Origin: Methylobacter sp.
GTDB lineage: Bacteria; Pseudomonadota; Gammaproteobacteria; Methylococcales; Methylomonadaceae
Assembly (NCBI GenBank): GCA_004299305.1
Contig: SCPZ01000103.1
Coordinates: 1 to 50,944 of the forward strand
Length of the DNA: 50,944 nucleotides
Direction of reading: 5' to 3'
The notes under the pieces were generated by a model. It did not search any database and had not been told where the DNA came from. It was given only the letters and a program-made list of their open reading frames with translations. Below, one piece after another: positions 1 to 50,944 of the stretch (its first letter is position 1; each line of letters opens with the position of its first letter). A program made the translations under genes and the position numbers.

Positions 1-887
1 CCGCCCATCAGGGTGATAACGCCTTCATGGTTCTCGACAGTGCGTGCTTCGATGACGCCTTCGTTGTTGACTACGCTGGCCAACAAGGTATCCCTGGCTC
101 CGGCGCTCATAAACACCCGTCCGCCGTCGGCCCGGATCAGCTGTTTGTTTTCGGCCAGGTTGTCCAGTGTGCTTTGGTCGACCTGCATTTTAACCAGGTT
201 GCTGCCATTGAAGGTCAACGTCACGGCGCTACCTGCACCCAGAGCGACACTGCCGAGCTGCGCGGTGATCACGCCTTCATTGCCGACTTTGTTGCCGAGC
301 AAGGCGACGGAGCCGCCGTCGGCTGCATGGATGTTGCCTTTGTTGATTACGCTGCCGACGCCGTTGCCTTTGAAGGTTTTGACATTGCTGTCCAGGCTGG
401 CGTCGTCCACATCCAGGGTCGAGGCTACCAGGCCGCCGACGTTGACCTCAGCGCCCTTCCCGAACACGATGCCGTTCGGGTTAATTAAATAGACTTGGCC
501 GTTGGCGTTCAAATGACCGAGGATTTGGCTGCCGTTGGTGTCGGCGATGCGATTGACGGCAATGGCGTCGACCGACGGTTGCTGGAAATTAACGGTTTCC
601 TGTGGCGCAACGTTAAAGCTTTGCCAGTTGGCCGACAGGTTTTGGCTGGTTTGGTTGATGGTAGTTGTGTCGCCTGATTGAGTGATGCTGCCGGAACCTG
701 ACGTAATCTGCCCGCCGATCGGTTCGGTGTGGCCGACCGCCGCAGTCAGCGACAGGGCTGCAGCGAACAGTTTGCGGCTTGAACCTTTGCTGCGGCCCCG
801 CGCGATTTCCGCAACCGGAATCCAGACTTTATGAACAGGGCTCCAAACGAGCCGATAAATGCGATTCATCGATGCGTGACGTTTCAT
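1..887 (-). CDS. TpsA-type filamentous haemagglutinin family adhesin, N-terminal part (runs off window)
   Basis: The open frame from ATG 887 stays open to base 1, giving about 295 residues of a longer protein. It begins with an extended signal peptide region (MNRIYRLVWSPVHKVWIPVA from the internal Met at base 869) followed by a hydrophobic Ala/Leu signal core (KLFAAALSLTAAVG). This is the layout of secreted two-partner-secretion exoproteins. The TPS domain follows, with the INPNGIVFG motif and repeats such as VASTLDVDD and GSVALLG that build the beta-helix. The protein should be exported by Sec and cross the outer membrane through a TpsB/FhaC partner, which is not in this window. Either Met (887 or 869) could be the start; neither has a strong Shine-Dalgarno. 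Adhesin or contact-dependent toxin cannot be told apart without the C-terminus. Confidence 0.88.
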   Translation of the reverse strand, partial: MKRHASMNRIYRLVWSPVHKVWIPVAEIARGRSKGSSRKLFAAALSLTAAVGHTEPIGGQITSGSGSITQSGDTTTINQTSQNLSANWQSFNVAPQETVNFQQPSVDAIAVNRIADTNGSQILGHLNANGQVYLINPNGIVFGKGAEVNVGGLVASTLDVDDASLDSNVKTFKGNGVGSVINKGNIHAADGGSVALLGNKVGNEGVITAQLGSVALGAGSAVTLTFNGSNLVKMQVDQSTLDNLAENKQLIRADGGRVFMSAGARDTLLASVVNNEGVIEARTVENHEGVITLMG

Positions 888-1066
888 AAGGTTGTTGCCG
901 TTGTGATGGAATTATTTTGATGATTTTAAAGAACTCTTCGACACCTGTATGTCCCTAGAACTAGTGACAAAACAGCTGTAGGCGGATGAAAATACTGCGC
1001 TCCAGTACCGGAATAAAATCGTAACTTGGGTCAGACATCCATGCCATTAACTTAACCTCTTCAGCG

Positions 1067-1109
1067 GGACGACTGCACGGATGTAGAAGATAGAGCAACG
1101 CAGAAGCAG
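1067..1109. repeat. Dispersed 43-bp repeat unit, solo copy
   Basis: This unit (starting GGACGACTGCACGGATG) matches, with a few substitutions, the reverse complement of 46967-47009, where it sits inside a larger repeat element. It lies in the 437-bp spacer 888-1324 between the adhesin and the TonB receptor. I recognise no gene in the rest of that spacer; the short open frames there look random. Confidence 0.65.
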
Positions 1110-1324
1110 CAGGACAAGGAAACGGCCCAAGTGAGGCGACTAAAATGCTCACGTTCTTTCCATTCCATAACGAATCAAACCCTCATCCCGATTTACTCCC
1201 ATGCCTGCATCGAATCAGCAAAAGGGCTGTCAACCAGATGCTCCGTGCGGAATCAATTAGTGCTGAGGTTAGATGAGATTCAAACGAACGGGTACGCTGA
1301 ACAAGTTCTGTGAGTTAAACTACT

Positions 1325-3226
1325 CTAAAAACCGGTACGCAACCCCAAGTAAAACGCCGCACCGTTAAAATTAAAATCGTAAGATTCGAGGGCGCGTTCA
1401 TCGGTGATGTTTTCGCCGCGTAGATACACTTCCGTTTTCTGTGTTAGCGAGTACTTTAGCAGGACGTTGACGCGGGGGGCGGATTGGGCTCTGAGCTTAT
1501 TAGCCACATCAAACCAATAGCCGCTATGAATGGTTAAATCCACCCGCAACGTTAACAGCGGTAACAATTGCACTTCATTCCAAAACACACTCTGGTGCTC
1601 TGGGCGATTCGGTATTTGCAATTGCGTCAGCGGATTTGTTGCTTGCATATAACTGTAATTTAACCCGCTTGCCCAGATGCTCGCCCAGCGGTGCTGCGAC
1701 TGCATTTGCGCACCCCAGACATCTGCTTTAGGTATATTACCCACCCTAGATACGCCGGTTTGAGAATCCAACTGCATATCGATCATTTGCCGGTAATTTT
1801 GATAATAACCGCTGACTTTGGCCTCGCTCTCGGGCAATGGTCGCCAACGCAAACCGACTTCGCCCCCGGCGCTATGCTCCCCCTGCAACGCTGGATCACC
1901 CCACGCAGGATTCATTAGTTCGCTGACACCGGGCTGACGATAGCCGGTGCCACCGTTAGCCCAAACACTCATATTTTTCGACAATAAGCGGTTCACGCCC
2001 AAGGTAAATACTTGATGATTGCCATAAGCATCACCATGATCAAAGCGCCCATCGGCGCTCCATTGCCAAGCGCCCATAAGCAACTCTCCACGTACACTAG
2101 GACTGACTACGGTCTGCGTTACCGGTAATTCCGCCACCTGCTGCTGTTGGGTGTTAATTCCCCACTCCAGCAAGGCCTGATTCCGGTTATCCGCGCTCAG
2201 CGGCAAACGATGAGTGTTTTTCCAGTCCAGCATGAATAGCTGACTGGTCATTAAAGACGGCCTAATCAAGGTTGTTACTCCTTTTTGCCGATCTTGGCTA
2301 TAGCCTAATTGCAGCGAAGTGTTCAAATAGGGTGTCAAATCATATTGACCTCGCAGTTGCGCTACCCAAGTTTCATCCGAAAACCGACCCCGCTTATCGT
2401 CCACCCAGCCGAAGGTTCGTCTTGGCAATACCAACCCGGGACCGTCAGTATCTTCATCGGTACGCACAAAATACACCGACGCATCCAGCCCGCCCCGACT
2501 GAAGGCCTTAGTCCAGTTACCCGACGCATGAGTCATGCCAAAGTCGTCTCGTTCTATGCCGTTTTGTGCCTGACTGATACCATTAAAAATATCGCTACGC
2601 CCAAGCACTACAGAAAAATCACCGGCTTTGGTCGTCAAACCTGTACCGGCAGCACCGCGCACCGTATCGTAACTACCGCCTTCAATACGCAAGAAGTTAT
2701 CCTTTTCCTGAATATGCCGGGTTTGCAAATGGATAGCTCCGCCGAGGGTGCGGCTGCCATGCCGTTCACCGCCTGGGCCGAGCGTCACAGTAACTCGATC
2801 TAAAGCATCCAAGGCATAATGACTCAATGAGTAGACTCCGGCAAAGTTACCGAATAAGGGTACGCCGTCCAAAGTAATCATGCCTTGTCCGCCACCGGCT
2901 CCGCGCAAGCTGATAGTAGTCGATGTCTGCCCACTACCTTGTCTGAGACTTAAGCCATCCTGATTTCTTAGCGTGCTGTTAAGATCGGGCATCTCGGCGG
3001 CCTGCAATGCGTCCCTGTCTAATTGGTTTGCCATGCGCGGAGGGTCAATTAATTCCGGGTAAGCCACATCGTCATAAACGATCATCGGGGCTAACGAAAT
3101 GGTGTCGCTGGCGGCTATTGCGCCAGTAGGCAGGCACAGCAAGAAGCCATTTAACATGGCTATCGAATATCTTTTGTTTGACAGGATTTTTAGGCGGGAC
3201 TTGAAATGAATATTGACTGAAACCAT
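1325..3226 (-). CDS. TonB-dependent outer-membrane receptor
   Basis: 633 residues. An N-terminal hydrophobic segment (about residues 22-38, MLNGFLLCLPTGAIAA) is a plausible signal peptide. A TonB-box-like stretch (TISLAPMIVYDD) follows, then a plug domain (about 60-170) with the characteristic SLRGAGGGQGMITLDGVPLFG and an LGGAIHLQTR end. The remainder is a beta-barrel ending in an aromatic C-terminal strand (AFYLGLRTGF). Such receptors import scarce ligands (metal chelates, cobalamin, sugars) across the outer membrane using TonB-ExbB-ExbD energy. The ligand cannot be named: no transporter or ligand-processing gene is adjacent and I recognise no riboswitch in the leader 3227-3360. The ATG at 3226 precedes the best signal peptide by about 23 residues, so a later Met (residue 24) may be the true start. 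Confidence 0.85.
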   Translation of the reverse strand: MVSVNIHFKSRLKILSNKRYSIAMLNGFLLCLPTGAIAASDTISLAPMIVYDDVAYPELIDPPRMANQLDRDALQAAEMPDLNSTLRNQDGLSLRQGSGQTSTTISLRGAGGGQGMITLDGVPLFGNFAGVYSLSHYALDALDRVTVTLGPGGERHGSRTLGGAIHLQTRHIQEKDNFLRIEGGSYDTVRGAAGTGLTTKAGDFSVVLGRSDIFNGISQAQNGIERDDFGMTHASGNWTKAFSRGGLDASVYFVRTDEDTDGPGLVLPRRTFGWVDDKRGRFSDETWVAQLRGQYDLTPYLNTSLQLGYSQDRQKGVTTLIRPSLMTSQLFMLDWKNTHRLPLSADNRNQALLEWGINTQQQQVAELPVTQTVVSPSVRGELLMGAWQWSADGRFDHGDAYGNHQVFTLGVNRLLSKNMSVWANGGTGYRQPGVSELMNPAWGDPALQGEHSAGGEVGLRWRPLPESEAKVSGYYQNYRQMIDMQLDSQTGVSRVGNIPKADVWGAQMQSQHRWASIWASGLNYSYMQATNPLTQLQIPNRPEHQSVFWNEVQLLPLLTLRVDLTIHSGYWFDVANKLRAQSAPRVNVLLKYSLTQKTEVYLRGENITDERALESYDFNFNGAAFYLGLRTGF

Positions 3227-3360
3227 AGTATTTTCAGGCGCTTAAATGCCTGTTCGGTTTGCGGCAGTTACCGCTCTTTTTGTTTATCATCGGTCATTAG
3301 AACACGTGTCGCGCTGCGTAGTCTATTAAACCTGCTTCCCGTTTAAGCCGGGACAATGGT

Positions 3361-3450
3361 TAAGCCGTTCGTGGTGACCCTTCGGCTACAGACCGTGTCG
3401 AACCATGATCGGCTTAACCGTCCACCCTTCGACAAACTCAGGACGAACGG
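3361..3450. repeat. Dispersed 'CCCTTCGAC...CTCAGGAC' palindromic repeat
   Basis: The segment holds two arms around a GTTAAGCCGTTCG / CGGCTTAACCG inverted pair and ends with CCCTTCGACAAACTCAGGAC. The same core recurs at 9166-9213 (inside the BatD-like gene), 13864-13897 (before scpB) and degenerately at 46664-46687. It makes a spurious small open frame from 3356 to 3553. The wider spacer 3227-3633 otherwise shows no gene. Confidence 0.7.
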
Positions 3451-3633
3451 ATTTATTTTTACCCGTCAAAATAGAAAAGTCTTTTTAGAGATAATTTGGA
3501 TTTTATTCGCAATATGCGCTTTGGCGTTACTTGGTTGTTTGAATTCTCAATAAAATAGTTGCTTTCATTTCTTGAGTTTAACAACCTTGTGACTCAAACT
3601 GATTTCTTTGTTATGTCTGGGAATTTGCTTAAA

Positions 3634-4890
3634 CTAGCGCTTCATCGAATCAAAAAATTCTGCGTTGGTTTTAAAATCCCTAAGTTTACCTATCAGGAAT
3701 TCTGAAGCCGCTGTTTCATCCATGGGCTGAAGAATTTTGCGTAAGATCCAGGTTTTTTGCAGGGTATCGGGATCAACCAAGTATTCTTCCCGACGGGTGC
3801 CGGAACGATTGATGTTAATCGCAGGGTAAATTCTTTTCTCGGCAATTTTGCGGTCCAGGTGCAATTCCATGTTACCAGTACCTTTAAATTCCTCGTAGAT
3901 GACCTCGTCCATTCTTGAACCGGTATCAACCAGGGCGGTGGCTATAATGGTTAAACTGCCGCCTTCTTCTATATTCCGTGCCGCACCGAAGAAACGTTTG
4001 GGTTTTTCTAAGGCATTCGCATCGACGCCACCGGTTAATATCTTGCCTGACGACGGAACTACGGTGTTATAGGCTCTGGCCAAACGAGTAATTGAGTCTA
4101 ACAAAATAACCACGTCGTGTTTATGTTCAACCAATCGACGCGCTTTTTCGATGACCATTTCCGCAACTTGTACATGCCGGGTTGCCGGTTCGTCGAAGGT
4201 GCTGGAAATAACTTCACCACGAACGCAACGTTCCATTTCCGTTACTTCTTCGGGACGTTCATCTATTAGTAAAACAATGAGATAGCATTCAGGATTCTGT
4301 TCGGCAATCGCCTGCGCCAGGCTTTGCAGGATCATGGTTTTACCGGCTTTAGGCGGCGATACGATCAAACCGCGTTGGCCTTTTCCGATGGGGGCGACTA
4401 GATCTATCATCCGCCCGGTTAAATCTTCGCTGGTGCCATTGCCTTGTTCAAGAACGAATCGTTGTTTAGCGAATAAGGGGGTTAGGTTTGAAAAGGTGAT
4501 TTTGTTTTTGGTGTTTTCGGGGGGTTCAAAATTGATCTGGTCAACTTTGAGCATGGCGAAATAACGTTCGTTATCTTTGGGTGGCCTGATCTTTCCGCTA
4601 ATCGTATCGCCGGTTTTTAAAGAAAATCGTCTGATCTGACTGGGAGAAACATAAATATCGTCAGGGCCGGCTAAATAAGAACACCCCGGAGTACGTAAAA
4701 AACCAAAACCATCTTGTAAAATTTCCAGAACGCCATCGCCTGATATATCGTCGCCGTCTTTTGCCTGTTTTTTCAGGATGGCAAAAATTAAGTCCTGCTT
4801 TCGTGATCTGGCTACATTTTCAAGGCCAAGAGACTCGGCGATTTCAATAACTTCACTTATTTGTTTTAGTTTTAACTCAGTTAGATTCAT
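3634..4890 (-). CDS. rho: Transcription termination factor Rho
   Basis: 418 residues against 419 in E. coli. An N-terminal helical Rho_N segment starts [14 protein letters not shown]. An OB/cold-shock RNA-binding domain (about 48-125) carries GFGFLR and [10 protein letters not shown]. The hexameric RecA-like ATPase follows, with P-loop [15 protein letters not shown] (about 173-187), Walker B-like [15 protein letters not shown] and the Q/R-loop region. It is an RNA-dependent ATPase/translocase that terminates untranslated transcripts. It lies downstream of trxA on the same strand, the order known from enterobacteria, with a 197-bp leader (4891-5087) that could host autoregulatory attenuation. 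No defect is visible. Confidence 0.98.
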
Positions 4891-5021
4891 ATAAAAGATA
4901 ACTCAAGGAAAAGTAACTACGGTGTTAAACCGCACCTACTAGGACAGGATATAATTCAGGAGTGTAGTTTGTCGGGCGATGTGGTTGGGTGCGCATGATT
5001 ATCGCACCGCATAAGTGTAAC

Positions 5022-5075
5022 TCAAGTGCTCAGTCCCGTCCAACCTTTTGTGACGGGCTTGGGACGGATCTGAGT
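5022..5075. other. Possible hairpin in the trxA-rho intergenic leader
   Basis: CCCGTCCAA and TTGGGACGG face each other across a short spacer (about 5035-5066), giving an imperfect stem in the transcript running toward rho. rho leaders are often attenuated by Rho itself, so a structured leader is plausible. This is inference from the inverted repeat only; there is no clear U-tract. Confidence 0.3.
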
Positions 5076-5087
5076 GATGAAATGAGT

Positions 5088-5414
5088 TTAGATGTTGCTA
5101 TCAAGAAAGGCGGCAAGTTGCGATTTTGATAAGGCGCCTACTTTAGTTGCTTCCACTTCGCCATCCTTAAACAGCATTAGGGTTGGAATGCCGCGCACGC
5201 CGTAGTGTTGGGGAGTTTCCGGGTTTTCGTCGATGTTTAATTTTACAACAGTCAGTTTGCCGGCATATTCTGTGGCAATATCATCCAAAATCGGCGCAAT
5301 CATTTTGCAGGGTCCGCACCATTCAGCCCAATAGTCAACCAGCACGGGACCCGCAGCTTTAAGAACAGTTTCGTTAAACTCACTATCGCTTATATGAATG
5401 ACTGAATTGCTCAC
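5088..5414 (-). CDS. trxA: Thioredoxin 1
   Basis: 108 residues from a GTG start at 5414, matching the 109 of E. coli TrxA. The start is chosen because GGAG lies seven bases upstream and the protein begins [12 protein letters not shown], as in the family. A longer frame from 5471 adds a non-homologous hydrophobic leader and is rejected. The active site WCGPCK sits near residue 33, with the cis-Pro loop GIPTLMLF. It is the cytoplasmic protein-disulfide reductant, recycled by thioredoxin reductase. It is divergent from rhlB and upstream of rho, a conserved gammaproteobacterial arrangement. Confidence 0.97.
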
Positions 5415-5512
5415 ACTATTTCTCCAAAAAATTAAAAGCAAAACTATAGGAGGGATGACGTTAGTAGTCAATCAATTTCAGCTGATTTGATTTTTACGTT
5501 ATGCTATAGCTT

Positions 5513-6808
5513 ATGAACAATACACACTTAACCCAAACCCGCTTCAGCAACCTCGAATTGTCTGATTCTATCTTGCGCAGCTTAAAAGACGCCGGCTTTG
5601 AGCACTGTACCCCAATCCAAAAAAACGCTTTACCCTTATCGTTACGGGGCAAAGATGTTGCCGGGCAAGCCCAAACCGGAACCGGTAAAACCGCCGCTTT
5701 TTTACTGGCTACTTTTCAGTATTTAATTAATGATGTCGACGACTGTATCGACGCGGAAGAATCGGCGCCTAAAGCTGTTGTCCAAAGCAATAAAAACAAA
5801 GGCCCAAAAGCTATTATTCTTGCGCCAACCCGTGAGTTAGCCATTCAAATCCACAAGGATGCGTTGCAATTGGGCAAACATCTTAATCTTAAATTGGCGC
5901 TTATATACGGCGGCACGGATTACCAAAAACAACTGGACAGCCTAAAGGCCGATGTCGATATTATCATCGGCACCCCCGGCCGCATCATCGACTTTTACCG
6001 GCAAAATGCGTTCACCTTGGATAACGTGAAAGTCACGGTGATGGATGAGGCGGACCGCATGTTCGATTTGGGCTTCATTAAGGACATCCGTTATTTATTG
6101 CGCCGTATGCCGCCACCCGACCAGCGTTTAAATATGCTGTTTTCGGCAACGTTATCCTACAAGGTAACTGAGCTGGCTTATGAGCACATGAATAATCCGG
6201 TTTTGATACGCATCGAAACCGAAGATGTCACCTCTAAGGCTATACAGCAAAGCGCATATTGCCCCGCGAATGAGCAAAAAATTCCTTTATTGGTCGGCAT
6301 ATTGAATCAGCACAAGCCGCAGCGCAGTATTATTTTTGTTAACACCAAGCGTTGTGCCGAACGGCTTGATGACATCCTTAATGCTAACGGCTACAAAACT
6401 GCCGCTCTTAGCGGCGATGTGCCGCAGGATAAACGCCAGCGTTTGTTAAGCGATTTCCAGGAAAACAAAATTACCTTGCTGATTGCGACCGATGTCGCGG
6501 CCAGAGGCCTGCATATTGCCGATGTTTCGCATGTATTTAATTACGACTTGCCGCAGGATGTGGAGGATTATGTACACAGGATCGGACGAACTGCGCGTTT
6601 TGGCGCCAGCGGTGTTGCGATTAGTTTTATCTGCGAACAATATGCCTATTCAATGCCGGATATCGAAGACTACATTGAGCAGAAAATTCCGGTGCTGCCC
6701 ATTACAGCCGATCTTTTAGCTGAAATTGTAAAACCGGAAAGAAGGCCTGAAAAAATTAAAACCGAGTATCAGGGAAAACGCCCCCATCAACCTAGAAAAA
6801 TCAGTTGA
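5513..6808 (+). CDS. rhlB: ATP-dependent RNA helicase RhlB
   Basis: 431 residues (E. coli 421). Starts THLTQTRFSNLEL with Q-motif FEHCTPIQ, motif I AQTGTGKT, Ia PTRELAIQ, II DEAD in VTVMDEADRMFDLGF, III SAT in LFSATLS, and VI HRIGRTARFG. The N-terminus and the position divergent from trxA-rho identify RhlB rather than another DEAD-box protein. In E. coli RhlB unwinds structured RNA for polynucleotide phosphorylase within the RNase E degradosome. A basic tail (RPEKIKTEYQGKRPHQPRK) follows the helicase core. An extra ~20-residue insert (DVDDCIDAEESAPKAVVQSN) lies between motifs I and Ia. Confidence 0.95.
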   Translation: MNNTHLTQTRFSNLELSDSILRSLKDAGFEHCTPIQKNALPLSLRGKDVAGQAQTGTGKTAAFLLATFQYLINDVDDCIDAEESAPKAVVQSNKNKGPKAIILAPTRELAIQIHKDALQLGKHLNLKLALIYGGTDYQKQLDSLKADVDIIIGTPGRIIDFYRQNAFTLDNVKVTVMDEADRMFDLGFIKDIRYLLRRMPPPDQRLNMLFSATLSYKVTELAYEHMNNPVLIRIETEDVTSKAIQQSAYCPANEQKIPLLVGILNQHKPQRSIIFVNTKRCAERLDDILNANGYKTAALSGDVPQDKRQRLLSDFQENKITLLIATDVAARGLHIADVSHVFNYDLPQDVEDYVHRIGRTARFGASGVAISFICEQYAYSMPDIEDYIEQKIPVLPITADLLAEIVKPERRPEKIKTEYQGKRPHQPRKIS

Positions 6809-6840
6809 TCCACGAAATACGAATAAATAATAGGAAGAAA

Positions 6841-6915
6841 TAGAACACGGATGACACGGATTAAGCTGATAAGCACGGATTAAAAATCCGTTCAATCGGT
6901 GTCATCCGTGTTCTA
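6841..6915. repeat. Inverted-repeat element, 'ACACGGATGACACGG' family, copy 1
   Basis: Arms of 22 bases (TAGAACACGGATGACACGGA at 6841 and its near-exact reverse complement ending at 6915) bracket a short AT-rich centre. Related copies lie at 29291-29402 between kdpA and kdpB and, diverged, at 26281-26416. It sits just after rhlB and could act as a 3' mRNA stabiliser or terminator. Confidence 0.75.
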
Positions 6916-6950
6916 TTAATCATAGATAGCATATGCTGTTGCTACGATTA

Positions 6951-7050
6951 AGGAATGTGCATGAAATACTTATGCATTTTATTCTCCTCACCCCAGCCCT
7001 CTCCAGCAGGAGAGGGAGCTAGTTGTCGAAGTTATTTCTTGCGCATTCCT
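6951..7050. repeat. MITE-like element, 'AGGAATG' family, copy 1
   Basis: It begins AGGAATGTGCATGAAATACT and ends with the near reverse complement (GTTATTTCTTGCGCATTCCT), directly before the yrfG stop codon. The interior carries a CTCTCC...GGAGAG palindrome. Copies with the same ends lie at 10239-10375 and 46908-47055. No coding capacity. Confidence 0.75.
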
Positions 7051-7053
7051 AAA

Positions 7054-7710
7054 TTAAAGTCCTTCCATCAACTCCCGAAAATCCTCAATAGCAGGATAAG
7101 CGGTTATTTGTTTTTTAGGCTGCCGGGTATCGGGCTTACTTACCGAAATTAAATGAGCGATACCGAACTGCCTGGCTGAATCCAGCACCGTCAAGCTATC
7201 ATCAATCAATAATGCGGTTTGTTTTTCAAACGGTATTTGTTGTTGCAACAAGCGCCAAAACTCGGCATGTTCCTTTGGAAAGCCTAAATCATGGGAGCTG
7301 ATAATGCCGTCGAAAAACGGTTGTAAGCAGGTTTTTTCCATCTTAAGGCCCAGGCTGTCGCGATGCGCATTGGTCACTAAATACACCTTTTTCGGCGAGC
7401 GGCGGACTTTTCCTAAAAACTCCGTGACATGCGGCAATACCGAGATTAACCCGGAAATCTCCGCTTTCAACCCGGCAATATCCAGCTCTAAAACATCACT
7501 CCAGTAATCCAGGCAGTACCATTCCAATTTGCCCTCCATGCTTTTAAAGCGCGGCTCCAGTTGCAACTTTGCGGCTTGTATCGACAATCCCTGTTTTTCG
7601 GCAAACTTAAGCGGCACAAATTCCTTCCAGAAATGATTATCAAAATTCAAATCCAGCAGCGTGCCGTCCATATCCAGTAAAACAGTGTCAACTTTTTTCC
7701 AATCAATCAT
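7054..7710 (-). CDS. yrfG: GMP/IMP nucleotidase, HAD superfamily
   Basis: 218 residues (E. coli YrfG 222). HAD motif I is VLLDMDGTLLDL near residues 10-21, motif II TNAH, motif III lysine in GFPKEHAEFW, and motif IV LLIDDSLTVLDSA. The stretches NHFWKEFVP and WYCLDYWSD match YrfG specifically. The family dephosphorylates purine mononucleotides. It is divergent from nudE with only 44 bp between the starts, the same arrangement as in E. coli, so both promoters must overlap in 7711-7754. Confidence 0.93.
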   Translation of the reverse strand: MIDWKKVDTVLLDMDGTLLDLNFDNHFWKEFVPLKFAEKQGLSIQAAKLQLEPRFKSMEGKLEWYCLDYWSDVLELDIAGLKAEISGLISVLPHVTEFLGKVRRSPKKVYLVTNAHRDSLGLKMEKTCLQPFFDGIISSHDLGFPKEHAEFWRLLQQQIPFEKQTALLIDDSLTVLDSARQFGIAHLISVSKPDTRQPKKQITAYPAIEDFRELMEGL

Positions 7711-7754
7711 CAGAGTGCGTTATATTTGCAAAAAACACTTCATAAAATACCACA

Positions 7755-8303
7755 ATGGCCCAGAAACCAATCATCCTTAACAAAACAACCATCGCATCCA
7801 GTCGATTATTCCGCATTGAGTCGCTGGATATTGAATTCAGCAATGGCGAACTGCGTAATTACGAACGCCTGGCCCGAGGCAATCCCGGCAGCGCCGTGCT
7901 GATTGTGCCGATGCTGGATGATGCCACGGTATTATTGATCAGGGAATATTCCGCCGGAGTGCATCGCTATGAGCTGGGCTTGCCCAAGGGTAAGACCGAC
8001 GCCGGAGAATCCTTTATGGAGGCTGCAAACCGTGAGCTTAAAGAAGAAGTCGGCTTTGGCGCCAGAAGCCTGCATCACTTAAGCTCTTTTTCCATAGCGC
8101 CGTCCTATCTGGAACACATGACCGAGATTGTGATCGCCCAAGATTTGTATGCTGAGAAACTGGACGGCGATGAGCCGGAAGAATTGGAAGTTATTCCATG
8201 GAAATTAAGCAATATCAATGGACTATTAGCTACCGGGGAATGTACCGAGGCTCGTTCAATTGCCGCGCTGTTTATGACCTTGGAATATTTTAAGGCATTG
8301 TAG
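7755..8303 (+). CDS. nudE: ADP compounds hydrolase NudE (Nudix)
   Basis: 182 residues (E. coli 186). The Nudix box is complete: G-K-T-D-A-G-E, seven residues, then RELKEEVGF (about 78-100). The family-specific opening KPIILNKTTIASSRLFRIES and the SIAPSYLEHMTEIVIAQDLY segment match NudE. It hydrolyses ADP-ribose, NADH and Ap3A-like ADP compounds with Mg2+. Nothing unusual is visible. The 100-bp spacer to the next gene holds a diverged AGCAAGCTTTG...AACTTGCTTTG inverted pair. Confidence 0.94.
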   Translation: MAQKPIILNKTTIASSRLFRIESLDIEFSNGELRNYERLARGNPGSAVLIVPMLDDATVLLIREYSAGVHRYELGLPKGKTDAGESFMEAANRELKEEVGFGARSLHHLSSFSIAPSYLEHMTEIVIAQDLYAEKLDGDEPEELEVIPWKLSNINGLLATGECTEARSIAALFMTLEYFKAL

Positions 8304-8403
8304 ACTGAAAATTCCGAAACAATGCTGTTTTGATATACCAAGCAAGCTTTGTACTCCAACAATCACAAAGGCAGGAGCCCAAAACTTGCTTTGACCATTC
8401 TAA

Positions 8404-10158
8404 TCACAAGCGATAAAGCGGCTCCAATTTATCATCGTCCGTAGCCGCCATTTTTTTCCTGGCTTTATTTTCAACAAACGCCTGAAACAGCTTTTTACCC
8501 TGCCACTGCTCGGCTGCTTTGCCATACAAAACCTGGTTCAAAATTAAGATTTCATCTCTTAACCTTGCGTCGCTTAGCTCGGCGATAGCGCCCAGACTCG
8601 GCGCGACATACACACCATCCCTGGCGATAAACTTTTGTCGTCCCCAAGCCAGCAAAGCATCTTTGGCTGCTATGGCATTATTATCGGCACAAGCTTTTTT
8701 CAGGTTTTTTATGCTGTCTTCCAAGCGTACTTCAGGCTCGTTTTTTTCCACAACCGGTTTTTTAGCCGGACGCTTAATAACTAAATAAGCCAATGTCACC
8801 AACCAACCTGCCCCTAAAAATACCGCAAGCCATAACCAGGTATTTTGCTGTGGCTGGTTGATAATCGGCGTGGCTTGTTCGATTTTTTGCGGTTGTTGAA
8901 CCGGCGTCGAAATCACGGGAGCCGCCATGTCCGGCAGGGCTCCTGGCGCGTCAATCGCCGTGATGCTGGCTTCCGAAATCTTGGCGACTTCCATTTTTTG
9001 GCTTTGACTGTTAAACCAGGGGATTTCTATCGCCGGTAATTTGTAGAAACCCGCTTTCGACGGGATTATGGCTATTTTTTCTTCCCTGAAAGCAATCAGG
9101 CCTTCCGGTTTTTTCTGCTCCTGTAATGTCGGCTGGTCAGGATAGGTTTTTAGCTGACCATCACCCCCTTCGGCGCCGCTCAGGACAGGCCCTTCGACTT
9201 TACTCAGGACAGGCTTTCCTGTATTTAACTCAGGCAATTGGCCGACTGTTGCGCCTTTTGCCAACAGCGTCAAGGTCCGGGTTAACGGTTCGCCGACTTT
9301 CATTTGCTGGTTATCGCCCGACCACTCCTCCTTTAAAACCAGTTGTTCCGCCGAGAGCCAATGCTTCCCGGTAAAAGATGCCGGAGCGGGTTTTACATCC
9401 AGCACCACCGATTTGGATAAGATCTTTTTGGTCCGGGTCGCCTGGGAGCTAAAAAAACCGTTAAAATTCGAGCGACTATTCGCCACGACCTCTGCGGTTA
9501 ATACCAAAGGTTTGATGGTCACTGAACCGCTTTTTTGCGGAAAAATCGCATATTTACGCTCGGTAACCAAGTAATTCACCCCGTTAATCTGGGTATTGTA
9601 ATTGCTGTCATCGCCCAGCTTTTCAATCACCGCATCGCCCAGTTCCGGTTCATTCAGGCTGGCTTGAGCGATTTCGACTCTTCTATATAGACGCACGGTA
9701 TAGAGAACCTGGGATTGCACATAAGGGCTTTGGGGATTCGCCTCAACCTCCAGGAACAAATCATCGTCGGTATTGACGGTTTTATTTGATGTCGCCTGAG
9801 TAACCAGAATGCTTGCAGGCTGGCTTGCGTCATCGCCAAACGGCACCGCCGGGACAACTAAGCTGCCGGGATGTTTAGCCATCACGTTCAGCGTCCACTG
9901 TATGGTTTTGCTGAACTGTCCGTTAATCAAAGACGAATTGCTACTCTGGCTTTTGCCGAGTATCTCGAAATCCTGTTCCAGCGGGCTAAAATCGGGATCA
10001 TTATCCGGTGTGGCGTTGGCGGTGAAAATGATCTGGAACGATTCATCCAGACTAACCGGATTACGATCAAACGACACGCTGATTTGTGCGGCAGATGCAG
10101 CGGACGGCACAAAGCTCAACAGTACTAGAAGAAACAATAGTTTTTTTATGGTGTTCAT
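8404..10158 (-). CDS. BatD-family protein (oxygen-tolerance locus type)
   Basis: 584 residues. A signal peptide (MNTIKKLLFLLVLLSFVPSAASA) is followed by periplasmic Ig-like beta domains with the BatD opening ISVSFDRNPVSLDESFQIIF. A single transmembrane helix (WLWLAVFLGAGWLVTLAYLV, about 440-460) and a cytoplasmic helical tail complete the layout. BatD proteins usually sit with MoxR, BatA and BatB in a chaperone-like locus; none of these partners is here, so this copy is an orphan. Residues about 316-331 (PVLSKVEGPVLSGAEG) are encoded by two 24-bp dispersed repeat units inserted in frame. Exact function is unknown in the family. Confidence 0.82.
   Translation of the reverse strand: MNTIKKLLFLLVLLSFVPSAASAAQISVSFDRNPVSLDESFQIIFTANATPDNDPDFSPLEQDFEILGKSQSSNSSLINGQFSKTIQWTLNVMAKHPGSLVVPAVPFGDDASQPASILVTQATSNKTVNTDDDLFLEVEANPQSPYVQSQVLYTVRLYRRVEIAQASLNEPELGDAVIEKLGDDSNYNTQINGVNYLVTERKYAIFPQKSGSVTIKPLVLTAEVVANSRSNFNGFFSSQATRTKKILSKSVVLDVKPAPASFTGKHWLSAEQLVLKEEWSGDNQQMKVGEPLTRTLTLLAKGATVGQLPELNTGKPVLSKVEGPVLSGAEGGDGQLKTYPDQPTLQEQKKPEGLIAFREEKIAIIPSKAGFYKLPAIEIPWFNSQSQKMEVAKISEASITAIDAPGALPDMAAPVISTPVQQPQKIEQATPIINQPQQNTWLWLAVFLGAGWLVTLAYLVIKRPAKKPVVEKNEPEVRLEDSIKNLKKACADNNAIAAKDALLAWGRQKFIARDGVYVAPSLGAIAELSDARLRDEILILNQVLYGKAAEQWQGKKLFQAFVENKARKKMAATDDDKLEPLYRL
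9166..9213. repeat. Two 24-bp dispersed repeat units inside the BatD-like coding sequence
   Basis: Units 9166-9189 and 9190-9213 both begin CCCTTCG and end CTCAGGACAGG. Together they are 48 bases, a multiple of three, and add 16 residues without disturbing the frame. The same unit occurs in reverse orientation at 13864-13886 and in intergenic DNA at 3425-3450. Confidence 0.8.
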
Positions 10159-10238
10159 AAGGTTTTATTTAGATTAAGCGTAATTAGTCAGCGGGTGTTT
10201 TGTTGACGCAGTTTATAGAATGAGTCTTTTTGTTGCTT

Positions 10239-10375
10239 AGGAATGAGCACGAAATAACTTAGGCAAGTTGCCAATAGTCGGAGTGCAGGCTTCGCCTGCA
10301 TGCGCAAGCACCAACAGTAGGCGCTTTAGGCGAAGCTTGCACTCCTGTTGTCCACTTTATTTCATGCTCGTTCCT
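10239..10375. repeat. MITE-like element, 'AGGAATG' family, copy 2
   Basis: The ends are AGGAATGAGCACGAAATAAC and the near reverse complement ATTTCATGCTCGTTCCT. The interior differs from copies 1 and 3: it holds GTGCAGGCTTCGCCTGCA and CGCCTAAAGC-type palindromes. TTA flanks both ends, a possible target duplication. It occupies most of the 265-bp spacer between the BatD-like gene and the sugar kinase. Confidence 0.7.
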
Positions 10376-10423
10376 TATGAATATTTGATGCGTTTAATTT
10401 CTGTTCAGGGCGATGTCGAGCGG

Positions 10424-11317
10424 CTACGGCTGAGCCAGTTTCCATGCCTGGATAAACGGCCGGTAAAAACTCAAATTATGGACCGTGGCGCCTCGCTGGC
10501 TCACTAAAGCGGACGCGAACGCCTGCGCTCGTTCCATGCTCAGTTGCAGCGACCAGCCATGCTGCATTCCCAATAGCAGAACCGCCGCAAATGCATCCCC
10601 GGCGCCCACCGTATCGACTATGGCTAAATCAGTTTCCGGCGCAACGTCAATAAATTCCCCGGCTTGATTGATTGCCGTTGCGCCTTGGCTACCGCAAGTA
10701 ACCACCAGAACTTCAAGCTCATGCTGTGCCAAAAACAAACGCATCGCATCTTGCAGCGTATTTGCTTGCGGCCCCAAGTGCATTAACTCATCATGATTGA
10801 GCTTGGCCCAGTGCGCCTTGCCGACCCACCGGTTGACGGCGTCTTTGCGCCACCAAGGGGCTCTCAAGTTGACGTCGATAAACACCTTGCCCTGATGGTG
10901 CGCGGTTAAATCCTGCAATGCTTGTTCCGAAATACGGTTACGCAGTGCCAAAGTCCCGTGATAAATAACGCTATATTGCCGGTCGGCGTTCAATTGTTGT
11001 GCGGCAATAAAGTCATAAGCCTGATCGGCTAAAATTTCATAGTCGGGTTCGCCATTGTTAATGGTCACCTGCACCGTTCCGCTAGGATGATCGGGATCGT
11101 AAGCAAGGTTTTCAATAGTCATGCCCCAAGCCAACATGGCCTGCCTGATTGTATCGCCTGTTGCATCCTTGCCTACCCGGCTGATAAAACACGGGGACTG
11201 TCCAAAAGCCTGAAGATGCCAGGCCACGTTAAACGGCGCACCGCCTAATACTTGCCGACCATCTGGAAATTGATCGAACAGCACTTCACCGAAGATGGCG
11301 ATTTGATTATTAGTCAT
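10424..11317 (-). CDS. PfkB-family carbohydrate kinase (probable fructokinase)
   Basis: 297 residues. Ribokinase-fold signature 1 is the N-terminal GEVLFDQFPDGRQVLGGAPF, with GGAPFNVAWHL binding sugar. Signature 2 is DTVGAGDAFAAVLLLG (about 232-247) with the catalytic Asp. The FGEVLFD opening and overall length fit bacterial fructokinases, which phosphorylate fructose with ATP. In methanotrophs such kinases accompany sucrose metabolism, but no sucrose gene lies here, so the substrate is inferred. It stands alone; the nearest genes point elsewhere. Confidence 0.85.
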   Translation of the reverse strand: MTNNQIAIFGEVLFDQFPDGRQVLGGAPFNVAWHLQAFGQSPCFISRVGKDATGDTIRQAMLAWGMTIENLAYDPDHPSGTVQVTINNGEPDYEILADQAYDFIAAQQLNADRQYSVIYHGTLALRNRISEQALQDLTAHHQGKVFIDVNLRAPWWRKDAVNRWVGKAHWAKLNHDELMHLGPQANTLQDAMRLFLAQHELEVLVVTCGSQGATAINQAGEFIDVAPETDLAIVDTVGAGDAFAAVLLLGMQHGWSLQLSMERAQAFASALVSQRGATVHNLSFYRPFIQAWKLAQP

Positions 11318-11431
11318 GTTTACCTTTGATATGGCTGTTGTTTCAGAATGTTGTTAATTTTGGCCGTCATATTTTAAGAGAATACGGAAAAATTCATTAT
11401 TCTACTTTGCTAAATTACAAGCCGTGAAAAT

Positions 11432-11499
11432 GCTGTAGGGTGACTGACTTAAACCGGACAGATAACATCCCTTTGAGGGATGTTATCTGTAAAATCGCC
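11432..11499. repeat. Repeat with perfect 15-bp inverted arms (copy 1 of 2)
   Basis: ACAGATAACATCCCT (11458-11472), loop TTG, AGGGATGTTATCTGT (11476-11490) form a perfect hairpin. With its flanks (to 11432 and 11499) it matches the reverse complement of a decayed copy near 42277-42345, so it is a dispersed element. It lies in the 297-bp spacer between divergent starts (pfkB-family and yciO). No gene is seen in the rest of the spacer. Confidence 0.7.
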
Positions 11500-11614
11500 A
11501 CAGCTTAAATTTGAAAGCCTTTTTTTTGCTTTAGCCGTTACATGGTTTTCAACTGCAAGCTTAGGTGGATGTACGGTATAATTGCTCGATATTCTACAAC
11601 TTGGCACTCAATAA

Positions 11615-12235
11615 ATGGCTCAATTTTTTGAAATACACCCGGAAAGTCCGCAGCTGCGTTTGATACATCGTGCCGTGGAAATACTCCGTAAAGGAGGGGT
11701 TATCGTTTATCCGACTGATTCATCTTATGCGATTGCCTGTCATATAGGCGATAAGCAGGCGCTGGATAAAATCCGCCGAATCAGGCAGTTGGACGACAAA
11801 CACAATTTTACCTTGGTGTGCAAAGATCTGACTCAAGTATCCATGTTTACCAAAATCAGTAATGATGCCTTTCGGCTGATTAAAGCCTTAACGCCGGGGG
11901 CTTTTACTTTTATTTTGGATGCTACGCGTGAAGTGCCTCGCCGCTTACAGCATCCCAAGAAAAAAACCGTAGGCATACGCATCCCCGATCATCCCGTTGC
12001 ACAATTGCTGGTGCAGGAGTTGGGCGAGCCCTTGTTCAGTTCCACCTTGATGTTGCCGGGAGAAGAGCAAGCATTGACCGATCCCTATGAGATCAGGAAT
12101 AAACTTGAGCATGAGCTGGATTTGGTGATTGACGCCGGTATTATTGAGTTTGAACAAACGACTATTATCGAATTTTCCGGCAATGTCGCTGAAATCATCA
12201 GGCAGGGCAAGGGCCTTGCGCCAATGTTGGGTTAA
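11615..12235 (+). CDS. yciO: YciO, TsaC/YrdC/Sua5-domain protein
   Basis: 206 residues, the same as E. coli YciO, with the matching opening AQFFEIHPESPQLRLIHRAV. The YrdC-fold motifs are present: GGVIVYPTDSSYAIAC (nucleotide pocket, about 29-44), the KHNFTLVCKDL segment and PGAFTFIL. TsaC/Sua5 relatives make threonylcarbamoyl-AMP for tRNA t6A37; YciO is a paralogue with weaker or unclear activity. It starts a rightward cluster of yciO, an M50 peptidase gene, scpA, scpB and rluB with short spacers, which suggests an operon. Confidence 0.93.
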   Translation: MAQFFEIHPESPQLRLIHRAVEILRKGGVIVYPTDSSYAIACHIGDKQALDKIRRIRQLDDKHNFTLVCKDLTQVSMFTKISNDAFRLIKALTPGAFTFILDATREVPRRLQHPKKKTVGIRIPDHPVAQLLVQELGEPLFSSTLMLPGEEQALTDPYEIRNKLEHELDLVIDAGIIEFEQTTIIEFSGNVAEIIRQGKGLAPMLG

Positions 12236-12246
12236 AGGATCCGGAC

Positions 12247-12906
12247 ATGATGGATGAATTGACACTGCTGCAACGCATAGTGGTTTGGATATTGCCGGTA
12301 GTTTTTGCCATTACCGTGCATGAGGTGGCGCATGGCTGGGTGGCAAAAAAATACGGCGATAATACCGCATCACTATTAGGTCGGTTAACCTTAAATCCGA
12401 TTAAACATATCGATTTATTCGGAACCCTTATTCTTCCCGGCTTGTTATTGCTCTCGGGCACCGGTTTTATTTTCGGCTGGGCAAAGCCGGTTCCCGTCGA
12501 TCCGCGTAATTTCAAAAATCCTCGGCGCGATATGGCGATAGTAGCTCTGGCCGGTCCTGTTTCTAATTTGGCAATGGCTGTCGGATGGGCATTAATAGCC
12601 CGGTTAGGGGTGATGATAGGCGCGTCAACCGAAGCTGTTTCATTGCCGTTGATTTATAGCGGCATTGCCGGTATTTCGATTAACCTGGTATTGGCAATGC
12701 TTAATTTATTGCCGATTCCGCCATTGGACGGCAGCCGGATTTTGACGGGTATGTTGCCAAGTTATTGGGCATCGCAATATAACCGTTTGGAACGCTACGG
12801 CTTTATTATTTTATTAGTGCTTTTATACACTAAAATTTTGAGTTTGATTTTGGCTTACCCAATGTTTATTGCACAGCAAGTGTTTTTTTCAATTGCCGGA
12901 TTGTAG
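12247..12906 (+). CDS. Site-2 protease family (M50) membrane metallopeptidase
   Basis: 219 residues, almost entirely membrane helices (about six). The zinc motif HEVAHGW (HExxH, about 26-32) lies in the second half of helix 1. The third-ligand motif NLLPIPPLDGSRIL (about 152-165) carries the conserved N-x-x-P-x-x-x-L-D-G. There is no PDZ domain, unlike RseP. It starts 11 bp after yciO. This small M50 type often sits between a YrdC-like gene and scpAB; its substrate is unknown. Confidence 0.88.
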   Translation: MMDELTLLQRIVVWILPVVFAITVHEVAHGWVAKKYGDNTASLLGRLTLNPIKHIDLFGTLILPGLLLLSGTGFIFGWAKPVPVDPRNFKNPRRDMAIVALAGPVSNLAMAVGWALIARLGVMIGASTEAVSLPLIYSGIAGISINLVLAMLNLLPIPPLDGSRILTGMLPSYWASQYNRLERYGFIILLVLLYTKILSLILAYPMFIAQQVFFSIAGL

Positions 12907-12963
12907 GTTGATTTCTTCCCTTCTTTCAAAGCCTTGGCTTCTTCTGTGTTCCGGTGCTAAAGC

Positions 12964-13797
12964 TTGATAGCGACCGAAAATACCGATCAAAATACGGCTG
13001 AAACTTTAGAACCGGCGTCGGCGTTTGCAGTGGTAAACGGCGCGCCTTTTAACACGCTGCCGGACGATCTTTATATCCCCCCCGATGCACTGGAAGTGCT
13101 GCTGGATACCTTTGAAGGGCCGTTGGATTTATTGTTGTATTTGATACGAAGGCAGAATCTGGACATCGTTAATATACCCATAGCCCAAATTACCCATCAG
13201 TACATCGCTTATATTCAGACTATGAGCAAATTAAACCTGGAATTGGCGGCGGAATACCTGGTGATGGCCGCACTGCTGGCGGAAATCAAGTCAAGAATGT
13301 TATTGCCCAGACAGCCTGATGCGGAAGATGAGGAGGAAGACCCGAGAGCCACATTGATTCGCAGGCTACAGGAATATGAGTTGATTAAAAATGCCGCTGA
13401 AGAAATCGATCTGTTGCCTAGAATTGAACGTGATATATTTGAAGTCGGCGTCGATGTTTCGACGCTAAAAAATTTCGAACAAAATTTACCGGATATCCAG
13501 CTAAAAGAAATGCTGTTGGCATTTCAGGATGTGCTAAAAAGAGCCGAGCAACTCAGTCATCATCAAATTACCAAAGAGCCCTTATCTGTCCGTGAACGCA
13601 TGTCAACCATTTTGGAAAACCTTAAAGGAGCGGATAGTCTCCTTTTCACGCAATTATTTATCCGAAAAGAAGGTCGACACGGAGTCGTTGTCTCGTTTTT
13701 GGCCATCCTCGAACTCAGCAAAGAACGACTCATCGATATTATCCAATCAGAACCCTTTGCCGAATTACGAGTCAGAACCGCCGACACCTCCGCTTAA
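12964..13797 (+). CDS. scpA: Segregation and condensation protein A
   Basis: 277 residues from a TTG at 12964. An in-frame stop lies just before it, so this is the longest possible start; a GTG at 13030 is an alternative. The kleisin N-terminus is LLDTFEGPLDLLLYLIRRQN (about 46-65), followed by YLVMAALLAEIKSRMLLP. A winged-helix C-terminus (VVVSFLAILELSKERLI) binds SMC. ScpA bridges the SMC heads and ScpB in the condensin that compacts chromosomes. SMC itself is not in the window. An acidic stretch DAEDEEEDPRATLI separates the domains, as is usual. Confidence 0.93.
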   Translation: MIATENTDQNTAETLEPASAFAVVNGAPFNTLPDDLYIPPDALEVLLDTFEGPLDLLLYLIRRQNLDIVNIPIAQITHQYIAYIQTMSKLNLELAAEYLVMAALLAEIKSRMLLPRQPDAEDEEEDPRATLIRRLQEYELIKNAAEEIDLLPRIERDIFEVGVDVSTLKNFEQNLPDIQLKEMLLAFQDVLKRAEQLSHHQITKEPLSVRERMSTILENLKGADSLLFTQLFIRKEGRHGVVVSFLAILELSKERLIDIIQSEPFAELRVRTADTSA

Positions 13798-13863
13798 GCC
13801 TTCGCCGAAACCAAAGCCAAAGTTAAAGCCAATAGCCGAGCCTACGACATCCCCCAACAATGT

Positions 13864-13897
13864 CTGTCCTGAGTGCAGTCGAAGGGATCAGGACAGG
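13864..13897. repeat. Dispersed 24-bp repeat unit between scpA and scpB
   Basis: CTGTCCTGAGTGCAGTCGAA is the reverse complement of the repeat inserted in the BatD-like gene, followed by a partial inverted arm ATCAGGACAGG. It fills part of the 130-bp scpA-scpB spacer. Confidence 0.75.
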
Positions 13898-13927
13898 CTT
13901 TTTGTAACTGAACAACGTGAAATTAAT

Positions 13928-14569
13928 GTGGAAATTAAACGTGTAGTTGAAGCCATTTTATTTGCTGCAAATCGACCGATGACCTGTAAACAGGTGCAGC
14001 AGGTTTTTCCTGAAATTGAGCAGCCGGAAATGCAGGAAATACAGGCGGCCATTGAGGCGATCATAGAGGATTATAGAGCTAGGCCGGTTGAATTAAAGCA
14101 GGTCGCCAGCGGTTATCGCTTTCAGGTTCGACAGGAGTTGTCGCGCTGGGTATCGCGGTTGTTTGAAGAAAAACCGCCAAAATATTCACGGGCATTATTG
14201 GAGACTTTGGCCATTATTGCCTATCGTCAACCGGCAACACGAGGCGATATTGAGGATATTCGCGGAGTTAGTGTTAGTTCGAACATTATTCATACGCTAC
14301 TTGATCGCGAGTGGATACGAGTGGTGGCGCACAAAGAGGTGCCGGGCAGGCCGGCTTTATACGGTACGACCAAACAATTTCTGGATTATTTTAATATCAC
14401 ATCGCTAAATGAATTGCCGACATTGCAAGAGATTCAGGAGCTTAGCGTGCCATTAGATAATCCGTCGTTAGATACAACGTCACAACCCATGCAGGTAAAG
14501 AGTGAACAACAAGAAACAACCGGGCAGACCATCGAAACCATCGAGCGGGTCAGCGAAACAACCGAATAA
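13928..14569 (+). CDS. scpB: Segregation and condensation protein B
   Basis: 213 residues from GTG 13928, beginning EIKRVVEAILFAANRPMT as the family does. Two winged-helix domains follow, with YSRALLETLAIIAYRQPATR and the DIEDIRGVSVSSNIIHTLLD motif that is highly conserved in ScpB. The frame is open farther upstream to 13592, overlapping scpA, but that extension is Pro/Lys-rich, contains the dispersed repeat and lacks homology, so I reject it. The Shine-Dalgarno before the GTG is weak, so the start is the least certain part. ScpB binds ScpA in the SMC condensin. Its 3' end overlaps rluB by 68 bases. Confidence 0.9.
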   Translation: MEIKRVVEAILFAANRPMTCKQVQQVFPEIEQPEMQEIQAAIEAIIEDYRARPVELKQVASGYRFQVRQELSRWVSRLFEEKPPKYSRALLETLAIIAYRQPATRGDIEDIRGVSVSSNIIHTLLDREWIRVVAHKEVPGRPALYGTTKQFLDYFNITSLNELPTLQEIQELSVPLDNPSLDTTSQPMQVKSEQQETTGQTIETIERVSETTE

Positions 14570-15485
14570 ATCGCCAAAAACATCAAACAAGCCGGGCAGG
14601 CCCCAGCAGCAACAGAGTGACGGCAAGGCAGCCAAATCCCCTCCTACTCCCTCCTTGAAACGGGAGGCTGATACTCATTCGCTAGTCGACGGGGAGCGTA
14701 TTCAAAAAGTGCTGGCGCGCGGCGGTATCGGTTCCAGGCGGGAAATTGAGCGCTGGATAGAGGAAGGCAGACTGAAGATTAACGGCAAGACTGTCGGTTT
14801 GGGCGACCGCCTGAAAGACGGGGATTATTTGCAGGTCAATGACCGGGTTGTCCATTGGGAAAAATTTGTCGAGCAGCCTACCCGAGTGCTGCTTTATCAT
14901 AAACCTGTCGGCGAAATTGTTACACGTCGTGATCCCGAAGGCCGTCCGGTGGTATTTTCCCGATTGCCGAAATTGGCGGTTAGCCGTTGGATATCCGTTG
15001 GCCGTTTAGACATTAATACCTCGGGATTATTATTGGTCACCAATAATGGTGAGCTGGCTAATCGGTTAATGCATCCCTCAACGCAAGTGGAACGTGAATA
15101 TGCGGTGCGTATTTTGGGTGAGGTTTCAGAGGCGACTTTGGCAAAACTTAAGCAAGGCGTGGAGCTTGAAGACGGTAAAGCCAAGTTTGACGATATTAAG
15201 TTTTTCGGCGGCGAGGGCGCCAATAAGTGGTACAACGTTATCGTTGCCGAAGGTCGTAACAGATTGGTGAGGCGATTGTGGGAGTCGCAAGAAGTCATCG
15301 TCAGCCGCTTAATGCGGGTGCGTTATGGGCCCGTGGTATTGCCGGAACGATTGAAAGCCCAGTCGTTTTATGAGTTGACCGATAAAGAACTGGAATTGTT
15401 GTTTGAATTTGCGGGCATGGCGGCTGAAAAACCGGCGCTTAACGCCAAACCTGAATCTAAGGCGTATAAGCCTGGAAAACGTTAG
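14502..15485 (+). CDS. rluB: 23S rRNA pseudouridine(2605) synthase RluB
   Basis: 327 residues from GTG 14502, preceded by GGTAAAGA. A low-complexity Lys/Pro/Ser/Gln leader (about 1-60) precedes an S4 RNA-binding domain (IQKVLARGGIGSRREIERWI). The RsuA-type pseudouridine synthase domain has catalytic GRLDINTSGLLLVTNNGELA, followed by RLMHPSTQVEREYAVRI. The tail is basic. It isomerises U2605 in 23S rRNA. The long overlap with scpB suggests translational coupling; the leader is encoded over the scpB tail, so the true N-terminus may be later. Confidence 0.93.
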   Translation: MNNKKQPGRPSKPSSGSAKQPNKSPKTSNKPGRPQQQQSDGKAAKSPPTPSLKREADTHSLVDGERIQKVLARGGIGSRREIERWIEEGRLKINGKTVGLGDRLKDGDYLQVNDRVVHWEKFVEQPTRVLLYHKPVGEIVTRRDPEGRPVVFSRLPKLAVSRWISVGRLDINTSGLLLVTNNGELANRLMHPSTQVEREYAVRILGEVSEATLAKLKQGVELEDGKAKFDDIKFFGGEGANKWYNVIVAEGRNRLVRRLWESQEVIVSRLMRVRYGPVVLPERLKAQSFYELTDKELELLFEFAGMAAEKPALNAKPESKAYKPGKR

Positions 15486-15495
15486 CGGTGCGCGT

Positions 15496-15533
15496 TGGGT
15501 TTGTCCGCAAGGTGTAACAATGCGGCGAACCCA
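15496..15533. terminator. Probable bidirectional terminator hairpin
   Basis: Nested arms TGGGTT...AACCCA (15496/15528) and CCGCA...TGCGG (15505/15521) form a stem in the 53-bp gap between the convergent ends of rluB and the diguanylate cyclase. There is no strong U-tract. Confidence 0.45.
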
Positions 15534-15538
15534 GATGT

Positions 15539-16426
15539 TTACTTAATCAAGACGACTTGATTTCTGCCGTTATTTTTAGCGGCATACATGGCACCATCGG
15601 CGCGCTTGACGAAAGACTCGACAGTATCATCGGCGCGTAAGGAGCTAACGCCCAAGCTTGCAGTAATCTTGATGGTTTCCATGCCGTAGGCTATGGTGTG
15701 GTGCTCAATTGAGGAACGAATCCGTTCCGCCAGTAACTCCGCGCCATTGGCATCGGTATCGCTTAATAAAATCACGAACTCTTCGCCGCCGTAACGGAAA
15801 ACCATATCGCTGTCTCTGAGGCTTTCTTTAATCCATTTTGCAGCAAAAGCCAGGGTGATGTCGCCGCAATCGTGACCGTAGGTATCATTGATGGCTTTAA
15901 AGTGATCAATGTCAAAGAAAATAAGCGATAAATGTTGGTTGTTGCGCGTAGCAAGACTTATTTCCCGTTTCATCGAATCACTAAACGAAGCCCTGTTGTG
16001 GGTTTGGGTGAGCGGATCCGTATAAGCCATTTTTAAAGCCTGATGAAATAATGTTGCATTTTTCAACGGATAAATTAAACAGCAAAGTAGCGCTTCCAGC
16101 GATTGGAGGTCGGCATCGCTGAATCTGTAGTTGCGCATCAACGTTAATTCGCCTAGTTGCTGTTGCTCAACTTTAAGCGCGTAATTACAAGAATGCCGAG
16201 TAAAGACCCCGCTTTTTACTTCCAATCCAAATTCCTGGTTGATATAGATATAGGCGCTATGAGGAATCCGATTGGCAATTCTGCTGCTGAAAATAGCAAT
16301 CAGCTCATTAAACTCCAGAGTCGTTTGTAAGGCGCTGCTGATATCATAGTTATGAAGGTTAACCGCTTTTGTCGCTTCAAAAGTGTTATTGCTGATAATT
16401 GCTAAGTTTGCTGATTTTTCGCTCAT
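15539..16426 (-). CDS. GGDEF-domain diguanylate cyclase
   Basis: 295 residues from ATG 16426, chosen because GGGGAAG lies five bases upstream; the frame is open to 16513. The first ~140 residues look like a degenerate GAF-type sensory region. The GGDEF domain (about 150-295) starts AYTDPLTQTHNRASFSDSM and contains the active-site loop FRYGGEEFVILL. An RDSD inhibitory I-site sits exactly five residues before GGEEF, so product feedback is likely. It makes cyclic di-GMP from two GTP. There is no membrane segment and no EAL partner nearby. It faces rluB. Confidence 0.9.
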   Translation of the reverse strand: MSEKSANLAIISNNTFEATKAVNLHNYDISSALQTTLEFNELIAIFSSRIANRIPHSAYIYINQEFGLEVKSGVFTRHSCNYALKVEQQQLGELTLMRNYRFSDADLQSLEALLCCLIYPLKNATLFHQALKMAYTDPLTQTHNRASFSDSMKREISLATRNNQHLSLIFFDIDHFKAINDTYGHDCGDITLAFAAKWIKESLRDSDMVFRYGGEEFVILLSDTDANGAELLAERIRSSIEHHTIAYGMETIKITASLGVSSLRADDTVESFVKRADGAMYAAKNNGRNQVVLIK

Positions 16427-17033
16427 GACTGCTTCCCCGCGTAGATTGAAGCTATTACGTTGCAATAAATAAAGCGAAGTTTGTGCCATATTCCAATAGA
16501 TTATAGTAATCAATATATTATTTAGCGTATTTTGGTTTTTATTTGAGTGGCGTCATAAAATTAACACTGCAAAGCGGCAAGTGATTGCCGATGAATTGGC
16601 TAAACGGTTGTTCTGTGCCGCCCTGTTTCACTCGATTGCCTGACATACCGGGGATTCATTCGTTTTTCGATTACAGAGCAATAATTGAGCAGCGGCGAGC
16701 TTGGACTTTGCCAAATTGGCGATTGATTTGAATTTTGCGTTTTACTCCCATCCGACTCAAAAATCGTATACTTTATAAGTTAACGAAACCGTAAGCGAAG
16801 GAATGGGAGATCCTGCCGAATATCTGATCCATGAAGTGCGACGAAACACTTTAGGCGACGCTGGAGCAGTTGCCAAGAGGGCTGAGGAGAGGAGATGCCA
16901 TGCTTAAGTACTGCCTTTATAACCGAATTCGGCATCCAAACCGATGTAGACAGGCTTTGCCAATTCTGTCCGCACTACAACCGCAACCGCAACATATGGC
17001 TATCCATATTAATTTACGCACGGGAATTACCTC
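16427..17033. other. Intergenic region without recognisable gene
   Basis: About 600 bases. Short open frames at 16870-17112 and 16895-17086 have no recognisable motif and overlap each other. Fragments around 16790-16910 read for some 40 codons (GMGDPAEYLIHEVRR) and could be the wreck of a gene, but I cannot assign it. The left end contains the promoter of the diguanylate cyclase. Confidence 0.4.
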
Positions 17034-17894
17034 TCAAAATTTCCAAAGCAACAAGGCTTGCGGCAGGCTTTCGTGCAACCCTTTAATGCCGTATTTGTTA
17101 TTCCAGTACTGATATTCGATGCCGACATAAAGATGGTTGCCGACTCCAAAAAAATCGCCGACATCCAAACGTAATTGCGGCTGCGCCAAGACACTACCCG
17201 CATAACTAGGCCCTTTCGGGCCGATAAAATCGGCAAAACCTTCCAAACTCCAGTGCGTGCCGAATAGTGCGAAAGGAAGTTTCCAGGCCGGCGTAATTTG
17301 CCAGGAGCTTTTGAAAGAAACCGGTTCCAAAACATCATGCCGCAAGAAATCGACGCTAAACAGCTGAAAACCCGGCAAGTTAAAATCGACATTGAAACCA
17401 TATAATATGATGCGGGCGCCACTACGATCGCTGTCCAAATTTTCACCGGCATTAACGCCTGCCGCTAAATTCAAGTCTTTAAACAAACCGTAAGATAATG
17501 TTTTTCCAGTTATCTTACTTAAACTTAAATAGCTGTAAAACTCGCCATAGAGATTCACTTGCGAGGATTCGCCTTGCTCCGAAATCAAGGTATCCATAAA
17601 AAGGAAATTACGACCCAGCGCCCAGCCGTCAGCATGGCTTAGCGTAATAATGGAATAACTGACATCATCGGAGTTCTTCGGCATTTGATAGCCGTTTCCA
17701 TGTAAATATTGAATTTCGGTATCGCTCCAAGCAAATAGTTTTGCCTGAACGCTTAAAGGCCAAATGAAGAGTAACGTGCAAAATAGAAAGGGTATTAATG
17801 TAATAAAGCGCTGATATTTCAAACTCTTATTTTTCACAATGTTGTAACGCCTGTTTCTTGCTATTGTTTTTATGTAACTACTCACCCTATGCAA
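17034..17894 (-). CDS. Tsx/OmpK-like outer-membrane channel
   Basis: 286 residues. A basic N-terminus and hydrophobic segment (FITLIPFLFCTLLFIWPLSVQA, about 31-52) act as signal peptide. The mature part begins LFAWSDTEIQYLHGNGY, the opening strand of Tsx/OmpK-type nucleoside-specific channels. Alternating aromatic strands follow, with YVGIEYQYWNNKYGIKG near the end and a C-terminal Phe after LLLWKF, as an outer-membrane barrel needs. The family admits nucleosides; substrate here is inferred only. The initiating Met may be downstream of 17894. Confidence 0.75.
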   Translation of the reverse strand: MHRVSSYIKTIARNRRYNIVKNKSLKYQRFITLIPFLFCTLLFIWPLSVQAKLFAWSDTEIQYLHGNGYQMPKNSDDVSYSIITLSHADGWALGRNFLFMDTLISEQGESSQVNLYGEFYSYLSLSKITGKTLSYGLFKDLNLAAGVNAGENLDSDRSGARIILYGFNVDFNLPGFQLFSVDFLRHDVLEPVSFKSSWQITPAWKLPFALFGTHWSLEGFADFIGPKGPSYAGSVLAQPQLRLDVGDFFGVGNHLYVGIEYQYWNNKYGIKGLHESLPQALLLWKF

Positions 17895-17928
17895 TGCTGG
17901 CCCCTGTCATGTTCAAAGCTTCCATGTA

Positions 17929-17988
17929 GGCAAAGCCAGCTTTGCACTCCTATAACACATTTTTCTGGAGTCCAAAGCTGGCTTTGGA
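17929..17988. repeat. Palindromic repeat of the 'GCAAAGC' type
   Basis: GCAAAGCCAGCTTTGCACTCC-like left arm and GGAGTCCAAAGCTGGCTTTG right arm pair with two mismatches around a 16-base loop. Related hairpins occur within 10280-10350 and 8335-8395. It lies upstream of the Tsx-like gene. Confidence 0.6.
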
Positions 17989-18021
17989 CAACAAGAATCG
18001 GCTTTGCGGTTAAAAAGGGGG

Positions 18022-18255
18022 AGTAGTTACGTTTTTATCATGATTGATTCAATTTAAACCAACGCTCTACAACTGCGACTCACATATTTTTGAATCAAAA
18101 CACCAGGTATTAACAAGAAATTTTTGAGAGGAATGCCACTCTAACACCAGCGAGTCAAAGCTATAAATTATCATTTAATCAATTAGTTATGACAATCACA
18201 GTCTAAACTTAACAGCTGCACCGACTTTATCTTACTTAAAAAAACGTAACTACTC
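18022..18255. repeat. Putative 234-bp MITE with perfect 16-bp terminal inverted repeats
   Basis: GAGTAGTTACGTTTTT at 18022-18037 is exactly mirrored by AAAAACGTAACTACTC at 18240-18255. A further GTAACTACTCA occurs at 17875-17885. No coding capacity is seen. It fills much of the 585-bp spacer 17895-18479, in which I find no gene. Confidence 0.6.
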
Positions 18256-18479
18256 AGCATGAAAGTAAGCATAAGCTTACAGTATTTACAGAAACTTACT
18301 ATCTTAATTTGACGTTAGTGGACAATTAAAACATCCATTTATCCACTCTTCCTGACCGATAGATTTTTTATAAAATCTTTATATACTTATCCATCGCGGT
18401 GGAGTTTATCGCTAAAGGTTTAGCCGCCGTTTTTCCAATATTGGGGCAAGCTGCGGGGTGATAAACACATTCCATCAAG

Positions 18480-19184
18480 CTAATTTTCCCCCATGTTTAA
18501 CCGATACCCGACCCCCGCTTCGGTTAATAAATAACGCGGGCGGGCTGGATCGGCCTCAATCTTATGACGCAGTTGTCCCATATAAATTCGCAAATAGTGG
18601 CTGTGTTCAATGTAAGAAGCTCCCCAAACTTTTTCCAGCAATTGCCGATGAGTTACCACGAAACCGGCGTTGCGCACCAATACGCAGAGCAAACGGAATT
18701 CTGTGGGAGTCAAGTGAATCTCCTGCTCTCCGACAAAAACCCGCCGCCGGGTTAATTCTATTTTCAGCTCATCAACCTGAAAACACTCCTGAGCGCCGCC
18801 ACCGGGTAACTTGGCAACGCGCCTGAGCAAGGCTTTGATGCGGGACATCAGTTCTGCGGTGCTGAACGGTTTAGTCAGGTAATCGTCGGCGCCGTTGTCC
18901 AGCGCCTGGGTAATATCGCTTTCTTGATCACGAGCCGAAAGCACTATGATAGGCAACCCGGACCAAGTGCGCAGACGGCGGATAACGTCTTGACCATCGA
19001 TGTCCGGCAATCCTAAGTCAAGAATAAGCAAGCCGGGGTGACGATTGCGGGCGGCAGTCAAGCCCTCGCGTCCGCTTGCAATAGCAAATACCGTATAACC
19101 CTGGCTTTCCAGCGCAGTCGTCAGCAACGTTCGGAGCTGTGGATCATCTTCAATCAGCAAAAGTAATGGGCCTGTGGTTTTCAT
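18480..19184 (-). CDS. KdpE-like response regulator (OmpR family), paralogue 1
   Basis: 234 residues from ATG 19184; the frame is open farther but this start lies five bases after the kinase stop and begins PLLLLIEDDPQLRTLL. Receiver domain with acidic pocket EDD, phospho-acceptor Asp in LLILDLGLPDIDG (about 53), and Lys in DDYLTKPFS. The winged-helix C-terminus has LTPTEFRLLCVLVRNAGFVVTHRQLL and the KdpE-like HSHYLRIYMGQLRHKIE. It closely resembles the second KdpE at 36639, but its operon carries nhaD, a porin and apbE rather than kdpFABC. Confidence 0.9.
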   Translation of the reverse strand: MKTTGPLLLLIEDDPQLRTLLTTALESQGYTVFAIASGREGLTAARNRHPGLLILDLGLPDIDGQDVIRRLRTWSGLPIIVLSARDQESDITQALDNGADDYLTKPFSTAELMSRIKALLRRVAKLPGGGAQECFQVDELKIELTRRRVFVGEQEIHLTPTEFRLLCVLVRNAGFVVTHRQLLEKVWGASYIEHSHYLRIYMGQLRHKIEADPARPRYLLTEAGVGYRLNMGEN

Positions 19185-19188
19185 GGGG

Positions 19189-20737
19189 TCAGCCTTTTTC
19201 TTCCGAATCGATAGTAGGGGGCGCTTCCAACACCGGAAGATGCAGTTGAAACACCGACCCGCCTGGGCTGCGCTTAGTTGCGTGAATTTCACCGCCATGA
19301 GCTTCGACAATGGCGCGGCAAATGGACAAGCCCAAACCGACGCCGCTTTGCGCGCTTTCTGCGTGAATTCGGAAAAACTTGTCGAAAATCTTTTCCTGCA
19401 TGTTCTCAGGGATGCCCAAGCCGCTATCCGCCACGGCTATCGACAGGCCAAACGCTGTGGTTTCAACCGAAATATCGATAGGCAATCCAGGCGGTGAATA
19501 TTTGTCGGCATTATCCAGTAAATTCACCATGACTTGCTGTAACAATACCGCATCGACATAAACCAACGCCTGCCCATCCGGCATAACCACATTGACTTGC
19601 CGACTTGTCAGTTTTTTGTCGAGACGGCGTAACGCGCTGCCGATAATCTCCTCCGGCGCGCACCATTGCCGGTTAAGCACCACTTCGCCCGCTTCCAGAC
19701 GGGCCATTTCCAGAATTTTGGTAGTCAGGTCGGACATGCGCTGGGCTTCCTCACTGATCGCGCTCGCCAATTTTCTTTTCCTGTCCTCATCCAATTGCCC
19801 CGTATCCGTTTCCAAGGTACTGGCGGCGCAGACGATGGCAGCCAGCGGCGTTCTTAAATCATGGGAAATACTGCTGAGCAGGGAGTTACGCAGGGTTTCC
19901 GCCTGCATTTTCAAGGTCGCGTCCTTGGCTTGTTCCGCTAAGCTGGCTCTTTCTAAAGCGTGGCTGATTTGATTGATAAAAGCGCCTAACAGTTCGCGTT
20001 GTTCGGGCAGGAATATTCGGCGCGGATTGACGGACTCAAGCGCCAGCACGCCAATGGTTCCGGTTGAACTATTAAGGGGAATATAAACAGTCGGCACGAT
20101 GCCGGTGCTGCCATACTCCATCTGTCCCTGAGTGAAGACCTGCTGAGCCATGCCTAAATCGACAGCTTGCAAAGAAATCTCCATTGGGGGGGCGATTGGA
20201 TAACGCAACCTGCCATTACGGTCAGGAAATAACAAGGTATTGCGCCCGCCGAATTCAACATGAAGATGCCGCACGCCGATTTCGATGATTTCCTTTTCCG
20301 AACAGGCTTCGGTCAGCTCTTTACTTAATCGGTAAAGAGCAGATACCCGTCGTTCGCGATGTTCGGCGATCCGGGCTTGATGGCGGACACTTGCCGCTAA
20401 ATTGCTGGTTACCACGCCGACCACCAGCATGACCGCCAACCCGACTAGGTTTTCCGAGTCGGCAATGGCGAAAGAAAAAATCGGTGGCGCAAAGAAATAC
20501 GCGAAGGCAGCGGCACTGGTCAGTGAGGCGAGAATAGAAGGCCAAAGACCGAGACGAATAGCGATGAAACACACCCAGCAAATACACCAGCAGGATATTG
20601 CTGGGCGTCAGCATGTCCCGAAACGGCCAGTCGATTAACGTTAGCAGTAAGGGAAAAACGATTCCCCAAAGCCAATAAAGATTGGGAAATTCGCTTCGCT
20701 GACGGTCGAAAGTTTTTTCTGGTTGTACTCTATGCAT
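19189..20737 (-). pseudogene. Short KdpD-like sensor kinase with a 2-nt slippage frameshift
   Basis: The 5' part, from ATG 20737, encodes a basic N-terminus and the first membrane helices of a KdpD DUF4118 domain (PNLYWLWGIVFPLLLTLIDW, then NILLVYLLGV). The 3' frame continues CFIAIRLGLWPSILAS and carries the rest of the four-helix domain, a GAF domain (about 115-265 of the 3' frame), HisKA (SSISHDLRTPLAAIV) and HATPase (GLGIPENMQEKIFDKFFR, GVGLGLSICRAIVEAHGG). The frames meet at a GT dinucleotide tract (AC on the + strand, 20569-20574); one extra GT would join them into about 516 residues. The N-terminal KdpD ATPase and USP domains are absent altogether. It follows apbE and precedes the regulator gene by four bases. 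It may be inactive, phase-variable or a sequencing error. Confidence 0.8.
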
Positions 20738-20741
20738 AAAA

Positions 20742-21752
20742 TCACATAGCCGCAAAGGCTTTGCTCATGTGTTCCGTGAGCTTGTTGTCGCCATCGTAAA
20801 TGAGCAGCACTTTGAGCTGCTCCGTCGCTGCAATTCTAGCCGCTTCCGTTTCCCCCACACAAAGCAGCGCGGTATCCCAAGCATCCGCCCACGCCGGGTC
20901 CTCGTGCATCACTGTGACTGAATGCAATCGGTGGGTCACCGACCGCCCGGTCTTGGGGTTCAGGATATGGGAATAGCTTTGCCCATTCTGCTCGAAGAAA
21001 TTCCGGTAGGTTCCTGCCGTCATAATGGCAATACCCTGTTGTTCCCTGACCTCAATGACTTTCTGGACCGCGCGGCTAAAGGGCGTCGGCGTTTCGACGG
21101 CAACCCGCCAATTATCGCCGTTGGCTTTGCGGCCTTTGACCATCATTTCGCCGCCTATTTCAACCAGGTAATTGTTGACGCCCAATGCTTCCAGGAGCTT
21201 GGCGACCACGCCCACGCTGTAACCTTGCGCGATGGAAGACAAATCGATCTTGAGTTTGGGATCTTTCTTCCTGATACGCTGATTGACCGCATCCACTTCC
21301 AGAAGCCCCATGCCGACATGGGGTAACAGCGCGTCGATTTCGTGCTGGGCAGGAACCCGGTTTTCGTGCTGGGCAAAGCCCCACAGGTCAAACAAAGGCT
21401 TCACGGTCAGGTCATAACAGCCGTCCGAGCGTTCGTAAACGGTCTGGGCGATGGTCAGCAGTTCGGCGATCTCTTTAGATACCAATAACCACGTGGTTCT
21501 TTCCTGCCGGTTAATGCGCGAAATTTCGGAATCTTCGCGGTAATTGGATAATTGGGCATCGATTTCGGCCAGCGTCGTCGAGACTTGGCGGCGAACTTCC
21601 TCCAACGAGGTTGATGTGCCGTCTAAAACCAGCTTGATGTGGTAAGTCGTCCCCTGCGTCTCTCCAGACAACTCGGATTCACGAGATGATTTCTGGCACC
21701 CCGACAGGGCAAAGACAATCAGTAATAGTGCAATCAGCCAATTTATTTTCAT
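20742..21752 (-). CDS. apbE: ApbE, FAD:protein FMN transferase (lipoprotein)
   Basis: 336 residues from ATG 21752, chosen for the AGAGG six bases upstream. A lipoprotein signal LLLIVFALSGC places it on the membrane facing the periplasm. ApbE motifs are GTTYHIK, SDGCYDLTVKPLFDLWGF, LDLSS-type IDLSSIAQGYSV, VEIGGEM, SHILNPKTGRSV and the metal-binding DAWDTALLCVG. ApbE moves FMN from FAD onto Thr/Ser of FMN-binding domains such as NqrB/C and RnfG. No such target protein is encoded in this window. It begins 45 bases after the porin gene ends and its stop precedes the kinase ATG by four bases. Confidence 0.93.
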   Translation of the reverse strand: MKINWLIALLLIVFALSGCQKSSRESELSGETQGTTYHIKLVLDGTSTSLEEVRRQVSTTLAEIDAQLSNYREDSEISRINRQERTTWLLVSKEIAELLTIAQTVYERSDGCYDLTVKPLFDLWGFAQHENRVPAQHEIDALLPHVGMGLLEVDAVNQRIRKKDPKLKIDLSSIAQGYSVGVVAKLLEALGVNNYLVEIGGEMMVKGRKANGDNWRVAVETPTPFSRAVQKVIEVREQQGIAIMTAGTYRNFFEQNGQSYSHILNPKTGRSVTHRLHSVTVMHEDPAWADAWDTALLCVGETEAARIAATEQLKVLLIYDGDNKLTEHMSKAFAAM

Positions 21753-21797
21753 CGTATCCTCTCTAATCTTAATTGCAATGATCACATCACGAGGGCG

Positions 21798-22967
21798 TCA
21801 AAATTGAACGACTGCATCCACTCCCAATAAAACTTGGTCAGTCCGTTGCCCTCCGTCGAAAGGAGCTATTTGCGCATGGCTCCAGTCGTAACGGAGTTCG
21901 GGGCGGATCATCAACCAACTCTTGGGTTTCCAGTTCACTCCGGCGGTCATTGCGTAATAGTTGGCGGCGCCTGCCGAATAGCGGACCCCGTTGTGATCCC
22001 GAAACCATTCACCACGCACACCCAGTCCCCAGGTATCGGCCATCTGATAGGTGAGGTATTGGACGATGGAATACCACTCGGCATTTTGTCCCTGAGCAAC
22101 GGCATTCTGTTGGGTTCCCCGGTCGTGTTGGAGCACGTAATGCCATTTTCCGAGGTTTTGCTGGGCAATTGCCGAGTAATACATCAGCTCAGAACGCTGG
22201 TTTTTGTAGACATCGCCCTGCAACACCGAAAAGGAAACCGTGGTGCCGGTCTTGGCATTGGTCCAGGTCAGTCCGCTCGTGTGGCTCATGGCACCTAAAT
22301 CCCGTACAAAATTGTCCGCGCCCGTTATCGCACCAAAGTTTAGGCTCCATTGCTCGTTTAGCGCATAGCTAAACAGCGCTCCAGTCGCGGTAAAAGGGGA
22401 GGACTTGAAGCTGTAGGAGTGCGAGGAAAAGAAATTCAGTGGCGATGGCACCGACTCGTAACCGATGATGCCGTAAAAATGGCCGAATTTTCCGCTCAAG
22501 CCGTTACCGATCGGCGCAAAAACCTCCACGTAAGCCTGTGGCAGGGCGATGTCGTAAAAACGCAGATCGCGTTGGCTGATCAAACCCATATCCCAATGTC
22601 CGGTTGCCTGGGTATAGCGGGCATCCGTTCCGAACATAAAGTCGAAACGCCCACCTACATCCCAGCTTGTGTCTTTGAAGACGGCTTTTTCGATAAACAG
22701 ATTCAACTGGTACAAATGAAACTCACCGGTTCGGTCAGTCATGGAGACCGGGCCGTTGTTGCGGTCACTCGGATTATCAATATTGTGGTTGATACCGCCC
22801 GCCGCCCAACCGCCGAGATTCAGCCCATAAGCTTGCTGTCCGGTCCAACTGGACGCATCTTTTCCAGACAGTTCGGAAATCAACCCAGCAGGCGTGCCAT
22901 CTGCAATCGCTACATTACTTAGTATCAAAATACTGCAAACACTTAATAAGGAGTTTCGTATGGACAT
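21798..22967 (-). CDS. Outer-membrane beta-barrel porin (BBP2-like)
   Basis: 389 residues from ATG 22967, where TAATG joins it to the nhaD stop; the frame extends upstream within nhaD but that part has no signal peptide and is rejected. Signal peptide SLLSVCSILILSNVAIADG, then GLNLGGWAAGGINHN and alternating strands with FHLYQLNLFIEKAV, RLDF-like RFDFMFGTDA and a final Gln-Phe (VDAVVQF). The pattern is that of a family of large bacterial porins of unknown solute. Genetic coupling to an inner-membrane Na+/H+ antiporter is unusual. Confidence 0.8.
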   Translation of the reverse strand: MSIRNSLLSVCSILILSNVAIADGTPAGLISELSGKDASSWTGQQAYGLNLGGWAAGGINHNIDNPSDRNNGPVSMTDRTGEFHLYQLNLFIEKAVFKDTSWDVGGRFDFMFGTDARYTQATGHWDMGLISQRDLRFYDIALPQAYVEVFAPIGNGLSGKFGHFYGIIGYESVPSPLNFFSSHSYSFKSSPFTATGALFSYALNEQWSLNFGAITGADNFVRDLGAMSHTSGLTWTNAKTGTTVSFSVLQGDVYKNQRSELMYYSAIAQQNLGKWHYVLQHDRGTQQNAVAQGQNAEWYSIVQYLTYQMADTWGLGVRGEWFRDHNGVRYSAGAANYYAMTAGVNWKPKSWLMIRPELRYDWSHAQIAPFDGGQRTDQVLLGVDAVVQF

Positions 22968-24412
22968 TAGAATTTGCCTCCATTTATAAAAAAAAGCGTA
23001 ACGATGCTGGCGAAAAAACCTAATAAAATGGCGGGCATCCAACGCAAATGCAGGGTAAAAGTATAGCCTTCGCCTTCTTTCATATTGCCTTTCATTAATC
23101 CCAATACATGCAGCGCAGGCGCAGAACCAATCGCCAACAAACTGCCGCCGACACCCAAGGTTAGGGTTAATAACAGCCATTGTCCAATGGGAAGGTTGGG
23201 ATGCATATTTAACACGGCAAACATCAAGGTGCCGTTATCAATGGACGAGGATGACAAGCCGATCAAGATATTGGCTACGGTGGGACTGATTTCGGTAAAC
23301 AAATAATGTGCCATGGCATCCAAATAACCTAAAAAGCTCAGTGCTCCGACAATCATCATCGCACCATAGAAAAACAACAAGGTATCCCAATCGACACCGG
23401 CAATGCACTTGAAAACATCGAAACCTTTATTCGAATCACTAGGTTCTTGTGTTGCAGGTATTAAAAAATGACTCAATCTTTCAGTTTTAGTTAAATAATA
23501 AGCAAAAAATTGTAATATCGCTAAACCCAGCATCATTCCTGCTATCGCGGGCATATCAAGAAATACGTTCGATAAAATGGTAATGCTGAAGGTGAGGATA
23601 AATATAAAAATAACCCGCTTGCTGCCGCGCTTTAAAACCGGTGTTTCTTTGGCAAAGGCAGGCGTTTCTTTATTAACCGAAAAATACATAATGGATGCAG
23701 GCACTACAAAATTCACTATACAGGGAAGCGTTAAGGTAAAAAATTCAGTGAAATGCAGCGCGTTTTGTTGCCAAACGAAGAAGGTGGAAATACCGCCTAA
23801 AGGACTCATGGTACCGCCGGCATTAGCGGCGACCACGGCATTCAAGCCTGCTAAACCAACAAATCTAGGGTGATCTTTACCTATCACTAATATGATATAC
23901 CCCATCAACAAGCCCACCGTTAAGCTGCTGATTACTGTGGACAGTACAAAAGCCAACACACCGGTAATCCAAAATAATTGCCGATAACTGTACTGCCTAT
24001 TGGCTAATACAATGCGCAAAGCGTCGAAAATGCCCCGTTCGGTCATGGCATTTAAAAAAGTCATCGACACAGTAATAAACAGAAATAACTCCGCATAAGC
24101 CGTTAAATTACTTTGGAAACCGACGGCGACATTTTTTGCTGTGCCATATTCCACGCTATAAAAAACAAATATGGCAAGCCAGATTAATGCCGAAGCTAAT
24201 ACCATCGGTTTTGCTTTACTCAATTGATGCAAATCTTCGGTCATGGCGATGGCATAGGCAATGACAGTGACCGCAACCGCAAAATAACCGACAAAGTGGT
24301 TTTTTAAATCCAATTGTTGTGCAGCATCTTCTGCAAAAGCGAAAGAAGGAAAAAACAAAAGAAATGCTAAAACAAAAAAATGACGAATGTTGAGCTGGGG
24401 GAATTTTTTCAT
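22967..24412 (-). CDS. nhaD: NhaD-type Na+/H+ antiporter
   Basis: 481 residues with about 12-13 membrane helices, preceded by a cleavable-looking leader (FFVLAFLLFFPSFAFAEDAA), a known NhaD feature. Family signatures include LNAVVAANAGGTMSPLGGISTFFVWQ (residues split over helix 5-6), LIGLSSSSIDNGTLMFAVL and GVGGSLLAIGSAPALHVLGL. It belongs to the ion-transporter superfamily and exchanges internal Na+ or Li+ for external H+, mainly at alkaline pH. Its ATG overlaps by four bases the stop of a 57-codon ORF, and its TAA overlaps the porin ATG, so the three should be co-translated. Confidence 0.92.
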   Translation of the reverse strand: MKKFPQLNIRHFFVLAFLLFFPSFAFAEDAAQQLDLKNHFVGYFAVAVTVIAYAIAMTEDLHQLSKAKPMVLASALIWLAIFVFYSVEYGTAKNVAVGFQSNLTAYAELFLFITVSMTFLNAMTERGIFDALRIVLANRQYSYRQLFWITGVLAFVLSTVISSLTVGLLMGYIILVIGKDHPRFVGLAGLNAVVAANAGGTMSPLGGISTFFVWQQNALHFTEFFTLTLPCIVNFVVPASIMYFSVNKETPAFAKETPVLKRGSKRVIFIFILTFSITILSNVFLDMPAIAGMMLGLAILQFFAYYLTKTERLSHFLIPATQEPSDSNKGFDVFKCIAGVDWDTLLFFYGAMMIVGALSFLGYLDAMAHYLFTEISPTVANILIGLSSSSIDNGTLMFAVLNMHPNLPIGQWLLLTLTLGVGGSLLAIGSAPALHVLGLMKGNMKEGEGYTFTLHLRWMPAILLGFFASIVTLFFINGGKF

Positions 24413-24582
24413 TTGAACTCGCTTACGATTTTAGATAATGGAATATCGTTAAAATGCTTGCTGCGCTCAGTGATGAGCCGGAGTTTACGCCGTTCAAATT
24501 TTGCTGATTCAAGGGAAAGCTTCTCTTTTTGGCGAGATCCAAAACTGGAAACAACAAGATAAAGCAAGGTAAAAATGTCCAT
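24409..24582 (-). CDS. 57-aa single-pass membrane micro-protein coupled to nhaD
   Basis: ATG 24582 with AAGGA seven bases upstream opens a 57-codon frame whose TGA overlaps the nhaD ATG (ATGA). The product starts with a hydrophobic helix (MDIFTLLYLVVSSFGS, residues 1-16), followed by a strongly charged, mostly helical tail (EKLSLESAKFERRKLRLITE and onward to IVSEFK). I recognise no family. The Shine-Dalgarno, 4-base overlap and membrane-anchor layout make it more credible than the larger antisense-of-frame ORF at 24423-24620. A role as antiporter partner or assembly factor is inference. Confidence 0.65.
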   Translation of the reverse strand: MDIFTLLYLVVSSFGSRQKEKLSLESAKFERRKLRLITERSKHFNDIPLSKIVSEFK

Positions 24583-25033
24583 CCATAAATCCTTCTAATG
24601 GGTTTTAACGATGGAGTCATGCTAGGGTTTTTAAGGTAAATATTTCGTAATGATATGCTTACAAATAAAAAACAGATTATTGCGCTTATAGAAACAATCT
24701 GCGGCTATGCTTTGAATGAAGTTTTGCGCTTATTTGACTAAGCTGCGGTATTGATTAACCGGCTCAGGCGTGGACTATCGACTTAAGGTTTAACGGGGGG
24801 GTAATCGGAGAGTGCGTAAAAAATTGCCGATTGGCTCGAGACAACCGAAATAACATCACTGAATTTAATTTGTCCTGTGTCGCTCTTCCTTTATGCTCGG
24901 CCCTTGGCTGCGATAACTCATTTTGGTGTAAGTATTCAGACTCCTTAGCACCATACGGTTGACTTAACCATTAAACGGTTCGTTTAAAATTTTATGGCTA
25001 AATCATCCTATTGAAAAATATAGTGTTACGCCA

Positions 25034-25066
25034 AGACCTTCCAGGTTTTAAAAACCTGGAAGGTCT
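25034..25066. repeat. Perfect palindrome, 16-bp arms
   Basis: AGACCTTCCAGGTTTT faces AAAACCTGGAAGGTCT with one extra A at the centre. It lies between the divergent nhaD operon and the PepSY-like gene, so it is unlikely to be a terminator for either; a REP-type dispersed palindrome is more likely. The rest of the 720-bp spacer 24583-25302 shows no gene apart from the T-rich site at 25148. Confidence 0.7.
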
Positions 25067-25147
25067 AAATACGGTCGGGCTCTGAATAGTTACATTTTGG
25101 TCAGGAAAATTTATATTTCCTTTTTAGTTTTTTAGCTTCGGGCTTAA

Positions 25148-25178
25148 TTTTTACAATTTTTTTATAGTGTTTTTTATA
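25148..25178 (+). promoter_or_regulatory. Putative KdpE-type operator upstream of the PepSY/K+ channel pair
   Basis: TTTTTACAATTTTTTTATAG (25148-25167) contains half-sites TTTACA and TTTATA starting 11 bases apart, and a third TTTATA begins at 25173. The same 20-base string with two substitutions lies upstream of kdpF at 27341. The layout matches what I recall of the E. coli KdpE site (two T-rich half-sites separated by five bases). Binding is inferred. Confidence 0.5.
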
Positions 25179-25302
25179 GCATGTAACTAGTTGCTTGATG
25201 ACCTGTTTTACACGAACGGCTGTTTTTGAAGATCAATACAGCATCAATTGGGCGGGATTAATTCAAGCAGGTTCCCTACAAATTTCTTAGGAAACACTTT
25301 AT

Positions 25303-25629
25303 ATGAATAGCAAGCTTATTATCTTAGCATTGAGTCTTATGGCTCAAACTGCATTTTCAAACATAGCTCATTCAGCGGATACTTTACCCGGAGCGCCCGA
25401 TAGCGCGAATGTAAACATTACCAACCGCTATGCGCTGCCGCCCAGTAAGGTTAACATCGAACCCTGCCAACGGGAGGCGCTGCGTCTGCATCCGGGAGTG
25501 ATTGAAAAACAACGAATACTGCATCGGCACGGGAATTTCTTGGTACGGTTTCAGGTACAGGCGGATGACGGTTTTGACTGGTTTATGTTGTGCGACTTGG
25601 CAACAAGGAAGATCATTGATGCATTCTGA
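25303..25629 (+). CDS. Small periplasmic PepSY-like protein
   Basis: 108 residues. Signal peptide MNSKLIILALSLMAQTAFSNIAHSA, then a ~75-residue domain with EALRLHPGVIEKQRILHRHG and FLVRFQVQADDGFDWFMLCD, resembling a single PepSY unit (helix, then strands). Two cysteines (in EPCQREA and MLCDLA) could form a disulfide. Function unknown; it precedes the K+ channel gene by 108 bases and may share its promoter, which carries the KdpE-like site. Confidence 0.6.
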   Translation: MNSKLIILALSLMAQTAFSNIAHSADTLPGAPDSANVNITNRYALPPSKVNIEPCQREALRLHPGVIEKQRILHRHGNFLVRFQVQADDGFDWFMLCDLATRKIIDAF

Positions 25630-25737
25630 TGGATTTGCCCGGATTAGCTCCATAAATCCCGTTCTCACATGCTATCGAACGGATGATTTGACATTACAAT
25701 TGGCTGAATAACAAACTAAATTAAGAGGACAAAACTT

Positions 25738-26259
25738 ATGCATTGGCTAACTAAATTTCATAACGCGATTCAATGGGGGAACACCCTCAGGTTCGATCTC
25801 TTCAGAGCCAAAAACCTGGAATACCTGGTCTTGCTTGCAACCATGGTGACCTTGGCTGTCGGATTGGCGCTTTTCCTGATTGATCCCAATATCAAGTCGC
25901 CCATGGACGGCATTTGGTCCGCCTGGGTGACCATGACCCATGTGGGCTTCGGCGATGTGGTTCCGGTCTCCTTTTTTGGGCGTTTGCTGGCCGCCGGGCT
26001 GATTTTGTTTGGACTGGTATTTTTTTCACTGTTCACCGCCATGGTTTCGGTGGCCTTGATCGGCAGAAATATACATGCATTAGACGTGGAAGACGCCGGG
26101 CAAATAGAGCCGGAAGTCGGCTATATTCAAAACGGGGAAGACCGGATTCTCGCTGAGTTAGCCCGATTGCACGAGCGTATGGCGGCTCTGGAGAAGCTGT
26201 CATCATTGAACACGGATCAAGGTCGTTCAGTGCCCGGCCCCAATGTAGAACAGCCATGA
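25738..26259 (+). CDS. Two-transmembrane potassium channel family protein
   Basis: 173 residues. TM1 (LEYLVLLATMVTLAVGLALFLI, about 29-50), a pore helix with filter TMTHVGFGDVVP (about 67-78), and TM2 (LLAAGLILFGLVFFSLFTAMVSV). The filter reads T-H-V-G-F-G-D instead of the usual T-x-x-T-V-G-Y-G-D, still compatible with K+ selectivity. The C-terminal tail is acidic, then helical (ILAELARLHERMAALEKLSS) and could be a short coiled-coil for tetramer assembly. No RCK/TrkA domain is attached. It sits between nhaD and kdp genes. Confidence 0.85.
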   Translation: MHWLTKFHNAIQWGNTLRFDLFRAKNLEYLVLLATMVTLAVGLALFLIDPNIKSPMDGIWSAWVTMTHVGFGDVVPVSFFGRLLAAGLILFGLVFFSLFTAMVSVALIGRNIHALDVEDAGQIEPEVGYIQNGEDRILAELARLHERMAALEKLSSLNTDQGRSVPGPNVEQP

Positions 26260-26280
26260 ATAATCCTGAAAAGAGCAGTT

Positions 26281-26416
26281 GAGCCACGGATGGACACAGA
26301 TTTAGACAGATAAACGATAGCTTACATTAATGCTTTAAGACAACCATTGGGTGAAATACTCACATTGCATAACCAATTGTTTTATCAGTGATTATCGGTG
26401 TAAATCTGTGGCTAAC
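26281..26416. repeat. Diverged 'CACGGATGGACAC' inverted-repeat element
   Basis: Left arm GAGCCACGGATGGACACAGA and right arm ATCGGTGTAAATCTGTGGC pair imperfectly. It appears related to the elements at 6841-6915 and 29291-29402 and fills most of the spacer between the channel gene and the corA remnant. Confidence 0.5.
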
Positions 26417-26535
26417 TGATTTTTTTAGGATAATTCAGCTCAGGTCAAACGACTGGAGTAAAACCGGCTTCTGCGTCCTCTTTTAAAATGCCGAAAATTA
26501 TTGGCGAGATCCCAACCATGCGGAGGGAGAAACGT

Positions 26536-26838
26536 GTGACCGAACAAATTAACAATAGTATGGTCATGAAATGCGTGGCCTATCAAAACGGCGTCAATAT
26601 CGGCGATGTAACTATTGAAGACATCAGCGAAGTGCTGAAACAGGAAGACACCTTTGTCTGGTTGGGTTTGCGTGAAGCAAACAGCGAGCTGCTAGTCAAA
26701 ATCCAGCAGGAGTTCGGGTTGCATGACTTGGCTATCGAAGATGCCTGCGCGGCACATCAACGCCCGAAAATCGAGGAATACGGCGAATCGCTGTTCATGG
26801 TGCTGTATTTGCGTCTGAAAAAGGCAGGCTGGCTGTAA
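26536..26838 (+). pseudogene. CorA Mg2+/Co2+ transporter, N-terminal remnant
   Basis: From GTG 26536 (GGAGG about nine bases upstream) or ATG 26488. About 100 residues match the start of the CorA cytoplasmic domain: VAYQNGVNIGDVTIEDISEV, TFVWLGLREAN, EFGLHDLAIEDACAAHQRPK and IEEYGESLFMVLYLR. The reading frame then stops. The rest of the funnel domain and the two C-terminal helices with GMN are missing from this window, so it cannot transport. The next element downstream is MITE copy A at 26932, a possible partner in the deletion. Confidence 0.8.
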
Positions 26839-26931
26839 ATCCAAACTGCATACATGATGCGTAAGACTATCATCATGAACAACGAACGTTTAAATCACCA
26901 TCAACTCAATAAATAATCCCCCACAGCTATC

Positions 26932-27172
26932 GTTCCCACGCTCCGGCGCTCGTCTTTATACACAAGTCTTTAAAAGCACGTCATTCCGGCAGGGATTGCC
27001 GGAATCCAGAGCACAAGGATGTGAATGCTCGTCATTAGGCAATTTCGCGTTGCAAGACGTGTTGCCAGCGTTGGCATTGCCATCCATGGCATCTGGATCC
27101 CGGCAATCCCTGCCGGGATGACGGTGTCTCGCAGACACTTGTGTATAACGATGAGCGCCGGAGCGTGGGAAC
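26932..27172. mobile_element. MITE with ~35-bp terminal inverted repeats, copy A
   Basis: The left end GTTCCCACGCTCCGGCGCTC and the right end (GAGCGCCGGAGCGTGGGAAC) are reverse complements; the terminal repeats run on through TTTATACACAAG with two mismatches. A second nested pair (CGTCATTCCGGCAGGGATTG / its complement at 27092-27122) lies inside. There is no ORF with transposase motifs. Other copies are at 33533, 37364 and 43561. Confidence 0.8.
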
Positions 27173-27340
27173 TATTCGGGCTGGGGGGTTATTTATTGCG
27201 AGTTACCTTACGAACCGCGTCGAACAGTATCAACCTGTAGGTTGAGCTTGCGAATTCCAATATTTGTCGCTTCGCTGTGTTGGAGTTCGTGCCTTGTGCA
27301 ACAAGCTAATTTTGCAACAAATTCGATAATCTACCGGCGA

Positions 27341-27360
27341 TTTTTACAGTTTTTTTATAA
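27341..27360 (+). promoter_or_regulatory. Putative KdpE operator upstream of kdpF
   Basis: TTTTTACAGTTTTTTTATAA carries TTTACA and TTTATA half-sites 11 bases apart, 49 bases before the kdpF ATG. This matches the position and layout of the E. coli KdpE site and recurs at 25148. A -10/-35 pair is expected within 27360-27408, but I do not see a decisive one. Confidence 0.55.
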
Positions 27361-27408
27361 CAACAGCGTTACATTAGCCATTCGTAACATCCATAAAGAG
27401 AGGTACCC

Positions 27409-27498
27409 ATGACTTTTATCTACGGCTTGAGCGGCTTGCTCGCATTCGCTTTATTCATTTATCTGCTGGTGGCGTTATTTTACCCGGAGAAATTTTAA
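27409..27498 (+). CDS. kdpF: KdpF, K+-transporting ATPase small subunit
   Basis: 29 residues (MTFIYGLSGLLAFALFIYLL then VALFYPEKF), a single hydrophobic helix ending with the YPEKF-type C-terminus of KdpF. AGAGAGG lies upstream, and its TAA overlaps the kdpA ATG (TAATG). KdpF stabilises the KdpABC complex in the inner membrane. Confidence 0.93.
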   Translation: MTFIYGLSGLLAFALFIYLLVALFYPEKF

Positions 27499-29240
27499 TG
27501 ACTACGAACGGCTTATTTCAAATCACTTTATATTTTGTCGCCCTGTTGCTGTTGGCTAAGCCATTGGGCGTTTATATGGCGGCGGTGTATGAAAATCGCC
27601 CGTTACTTCTTAAGCGCATCTTGGGGCCGTTGGAAGCCGGGTTTTATCGTTTGAGCGGCGTTAACCCTGAACAAGAGATGAGCTGGAAAAATTACGCCGC
27701 CGCCCTGCTGTGGTTTAACTTGTTCGGCGGGCTGGTTGTATTTGCATTGCAAATGCTGCAAGCCCATTTGCCGCTGAACCCGCAACAGATGGCCAATGTA
27801 ACGATCGATTCGGCATTCAACACTGCGGTCAGTTTTGCCACCAACACCAATTGGCAGGGTTACAGCGGCGAAGTGACGATGAGTTATTTGACCCAGATGC
27901 TCGGACTAAGTGTGCAAAACTTTGTATCGGCAGCCACCGGCATGGCGGTTTTGGTGGCGATGATACGCGGCTTTTTGCGCACTCATGCGGACGGCATCGG
28001 CAACTTCTGGGCGGACCTGACTCGTGGCACTTTATATATCTTGCTGCCGTTGTCGTTTTTGATAGCGGTGGTATTGGTCGGCCAAGGCGTGGTGCAAACC
28101 TTCAAACCTTACCAAACGATTCCGTTAGTTGAACAGGTCAGTTCGGCAACGGAAACTGCGACACAAACCTTGGCACTAGGACCTGCCGCCTCGCAAATCG
28201 CCATTAAACAACTGGGAACCAACGGCGGCGGCTTTTTTAACGCCAATTCGGCGCATCCTTTCGAAAACCCAACCCCCTTGGCCAATTTCCTGGAAATGCT
28301 GTTACTGATACTGATACCGGCAGCGCTGTGCCATACTTTTGGCACGATGGTCGGCGATCCACGCCAAGGCTGGGCCATTTTGTCGGCAATGACGCTGGTG
28401 CTGGTCAGCCTGCTCTTCATCACCGTCGGTTATGAGCAAGGCGGCAACCCTGCGTTGGCTGCACTTGGCGTCGAACAAAACGTTGGCCTCGGCCAGTCCG
28501 GCGGCAACATGGAAGGCAAGGAAACCCGTTTCGGCATCGTCAATTCGGTGATCTGGGCGACGGCTACAACTGCGGCATCCAACGGTTCGGTCAATTCGAT
28601 GCACGATTCTTATACGCCGCTCGGCGGCATGATCCCTATGTGGCTGATTCAGTTAGGTGAAGTCATTTTCGGCGGCGTCGGTTCCGGCCTATACGGAATG
28701 CTGATTTTTGTGCTGATTGCGGTGTTTGTCGCCGGTTTGATGATAGGGCGCACACCGGAATATCTCGGCAAAAAAATTGAAGCTTTCGAGATAAAAATGG
28801 CGGCTATCGTTATTTTAATTCCGGCCATCTTTATTCTGGGTGGCACAGCGCTGGCAATCATGATGGAAGCAGGAAAAACAGCGGTTGCCAATCCTGGCGC
28901 GCATGGCTTTAGCGAAATTCTTTATGCATTCTCTTCCGCCGCAGGCAACAACGGCAGCGCTTTTGCCGGTCTTAGCGCCAATTCGCCGTTTTATAACGTC
29001 GCTTTGGGCATTACGATGCTGTTCGGACGCTACGGAATCATTATTCCGGTGCTCGCTATTGCCGGTTCATTAGCGGCTAAAAAGACCGTGCCAACCACCG
29101 TCGGCACCTTGCCTACGCATACGCCGTTGTTTGTGATGCTGCTGATCGGCACCGTAGTTTTGGTCGGTGCGTTGACTTTTGTACCCGCATTGGCTTTAGG
29201 GCCGGTGGTTGAGCATTTAATCATGGGCTCCACAAAATAA
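27498..29240 (+). CDS. kdpA: K+-transporting ATPase subunit A
   Basis: 580 residues (E. coli 557), about ten membrane helices. It has four repeated pore segments with Gly-rich filter loops, including TAVSFATNTNWQGYSGE, TNGGGFFNANSAHPFENPTP and AAGNNGSAFAGLSAN. KdpA is the channel-like subunit that selects K+ and passes it to KdpB. It is translationally coupled to kdpF; an inverted-repeat element of about 112 bp separates it from kdpB, which is unusual for this operon. Confidence 0.97.
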   Translation: MTTNGLFQITLYFVALLLLAKPLGVYMAAVYENRPLLLKRILGPLEAGFYRLSGVNPEQEMSWKNYAAALLWFNLFGGLVVFALQMLQAHLPLNPQQMANVTIDSAFNTAVSFATNTNWQGYSGEVTMSYLTQMLGLSVQNFVSAATGMAVLVAMIRGFLRTHADGIGNFWADLTRGTLYILLPLSFLIAVVLVGQGVVQTFKPYQTIPLVEQVSSATETATQTLALGPAASQIAIKQLGTNGGGFFNANSAHPFENPTPLANFLEMLLLILIPAALCHTFGTMVGDPRQGWAILSAMTLVLVSLLFITVGYEQGGNPALAALGVEQNVGLGQSGGNMEGKETRFGIVNSVIWATATTAASNGSVNSMHDSYTPLGGMIPMWLIQLGEVIFGGVGSGLYGMLIFVLIAVFVAGLMIGRTPEYLGKKIEAFEIKMAAIVILIPAIFILGGTALAIMMEAGKTAVANPGAHGFSEILYAFSSAAGNNGSAFAGLSANSPFYNVALGITMLFGRYGIIIPVLAIAGSLAAKKTVPTTVGTLPTHTPLFVMLLIGTVVLVGALTFVPALALGPVVEHLIMGSTK

Positions 29241-29290
29241 CGACTTCGTGATTTATATGAATTTGTAGCTGTTCAGGACACAGAGAAATG

Positions 29291-29402
29291 GAACACGGAT
29301 GGCACGGATTAAACGGATCAACACGGATTTAAAAGCGTAAACAAACTTGGCTAGGACTAAAAGTCCGTGTAAATCAGTCCTATCCGTGTCATCCGTGTTC
29401 TA
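29291..29402. repeat. Inverted-repeat element between kdpA and kdpB
   Basis: GAACACGGATGGCACGGATT (29291-29310) is mirrored by a right arm ending ATCCGTGTCATCCGTGTTC. It is the same family as 6841-6915. In the transcript it would fold into a long hairpin inside the kdp operon, which could alter KdpA to KdpB stoichiometry. Confidence 0.75.
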
Positions 29403-29435
29403 TCGCATTAATTAAAGCAAAGTGAGAAACAATCG

Positions 29436-31499
29436 ATGATCAATAAAAATCATACGCAACAGCTATTTAATAGCGAAATTCTGTGGGATGCGTCAGGCGA
29501 TGCCTTGCGCAAACTGGCGCCTCAACAACAATGGAAAAATCCGGTGATGTTCGTGGTCTATATCGGCAGTTTGCTGACTACCGGGCTATGGCTGTGGGCG
29601 TTGTTTTCCGGTGACAGCACGCAAACCGGCTTCATGTTGGCCGTGACCTTCTGGCTTTGGTTCACGGTGTTGTTTGCCAACTTCGCCGAAAGCGTCGCCG
29701 AAGGCCGCAGTAAAGCGCAAGCGGCATCATTGCGCAACGCCAAACGCGACATCATGGCGAAGAAACTGGACAAACCGCAGTACAGCACCGATTACGCCAA
29801 AGTCGCCAGCACCACATTACGGCGCGGCGACATAGTGCTGATCGAAGCAGGCGATTTTGTCCCCGCCGACGGCGAAGTCATCGAAGGTGCGGCCAGTGTT
29901 GATGAAAGTGCGATTACCGGCGAAAGCGCGCCGGTGATTCGCGAATCGGGCGGGGATTTCAGTTCGGTAACCGGCGGCACGCGGGTATTATCCGATTGGT
30001 TGGTGGTACAGGTCGTCGCCAATCCCGGCGAAGCATTTCTTGATCGTATGATTGCGATGGTGGAAAGCGCATCAAGGCAAAAAACGCCTAATGAAATCGC
30101 CCTGACTATTTTGTTGGTGGCATTGACGCTGATTTTTCTGCTGACCACCGTGACGATGCTGCCGTTTTCACTATACAGCGTGGAAATAACCAAAGCCGGT
30201 ATGCCGGTGTCGATCACCGTACTGGTGGCGTTGTTGGTTTGTCTGATTCCTACCACCATAGGCGGCTTGCTGTCCGCTATCGGTGTTGCAGGCATAGGAC
30301 GAATGATGCAGAAAAACGTCATAGCCACCTCGGGACGGGCTATTGAAGCAGCGGGCGATGTGGATGTGTTGCTGCTGGATAAAACCGGAACCATTACGCT
30401 GGGTAACCGTCAAGCCTCGGATTTTTTTCCGATTGGCTTGACCAGTGAAAGAGAATTGGCCGATGCCGCGCAACTGGCGACGCTGGCCGATGAAACGCCG
30501 GAAGGCCGCAGCATCATTATTCTTGCCAAGCAGAAATTCGCAATTCGGGAGCGCAATATTCACGAGCTGGATGCAACGTTTGTCGCCTTTAGCGCGCAAA
30601 CCCGGATGAGCGGCGTCAATATCGGCGAGCGTCAAATCCGTAAAGGCGCTGTCGATGCGATACGCAGCTTTGTCGAAGCCCAAAATGCCAAATTTCCTGA
30701 GGAAGCGATACGCATCGCCGATGTTGTAGCACGCCGGGGTAGTACGCCGCTGCTGGTTGTCGACGGCGGGCAAGTGTTGGGGGTTATTGAGCTGAAAGAC
30801 ACGGTCAAGGGCGGCATTAAGGAGCGTTTTGTCGAGCTGCGCAATATGGGCATTAAAACCATTATGATCACCGGCGATAACCGTTTGACTGCGGCAGCGA
30901 TTGCAGCCGAAGCGGGCGTCGATGACTTTTTGGCCGAGGCGACGCCGGAAGCCAAACTCAAGCTGATCCGCGAACACCAGGCGGAAGGCCGTTTAGTGGC
31001 GATGACCGGCGACGGCACCAACGATGCGCCTGCTTTGGCTCAGGCCGATGTAGCGGTGGCGATGAACTCGGGCACCCAGGCGGCCAAGGAAGCCGGTAAC
31101 ATGGTCGATCTCGACTCCAACCCCACCAAGCTGATCGAAATCGTTGAAACCGGCAAACAAATGCTGATGACGCGCGGCGCATTGACCACGTTTAGCCTGG
31201 CTAATGACTTAGCCAAGTATTTCGCGATAATCCCGGCAGCGTTTGCCAGTACTTATCCGCAACTTGGCGTGTTGAATATCATGGGGCTGAGCAGCCCCGC
31301 CAACGCGATACTTGCGGCGGTTATTTTTAACGCCTTGATTATTGTCGCCTTAATTCCGTTGGCGTTAAAAGGCGTGACTTATAGGCCGCAAAATGCAGCC
31401 GTATTGCTGCGCAATAATTTGCTGGTTTACGGTGTCGGCGGCCTTATTGTGCCGTTTATAGGGATTAAGTTGATTGATTTGGGGTTGGGGGTGTTGTAA
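29436..31499 (+). CDS. kdpB: K+-transporting P-type ATPase subunit B
   Basis: 687 residues (E. coli 682). Actuator motif TGESAPVI (about 159-166), phosphorylation site [13 protein letters not shown] (about 311-323), nucleotide-binding [12 protein letters not shown]-type segment, and hinge [16 protein letters not shown]. Six to seven membrane helices. KdpB hydrolyses ATP to drive K+ taken in by KdpA. The start has a weak leader: it lies just after the inverted-repeat element. The next gene in the canonical operon, kdpC, is displaced 1.4 kb downstream. Confidence 0.97.
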
Positions 31500-31516
31500 G
31501 GCGAGGAGTCAGGTAG

Positions 31517-31541
31517 GGTGGGCAACGCTTTTTTGCCCACC
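31517..31541 (+). terminator. Hairpin just after kdpB
   Basis: GGTGGGCAA (31517-31525) and TTGCCCACC (31533-31541) form a perfect nine-bp stem whose loop is T-rich. It starts 18 bases after the kdpB stop. GTGGGCAA...TTGCCCAC hairpins are a common dispersed repeat, so it may be a repeat rather than a dedicated terminator; either way it may separate kdpC from kdpB. Confidence 0.5.
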
Positions 31542-31557
31542 GATCAACTGCGATTGT

Positions 31558-31893
31558 TTAGTTGTTGCTATTGATTATTCGACCGATTTGAGGCTGCGAT
31601 AGCCCAAATTTTTTACCAAGGGAAGCTTGGGTCTCTCCTCTACCATTATTATATAACCTTTTAATTAATATATTTCTTTCGCCTTCTTCCATAGAAGTAG
31701 GATCAAAATTCGTCATTTGATTAAACCCGGCACCACGTATAGTTTGTGTTATTGTTTCAACTTTTCCAGATTGCCGTTTAACTTGGGCTTCTAACATCCC
31801 ATTTTTATAGGTAATTGAAAACTCGTCTGTTGGTTGTACGCTCGGCATACCTAAATGGTTAAAAAGGAGAGGAACAGGATGGTTGTCTTTCAT
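31558..31893 (-). CDS. Hypothetical protein with C-terminal helix-turn-helix
   Basis: 111 residues, unrecognised family. The C-terminal part (ETQASLGKKFGLSQPQIGRI, about 86-106) has the spacing of a resolvase/Fis-like helix-turn-helix. The N-terminal half has short beta-like segments (DEFSITYKNGMLEAQVKR). It is antiparallel to the kdp genes and divergent from the VapB-like gene, 144 bases apart. Its codon use and AT content differ from kdpB, consistent with insertion. It might regulate the neighbouring toxin-antitoxin genes. Confidence 0.5.
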   Translation of the reverse strand: MKDNHPVPLLFNHLGMPSVQPTDEFSITYKNGMLEAQVKRQSGKVETITQTIRGAGFNQMTNFDPTSMEEGERNILIKRLYNNGRGETQASLGKKFGLSQPQIGRIINSNN

Positions 31894-32037
31894 GCTATGT
31901 ATCCAATGTATTGAAATTTATGCATTGTATACTTTTGAGTCTTTTTGTCAAACTTAACGATGTTTTGCTTCGCAGTAATTATGTTACAGCTATTCTGTTT
32001 ACCGTAGTCAATAACTCCAAATTTGAAGGATATAAAA

Positions 32038-32262
32038 ATGATCGCATTAAGACAAATCCAATCCATAAAGGGTGACGTGATGACCGTCAAGTTACCATCC
32101 GAATTTAAACATTACCAACAGGCGGAAATCATTGTTCTGCCCGTGGAAGAGAGTCTCAAGCAACCCGATACAGAGGCATTTATCCAACGTTTCGCCGGGG
32201 CGATTCCCGATTTTCCAGAGTTAGATGCACTGCTGCCGGAAACTCGGGAAGAGTGGGAATGA
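32038..32262 (+). CDS. VapB-like antitoxin
   Basis: 74 residues from ATG 32038 (GAAGGA upstream). The N-terminal MIALRQIQSIKGDVMTVKLP is a probable short beta-strand DNA-binding part; the acidic C-terminus (FAGAIPDFPELDALLPETRE) would thread into the toxin's active site. Its TGA overlaps the toxin ATG. It neutralises the PIN RNase and probably represses its own promoter. Family assignment rests on position and length. Confidence 0.7.
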   Translation: MIALRQIQSIKGDVMTVKLPSEFKHYQQAEIIVLPVEESLKQPDTEAFIQRFAGAIPDFPELDALLPETREEWE

Positions 32263-32660
32263 TGTATTTATTAGACACCAACACGTGCATTGCGTTCCTG
32301 AAAAATAATCCGGCGGTTATCGCCAAAATAAGAACGGTAGGCATGGAAAAGCTAATGCTCTGCTCGGTAGTAAAAGCGGAACTCTGGTTTGGCGCATGCA
32401 AAAGCGAACGGATAACAGCGAATCAAGCCTTGTTAAAAGAATTTTTCGCTGAGCTTCCAAGCGCGCCTTTTGATGATAATGCGGTAACGCATTACGGTGA
32501 AATCCGGGCTTTGCTGACGAAAACAGGCAAACCGATTGGCGCCAATGACCTTTTGATTGCCGCAACGGCCAGAGCCAATCGAGTCTCTTTAGTGAGCCAT
32601 AACACCAAAGAATTTATCCGTGTCCCGGATTTACTGCTTGAGGATTGGTTAGACCCATGA
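32262..32660 (+). CDS. vapC: VapC-type PIN-domain ribonuclease toxin
   Basis: 132 residues from ATG 32262 (a Met pair at 32259/32262). PIN motifs: MYLLDTNTCIAFLKNN with the first catalytic Asp, SVVKAELWFGACKS with the Glu, and GANDLLIAATARAN with the third acidic site, then LVSHNTKEFIRVPDL. VapC toxins cleave initiator tRNA or rRNA. It overlaps the antitoxin stop and its own TGA overlaps the next ORF's ATG. The module lies between kdpB and kdpC. Confidence 0.9.
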   Translation: MYLLDTNTCIAFLKNNPAVIAKIRTVGMEKLMLCSVVKAELWFGACKSERITANQALLKEFFAELPSAPFDDNAVTHYGEIRALLTKTGKPIGANDLLIAATARANRVSLVSHNTKEFIRVPDLLLEDWLDP

Positions 32661-32863
32661 AAGTTTCTTTAGATAAGCAGGACATTGTGGTTCATAGACT
32701 CAAGGATTCAATAACGCAAACCGCATGGGCTAATTTCCCGGATGATGTTGAATTGATGTCGCTGAACCAAAACAGCCAGCTGACGCAAGAACAAGCCGAC
32801 GACTTGGCACGGAAAATCGATTGTAGCGTTTGGCAAGCACTACGCGACAAAGTTTTGAAGTGA
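32657..32863 (+). CDS. Small hypothetical protein coupled to vapC
   Basis: 68 residues from ATG 32657, which overlaps the vapC TGA (ATGA). The sequence is acidic-amphipathic (AWANFPDDVELMSLNQNSQL, then TQEQADDLARKIDCSVWQAL) with no recognised domain. Two overlaps in a row indicate a three-gene translational unit. It may be an extra member of the toxin-antitoxin module or a passenger. Confidence 0.55.
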   Translation: MKVSLDKQDIVVHRLKDSITQTAWANFPDDVELMSLNQNSQLTQEQADDLARKIDCSVWQALRDKVLK

Positions 32864-32937
32864 TTTCCGTGCGTCCCGCTGTCGTCGATAGCAATATTAT
32901 TTTTTCCGCGTTACCGTTTTAATTAAAGGAGTCATCA

Positions 32938-33513
32938 ATGACCAATCACATCAAACCCGCAATACTCATGCTCTTGCTTTTTACTGCATTAACCGGCGTT
33001 GCCTATCCATTGGCCGTCACATTCTTCGCACAAATCATGTTCCCTAATCAGGCAAACGGCAGTTTGCTTGACAGTAAGGGGCAACAACTCGGCTCTGAAT
33101 TAATCGGCCAAACATTTAGCCGTCCCGAGTATTTTTGGGGACGGCCTTCAGCGACTTCGCCCACTTCCTATAACGGCGGAGCATCCAGCGGGTCCAATCA
33201 AGGCCCTACCAATCCTGCTTTGATAGACGCCGTTCAGGCGCGCATTAAAACGTTACGCCATGCAGACCCTAGCCATTCGAAAGCTATACCTGTGGATTTG
33301 GTCACCGCCTCGGCCAGCGGGCTTGATCCTCATATCAGTCCTGCCGCCGCCGCCTATCAAATCAGCCGTGTTGCGCAGGCCAGACACATGTCGCCTGACC
33401 AAGTGCGTGAATTGGTTGAGCGTTACACACAAGCCCGGCAATGGGGCATATTGGGCGAGCCGCGAGTGAATGTGCTGAAATTAAATTTGGCGCTGGATCA
33501 GGGGCTTAAGTAA
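32938..33513 (+). CDS. kdpC: K+-transporting ATPase subunit C
   Basis: 191 residues (E. coli 190), start after AAGGAG. N-terminal membrane anchor ([20 protein letters not shown]), then [20 protein letters not shown] and [18 protein letters not shown], with [19 protein letters not shown] and a C-terminal NVLKLNLAL. KdpC assists nucleotide binding by KdpB. Because the TA insert and hairpins separate it from kdpB, it may need its own promoter, which I cannot locate in 32864-32937. Confidence 0.97.
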
Positions 33514-33532
33514 TGAGTTTAATGCCGCCATC

Positions 33533-33811
33533 CTTCCCACGCTCCGGCGCTCATTTTTATACACAAATATTTCCAAGCACGTCATTCCGGCAGGGATTGC
33601 CGGAATCCAGAACACAGGGATGTGAAACTTTCAGCTGGCACTCAAGCACCGGTAAAACCGCCAAGTTACTGTCTATGGCAGTGGATATCGAAATCCATCT
33701 CGATATAACGACTCCAAGACACACTTGTTACCTGCTTCGGCATTGCCATCTATGGCTTCTCGGCAATCCCTGCCGGGATGACGGTGTCTCGCAGACACTT
33801 GCGTATAAAAG
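33533..33811. mobile_element. MITE copy B (right end truncated)
   Basis: It starts CTTCCCACGCTCCGGCGCTC and shares the nested CGTCATTCCGGCAGGGATTG core with copy A. The right terminal repeat stops after CTTGCGTATAAAAG, lacking the last ~20 bases. The central 100 bases are different from copy A. It separates kdpC from kdpD. Confidence 0.75.
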
Positions 33812-33901
33812 TTACCCAAAGGGCGAGTTACTAAATCAATACAACATATTGTTTTATTTAGTATATTTCGTTATTTTCGTGGATAAACTGCGGTTTTTAG
33901 G

Positions 33902-36646
33902 ATGAACGATACCCGACCCGACCCAGACGCCCTCCTCGCCCGCGTAGAGCGCGAGGAAAACCAACGACGACGCGGACGACTCAAGGTTTTTTTCGGCGCG
34001 GCAGCCGGTGTAGGCAAAACCTACGCGATGCTGCTGGCCGCCAAAATCAAACGGGCTGAAGGCGTCGACGTGGTGGTTGGGCTGGTGGAAACCCATGACC
34101 GGCAAGAAACCGTCGCGGTATTACAAGGCCTGGATGTGCTGCCGCCCAAACTAATCAAACATCGAGGTACGGTGCAGCGCGAGTTCGACCTGGACGGAAC
34201 CTTAAAACGTCGCCCAACCTTGGTTTTGGTGGACGAATTGGCGCACAGCAACGCGGTCGGCTGCCGTCATCCCAAACGTTGGCAGGATGTAGAAGAATTA
34301 CTGAATGCCGGAATCGACGTTTACAGCACCCTGAATGTCCAACATTTGGAAAGCCTCAACGACGATGTCAGCCAGGTAACCGGGATACAGGTTAGGGAAA
34401 CCGTGCCGGATACGGTATTCGAGATGGCCGATGAAGTCGAGTTGATTGACTTGCCGCCCGATGAATTATTGCTGCGACTCAAGGAAGGCAAGGTTTATGT
34501 GCCTCAACAGGCGGAACGGGCGATGCGCAGTTTCTTCCGCAAAGGCAACCTGATTGCCTTGCGCGAGTTATCGTTACGCCTCACCGCCGATCGGGTCGAC
34601 GCGCAAATGCAAGATTACCGTGACATCCACGCGATACGCGATGTTTGGCAGGTCGGCGACCGGATCTTGGTTTGCATCGGTCCCAATGCTATCGCCGAAC
34701 GGCTGGTGCGTGCCGCCAAGCGGCTTGCTACCAGTCTTCATGCACACTGGATCGTGGCCTACGTGGAAACGCCGGAGCTGCAACGCCTGCCTGCCGAACG
34801 CCGAGATGAGGTATTGCGGGTGCTGCGTTTTGCCGAGCAGCTGGGCGCCGAAACGGTGACCTTGTCAGGCCCCGATATGAGCAAGGAAATCCTGAGTTTT
34901 GCCAAAAGCCGCAACGCCACCAAGATAGTCTTGGGCAAACCCGGTCGCCGGGGTTGGAAGCGATGGATGCTGGGCTCTGTCGTCGACACCCTGATCACCG
35001 AAGCGCACAACATTAATGTCTATCTGCTGGGTAGCCCGCGAGGCGAAGACGCCTTAGAGCAAAAAGCGCGTAAAGAAACGCCCGGAGCAAAAGTGTTACG
35101 TTCCAGTTATTCCAAGGGCCTAGCTAAGCGACGCTGGATAAACTGGACTTGGGCGGTCGCTATGACCGCTTGCACGAGTTTTCTTGCCTGGTTAATGTCC
35201 GGGAAATTCGAGCTGGCTAACTTAGTCATGGTTTATTTGCTGGGCGTGGTTTTTATGGCGGCCCGCTTTGGTCGAGAGGCCTCCATCTTGACCTCGGTGT
35301 TGAGCGTTATCGCATTCGATTTCCTCTTTGTAAAGCCGGTTCATTCCTTTGCGGTTGCCGATGCGCAGTATTTAGTGACCTTTGTCATTATGCTGCTGGT
35401 GGGGATAATCATCAGCCACCTGACCAGCAATATGCGCTCCCAGGCAAAGATAGCCTCGCATCGGGAACGCCGCGCCAATGTTCTTTACGCGTTGAGCGAA
35501 GACCTGGCGGCCAGCCGTACCGTAGCGGAAACCGCTAGAATTAGCGCACGTCATATTAAAGATGAGTTCGGCGGCGCCAGCGTATTGCTGTTCCCGGTCG
35601 ATGACAACAAGATCGTCTACCCGCTGGACTCGCCCGCTCCCGAATCCCTGCGCGGTTGCGATCTCAGCGTGGCGCAATGGGTTTTCGACCACGACCAGAT
35701 AGCGGGGCAAGGCACCGATACCTTACCCGGCGCCGACGCGGTGTTTTTCCCTCTGTCCGGTTTTCGCGGCGTGATCGGCGTGCTGGCTTTACGCGCCGCC
35801 AATCTGCGCCGGGTGTTTTTACCCGAACAACGTCGACTATTGGATACCTTTATCAGCCAGATTGCCCAAACCATTGAACGGGTGCGTTTCGCCGATGAGG
35901 CGCAGCAAACGCAGCTACGCATGGAATCCGAAACCTTGCGCAATTCCTTACTCAGCGCCATTTCCCATGATTTACGCACGCCATTGGCATCTATAGTCGG
36001 CGCAGCCAGCACTCTGGTGGAAGAGGACGCCCATCTTACCCCGCTGGATCGGCAAGAGTTGAGCCTGACCATCTATGACGAAGCGCTACGCATGTCGAAC
36101 CTGGCCAATAATATCCTAGATATGGCCCGTTTGGATGCAGGACAAGCGCCGCTGAACCGGCAATGGTATCCGCTGGATGAAATTGTCGGCGGCACCTTGA
36201 CGCGAATGCGCAAGCGGCTTGACGAGCGAATCGTTAATACCAAACTGCCGGATGACCTCTGCCTGGTGCGTGTCGATGCGGTGTTGATCGAACAGGTGCT
36301 GATCAACTTATTGGAAAATGCCTGCAAATATACGCCGAAGGGCAGTCCCATCGACATTATTGCCGAGTTTTCCGCCCATACCCTAAAGGTGACGGTAGCG
36401 GATCGCGGCCCCGGCATCCCGCCGGGTGAAGAGGAAAAACTGTTCGATAAATTCTACAGGGTACACCGGGAGGGCACGCAAAGCGGCGTCGGTCTGGGCC
36501 TAGCCATTTGCAAGGCGGTCATTATTGCGCATGGCGGCGTTATCGGCGCCGCTAACCGGCTTGGCGGCGGGGCGCAATTCTTTTTCCTGCTTCCTGTAGA
36601 CGAAGCGCCGCCGCAACTGGCAGCGGAGCAACTGCAAGATGAATAA
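33902..36646 (+). CDS. kdpD: Sensor histidine kinase KdpD
   Basis: 914 residues (E. coli 894). N-terminal KdpD domain with Walker A GAAAGVGKTYAMLLAAK (about 26-42) and Walker B-like TLVLVDELAHSN, then a USP-like domain (ILVCIGPNAIAERLVRAAKR). Four membrane helices of DUF4118 follow (MVYLLGVVFMAARFG through VIMLLVGIIIS), a GAF domain, HisKA (SAISHDLRTPLASIVGAAS) and HATPase (DRGPGIPPGEEEKLFDKFYR). It senses low K+ or turgor and phosphorylates KdpE. Its stop overlaps the kdpE start by eight bases. Domain order is complete, in contrast to the short KdpD-like kinase at 19189. Confidence 0.97.
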   Translation: MNDTRPDPDALLARVEREENQRRRGRLKVFFGAAAGVGKTYAMLLAAKIKRAEGVDVVVGLVETHDRQETVAVLQGLDVLPPKLIKHRGTVQREFDLDGTLKRRPTLVLVDELAHSNAVGCRHPKRWQDVEELLNAGIDVYSTLNVQHLESLNDDVSQVTGIQVRETVPDTVFEMADEVELIDLPPDELLLRLKEGKVYVPQQAERAMRSFFRKGNLIALRELSLRLTADRVDAQMQDYRDIHAIRDVWQVGDRILVCIGPNAIAERLVRAAKRLATSLHAHWIVAYVETPELQRLPAERRDEVLRVLRFAEQLGAETVTLSGPDMSKEILSFAKSRNATKIVLGKPGRRGWKRWMLGSVVDTLITEAHNINVYLLGSPRGEDALEQKARKETPGAKVLRSSYSKGLAKRRWINWTWAVAMTACTSFLAWLMSGKFELANLVMVYLLGVVFMAARFGREASILTSVLSVIAFDFLFVKPVHSFAVADAQYLVTFVIMLLVGIIISHLTSNMRSQAKIASHRERRANVLYALSEDLAASRTVAETARISARHIKDEFGGASVLLFPVDDNKIVYPLDSPAPESLRGCDLSVAQWVFDHDQIAGQGTDTLPGADAVFFPLSGFRGVIGVLALRAANLRRVFLPEQRRLLDTFISQIAQTIERVRFADEAQQTQLRMESETLRNSLLSAISHDLRTPLASIVGAASTLVEEDAHLTPLDRQELSLTIYDEALRMSNLANNILDMARLDAGQAPLNRQWYPLDEIVGGTLTRMRKRLDERIVNTKLPDDLCLVRVDAVLIEQVLINLLENACKYTPKGSPIDIIAEFSAHTLKVTVADRGPGIPPGEEEKLFDKFYRVHREGTQSGVGLGLAICKAVIIAHGGVIGAANRLGGGAQFFFLLPVDEAPPQLAAEQLQDE

Positions 36647-37340
36647 CATCAACGCCGTTATTGTAGTGATTGAGGATGACCCGCAAATCTGCCGCTTCTT
36701 GCGTACCAGCCTGAGTGCGCAGGGATTCCAGGTATTTGAGGCGGGGACCGGCGAACGAGGCATAGTTGAAGTCGGCACCCGCAAACCGGAGCTGATCATT
36801 CTCGACCTGGGCTTGCCGGGCATGGACGGCATAGAAGTCATTCGCAAGGTTCGCGAGTGGTCCGCAGTGCCGATCATCGTACTGTCGGCCAGAAGCCAGG
36901 AAAGCAACAAGATTGCCGCGCTGGATGCCGGAGCGGACGATTACCTGACCAAGCCGTTCAGCATCGGCGAACTGCTGGCGCGCATCCGCGTATCACTACG
37001 CCATACGGCACAACTTACAGGAGACGGCATCGAAACGCTGTTTTGCATCGGTGACTTGCAGGTGGATTTGTCCCGTCGTAGCGTCCATATCGGCGACCGG
37101 GAAATTCACCTGACCCCAATCGAATACCGGCTGCTGACCGTGTTAATCCGTCATGCAGGCAAGGTGCTGACACACCGGCAACTATTACTGGACGTTTGGG
37201 GGCCGGCATACGTAGAGCACGCCCATTATGTACGGATTTACATGGGCCAATTGCGCCGGAAGCTTGAAGCCGATCCGGCTCAGCCGCGTTATTTGATGAC
37301 CGAAGCGGGCGTGGGCTATCGGTTGGCTGGCGGGGAGTAA
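36639..37340 (+). CDS. kdpE: Response regulator KdpE
   Basis: 233 residues. Receiver domain with EDDPQICRFL, phospho-Asp in LIILDLGLPGMDGIE (about 53), and DDYLTKPFSIGEL; OmpR-type winged helix with HLTPIEYRLLTVLIRHAG and HAHYVRIYMGQLRRKLE. It activates kdpFABC; the T-rich site at 27341 is the expected target. Overlap with kdpD indicates coupled translation. Confidence 0.96.
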   Translation: MNNINAVIVVIEDDPQICRFLRTSLSAQGFQVFEAGTGERGIVEVGTRKPELIILDLGLPGMDGIEVIRKVREWSAVPIIVLSARSQESNKIAALDAGADDYLTKPFSIGELLARIRVSLRHTAQLTGDGIETLFCIGDLQVDLSRRSVHIGDREIHLTPIEYRLLTVLIRHAGKVLTHRQLLLDVWGPAYVEHAHYVRIYMGQLRRKLEADPAQPRYLMTEAGVGYRLAGGE

Positions 37341-37363
37341 ATGCGTCGGCAGTTTTTTTCATC

Positions 37364-37507
37364 CTTCCCAAGCGCCGACGCCCATCGTTATACACAACGC
37401 TGTCCCGTCTCCGGGGAATCCCCCTGTAGGGCGTGCCGACATCTCTGCTGGAATGACGCTATCTCCCGCAGACTTGTATATAAAGACGAGAGCTGGAGCG
37501 TGGGAGA
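37364..37507. mobile_element. MITE copy C
   Basis: It begins CTTCCCAAGCGCCGACGCCC and ends CTTGTATATAAAGACGAG followed by GCTGGAGCGTGGGAG, the family ends with several changes. It is shorter than copies A and B (144 bp) with a decayed core. It follows kdpE directly. The remainder to 37658 has a nine-base tandem repeat (see 37528) and no gene. Confidence 0.65.
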
Positions 37508-37527
37508 CCGGCGTAATATCTTCAAGT

Positions 37528-37554
37528 CCTTCATGCTCTTCATGCTCTTCATGG
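37528..37554. repeat. Tandem CTTCATGCT microsatellite
   Basis: Three copies of a nine-base unit (CTTCATGCT) in a row, downstream of kdpE and downstream of the leftward kinase gene end. No coding role seen. Confidence 0.6.
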
Positions 37555-37658
37555 TAAAAATAAATGACATTTTTGGGAATCGGCACCCGATGAAGGTTGG
37601 GCGATCTATTAATTTAGCCATTGCCGGTAATGAGGGACCTGATGCCCATCCTACCGGG

Positions 37659-38945
37659 CTATATCTCATTTTCTTCCGTTTCCTGGCTATGGTGAATAGG
37701 CAACCAAATGGTAAACGTCGACCCTTCGCCTATTTTGCTGTCCACGTCTATTCGCCCCCCATGTTGGGCAATAATTCCGTAAGCTATCGATAAACCCAAG
37801 CCAATGCCCTTGCCGATTGGTTTGGTGGTAAAAAAAGGATCGAATATTTTTTCATAATGTTCAGCTGCAATCCCGCAACCGTTATCGCTGATCGCAATAC
37901 TAATCCATTGATCGTCGCAACGGGTTCGTAAGACAATTTGGCCTTTTTCCTTGATGGCTTGCGCCGCATTAACCAAAAGGCTCAGCAATGCTTGGTTAAT
38001 TTGAGATGACAGGCACTCAATCATAGGTAAATCGGTGTAATCTCTAAGCACCTCCGCCTTTAGTTTAATCTCGTTCCAAACCACATTCAGTGTACTTTCC
38101 AGCGCCTCTTGCAAATTAACCGGCTGCCACCCCGATTCGCAAGGATGCGAAAAACCGCGTAAATCATGAACTATCCTGCGAACTTGCCCGATGCCCTCAA
38201 GAGACTCGTCAATCAATTCCAAAATATCTTCGCGTAAAAACGCCAAATCCGCTTGTTGTTTGACGTTTTTAAGTCGCTGCTGCATATCGACCGTCGCCAT
38301 AATTTCAAGCGGCTCATATTCGTCTAATAAATGCAGCAAGGTCGTAACATAGTTTTTTAGCGTACCGAGGTTGGAATTGATAAAGCCGATAGGATTATTG
38401 ATTTCGTGCGCCACCCCCGCCGCCAATTGACCGATGGAAGCGAGCTTTTCAGACTGCAATAATTTGCCGCCCATGTCTTTTAGCTGCTGATGCGTCGCTT
38501 CCAACTCTTGTAAATTGCGGCGCAAACTTTCTTCACGGGCCTCAAGCGCCCGACGAGCCCGGTACAACGCCGTATGCGTGGAGACGCGCGCCTGCACTTC
38601 TTCGGGCTGAAACGGTTTAGTGACATAATCGCTGCCGCCTGCCTGAAACGCTTTGACTTTATCCGACACCTCTTCCAATGCACTGATGAAAATAATCGGG
38701 ATATCCGGTAACGATTCGCTGTTGCGTAGCCTCCTGCACGTTTCAAAGCCATCCATATCAGGCATCATGATGTCGAGCAGAATCAAGTCGGGGCGATACT
38801 TTTTTGCCAGCTCAATTCCTTCTGCGCCGCCGGTTGCAAAGCTTATGTCGTAATCCTTTGCCAAGGCTGCGGCGAGCACTTCGATATTGGTGATGTTATC
38901 GTCAATAATCAACACACAAGGTCTGGGGGGTAGAGGATTGCTCAT
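37659..38945 (-). CDS. Receiver-histidine kinase (REC-HK) protein
   Basis: 428 residues from ATG 38945, whose ATGA overlaps the stop of the upstream hybrid kinase; ATG 38957 is the alternative. Receiver domain first (VLIIDDNITNIEVLAAALAK, phospho-Asp in LILLDIMMPDMDGFE, TKPFQPEE), then a coiled-coil, an H-box with GVAHEINNPIGFINSN, and HATPase (NGCGIAAEHYEKIFDPFF, GKGIGLGLSIAYGI). There is no membrane segment and no DNA-binding domain. It is likely to take phosphate from the HPt domain of the neighbour and act on its own kinase module. The output is unknown. Confidence 0.9.
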   Translation of the reverse strand: MSNPLPPRPCVLIIDDNITNIEVLAAALAKDYDISFATGGAEGIELAKKYRPDLILLDIMMPDMDGFETCRRLRNSESLPDIPIIFISALEEVSDKVKAFQAGGSDYVTKPFQPEEVQARVSTHTALYRARRALEAREESLRRNLQELEATHQQLKDMGGKLLQSEKLASIGQLAAGVAHEINNPIGFINSNLGTLKNYVTTLLHLLDEYEPLEIMATVDMQQRLKNVKQQADLAFLREDILELIDESLEGIGQVRRIVHDLRGFSHPCESGWQPVNLQEALESTLNVVWNEIKLKAEVLRDYTDLPMIECLSSQINQALLSLLVNAAQAIKEKGQIVLRTRCDDQWISIAISDNGCGIAAEHYEKIFDPFFTTKPIGKGIGLGLSIAYGIIAQHGGRIDVDSKIGEGSTFTIWLPIHHSQETEENEI

Positions 38946-41900
38946 GACAGCATCCATCCTTGGTTTGCCAGCAACTGCGCCAACTTAGCGGCCGCCAAAT
39001 CGTAGCGCAAGGCTTGTATGTTATGCTCTATATCTGCAAATTCGACGCTCATCGGCGTGGCTTTAAGCAACTCGCCAACCTCATGCATCACCTCGCGGGC
39101 GCGAAAACTTTTAGCAATCAACAGCGCATTGAGCTGACTTAACAAGGGCAATAACTGTTCAAGCGGTACGGCTTCGGTCGCCGATGAGGCAAGTTCTGTT
39201 GCGTTGCCGGGCAAGGTCGCATTGAGTTGCCGTATTAAGATAAAGGCCTGTTCGCAATGTGTTAGCAACGCATCCGCCAAAATGGATAAATGCGCTTGAT
39301 CGCCGCTTCTGGCGGCATTTGCCAGACTATCCGCCGCATTTTTGAGCTGATCGATGCCCAAATTACCAGCTTCACCTTTTAAACCGTGCGCAAGCGCATA
39401 CAGCGTGTTGGTATCGTGATTTTTCAGCGGCTCTTTGAGATGATCGGCAATGGCCTGATGCCGCTGGACAAACGCGCTTAACAAGCGTCGATAAAGCGCG
39501 GTATCGCCTTGCAAGCGCAGCAGCGCGGTTTGTACTGAAATAGTCGGCAATGCCGCTTGCAGCTCGGCGATATTGTCATCCGGCAAAGACGCCGTAGCGG
39601 TCGCTTCGCCCGGCTGCTCCGCTTGGCTTGGTTTAACCCAGCGCACCAAGGTTTCGGCAAGTTCTTGAGGGTCTATCGGTTTGGCGATATGGTCGACCAT
39701 ACCGGCTTCGGTGCTGGCAATTTTATCCTGGGACATCGCCGCCGCAGTCATCGCGAGGATAGGCAGATTCTCCAGCCCCGGCAGGCTGTGTATCTTGCGA
39801 GTCGCTGCAAAGCCGTCCATCACCGGCATGTGCAAATCCATCAACACCACATCGAAACTTTCGCGCTGAACATAATCCACGGCTTCCTGGCCGTTATTGG
39901 CAATTTTAACTAGCAAGCCCCCCTTCTCTAAAAAACCTTGCGCGACTTGTTGGTTGAGCTCGCTATCTTCGACCAATAAAACCCGTGCGCCGCGGATACG
40001 GCTTAAGGTCGTGCGCGTATTCTGAAAGATGTCTTCTGGAACCCGTGTGCGTTCTATTATTCCACTCTGAAGCTCGGTTAGAACATGGAATAGATCCGAA
40101 GGCGTTACCGGTTTATTGAGTATCGCATCGATATTGGCGATTTCCCCATCTTTGAGCAGTTGTTCCCGGCTATAGGCAGTGACCATAATAACCGTAGGCA
40201 ACCGTGTCATATCTTTACGGGCGCTACTGTCACATATTTGCTCAACCATTTCCAAACCGCTCAGCCCCGGCATTTTCCAATCAACTAACAGTAAATCGTA
40301 GGGCGTACCGCGTGCGCTTGCTTCTTGTAACAAGCGCAAGCCGTCTTCGCCGCAATTGGCGGTGGTAACGTCAAAATTCCACTGCTCCAAGATATTGCGC
40401 ATGATCAGCAGCGATGTTTCCTGGTCATCGACTACTAAGGATTTCATCATCCGCCAATTCTGCAATTTTTGACCGCCAGCGAATGCGACCTTACCGAAAC
40501 GAGCGGTAAACGCAAAGGTACTGCCTTGGCCTAAGGTGCTGGTTACGGAGATTTCGCCGTCCATTAATTCGACCAGCCGTTTGGAAATCGTTAAGCCTAA
40601 GCCGGTGCCGCCGAATCTGCGGGTGATACTGGCGTCAGCTTGCATAAAAGGCTGGAACAGGGCATCGGCTTGTTCCTTAGTTAAACCGATACCGGTATCG
40701 CGAACGGCGATGCGTAACATCAGGCTATTGCCGTCTATCGTCTCCGATAAGCGTTCCACGATGACATAGACTTCGCCATGATCGGTAAATTTAATCGCGT
40801 TGCCTATTAAGTTACTGAGCACCTGACTGACACGCAAGGGATCGCCCAATACCTGGCTAGGCAAATCGTTCCCCATCTCCACGAACAGCTCAACGCCCTT
40901 TTCTTCGGCACGAGCCGCAAATAAATCGGCCACCGTTCGAAGTATGTTTCCAAACGAAAACTCTATTGCCTCAATATCCAAACGTCCGGCTTCTATCTTT
41001 GAGTAATCGAGAATGTCGTTGAGGATGCCCAGCAAGGCTTTGGAGGAGTTTAAAACTTTTTTTAAATAGTCCCGTTGCTTAACATCCAATTCCGTATCCA
41101 ACACCAAATGCGTCAAGCCGATAACTGCGTTCATCGGCGTCCGAATTTCATGACTCATATTGGCCAAAAAATCCGATTTAGCTTGATTGGCCCTAACCGC
41201 TATGTCGTGGCTTTCCTGTATCGCTAATTGAAGGCTCGCCCTCTCCAGCGCAGTTCTGTTACGATCTATCGCAAGCCCCGCTAAATAGGCGGCCGACCGG
41301 ATAATCATCAGTTCGTCGGTTTGTGCTGGACCGGGGTGTCCGACACTCAATCTAAACATACCCAAGACATCGCCATGCACGGAACGCACCGGTTCGAACC
41401 AGAGTGCATGTATATTTTCCTGCTCGGTAATATCGCGGTATTCGGCCCATAACGGATCCTGCGTTACATCCTCTATTTGAAGCGGTTCCCGGCATCGGGC
41501 GATTAAACCGTGATCATAACTATGCCCGGCTTGTACCGCCGGACAAAAGTCCGGCAAATACGATCCTCCGCCATGGACTAAGTGGTTTCCGTCCTCAGCC
41601 AACAACATGATTTCACAGCTTAAATCCGCACGTAGGGTTTCCATCATAGACGCGACTTGATCTAACACATACTCCAATGGGGCGTCTTTTGCCAGCATCT
41701 CCAAAATCTCATTGTTGGAACGCTGGAGAAAGGCCATCTGCTTTCTTTCCTGGATTTCGCATTGCAATTGGGTGGCTACCTCCTCCTTTTCTGCGATTTC
41801 CTTGCGTAATTGCTCGGCGCTCGGCAGCGTCAGTAATATCGGCATAAATGCACATATCCGTCCGGCAGTGAGCAGCGATACCGAAGCAGTAAACGCCATA

Positions 41901-42196
41901 ATGGCGCCATCCAACCAATAAAAAGGCCACCACAGCGTAATAATGCCCATTAAATGCGTCAGTCCACAGCTCATCATGAACGTACCAAACAGCCAGTGCA
42001 ACGACTTAAAGGGAATATCGGGGCGACGCCTGACAAAATAAAATATCGCAAACGGGATGGAGAAATTACCGACGACAATTACACCGTCGGCAATAGCATG
42101 TAAATAAACCAAAACAGGATCCCACAATAGACAATAGCCGTGCGGTGTCATGGTAGTTGGCGAGAATAATGAAGTTAACAGGGAGATGAACGGCAT
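38942..42196 (-). CDS. Hybrid sensor histidine kinase with ethylene-receptor-like membrane domain
   Basis: 1084 residues; GAGGAA lies seven bases before ATG 42196. The N-terminal membrane domain (about 24-125) contains IADGVIVVGNFSIPFAIFYF and SCGLTHLMG. These match the ethylene-binding domain of plant ETR1 and cyanobacterial relatives, keeping Asp37, Ile-Pro (47-48), Cys77 and His81 (the ETR1 Asp25, Cys65 and His69 copper-site positions); ETR1 Tyr32 is replaced by Asn44. Then coiled-coil, GAF (about 165-315), HisKA with ANMSHEIRTPMNAVIG (His349), HATPase, two receiver domains (DLLLVDWKMPGLSG; VVLMDLHMPVMDGF) and an HPt domain with AHGLKGEAGNLG. It is a full phosphorelay, coupled to the REC-HK gene. 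The ligand could be ethylene or another small unsaturated molecule, by inference. Confidence 0.93.
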   Translation of the reverse strand: MPFISLLTSLFSPTTMTPHGYCLLWDPVLVYLHAIADGVIVVGNFSIPFAIFYFVRRRPDIPFKSLHWLFGTFMMSCGLTHLMGIITLWWPFYWLDGAIMAFTASVSLLTAGRICAFMPILLTLPSAEQLRKEIAEKEEVATQLQCEIQERKQMAFLQRSNNEILEMLAKDAPLEYVLDQVASMMETLRADLSCEIMLLAEDGNHLVHGGGSYLPDFCPAVQAGHSYDHGLIARCREPLQIEDVTQDPLWAEYRDITEQENIHALWFEPVRSVHGDVLGMFRLSVGHPGPAQTDELMIIRSAAYLAGLAIDRNRTALERASLQLAIQESHDIAVRANQAKSDFLANMSHEIRTPMNAVIGLTHLVLDTELDVKQRDYLKKVLNSSKALLGILNDILDYSKIEAGRLDIEAIEFSFGNILRTVADLFAARAEEKGVELFVEMGNDLPSQVLGDPLRVSQVLSNLIGNAIKFTDHGEVYVIVERLSETIDGNSLMLRIAVRDTGIGLTKEQADALFQPFMQADASITRRFGGTGLGLTISKRLVELMDGEISVTSTLGQGSTFAFTARFGKVAFAGGQKLQNWRMMKSLVVDDQETSLLIMRNILEQWNFDVTTANCGEDGLRLLQEASARGTPYDLLLVDWKMPGLSGLEMVEQICDSSARKDMTRLPTVIMVTAYSREQLLKDGEIANIDAILNKPVTPSDLFHVLTELQSGIIERTRVPEDIFQNTRTTLSRIRGARVLLVEDSELNQQVAQGFLEKGGLLVKIANNGQEAVDYVQRESFDVVLMDLHMPVMDGFAATRKIHSLPGLENLPILAMTAAAMSQDKIASTEAGMVDHIAKPIDPQELAETLVRWVKPSQAEQPGEATATASLPDDNIAELQAALPTISVQTALLRLQGDTALYRRLLSAFVQRHQAIADHLKEPLKNHDTNTLYALAHGLKGEAGNLGIDQLKNAADSLANAARSGDQAHLSILADALLTHCEQAFILIRQLNATLPGNATELASSATEAVPLEQLLPLLSQLNALLIAKSFRAREVMHEVGELLKATPMSVEFADIEHNIQALRYDLAAAKLAQLLANQGWMLS

Positions 42197-42276
42197 GGTG
42201 AATTTCCTCTATGGAATAGACAGTAAAAATTTCTTGATGCTCGTTATAAAAAATCAGGCTGCCAATTTAAGGGTGG

Positions 42277-42345
42277 CGATTTTACAAATAACATAGCCCA
42301 ACGGGATGTTATCTGTCCCTGCTTAAGTTGGTAGTCAACAGTCAG
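42277..42345. repeat. Decayed copy 2 of the GATAACATCCC hairpin repeat
   Basis: CGATTTTACAAATAACATAG and GGGATGTTATCTGTCCCTG match the reverse complement of 11432-11499 with several substitutions that spoil the perfect hairpin. It lies in the 308-bp spacer 42197-42504 upstream of the hybrid kinase; no gene is seen in the rest of that spacer. Confidence 0.65.
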
Positions 42346-42504
42346 TCTAAGCGCTTATGCAAAACGGAAAATCCGGCTGCAAGATCTGGTGCGGGCAAAG
42401 ACATCGTTACGAACTCCCTGTAAAAAACGGTTTTAGTTATAAAGTCCCGTAGATTGGGCATGTTTTCCATGCCAGGCTAGAATGATAGCCCCAAAAACGA
42501 CGGA

Positions 42505-42987
42505 TCATACCAAGCCGCTTTTCAATTGAGCAATCACAGCCGCCGAAATACGATAGCCGATCTGATTAAGTTCGGCTATCAAAGCCTCTGCATCGGCAAT
42601 TAGTCCTTTCCGTTGCGCGGCAAACAACAGCGCCGCCGTGCCGACAATGCTCAATCCCCTGCGCAAGGCCTGTTTACGCGCTAACGCATCATCCAGAATT
42701 AACAAGGTTTTAGTGCCTGTTTGCAAGGCGTATTCAATGCTGGATTGCTCGCCTAGTCCTAAGCTTTTTGATAAAGGATGCTTAAATACCGGGTTGTCTA
42801 CGCACTTCAACCAATCGGATTCTAAAGCTTGCTTGATTAAGACCGCATCGCTGGATTGACTGCGTAAACACTCGTCCGATACAGCTTGAGTGATGGACAC
42901 AGAGGTAAAAAGGGCGGGCAATACATGCAGCTGATTGATTTTAGCCAGCGCGATTAAAGGTCCCGCATCGGCTATTACGACAGCCAT
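42505..42987 (-). CDS. DUF3368-type PIN-domain toxin
   Basis: 160 residues. PIN features: VVIADAGPLIALAKINQL (first Asp), ITQAVSDECLRS (Glu), GLGEQSSIEYALQTG and LLILDDALARKQAL with acidic sites, then GTAALLFAAQRKGLI. This is the DUF3368 group, toxin of UPF0175 antitoxins. A predicted RNase. Its start overlaps the antitoxin gene by 13 bases. Confidence 0.85.
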   Translation of the reverse strand: MAVVIADAGPLIALAKINQLHVLPALFTSVSITQAVSDECLRSQSSDAVLIKQALESDWLKCVDNPVFKHPLSKSLGLGEQSSIEYALQTGTKTLLILDDALARKQALRRGLSIVGTAALLFAAQRKGLIADAEALIAELNQIGYRISAAVIAQLKSGLV

Positions 42988-43310
42988 GAATCCAGCGTTT
43001 CCAGTTCCTTGGCAGTTTGTCGGTCGGCATCCACCAAGTCAATATCCAACTGGGTTAAATGATCAATAAATTCGGACAGGCTTAAGCCGCTGATTTGCGC
43101 GGCAGCACCTAGTGATAGCACCCGGTCTTTAAATAAACTGGCCGCTAAAGCAGGCCTTAGCTGCTCGCCCATATCGCCTAGCGAGCTTTTTAAATTTAAG
43201 ATCATCGCATTGGGTTGATTGCCTTTCAGAATCAATACGGGTTCCTGCTCGGCATGTCTGAGTGCTTCTGAAGGATTGCGTTTTAAATTTCTGACATTGG
43301 TTGCATACAT
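42975..43310 (-). CDS. Antitoxin, Phd-like N-terminus with UPF0175-like C-terminus
   Basis: 111 residues. MYATNVRNLKRNPSEALRHA is a Phd/YefM-like DNA-binding start; the C-terminal FKDRVLSLGAAAQISGLSLS is the UPF0175 helix-turn-helix-like region. It should neutralise the overlapping PIN toxin. It is upstream in the pair as expected. Confidence 0.8.
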   Translation of the reverse strand: MYATNVRNLKRNPSEALRHAEQEPVLILKGNQPNAMILNLKSSLGDMGEQLRPALAASLFKDRVLSLGAAAQISGLSLSEFIDHLTQLDIDLVDADRQTAKELETLDSWLS

Positions 43311-43560
43311 AGCTAATCCCCGTAGTTAAAGAACTAAAGTGTAGTCCACGCTAAGTGCGAACACAATGGTTTTCGCCAAGCCAGGCAGGACTTGTAGCCC
43401 CGCTCGGCGGTAGCCCGATTCCCTATAATGCGGATTTATTTTTCAAAGCTAAGAAAGTACCGGGTATGTTTACGTTCCTCGCGCCGAACTAAGTCTCCTT
43501 TATTCACCGAAAAAGGGAAAAAGGGTTACTTTTTCATCATAATGTAACCCCTTTTCCCAA

Positions 43561-43657
43561 GTGTCTGCGGGATACCGTTCCTCGTTCCCACGTAGCACGT
43601 GGGAACGAGGTGTACTTGAACACTTGTGTATAACGATGAGAGCTGGAGCTTGGGAAC
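43561..43657. mobile_element. MITE copy D (partial)
   Basis: The right end CTTGTGTATAACGATGAG...GGAGCTTGGGAAC matches the family; the left part is replaced by a perfect palindrome CCTCGTTCCCACG-TAGCA-CGTGGGAACGAGG spanning 43580-43610. It lies in the 535-bp spacer 43311-43845, which has no gene. Confidence 0.65.
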
Positions 43658-43662
43658 TAGCA

Positions 43663-43770
43663 CAAGCCCGGGTACGCTACGCGTACCTTAGCGCTCTCCG
43701 ATTCACCGTGCTGAAATCAATCCTGTCCACTATACGGTACGCACAGCGTACGTTTTTTACTGCGGTACTA
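43663..43770. repeat. Direct repeat copy 1 flanking the DUF2442/DUF4160 pair
   Basis: It includes GTACGCTACGCGTACCTTAG, ATTCACCGTGCTGAAATCAA and TATACGGTACGCACAGCGTA, and matches 44431-44549 in the same orientation with small indels. Each copy also has internal GTACGC/GCGTAC palindromes. Confidence 0.8.
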
Positions 43771-43845
43771 TGTTAAGCAGCGTGCATTCAACCCATAAAA
43801 AATCAATAATTCCATTTTTATTTTCCTCAGTATTTAGGAAAATTA

Positions 43846-44115
43846 TTATGCCGCTTCAGTTTTATAATGTAATTGTTGTTGTACTGCCAATTTTCGGTGA
43901 ATATTGCTAGGGCTTAATTCCAAGCCATTACGCCAACATAATGCACCAAGTTCTAAAAAGAACTGTTTAAAATACGCTTCATCATTTAAAGGTATCGTCA
44001 ATTCTGTTTGCCTATCAATTAAAGACTGTAAATCATAATCGCCACAAGAATTATCGGAAAAATATAACCGTAAAACTCTTTGCTTTACATACTGTGCTTG
44101 AATAATTTTAATCAT
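43846..44115 (-). CDS. DUF2442-family protein
   Basis: 89 residues. Short beta-rich start (VLRLYFSDNSCGDYDLQSLI) and ELGALCWRNGLELSPSNIHR, the signature of DUF2442. This family commonly sits directly after DUF4160, as here, and the pair has been proposed as a toxin-antitoxin-like module. The biochemical role is unknown. Its start overlaps the DUF4160 gene by eight bases. Confidence 0.8.
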   Translation of the reverse strand: MIKIIQAQYVKQRVLRLYFSDNSCGDYDLQSLIDRQTELTIPLNDEAYFKQFFLELGALCWRNGLELSPSNIHRKLAVQQQLHYKTEAA

Positions 44116-44374
44116 TATCTGCTCCTGGAATGCGTTGTAATGGTTTCAAATCAATTGCCTGTTGCCAATTGATTAGCAATTCTTCTTGATGTTCATTTGC
44201 CCATTCGCGTACTAACTTAACTGCTTTACTAGGTAATTTGCCTGCTAAAATTTCACCTGTTTCAATTGCCATTAATGCTTGATAACCTTGATATTCTATA
44301 TGAAAATGTGGCGGATTATGGTCATCCTGATACATACGAATATAAATGCCGAAAAAATAAGAAATAACAGGCAT
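44108..44374 (-). CDS. DUF4160-family protein
   Basis: 88 residues. The family signature is clear: MPVISYFFGIYIRMYQDDHN with PPHFHIEY, then ALMAIETGEILAGKLPSKA and REWANEHQEELLINWQQA. It is the upstream partner of the DUF2442 gene. Both are AT-rich compared with their neighbours and lie between direct repeats, which suggests a mobile cassette. Confidence 0.85.
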   Translation of the reverse strand: MPVISYFFGIYIRMYQDDHNPPHFHIEYQGYQALMAIETGEILAGKLPSKAVKLVREWANEHQEELLINWQQAIDLKPLQRIPGADND

Positions 44375-44430
44375 TTTCTCTATCCCCTAATATAAATTAA
44401 TGATAACGAGGTTTGCGAAACCTATACCCG

Positions 44431-44549
44431 CAAGCCCGGTACGCTACGCGTACCTTAGCGCTCTCCAATCTCCGATTCACCGTGCTGAAATCAATCCAGT
44501 CCACTATACGGTACGCACAGCGTACCTACGTTTTTTTACTGCGGCACTA
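44431..44549. repeat. Direct repeat copy 2 flanking the DUF2442/DUF4160 pair
   Basis: Same orientation as 43663-43770, with an extra CCAATCT and CCTA insertion. The distance between copies is about 660 bp and contains only the two small genes. The spacer 44375-44686 otherwise shows no gene. Confidence 0.8.
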
Positions 44550-44686
44550 CCCCCTGCGAGTAATTGTTGACGGGTGCGTTCAGCGCGTCGTCGCTAAACA
44601 ATGATTATGAGGCTTTCCTGCTCATCCAAAGACAAGGTGTTAATAGCTTCTAACACGTCTCCGAAAGCTAGGTTTGGACACCCTAG

Positions 44687-45118
44687 CTACCAATCTTTAT
44701 AAGTAGTAACCGTTATTCCTGATTGCTGATACCGGCGATAACGGTCTCTGCCGGCTGCTTTGGTTATCTCACTATTATCCAGTATTTCAAGAATACGCTC
44801 GGTTTGCGACCCCTGCTCAGGATAATGTGACGACAGGTTGAATAAGACTTTTTGCCAATTCTCAGGCGCACTCAGTGAGCCGATCAAGATAACTTTTTCA
44901 ATTTCAGGCGGCTCACCTGTGTATATCTGGTGCGGAATAAAACTGCCTGCCCTGAAGGTCCAGAGCAGGTCGTCTATGATCCGGCTTTGTTCGACGGAAT
45001 CGGTCAGTACATAACAAAAACTACCGCTACGATAGGCTTTCTCGATCAGTTTGCAGGCAAACAGATACCTGTCCTGTAACGATTCAGTCGGCAGTATATA
45101 AAAGCTGACTTCAGCCAC
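44687..45118 (-). CDS. holC: DNA polymerase III chi subunit
   Basis: 143 residues (E. coli 147). Opening VSFYILPTESLQDRYLFACK, then LDDLLWTF-type IIDDLLWTFRAGSFIPHQIY and the C-terminal GRDRYRRYQQSGITVTTYKD. Chi links the clamp loader to single-stranded DNA-binding protein. It overlaps pepA by eight bases, the conserved pepA-holC arrangement. Confidence 0.93.
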   Translation of the reverse strand: MAEVSFYILPTESLQDRYLFACKLIEKAYRSGSFCYVLTDSVEQSRIIDDLLWTFRAGSFIPHQIYTGEPPEIEKVILIGSLSAPENWQKVLFNLSSHYPEQGSQTERILEILDNSEITKAAGRDRYRRYQQSGITVTTYKDW

Positions 45119-46607
45119 TTATATTCTGCGCCCGGTTAATCAGGTATTGGCTTAATAACAGCACAGGACGACCGGTCGCGCCTTTAGTTGGTCCGCTACG
45201 CCAAGCGGTCGCGGCAATGTCCAGATGCGCCCAACGGAACTTTTCGGCAAATCGCGACAGAAAACAAGCAGCAGAAATGGTGCCTGCCTCTCTGCCGCCG
45301 GAATTAGTCATGTCGGCAAAATTGGATTTAAGCAACTCCTGGTATTCTTCCCATAACGGTAAACGCCAAGCGTTGTCGTTAGCGATTTCACCGGCCGCTG
45401 TCAGCTCATTGCACAAGATGTCATCATTGCCGAGCAAACCAATGGCTACATTGCCTAAAGCGACGCCAACCGCGCCAGTCAGGGTGGCAATGTCTATCAC
45501 TACCTCGGGGCTGTAGCGTTCCGCATAGGTTAAGGTGTCGCAAAGCAGCAGGCGGCCCTCGGCGTCGGTATTTAACACTTCAATGGTTTTGCCTGACATG
45601 CTGGTCACAATATCGCCCGGTTTATTGGCATCGCCGTCGGGCATATTTTCCGACGAAGGAATCAGGCCGATAATATTCAGCGGCAGTTGCATTTGCGCTA
45701 CGGCAAGCAATATCCCCAGCACCGTCGCGCCGCCGCACATATCGTATTTCATTTCATCCATGCCTTGAGCCTGTTTTAATGAAATGCCGCCCGCGTCGAA
45801 AGTGAGGCCTTTGCCGATCAGGACGATAGGCTTGGCGTTTTTCTCGCCGCCTTGATAATCCAGGGTAATTAATTTTGCGGGCTGGCGGCTGCCGCGCGAG
45901 ACGGACAACAACGCGCCCATACCCAGCGCCGTCATATCGGATTCTTCCAGTACCTTAACGGTCAGGCCTGCGCATTTTTTGCCCAGTTCAATCGCCTGTT
46001 CGGCAAGATAGGCTGGAGTACAAATGTTGCCCGGTAAATCGCCAAGGTGTTTGGTCAGCACCATACCTTCAGCAATAGCTTTGCCTTGCAGTAGCCCGAA
46101 ATTCGCCGCAGTACGTTCGGTTTCGGTGGCGGCAATGGATATTTTTTCAATCTTGATTTCTGTTTCTTTATCGGATTTTGTGTAGGTAAATTGATACGCG
46201 GCATCATTAAAAACTTCGACAATGTGCCGGGATTTCCATTGCATGTCACGGTCTGTCACATCGCATTCCGCCAGACAGCAGACCACTGATTTTATTTGCG
46301 TCTTTTTCAGGCTGTTAACGGCGGCGAGTAGGGCTTTTTTGTAGTTTTTGCCGGATAAGGGCTTATTTTCACCCAATCCGACCAGCAAAATACGTTCAAT
46401 TGTGCCGCCTGGAACCGCATTGATTAATACGGTTTCGCCATTTTTCCCAGCCAGGTCGCCACGGCTGACGATAGTGTTAATGAACCCACCGGTGCTGCTG
46501 TTAAGGGCAGTGGCTGAGGGACTGAGTTGTCGGTCTTGATAAACACCGACAATAATACAATCGCATTGCAGTTCTTCTAATGGCGCGGTTTCTATTGAAT
46601 AGTCCAT
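45111..46607 (-). CDS. pepA: Cytosol aminopeptidase (leucyl aminopeptidase, M17)
   Basis: 498 residues (E. coli 503). Metal-site motifs: LIGKGLTFDAGGISLKQAQG (Lys and Asp), MKYDMCGGATVLG (Asp) and VLNTDAEGRLLLCD (the family signature with Asp and Glu). It removes N-terminal residues, Leu preferred, as a hexamer with two metals. In E. coli PepA also binds DNA in Xer recombination and carAB control; whether this one does is unknown. Confidence 0.96.
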   Translation of the reverse strand: MDYSIETAPLEELQCDCIIVGVYQDRQLSPSATALNSSTGGFINTIVSRGDLAGKNGETVLINAVPGGTIERILLVGLGENKPLSGKNYKKALLAAVNSLKKTQIKSVVCCLAECDVTDRDMQWKSRHIVEVFNDAAYQFTYTKSDKETEIKIEKISIAATETERTAANFGLLQGKAIAEGMVLTKHLGDLPGNICTPAYLAEQAIELGKKCAGLTVKVLEESDMTALGMGALLSVSRGSRQPAKLITLDYQGGEKNAKPIVLIGKGLTFDAGGISLKQAQGMDEMKYDMCGGATVLGILLAVAQMQLPLNIIGLIPSSENMPDGDANKPGDIVTSMSGKTIEVLNTDAEGRLLLCDTLTYAERYSPEVVIDIATLTGAVGVALGNVAIGLLGNDDILCNELTAAGEIANDNAWRLPLWEEYQELLKSNFADMTNSGGREAGTISAACFLSRFAEKFRWAHLDIAATAWRSGPTKGATGRPVLLLSQYLINRAQNISG

Positions 46608-46663
46608 AATTTAACTCGTTTATTTGCAGGAGAGCGTTATCGTGAACAGGCCGGAACTAACTT

Positions 46664-46687
46664 GCCCTGAGCCTGTCGAAAGAGGCG
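46664..46687. repeat. Degenerate copy of the CTCAGGAC/CCTGAG dispersed repeat
   Basis: GCCCTGAGCCTGTCGAAAGA upstream of pepA resembles the unit in the BatD-like gene in reverse orientation. The whole spacer 46608-47248 holds this, the MITE-like element at 46908 and no gene. Confidence 0.45.
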
Positions 46688-46907
46688 GCACAAGATGCGC
46701 CGTTTAGCCGCGATTATACAACACAAATATTGATTGAGGAGACAGGGTGCAGCTATTCGGTTTGGAGCCTGGGAGCCGGAGCAAATAGGATCATCAAAAT
46801 CCTCTAGCCGACTTAGCCTCAGTTGCTGGGTTTTATTTTGGCTTTAGCGCAGTAGGCGCGCGGCCAATTTACCAACACCAAGCGACCGGGGTACATTGAA
46901 TCATTCC

Positions 46908-47055
46908 AGGAATGAGCATGAAATAACTTAGGCATTTTATTCTCCTCTCCCCAGCCCTCTCGGTAACTGCTCCTGCGTTACTCTACCTCCTGCATCCGTG
47001 CAGTCGTCCAGCAAGAGAGGGAGCTAGTTGTCGAAGTTATTTCGTGCGTATTCCT
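46908..47055. repeat. MITE-like element, 'AGGAATG' family, copy 3, with nested insertion
   Basis: Ends AGGAATGAGCATGAAATAAC and GTTATTTCGTGCGTATTCCT. Its inner part matches copy 1 (6951-7050), but about 47 bases (near 46961-47007) split the shared sequence CCCTCT|CCAGCA. The insert is the 43-bp unit also found alone at 1067-1109. Confidence 0.75.
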
Positions 47056-47248
47056 ATTTTAAAATGCTCAACGCAATCAGGTATTCCACCGGTTGTTCGG
47101 CACAATGCAAGCCCTTTTACCCCTTAATGTTTACTTCTCAAAAATCAGCAATCTATTATTTTTAGGCTGAGTAGTTAACACCTATAATGTAAACACTTTT
47201 TCAGTGTCGGGTAGTAAATCGACTGTAGTTCAAATTTGCGATGGAAAT

Positions 47249-48418
47249 ATGAACAATCACAACAAAATACGCATGTTCCAGTCGCGCGCTACCGATGCAA
47301 AATTGGCGGCGCAGGAGTTTTATGCCGCAGTGGCACAGCAGGATATGGCGCTGGTGGTTTTCTTCTGCTCCAGCGAATACGACCTTGACCTGCTGGCTGA
47401 AGAAATGCAGCGTTTGTTTGCCGGAGTTCAAGTCATCGGTTGCACCACCGCAGGTGAAATTGGACCGGCCGGTTATTGCCAACATAGCCTGTCCGGCGTT
47501 AGTTTTCCTAAAGCAAGTTGCGTCGCTGTCAGCGGGCTGCTGAATCAATTAAGCGAGTTCGATATTACCAAAGGGCATGATTTTGCCCAAAACCTGTTAC
47601 AGCGGCTTGAAAGTAAAGCCCCAAACGCAAGCCCGGAGCATAGCTTCGCACTACTGCTTATTGACGGCATGTCCGGTCGTGAAGAACGTGTAGCACATGC
47701 TTTACAGTATGCATTAGGCAAGATCACGCTGTTTGGCGGTTCGGCGGGCGACGACCAAAAGTTTGCCAAAACCTATGTTTACAGCAATGGCGGCTTCCAC
47801 ACCGATAGCGCGGCACTGGTTTTGGTCAACACATCCTTGCCCTTCAAAATATTCAAGACCCATCATTTTGTTTCGACTGACGAACGTTTTGTCGTCACGG
47901 AAGCCGATCCCGTCAAGCGCATTGTCAAGGAGATCAATGGACTACCTGCCGCCACAGAGTACGCCCGACTGGTGGGGGTTGACGTTACCGAATTCAATGC
48001 AAAAGATTTTGCTTTTCCCTCCGTCGTGGTAAAAATCGGCGGTACGGATTATGTGCGCTCTATCCAGAAGGCCAATACAGACGGCAGCCTGACTTTCTAT
48101 TGCGCCATTGAAACCGGCCTGGTGCTCAGGGTGGCGCATGGCGTAAATTTAGTGGATAACTTGGAGCAGACTTTCGACGCAGTTCGGGCAAAAATCGGCC
48201 CAACGCAACTGGTCTTGGGTTGCGACTGTATTTTGCGCAATCTGGAAGTTGCCAAGAACGGATTGACAGGCCGCGTCATGGAGATTTTCCGGCGCAACAA
48301 CACCATAGGTTTCAGCAGCTATGGCGAACAATTCCGCGGCATCCACAACAACCAGACCTTCACCGGCTGCGCCTTTGGCAGCGCTTCCGGGATAGAGGGC
48401 GAGACGCGCGATGACTGA
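47249..48418 (+). CDS. FIST-domain sensory protein
   Basis: 389 residues from ATG 47249; a GTG at 47204 is an alternative that adds 15 residues. FIST_N (about 15-215) includes ALVVFFCSSEYDLDLLAEEM and VIGCTTAGEIGPAGY; FIST_C (about 225-370) includes GLPAATEYARLVGV and the ending NNQTFTGCAFG. FIST domains are thought to bind small ligands such as amino acids and feed signal-transduction proteins. It overlaps the downstream cyclase by eight bases, so it is probably the sensor for that enzyme. No membrane segment. Confidence 0.9.
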   Translation: MNNHNKIRMFQSRATDAKLAAQEFYAAVAQQDMALVVFFCSSEYDLDLLAEEMQRLFAGVQVIGCTTAGEIGPAGYCQHSLSGVSFPKASCVAVSGLLNQLSEFDITKGHDFAQNLLQRLESKAPNASPEHSFALLLIDGMSGREERVAHALQYALGKITLFGGSAGDDQKFAKTYVYSNGGFHTDSAALVLVNTSLPFKIFKTHHFVSTDERFVVTEADPVKRIVKEINGLPAATEYARLVGVDVTEFNAKDFAFPSVVVKIGGTDYVRSIQKANTDGSLTFYCAIETGLVLRVAHGVNLVDNLEQTFDAVRAKIGPTQLVLGCDCILRNLEVAKNGLTGRVMEIFRRNNTIGFSSYGEQFRGIHNNQTFTGCAFGSASGIEGETRDD

Positions 48419-50645
48419 CCAAGCGGCTATGAACGAGCAGGCATTACACGCCGAGATCGCGCGCTTGAACAAAATCGTTCAGGCCTTGATCAATCGCGCC
48501 GAAAGCAGCGCAAACATCGATACGTCCGACTTCAACCTGTTTCAGACCGCGATTACGCTTGAAGACCTGGTACGCCGCCGCACCAATGAACTGGAAGCGG
48601 CATTGCGGGAAAACGAGAAAATTACCCGTGCCTTGCGTGAAAGCGAAAACCACAACCGCTTGCTAGTCGAAAACTCTCCCATGTGTATCCACGAGATCGA
48701 CATGGGAGGCGGAATAGTTTCCATGAACAGGGCGGGGCTGAGCATGTTGGGGCTCAAAGAGGAATCCGAGGTTCAAGGATCTTTATATCTGGATTCGGTC
48801 AGCGCTGCCGACCGGGAACGCATAGGGGCGCTACTTGTCCAGGCGTATGCCGGGGAAAGCAGCCACTTCGAGTTTAAGGCCGAAGGACCGCTCGAACAGA
48901 TTTATAAGTCGTGCTTTGTTCCGATCAAGAACAAGTCTGGCGGCGTTGAAAAATTGATGGGTATCACCGAGGACATCACCGAGCGCAAACACCTGGAACA
49001 ACAACTGGTGGAGCGCGAGGAGTTGTTTCGCGCCATTTTCGAAGAGGCGCCCAACGCTATCGAATTGATAGACCCGGAGACCTTGCGCTTTGTCGAGGCT
49101 AATCCTGCGGCATGTCGCATGTTGGGCTATACGCATGAAGAATTTCTCGGACTGCGGCTGGTTGACACGCAGGCCGACTTGAACGAAAAGGAGCTGGTTG
49201 CCGCAGTGCGGCAGCTGGAGGAATCGGGCGGAATGTCTTTAGATAACCGGCACCGTTGCAAGAATGGAGACATCCTGGATGTCGAGATCAATTCCCGCAT
49301 GTTGAATCTCTCCGGCAAAAGCCTGCTGGTTGGCGTCTGGCGCGACATCACCGAGCATAAGCGGTCGCAGCAGGAAATAAAACTCAAGAATACGATCCTG
49401 CAAACCCAGCAGGAGGTCTCGCCCGATGCCATCCTGGTGGTTGATGAAAACGCACATATTATCTCTTATAACCAACAATTCATCGATCTATGGCGGCTCT
49501 CACCGCAACTGGTGAGCGAGCATCTGGATGCGCCGGTGCTTCAGTCAGTTGTTGATCAAATCGCCGAACCGTACGTATTCCTCGCCCGTGTCCAATATCT
49601 ATACGAGCACAGGGACGACAAGAGTCGCGAAGAAATACAGCTAAACGATGGCAGAATCATCGATCGGTATTCCGCTCCAGCCACCGGAGCGGACGGCCAG
49701 TACTACGGACGCGTCTGGTATTTTCGCGACATCACCGAACGTAAACGAGCAGAGGAAGACCTGCGCATCATTGCCGGCGTGTTTGACAACAGCCAGGAAG
49801 GCATCGTGATCACCGATGCGAACAATGTTTTCTTGAACGTTAACCCGGCATTCACCCGGATTACAGGCTACTCCCGCGAAGAGGTGATCGGCAAGGACCC
49901 CAAGATGCTGAGTTCGGGGCGACAACAGGACAAAACCTTTTATGCCGAGCTGTGGCAAACGCTGAAACAGAAAGGGGCTTGGCGCGGCGAAATTTGGAAC
50001 CGGCGAAAGTCCGGCGAGATTTTTGCGGAGCTACTCTCGATTACCGCCATCTGCGACGATGATGGACGAGTGCGGCGCTATGTCGGGGTGTTTTCCGACA
50101 TCAGCTACCTCAAAGAACATGAGGCCGAGCTGAGCCAAGTTGCCTATTACGATGCGCTGACCGGTATTCCTAACCGGCGCTTGCTGGCCGACCGTATGGT
50201 TCAGGCCATCGCGCGGGCGCAACGTAGCGGCAGGATGCTGTTCGTCTGCTACTTAGACCTCGACGGCTTCAAGCAGGTCAACGACCGGTGTGGGCACGAG
50301 GCCGGCGACCAATTGCTGGTGGAAGTCACCCGCCGCCTGCACGAAGCGTTGCGAGCGGGCGACACTTTGGCGCGACTGGGCGGGGATGAATTCGTTGTGT
50401 TATTTAATGATCTTGCCGGTGAGCGCGAGTGTTGCCAAATTCTCGACCGTATTCTGGAAATTATCGCCCTACCGGTAGTCATCGGTAATCATCAGGTTGC
50501 GGTCTCGGCCAGCATAGGCGTAACTTTTCATAGCGCTGCCAACGAGGACGGCGATACGCTATTGCGCCAAGCCGATCAGGCCATGTATGTCGCCAAGCAG
50601 ACCGGGAAGGGCCGCTATCATCTGTACGATGCGAAACATGATTAG
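48411..50645 (+). CDS. Multi-PAS diguanylate cyclase
   Basis: 744 residues. An N-terminal coiled-coil (about 1-75) precedes four PAS units, each followed by PAC-type ends (GITEDITERKHLEQ, GVWRDITEHKRSQQ, WYFRDITERKRAEE, GVFSDISYLKEHEA). The GGDEF domain (about 580-744) has AYYDALTG-type VAYYDALTGIPNRRLLADRM and LARLGGDEFVVLF. An RAGD I-site lies five residues before GGDEF. There is no EAL domain. It makes cyclic di-GMP in response to PAS ligands or redox and probably to the overlapping FIST protein. Cytoplasmic, with no predicted membrane helix. Confidence 0.93.
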   Translation: MTDQAAMNEQALHAEIARLNKIVQALINRAESSANIDTSDFNLFQTAITLEDLVRRRTNELEAALRENEKITRALRESENHNRLLVENSPMCIHEIDMGGGIVSMNRAGLSMLGLKEESEVQGSLYLDSVSAADRERIGALLVQAYAGESSHFEFKAEGPLEQIYKSCFVPIKNKSGGVEKLMGITEDITERKHLEQQLVEREELFRAIFEEAPNAIELIDPETLRFVEANPAACRMLGYTHEEFLGLRLVDTQADLNEKELVAAVRQLEESGGMSLDNRHRCKNGDILDVEINSRMLNLSGKSLLVGVWRDITEHKRSQQEIKLKNTILQTQQEVSPDAILVVDENAHIISYNQQFIDLWRLSPQLVSEHLDAPVLQSVVDQIAEPYVFLARVQYLYEHRDDKSREEIQLNDGRIIDRYSAPATGADGQYYGRVWYFRDITERKRAEEDLRIIAGVFDNSQEGIVITDANNVFLNVNPAFTRITGYSREEVIGKDPKMLSSGRQQDKTFYAELWQTLKQKGAWRGEIWNRRKSGEIFAELLSITAICDDDGRVRRYVGVFSDISYLKEHEAELSQVAYYDALTGIPNRRLLADRMVQAIARAQRSGRMLFVCYLDLDGFKQVNDRCGHEAGDQLLVEVTRRLHEALRAGDTLARLGGDEFVVLFNDLAGERECCQILDRILEIIALPVVIGNHQVAVSASIGVTFHSAANEDGDTLLRQADQAMYVAKQTGKGRYHLYDAKHD

Positions 50646-50837
50646 CTTTAAACTTTGAGAGCCAGATCTTGGGGACTCGACTCACTGCAATGGTTCGAAA
50701 ACAGATAGAGGCCAAGTTTCGGTGTGTGAGCAGTGGAAAACTGTGGATGGATGATGCGACTTGATCCCCCTCTGTATATAGACGTTGCCATTCAGTATAC
50801 TTAAAGGCTAGCCCCTGAGAGGTCCAGGGCTACCTCA

Positions 50838-50944
50838 TTAAAAAACCTGAGCCAAAATATCAGTTAAGACCGAATCATCCCAGCCAGCCGCCTTGCGCAT
50901 ACGTTTGATGGACACCCGTTTCTTTTGGACCTGTCGCATCATGT
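50838..50944 (-). CDS. C-terminal fragment of a probable IS transposase (runs off window)
   Basis: The last 35 codons before TAA 50840 encode a basic tail (RVSIKRMRKAAGWDDSVLTD, then ILAQVF). The KRMRK-A-x-W pattern recalls the end of some IS4-like transposases, but the gene's 5' end is outside the window and I cannot confirm the family. The palindrome at 50813-50833 (CCCTGAGAGGTCCAGGG) may be near the IS end. The spacer 50646-50837 has no gene. Confidence 0.4.
   Translation of the reverse strand, partial: MMRQVQKKRVSIKRMRKAAGWDDSVLTDILAQVF

Follow-up and report, generated by a model that had tools for sequence, protein, structure and literature searches.

The same T-rich sequence, read here as a predicted operator of the response regulator KdpE, precedes three sets of K+ genes in the genome of Methylobacter sp., namely (i) the kdpFABC operon, (ii) a gene pair encoding a small PepSY-like exported protein and a two-TM K+ channel, and (iii) a gene for a second importer, Kup. 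The first two sets lie in the window, i.e., the whole stretch of 50,944 nucleotides that was analysed (contig SCPZ01000103.1), and the third lies on another contig. With a probability of about 0.82, these boxes are operators of the KdpE encoded, together with KdpD, next to them, and the resulting regulon would comprise the pump, the PepSY-like protein, the K+ channel and Kup. The sequence-only reading of this DNA had already placed kdpF and the PepSY/channel pair in one KdpE regulon, a proposal supported by the rarity of the box in the genome, by its conserved position in the genus and by the fact that the PepSY-like and channel genes are members of the kdp cluster in related genera.

In most descriptions, the textbook two-component system KdpDE controls a single target operon. 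What is found here departs from KdpDE/Kdp by its unusual members and is a variant of that known system rather than a system of a new kind. In the proposed mechanism, KdpD would phosphorylate KdpE when K+ is scarce, and KdpE would then bind two direct half-sites and activate two adjacent units, namely kdpFABC on the one hand and the PepSY-like gene with the two-TM channel on the other hand; by way of the third box, it would also activate kup. As such, low K+ probably switches on the pump, the channel, the PepSY-like protein and Kup together. Through the predicted operator, the Kdp pump is tied to a K+ channel, to Kup as a second importer and to a small periplasmic protein, of which some relatives have a fusion with KdpC. 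As for E. coli KdpE, kdpFABC is described as its sole target, yet 31 ChIP-exo peaks are given in the same study (PMC7657598). The Kdp, Kup, Trk, Kch and Kef systems have been treated in a methanotroph, and the present arrangement is not among them in the available part of that paper (PMC6119699). No description of a KdpE-controlled channel, of a KdpC-PepSY fusion or of a THVGFG filter was found in the literature searched, subscription papers and most preprints being outside that search.

Predicted KdpE boxes and kdp genes in the window

The 20-mer TTTTTACARTTTTTTTATAR is present at 25148-25167 (box 1) and at 27341-27360 (box 2), on the + strand and with 0 mismatches in both instances, as had been noticed from the sequence alone. 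These are its only 2 matches in the whole window with up to 3 mismatches allowed (expected 0.02), and two matches were reached in 0/100 shuffles. Both boxes contain, with 0 mismatches, two direct TTTAYA half-sites following the operator definition of PMC3264566, and the start-to-start spacing of 11 bp claimed earlier is found at 25150/25161 as well as at 27343/27354; in box 1, the half-sites are TTTACA (25150-25155) and TTTATA (25161-25166). The 5-bp spacers of the two boxes, ATTTT and GTTTT, are AT-rich. A third TTTATA, also announced by the sequence-only reading, is indeed present on the + strand at 25173-25178, but its start is 12 bp, and not 11, from the start of the second half-site of box 1; it is kept in 4/5 aligned promoters of the genus and reads TTTGTA in the fifth. 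From the start of box 1, located upstream of the PepSY-like gene and the channel, to the ATG of the PepSY-like gene, the distance is 155 bp, and 48 bases separate the end of box 2 from the ATG of kdpF.

In the KdpE site of E. coli, a TTTATA and a TTTACA half-site are separated by 5 bp (PMC3264566), and the layout ascribed to it by the sequence-only reading is correct. The sequence upstream of kdpF in E. coli K-12, TTTTTATACTTTTTTTACA, fits the 19-mer pattern TTTTTAYANTTTTTTTAYA with 0 mismatches. As in the E. coli kdpFABC site, two TTTAYA direct half-sites with a 5 bp spacer stand in a T-rich setting before kdpF and conform to the same 19-mer. The order of the half-sites differs, since TTTACA comes before TTTATA here and after it in the E. 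coli site, and, unlike in E. coli, the box is repeated before the PepSY/channel pair and before kup.

Downstream of box 2, all of kdpF, A, B, C, D and E are found in order, as in KdpFABC plus KdpDE, and all on the + strand. The cluster comprises kdpF (27409-27498; 29 aa, recognised from its translation), kdpA (27498-29240; PF03814), kdpB (29436-31499; PF00122 and PF00702, named from its position and family matches), kdpC (32938-33513; PF02669), the sensor kinase gene kdpD (33902-36646; PF02702 at 316.9 bits, with the NCBIfam KdpD model at 1025.7 and thus below its cut-off of 1123) and the response regulator gene kdpE (36639-37340; NCBIfam KdpE at 326, passing the cut-off of 325). Two further ORFs, at 33513-33905 and 37341-37793, were considered as kdp accessory genes and set aside, as nothing matching them turned up in the other loci that were searched. 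Unlike the standard Kdp cluster, that of this bacterial family adds a PepSY-like gene, often behind kdpC or in frame with it, and a K+ channel gene; in the genus of the window, these two genes are located ahead of kdpF. The PepSY-like gene (25303-25629, +) and the channel gene (25738-26259, +) share their strand and are separated by a gap of 108 bp, for which terminator prediction returned none, and they are presumably co-transcribed.

Location of the box in the genome and the genus

In its own genome (4.49 Mb), the 20-mer with at most 1 mismatch has 3 sites, namely before kdpF, before the PepSY/channel pair and before kup on contig C137. When up to 3 mismatches are tolerated, the count is not enriched, with 17 sites vs 15 for the reversed pattern, and the same holds among 23 genomes of the genus, in which the 19-mer with at most 1 mismatch has 20 matches vs 19 for the reversed pattern. 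Raw counts not being enriched over the reversed pattern, the strength of the box as evidence resides in its locations. Of the 20 genus matches, 12 stand before kdpF, while PepSY is preceded by 3 and kup by 1; the remaining 4 have other locations, namely one within an ORF and three, with 1 mismatch each, in genomes G012, G002 and G004. KdpA was matched in 14 genomes of the genus, and each of them (14/14) has an exact half-site dimer before kdpF. The frequency of such sites once mismatches are allowed would suit a generic T-rich promoter element, similar to an UP element or a nucleoid-protein site and unrelated to KdpE, as the origin of the shared 20-mer; all 14 of the 14 exact 19-mer sites in the 23 genomes nonetheless lie upstream of K+ genes, i.e., kdpF, PepSY or kup, and the layout of the box equals that of the studied E. 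coli KdpE site, which leaves this explanation with next to no credit.

The sequence-only reading had proposed TTTAYA-N5-TTTAYA as the pattern with which to scan the genome for the regulon, a use for which this bare rule had to be rejected, as it gives 10 exact sites vs 7 in the reversed-pattern control; specificity comes with the full T-rich box and not with the half-sites by themselves. These 10 sites consist of the 3 K+ sites, 3 sites within ORFs of at least 150 codons, 3 intergenic sites, which adjoin unrelated genes as judged from Pfam matches of 4 neighbouring ORFs, and 1 site in the window at 18367. Among the weaker 20-mer sites of the genome, those with 2 mismatches on C120 and C133 were discarded as lying within ORFs, and another with 2 mismatches (C61:1209), ending some 520 bp before a DarP gene, was taken as chance. 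As for the 11 sites with 3 mismatches, 5 are within ORFs (L007, L009, L011, L012 and L015), and two intergenic ones, before a tRNA synthetase (L010) and a fructosamine kinase gene (L014), were dismissed; L008, L013 and two sites on C125 were left out of this placement.

The third box, on C137, is followed 181 bp on by the start of kup (L185:4120-6039). The product exceeds the cut-offs of TIGR00794 (597 vs 539.6 bits) and K_trans (625.1 vs 24.8 bits) and is below that of NF008015 (762 vs 883). In G004, G008 and G009, kup is found behind kdpE, with gaps of 116, 76 and 91 bp, respectively. The kup of the window's genome stands alone, and its upstream 60 bp are 81.7% identical to the kdpF promoter of G004, with 27/34 bases in agreement after the box. 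Judged by its sequence, the kup upstream region in the window's genome is a kdpF-type promoter. Between this box and kup lies a 155-bp repeat with 83.9% identity to positions 26263-26417 of the window. Among 30 kup loci scanned, this is the only one whose 500 bp upstream of kup contain the 19-mer with less than 4 mismatches; for the second kup of the same genome (C15), the genome scan returned no site. Since kup also carries the box, the predicted regulon extends beyond the PepSY/channel pair and kdpF first noted.

With its clear kdpF-type promoter, kup on C137 shows that copying or operon decay of this kind does occur in this genome, and box 1 could likewise be a leftover copy of the kdpF promoter or an old operon junction, functionless today. 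The flanks of the PepSY promoter do not match those of kdpF, however, and its derivation as a copy was rejected on that ground: the bases after box 1 are unlike the kdpF promoter, yet the box and the bases that follow it are conserved in five members of the genus. In the alignment of these five PepSY promoters with a good box, conservation begins at the box, with almost none in the DNA upstream of it. A functionless relic is accordingly a very improbable reading of box 1, and a KdpE operator in use is preferred.

The evidence that weighs most comes from comparison with relatives. Where PepSY is located ahead of kdpF, 6/8 cases have the half-site dimer within 250 bp and with no more than 1 mismatch, the exceptions, G010 and G011, having 3 mismatches. 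Where it is located behind kdpC, a box with up to 3 mismatches is present in 0/16, the best having 4 mismatches, in DNA that is mostly coding, where the chance of an AT-rich box is lower in any event; these 16 include G149, where the gene is at the contig start and kdpC out of view. The count omits the truncated gene of G008, all fusions and a number of weak or edge cases, and 1.4% of 1039 control windows reach 1 mismatch. The regulon would thus be kept while the operon changes, most genes outside the operon carrying the box and those inside lacking it.

Within the family, the gene for a 120-aa protein of relatives also carries the box: a box-like site with 0-2 mismatches is found within 200 bp upstream of its gene in 18/19 genomes, and with 0-1 mismatches in 16/19, against backgrounds of 3.1% and 0.9%, respectively, of 980 windows; the sole gene without such a site is a fragment. 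The channel directly follows the 120-aa gene in 9 of these genomes. This protein is weakly similar to the N-domain of IS110 transposases (E 4e-4; 20.6 bits vs a cut-off of 29) and was not found in the window's genome.

KdpE and its paralogue

The KdpE of the window keeps the residues aligned with the DNA-contact residues R193, R200 and T215 of E. coli, given a presumed numbering offset of two, and among PDB entries it best matches a KdpE structure, 4kny, presumably that of E. coli. The window encodes a paralogue, RR2 (18480-19310, -; longest frame, with an uncertain start). Its block also comprises HK2 (19189-20574, -), a KdpD-like kinase without KdpD and Usp domains, along with a porin, ApbE and an NhaD-type antiporter gene. 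Both paralogues keep the equivalents of R193, R200 and T215, and RR2 could thus possibly share the boxes of KdpE. Under a stronger form of this idea, the boxes would be read mainly or also by RR2, and the channel would answer another signal through HK2, e.g., Na+ or pH in view of the adjoining NhaD gene. Besides the three retained residues, this explanation draws on the position of the RR2 gene, 5.8 kb from box 1 and in a block whose NhaD-type antiporter gene has a counterpart beside kdp in G001, G006 and G151. It nevertheless appears unlikely, as the same box precedes kdpF in E. coli, for which KdpE is enough, RR2 scores below the KdpE cut-off (271.1 vs 325) and no box is found close upstream of the RR2-block genes in the window. 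KdpE, the product of the kdp cluster itself, is the favoured reader of both boxes.

The channel and the PepSY-like protein

The channel (173 aa) exceeds the cut-off of PF07885 (44 bits vs 22.5) and resembles the two-TM K+ channels of the Ion_trans_2 type, such as KcsA and the Lmo2059 protein; its best PDB profile match is 4h33, and KcsA is matched too. The canonical selectivity filter of K+ channels is of the TTVGYG type. The filter found here, TMTHVGFGD, departs from it by its THVGFG core, in which His replaces the second Thr. This His (residue 68), presumably equivalent to Thr75 of KcsA by alignment with Lmo2059, is invariant in 23/23 aligned channels; its position is occupied by Met in G121 and by Thr in more distant relatives. 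The channel was found in 52/237 genomes of the family (E up to 1e-15), of which 36 were inspected, the window's included. In 21 of them, the channel belongs to a kdp cluster, and the remaining 15/36, a second channel branch away from kdp, lack kdp genes in the part that could be viewed, which is limited in some by a short contig. Outside the window's genus, 18 genomes have a kdp-linked channel, which is located between kdpC and kdpD in 12 and has kdpC or kdpD off the stretch in the other 6; in the genus itself (G000, G001 and G019), PepSY and the channel stand ahead of kdpF, and in locus L076 of the genus the box, PepSY, the channel and kdpF follow one another in that order. A scan of an 84,980-species collection with two peptide patterns, by which distant relatives are missed, yielded 48 loci, 44 with titles naming Methylococcales or its members and 4 labelled 'uncultured proteobacterium'.

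The induction of a channel under K+ shortage seems paradoxical and raises the question of why a K+-short cell would also make a K+ channel. The channel may represent a co-induced passive K+ path, serving either K+ entry, with the membrane potential as the driving force, or relief once K+ returns.

The PepSY-like gene was found in 46/237 family genomes (E up to 1e-5). It directly follows kdpC in 23, whereas 9 have it ahead of kdp in the same orientation (8 of the window's genus plus a weak match in G080); in 6, its open frame equals the adjacent KdpC in length, which was taken as a fusion, and KdpC is on another contig in 3 and was not found in 5. The fusion is explicit in G071, where a single ORF of 276 aa comprises a Pfam KdpC match over residues 6-188 and then the PepSY-like part, and both parts are in one frame in G228 and G095 as well; for G085, G097 and G086, it was called from frame length only. 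Folding the KdpC-PepSY fusion with no alignment gave a poor model (pLDDT 44), which was discarded. Fusion and adjacency argue for a joint function of the PepSY-like protein and KdpC in the periplasm, where the former would act at the periplasmic face of the pump. More tentatively, and at somewhat less than even odds, it may be an unrecognised periplasmic subunit or regulator of Kdp acting through KdpC, the methanotroph pump being both built and switched on with a dedicated, KdpE-controlled channel of the conserved-His type. This raises the question of whether a periplasmic partner of the Kdp pump has been missed in E. coli.

The PepSY label given by the sequence-only reading finds weak support, in a nearest fold with weak E-values, and has no backing from Pfam: for the window's protein (108 aa), there was no match to PF03413 at E up to 0.1, and two relatives reach 17.1 and 17.6 bits, below the cut-off of 24. 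The predicted model has an overall pLDDT of 73.6, with a block at 89-97 from residue 51, and its top three Foldseek rows are 4exr and YpmB (prob 1.00, E only 0.04-0.12), which we take as members of the PepSY-type fold class. Like YpmB and 4exr, a putative lipoprotein, it consists of a helix and four strands; unlike them, it has two Cys, invariant in 24 aligned sequences, and a linkage to KdpC.

Additional box-like sites

Besides the boxes, i.e., the predicted KdpE-type operators preceding kdpF, the PepSY/channel pair and kup, similar sites occur in front of a gene encoding a 120-aa IS110-N-like protein, which is found at L161:1294-1662 and in 18 other genomes of the family. A box-like site lies upstream of this gene in 18 of these 19 genomes, some copies being preceded by two such sites, 32 bp apart, and the gene is likely an additional KdpE target in the relatives. 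In the window itself, an exact dimer of the half-sites (TTTATAAAATCTTTATA) is present on the plus strand at 18367-18385, overlapped by a minus-strand dimer with one mismatch, and a gene for a Tsx-like porin follows about 470 bp downstream. As 10 such dimers were counted in the genome vs 7 in the control, this occurrence is probably due to chance; a 17-mer identical to this site is found upstream of a box-preceded gene in another genome, G117 (L149:15549).

Genes within and around the kdp region

On the minus strand, a block (18480-24412) encodes an NhaD antiporter (398.3 bits vs a cut-off of 80), a BBP2 porin, ApbE, the KdpD-like kinase and the KdpE paralogue, and comparable blocks adjoin kdp in three relatives (G001, G006 and G151). 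Between the channel gene and kdpF, a shortened CorA-like gene (26488-26838) encodes 116 aa, with the N-terminal portion retained along with roughly 10 residues of the C-terminal end, while the counterpart at the equivalent place in Methylobacter tundripaludum SV96 (L076:5646-6665) encodes 339 aa. In other genera, CorA-like genes repeatedly adjoin kdp. A VapBC-like toxin-antitoxin pair (32038-32660) is located between kdpB and kdpC; VapC scored 135.8 bits, below the cut-off of 140, and the identity of its antitoxin partner is one we infer from position only.

Repeat elements lie around the kdp region (26263-26417 and 26929-27175) and may have aided in moving or deleting kdp genes. One of them also occurs on contig C137 of the same genome, between box and kup (L185:6030-6173; 83.9% over 155 bp). 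In G025, kup is immediately upstream of kdp, with a box of two mismatches between kup and kdpA (L216).

Selectivity filter of the channel

A paper search for the string TMTHVGFGD, the K+ selectivity filter of the channel (25738-26259), returned nothing relevant. Residue 68, inside this filter, is a His, which is invariant in the aligned channels (23/23).
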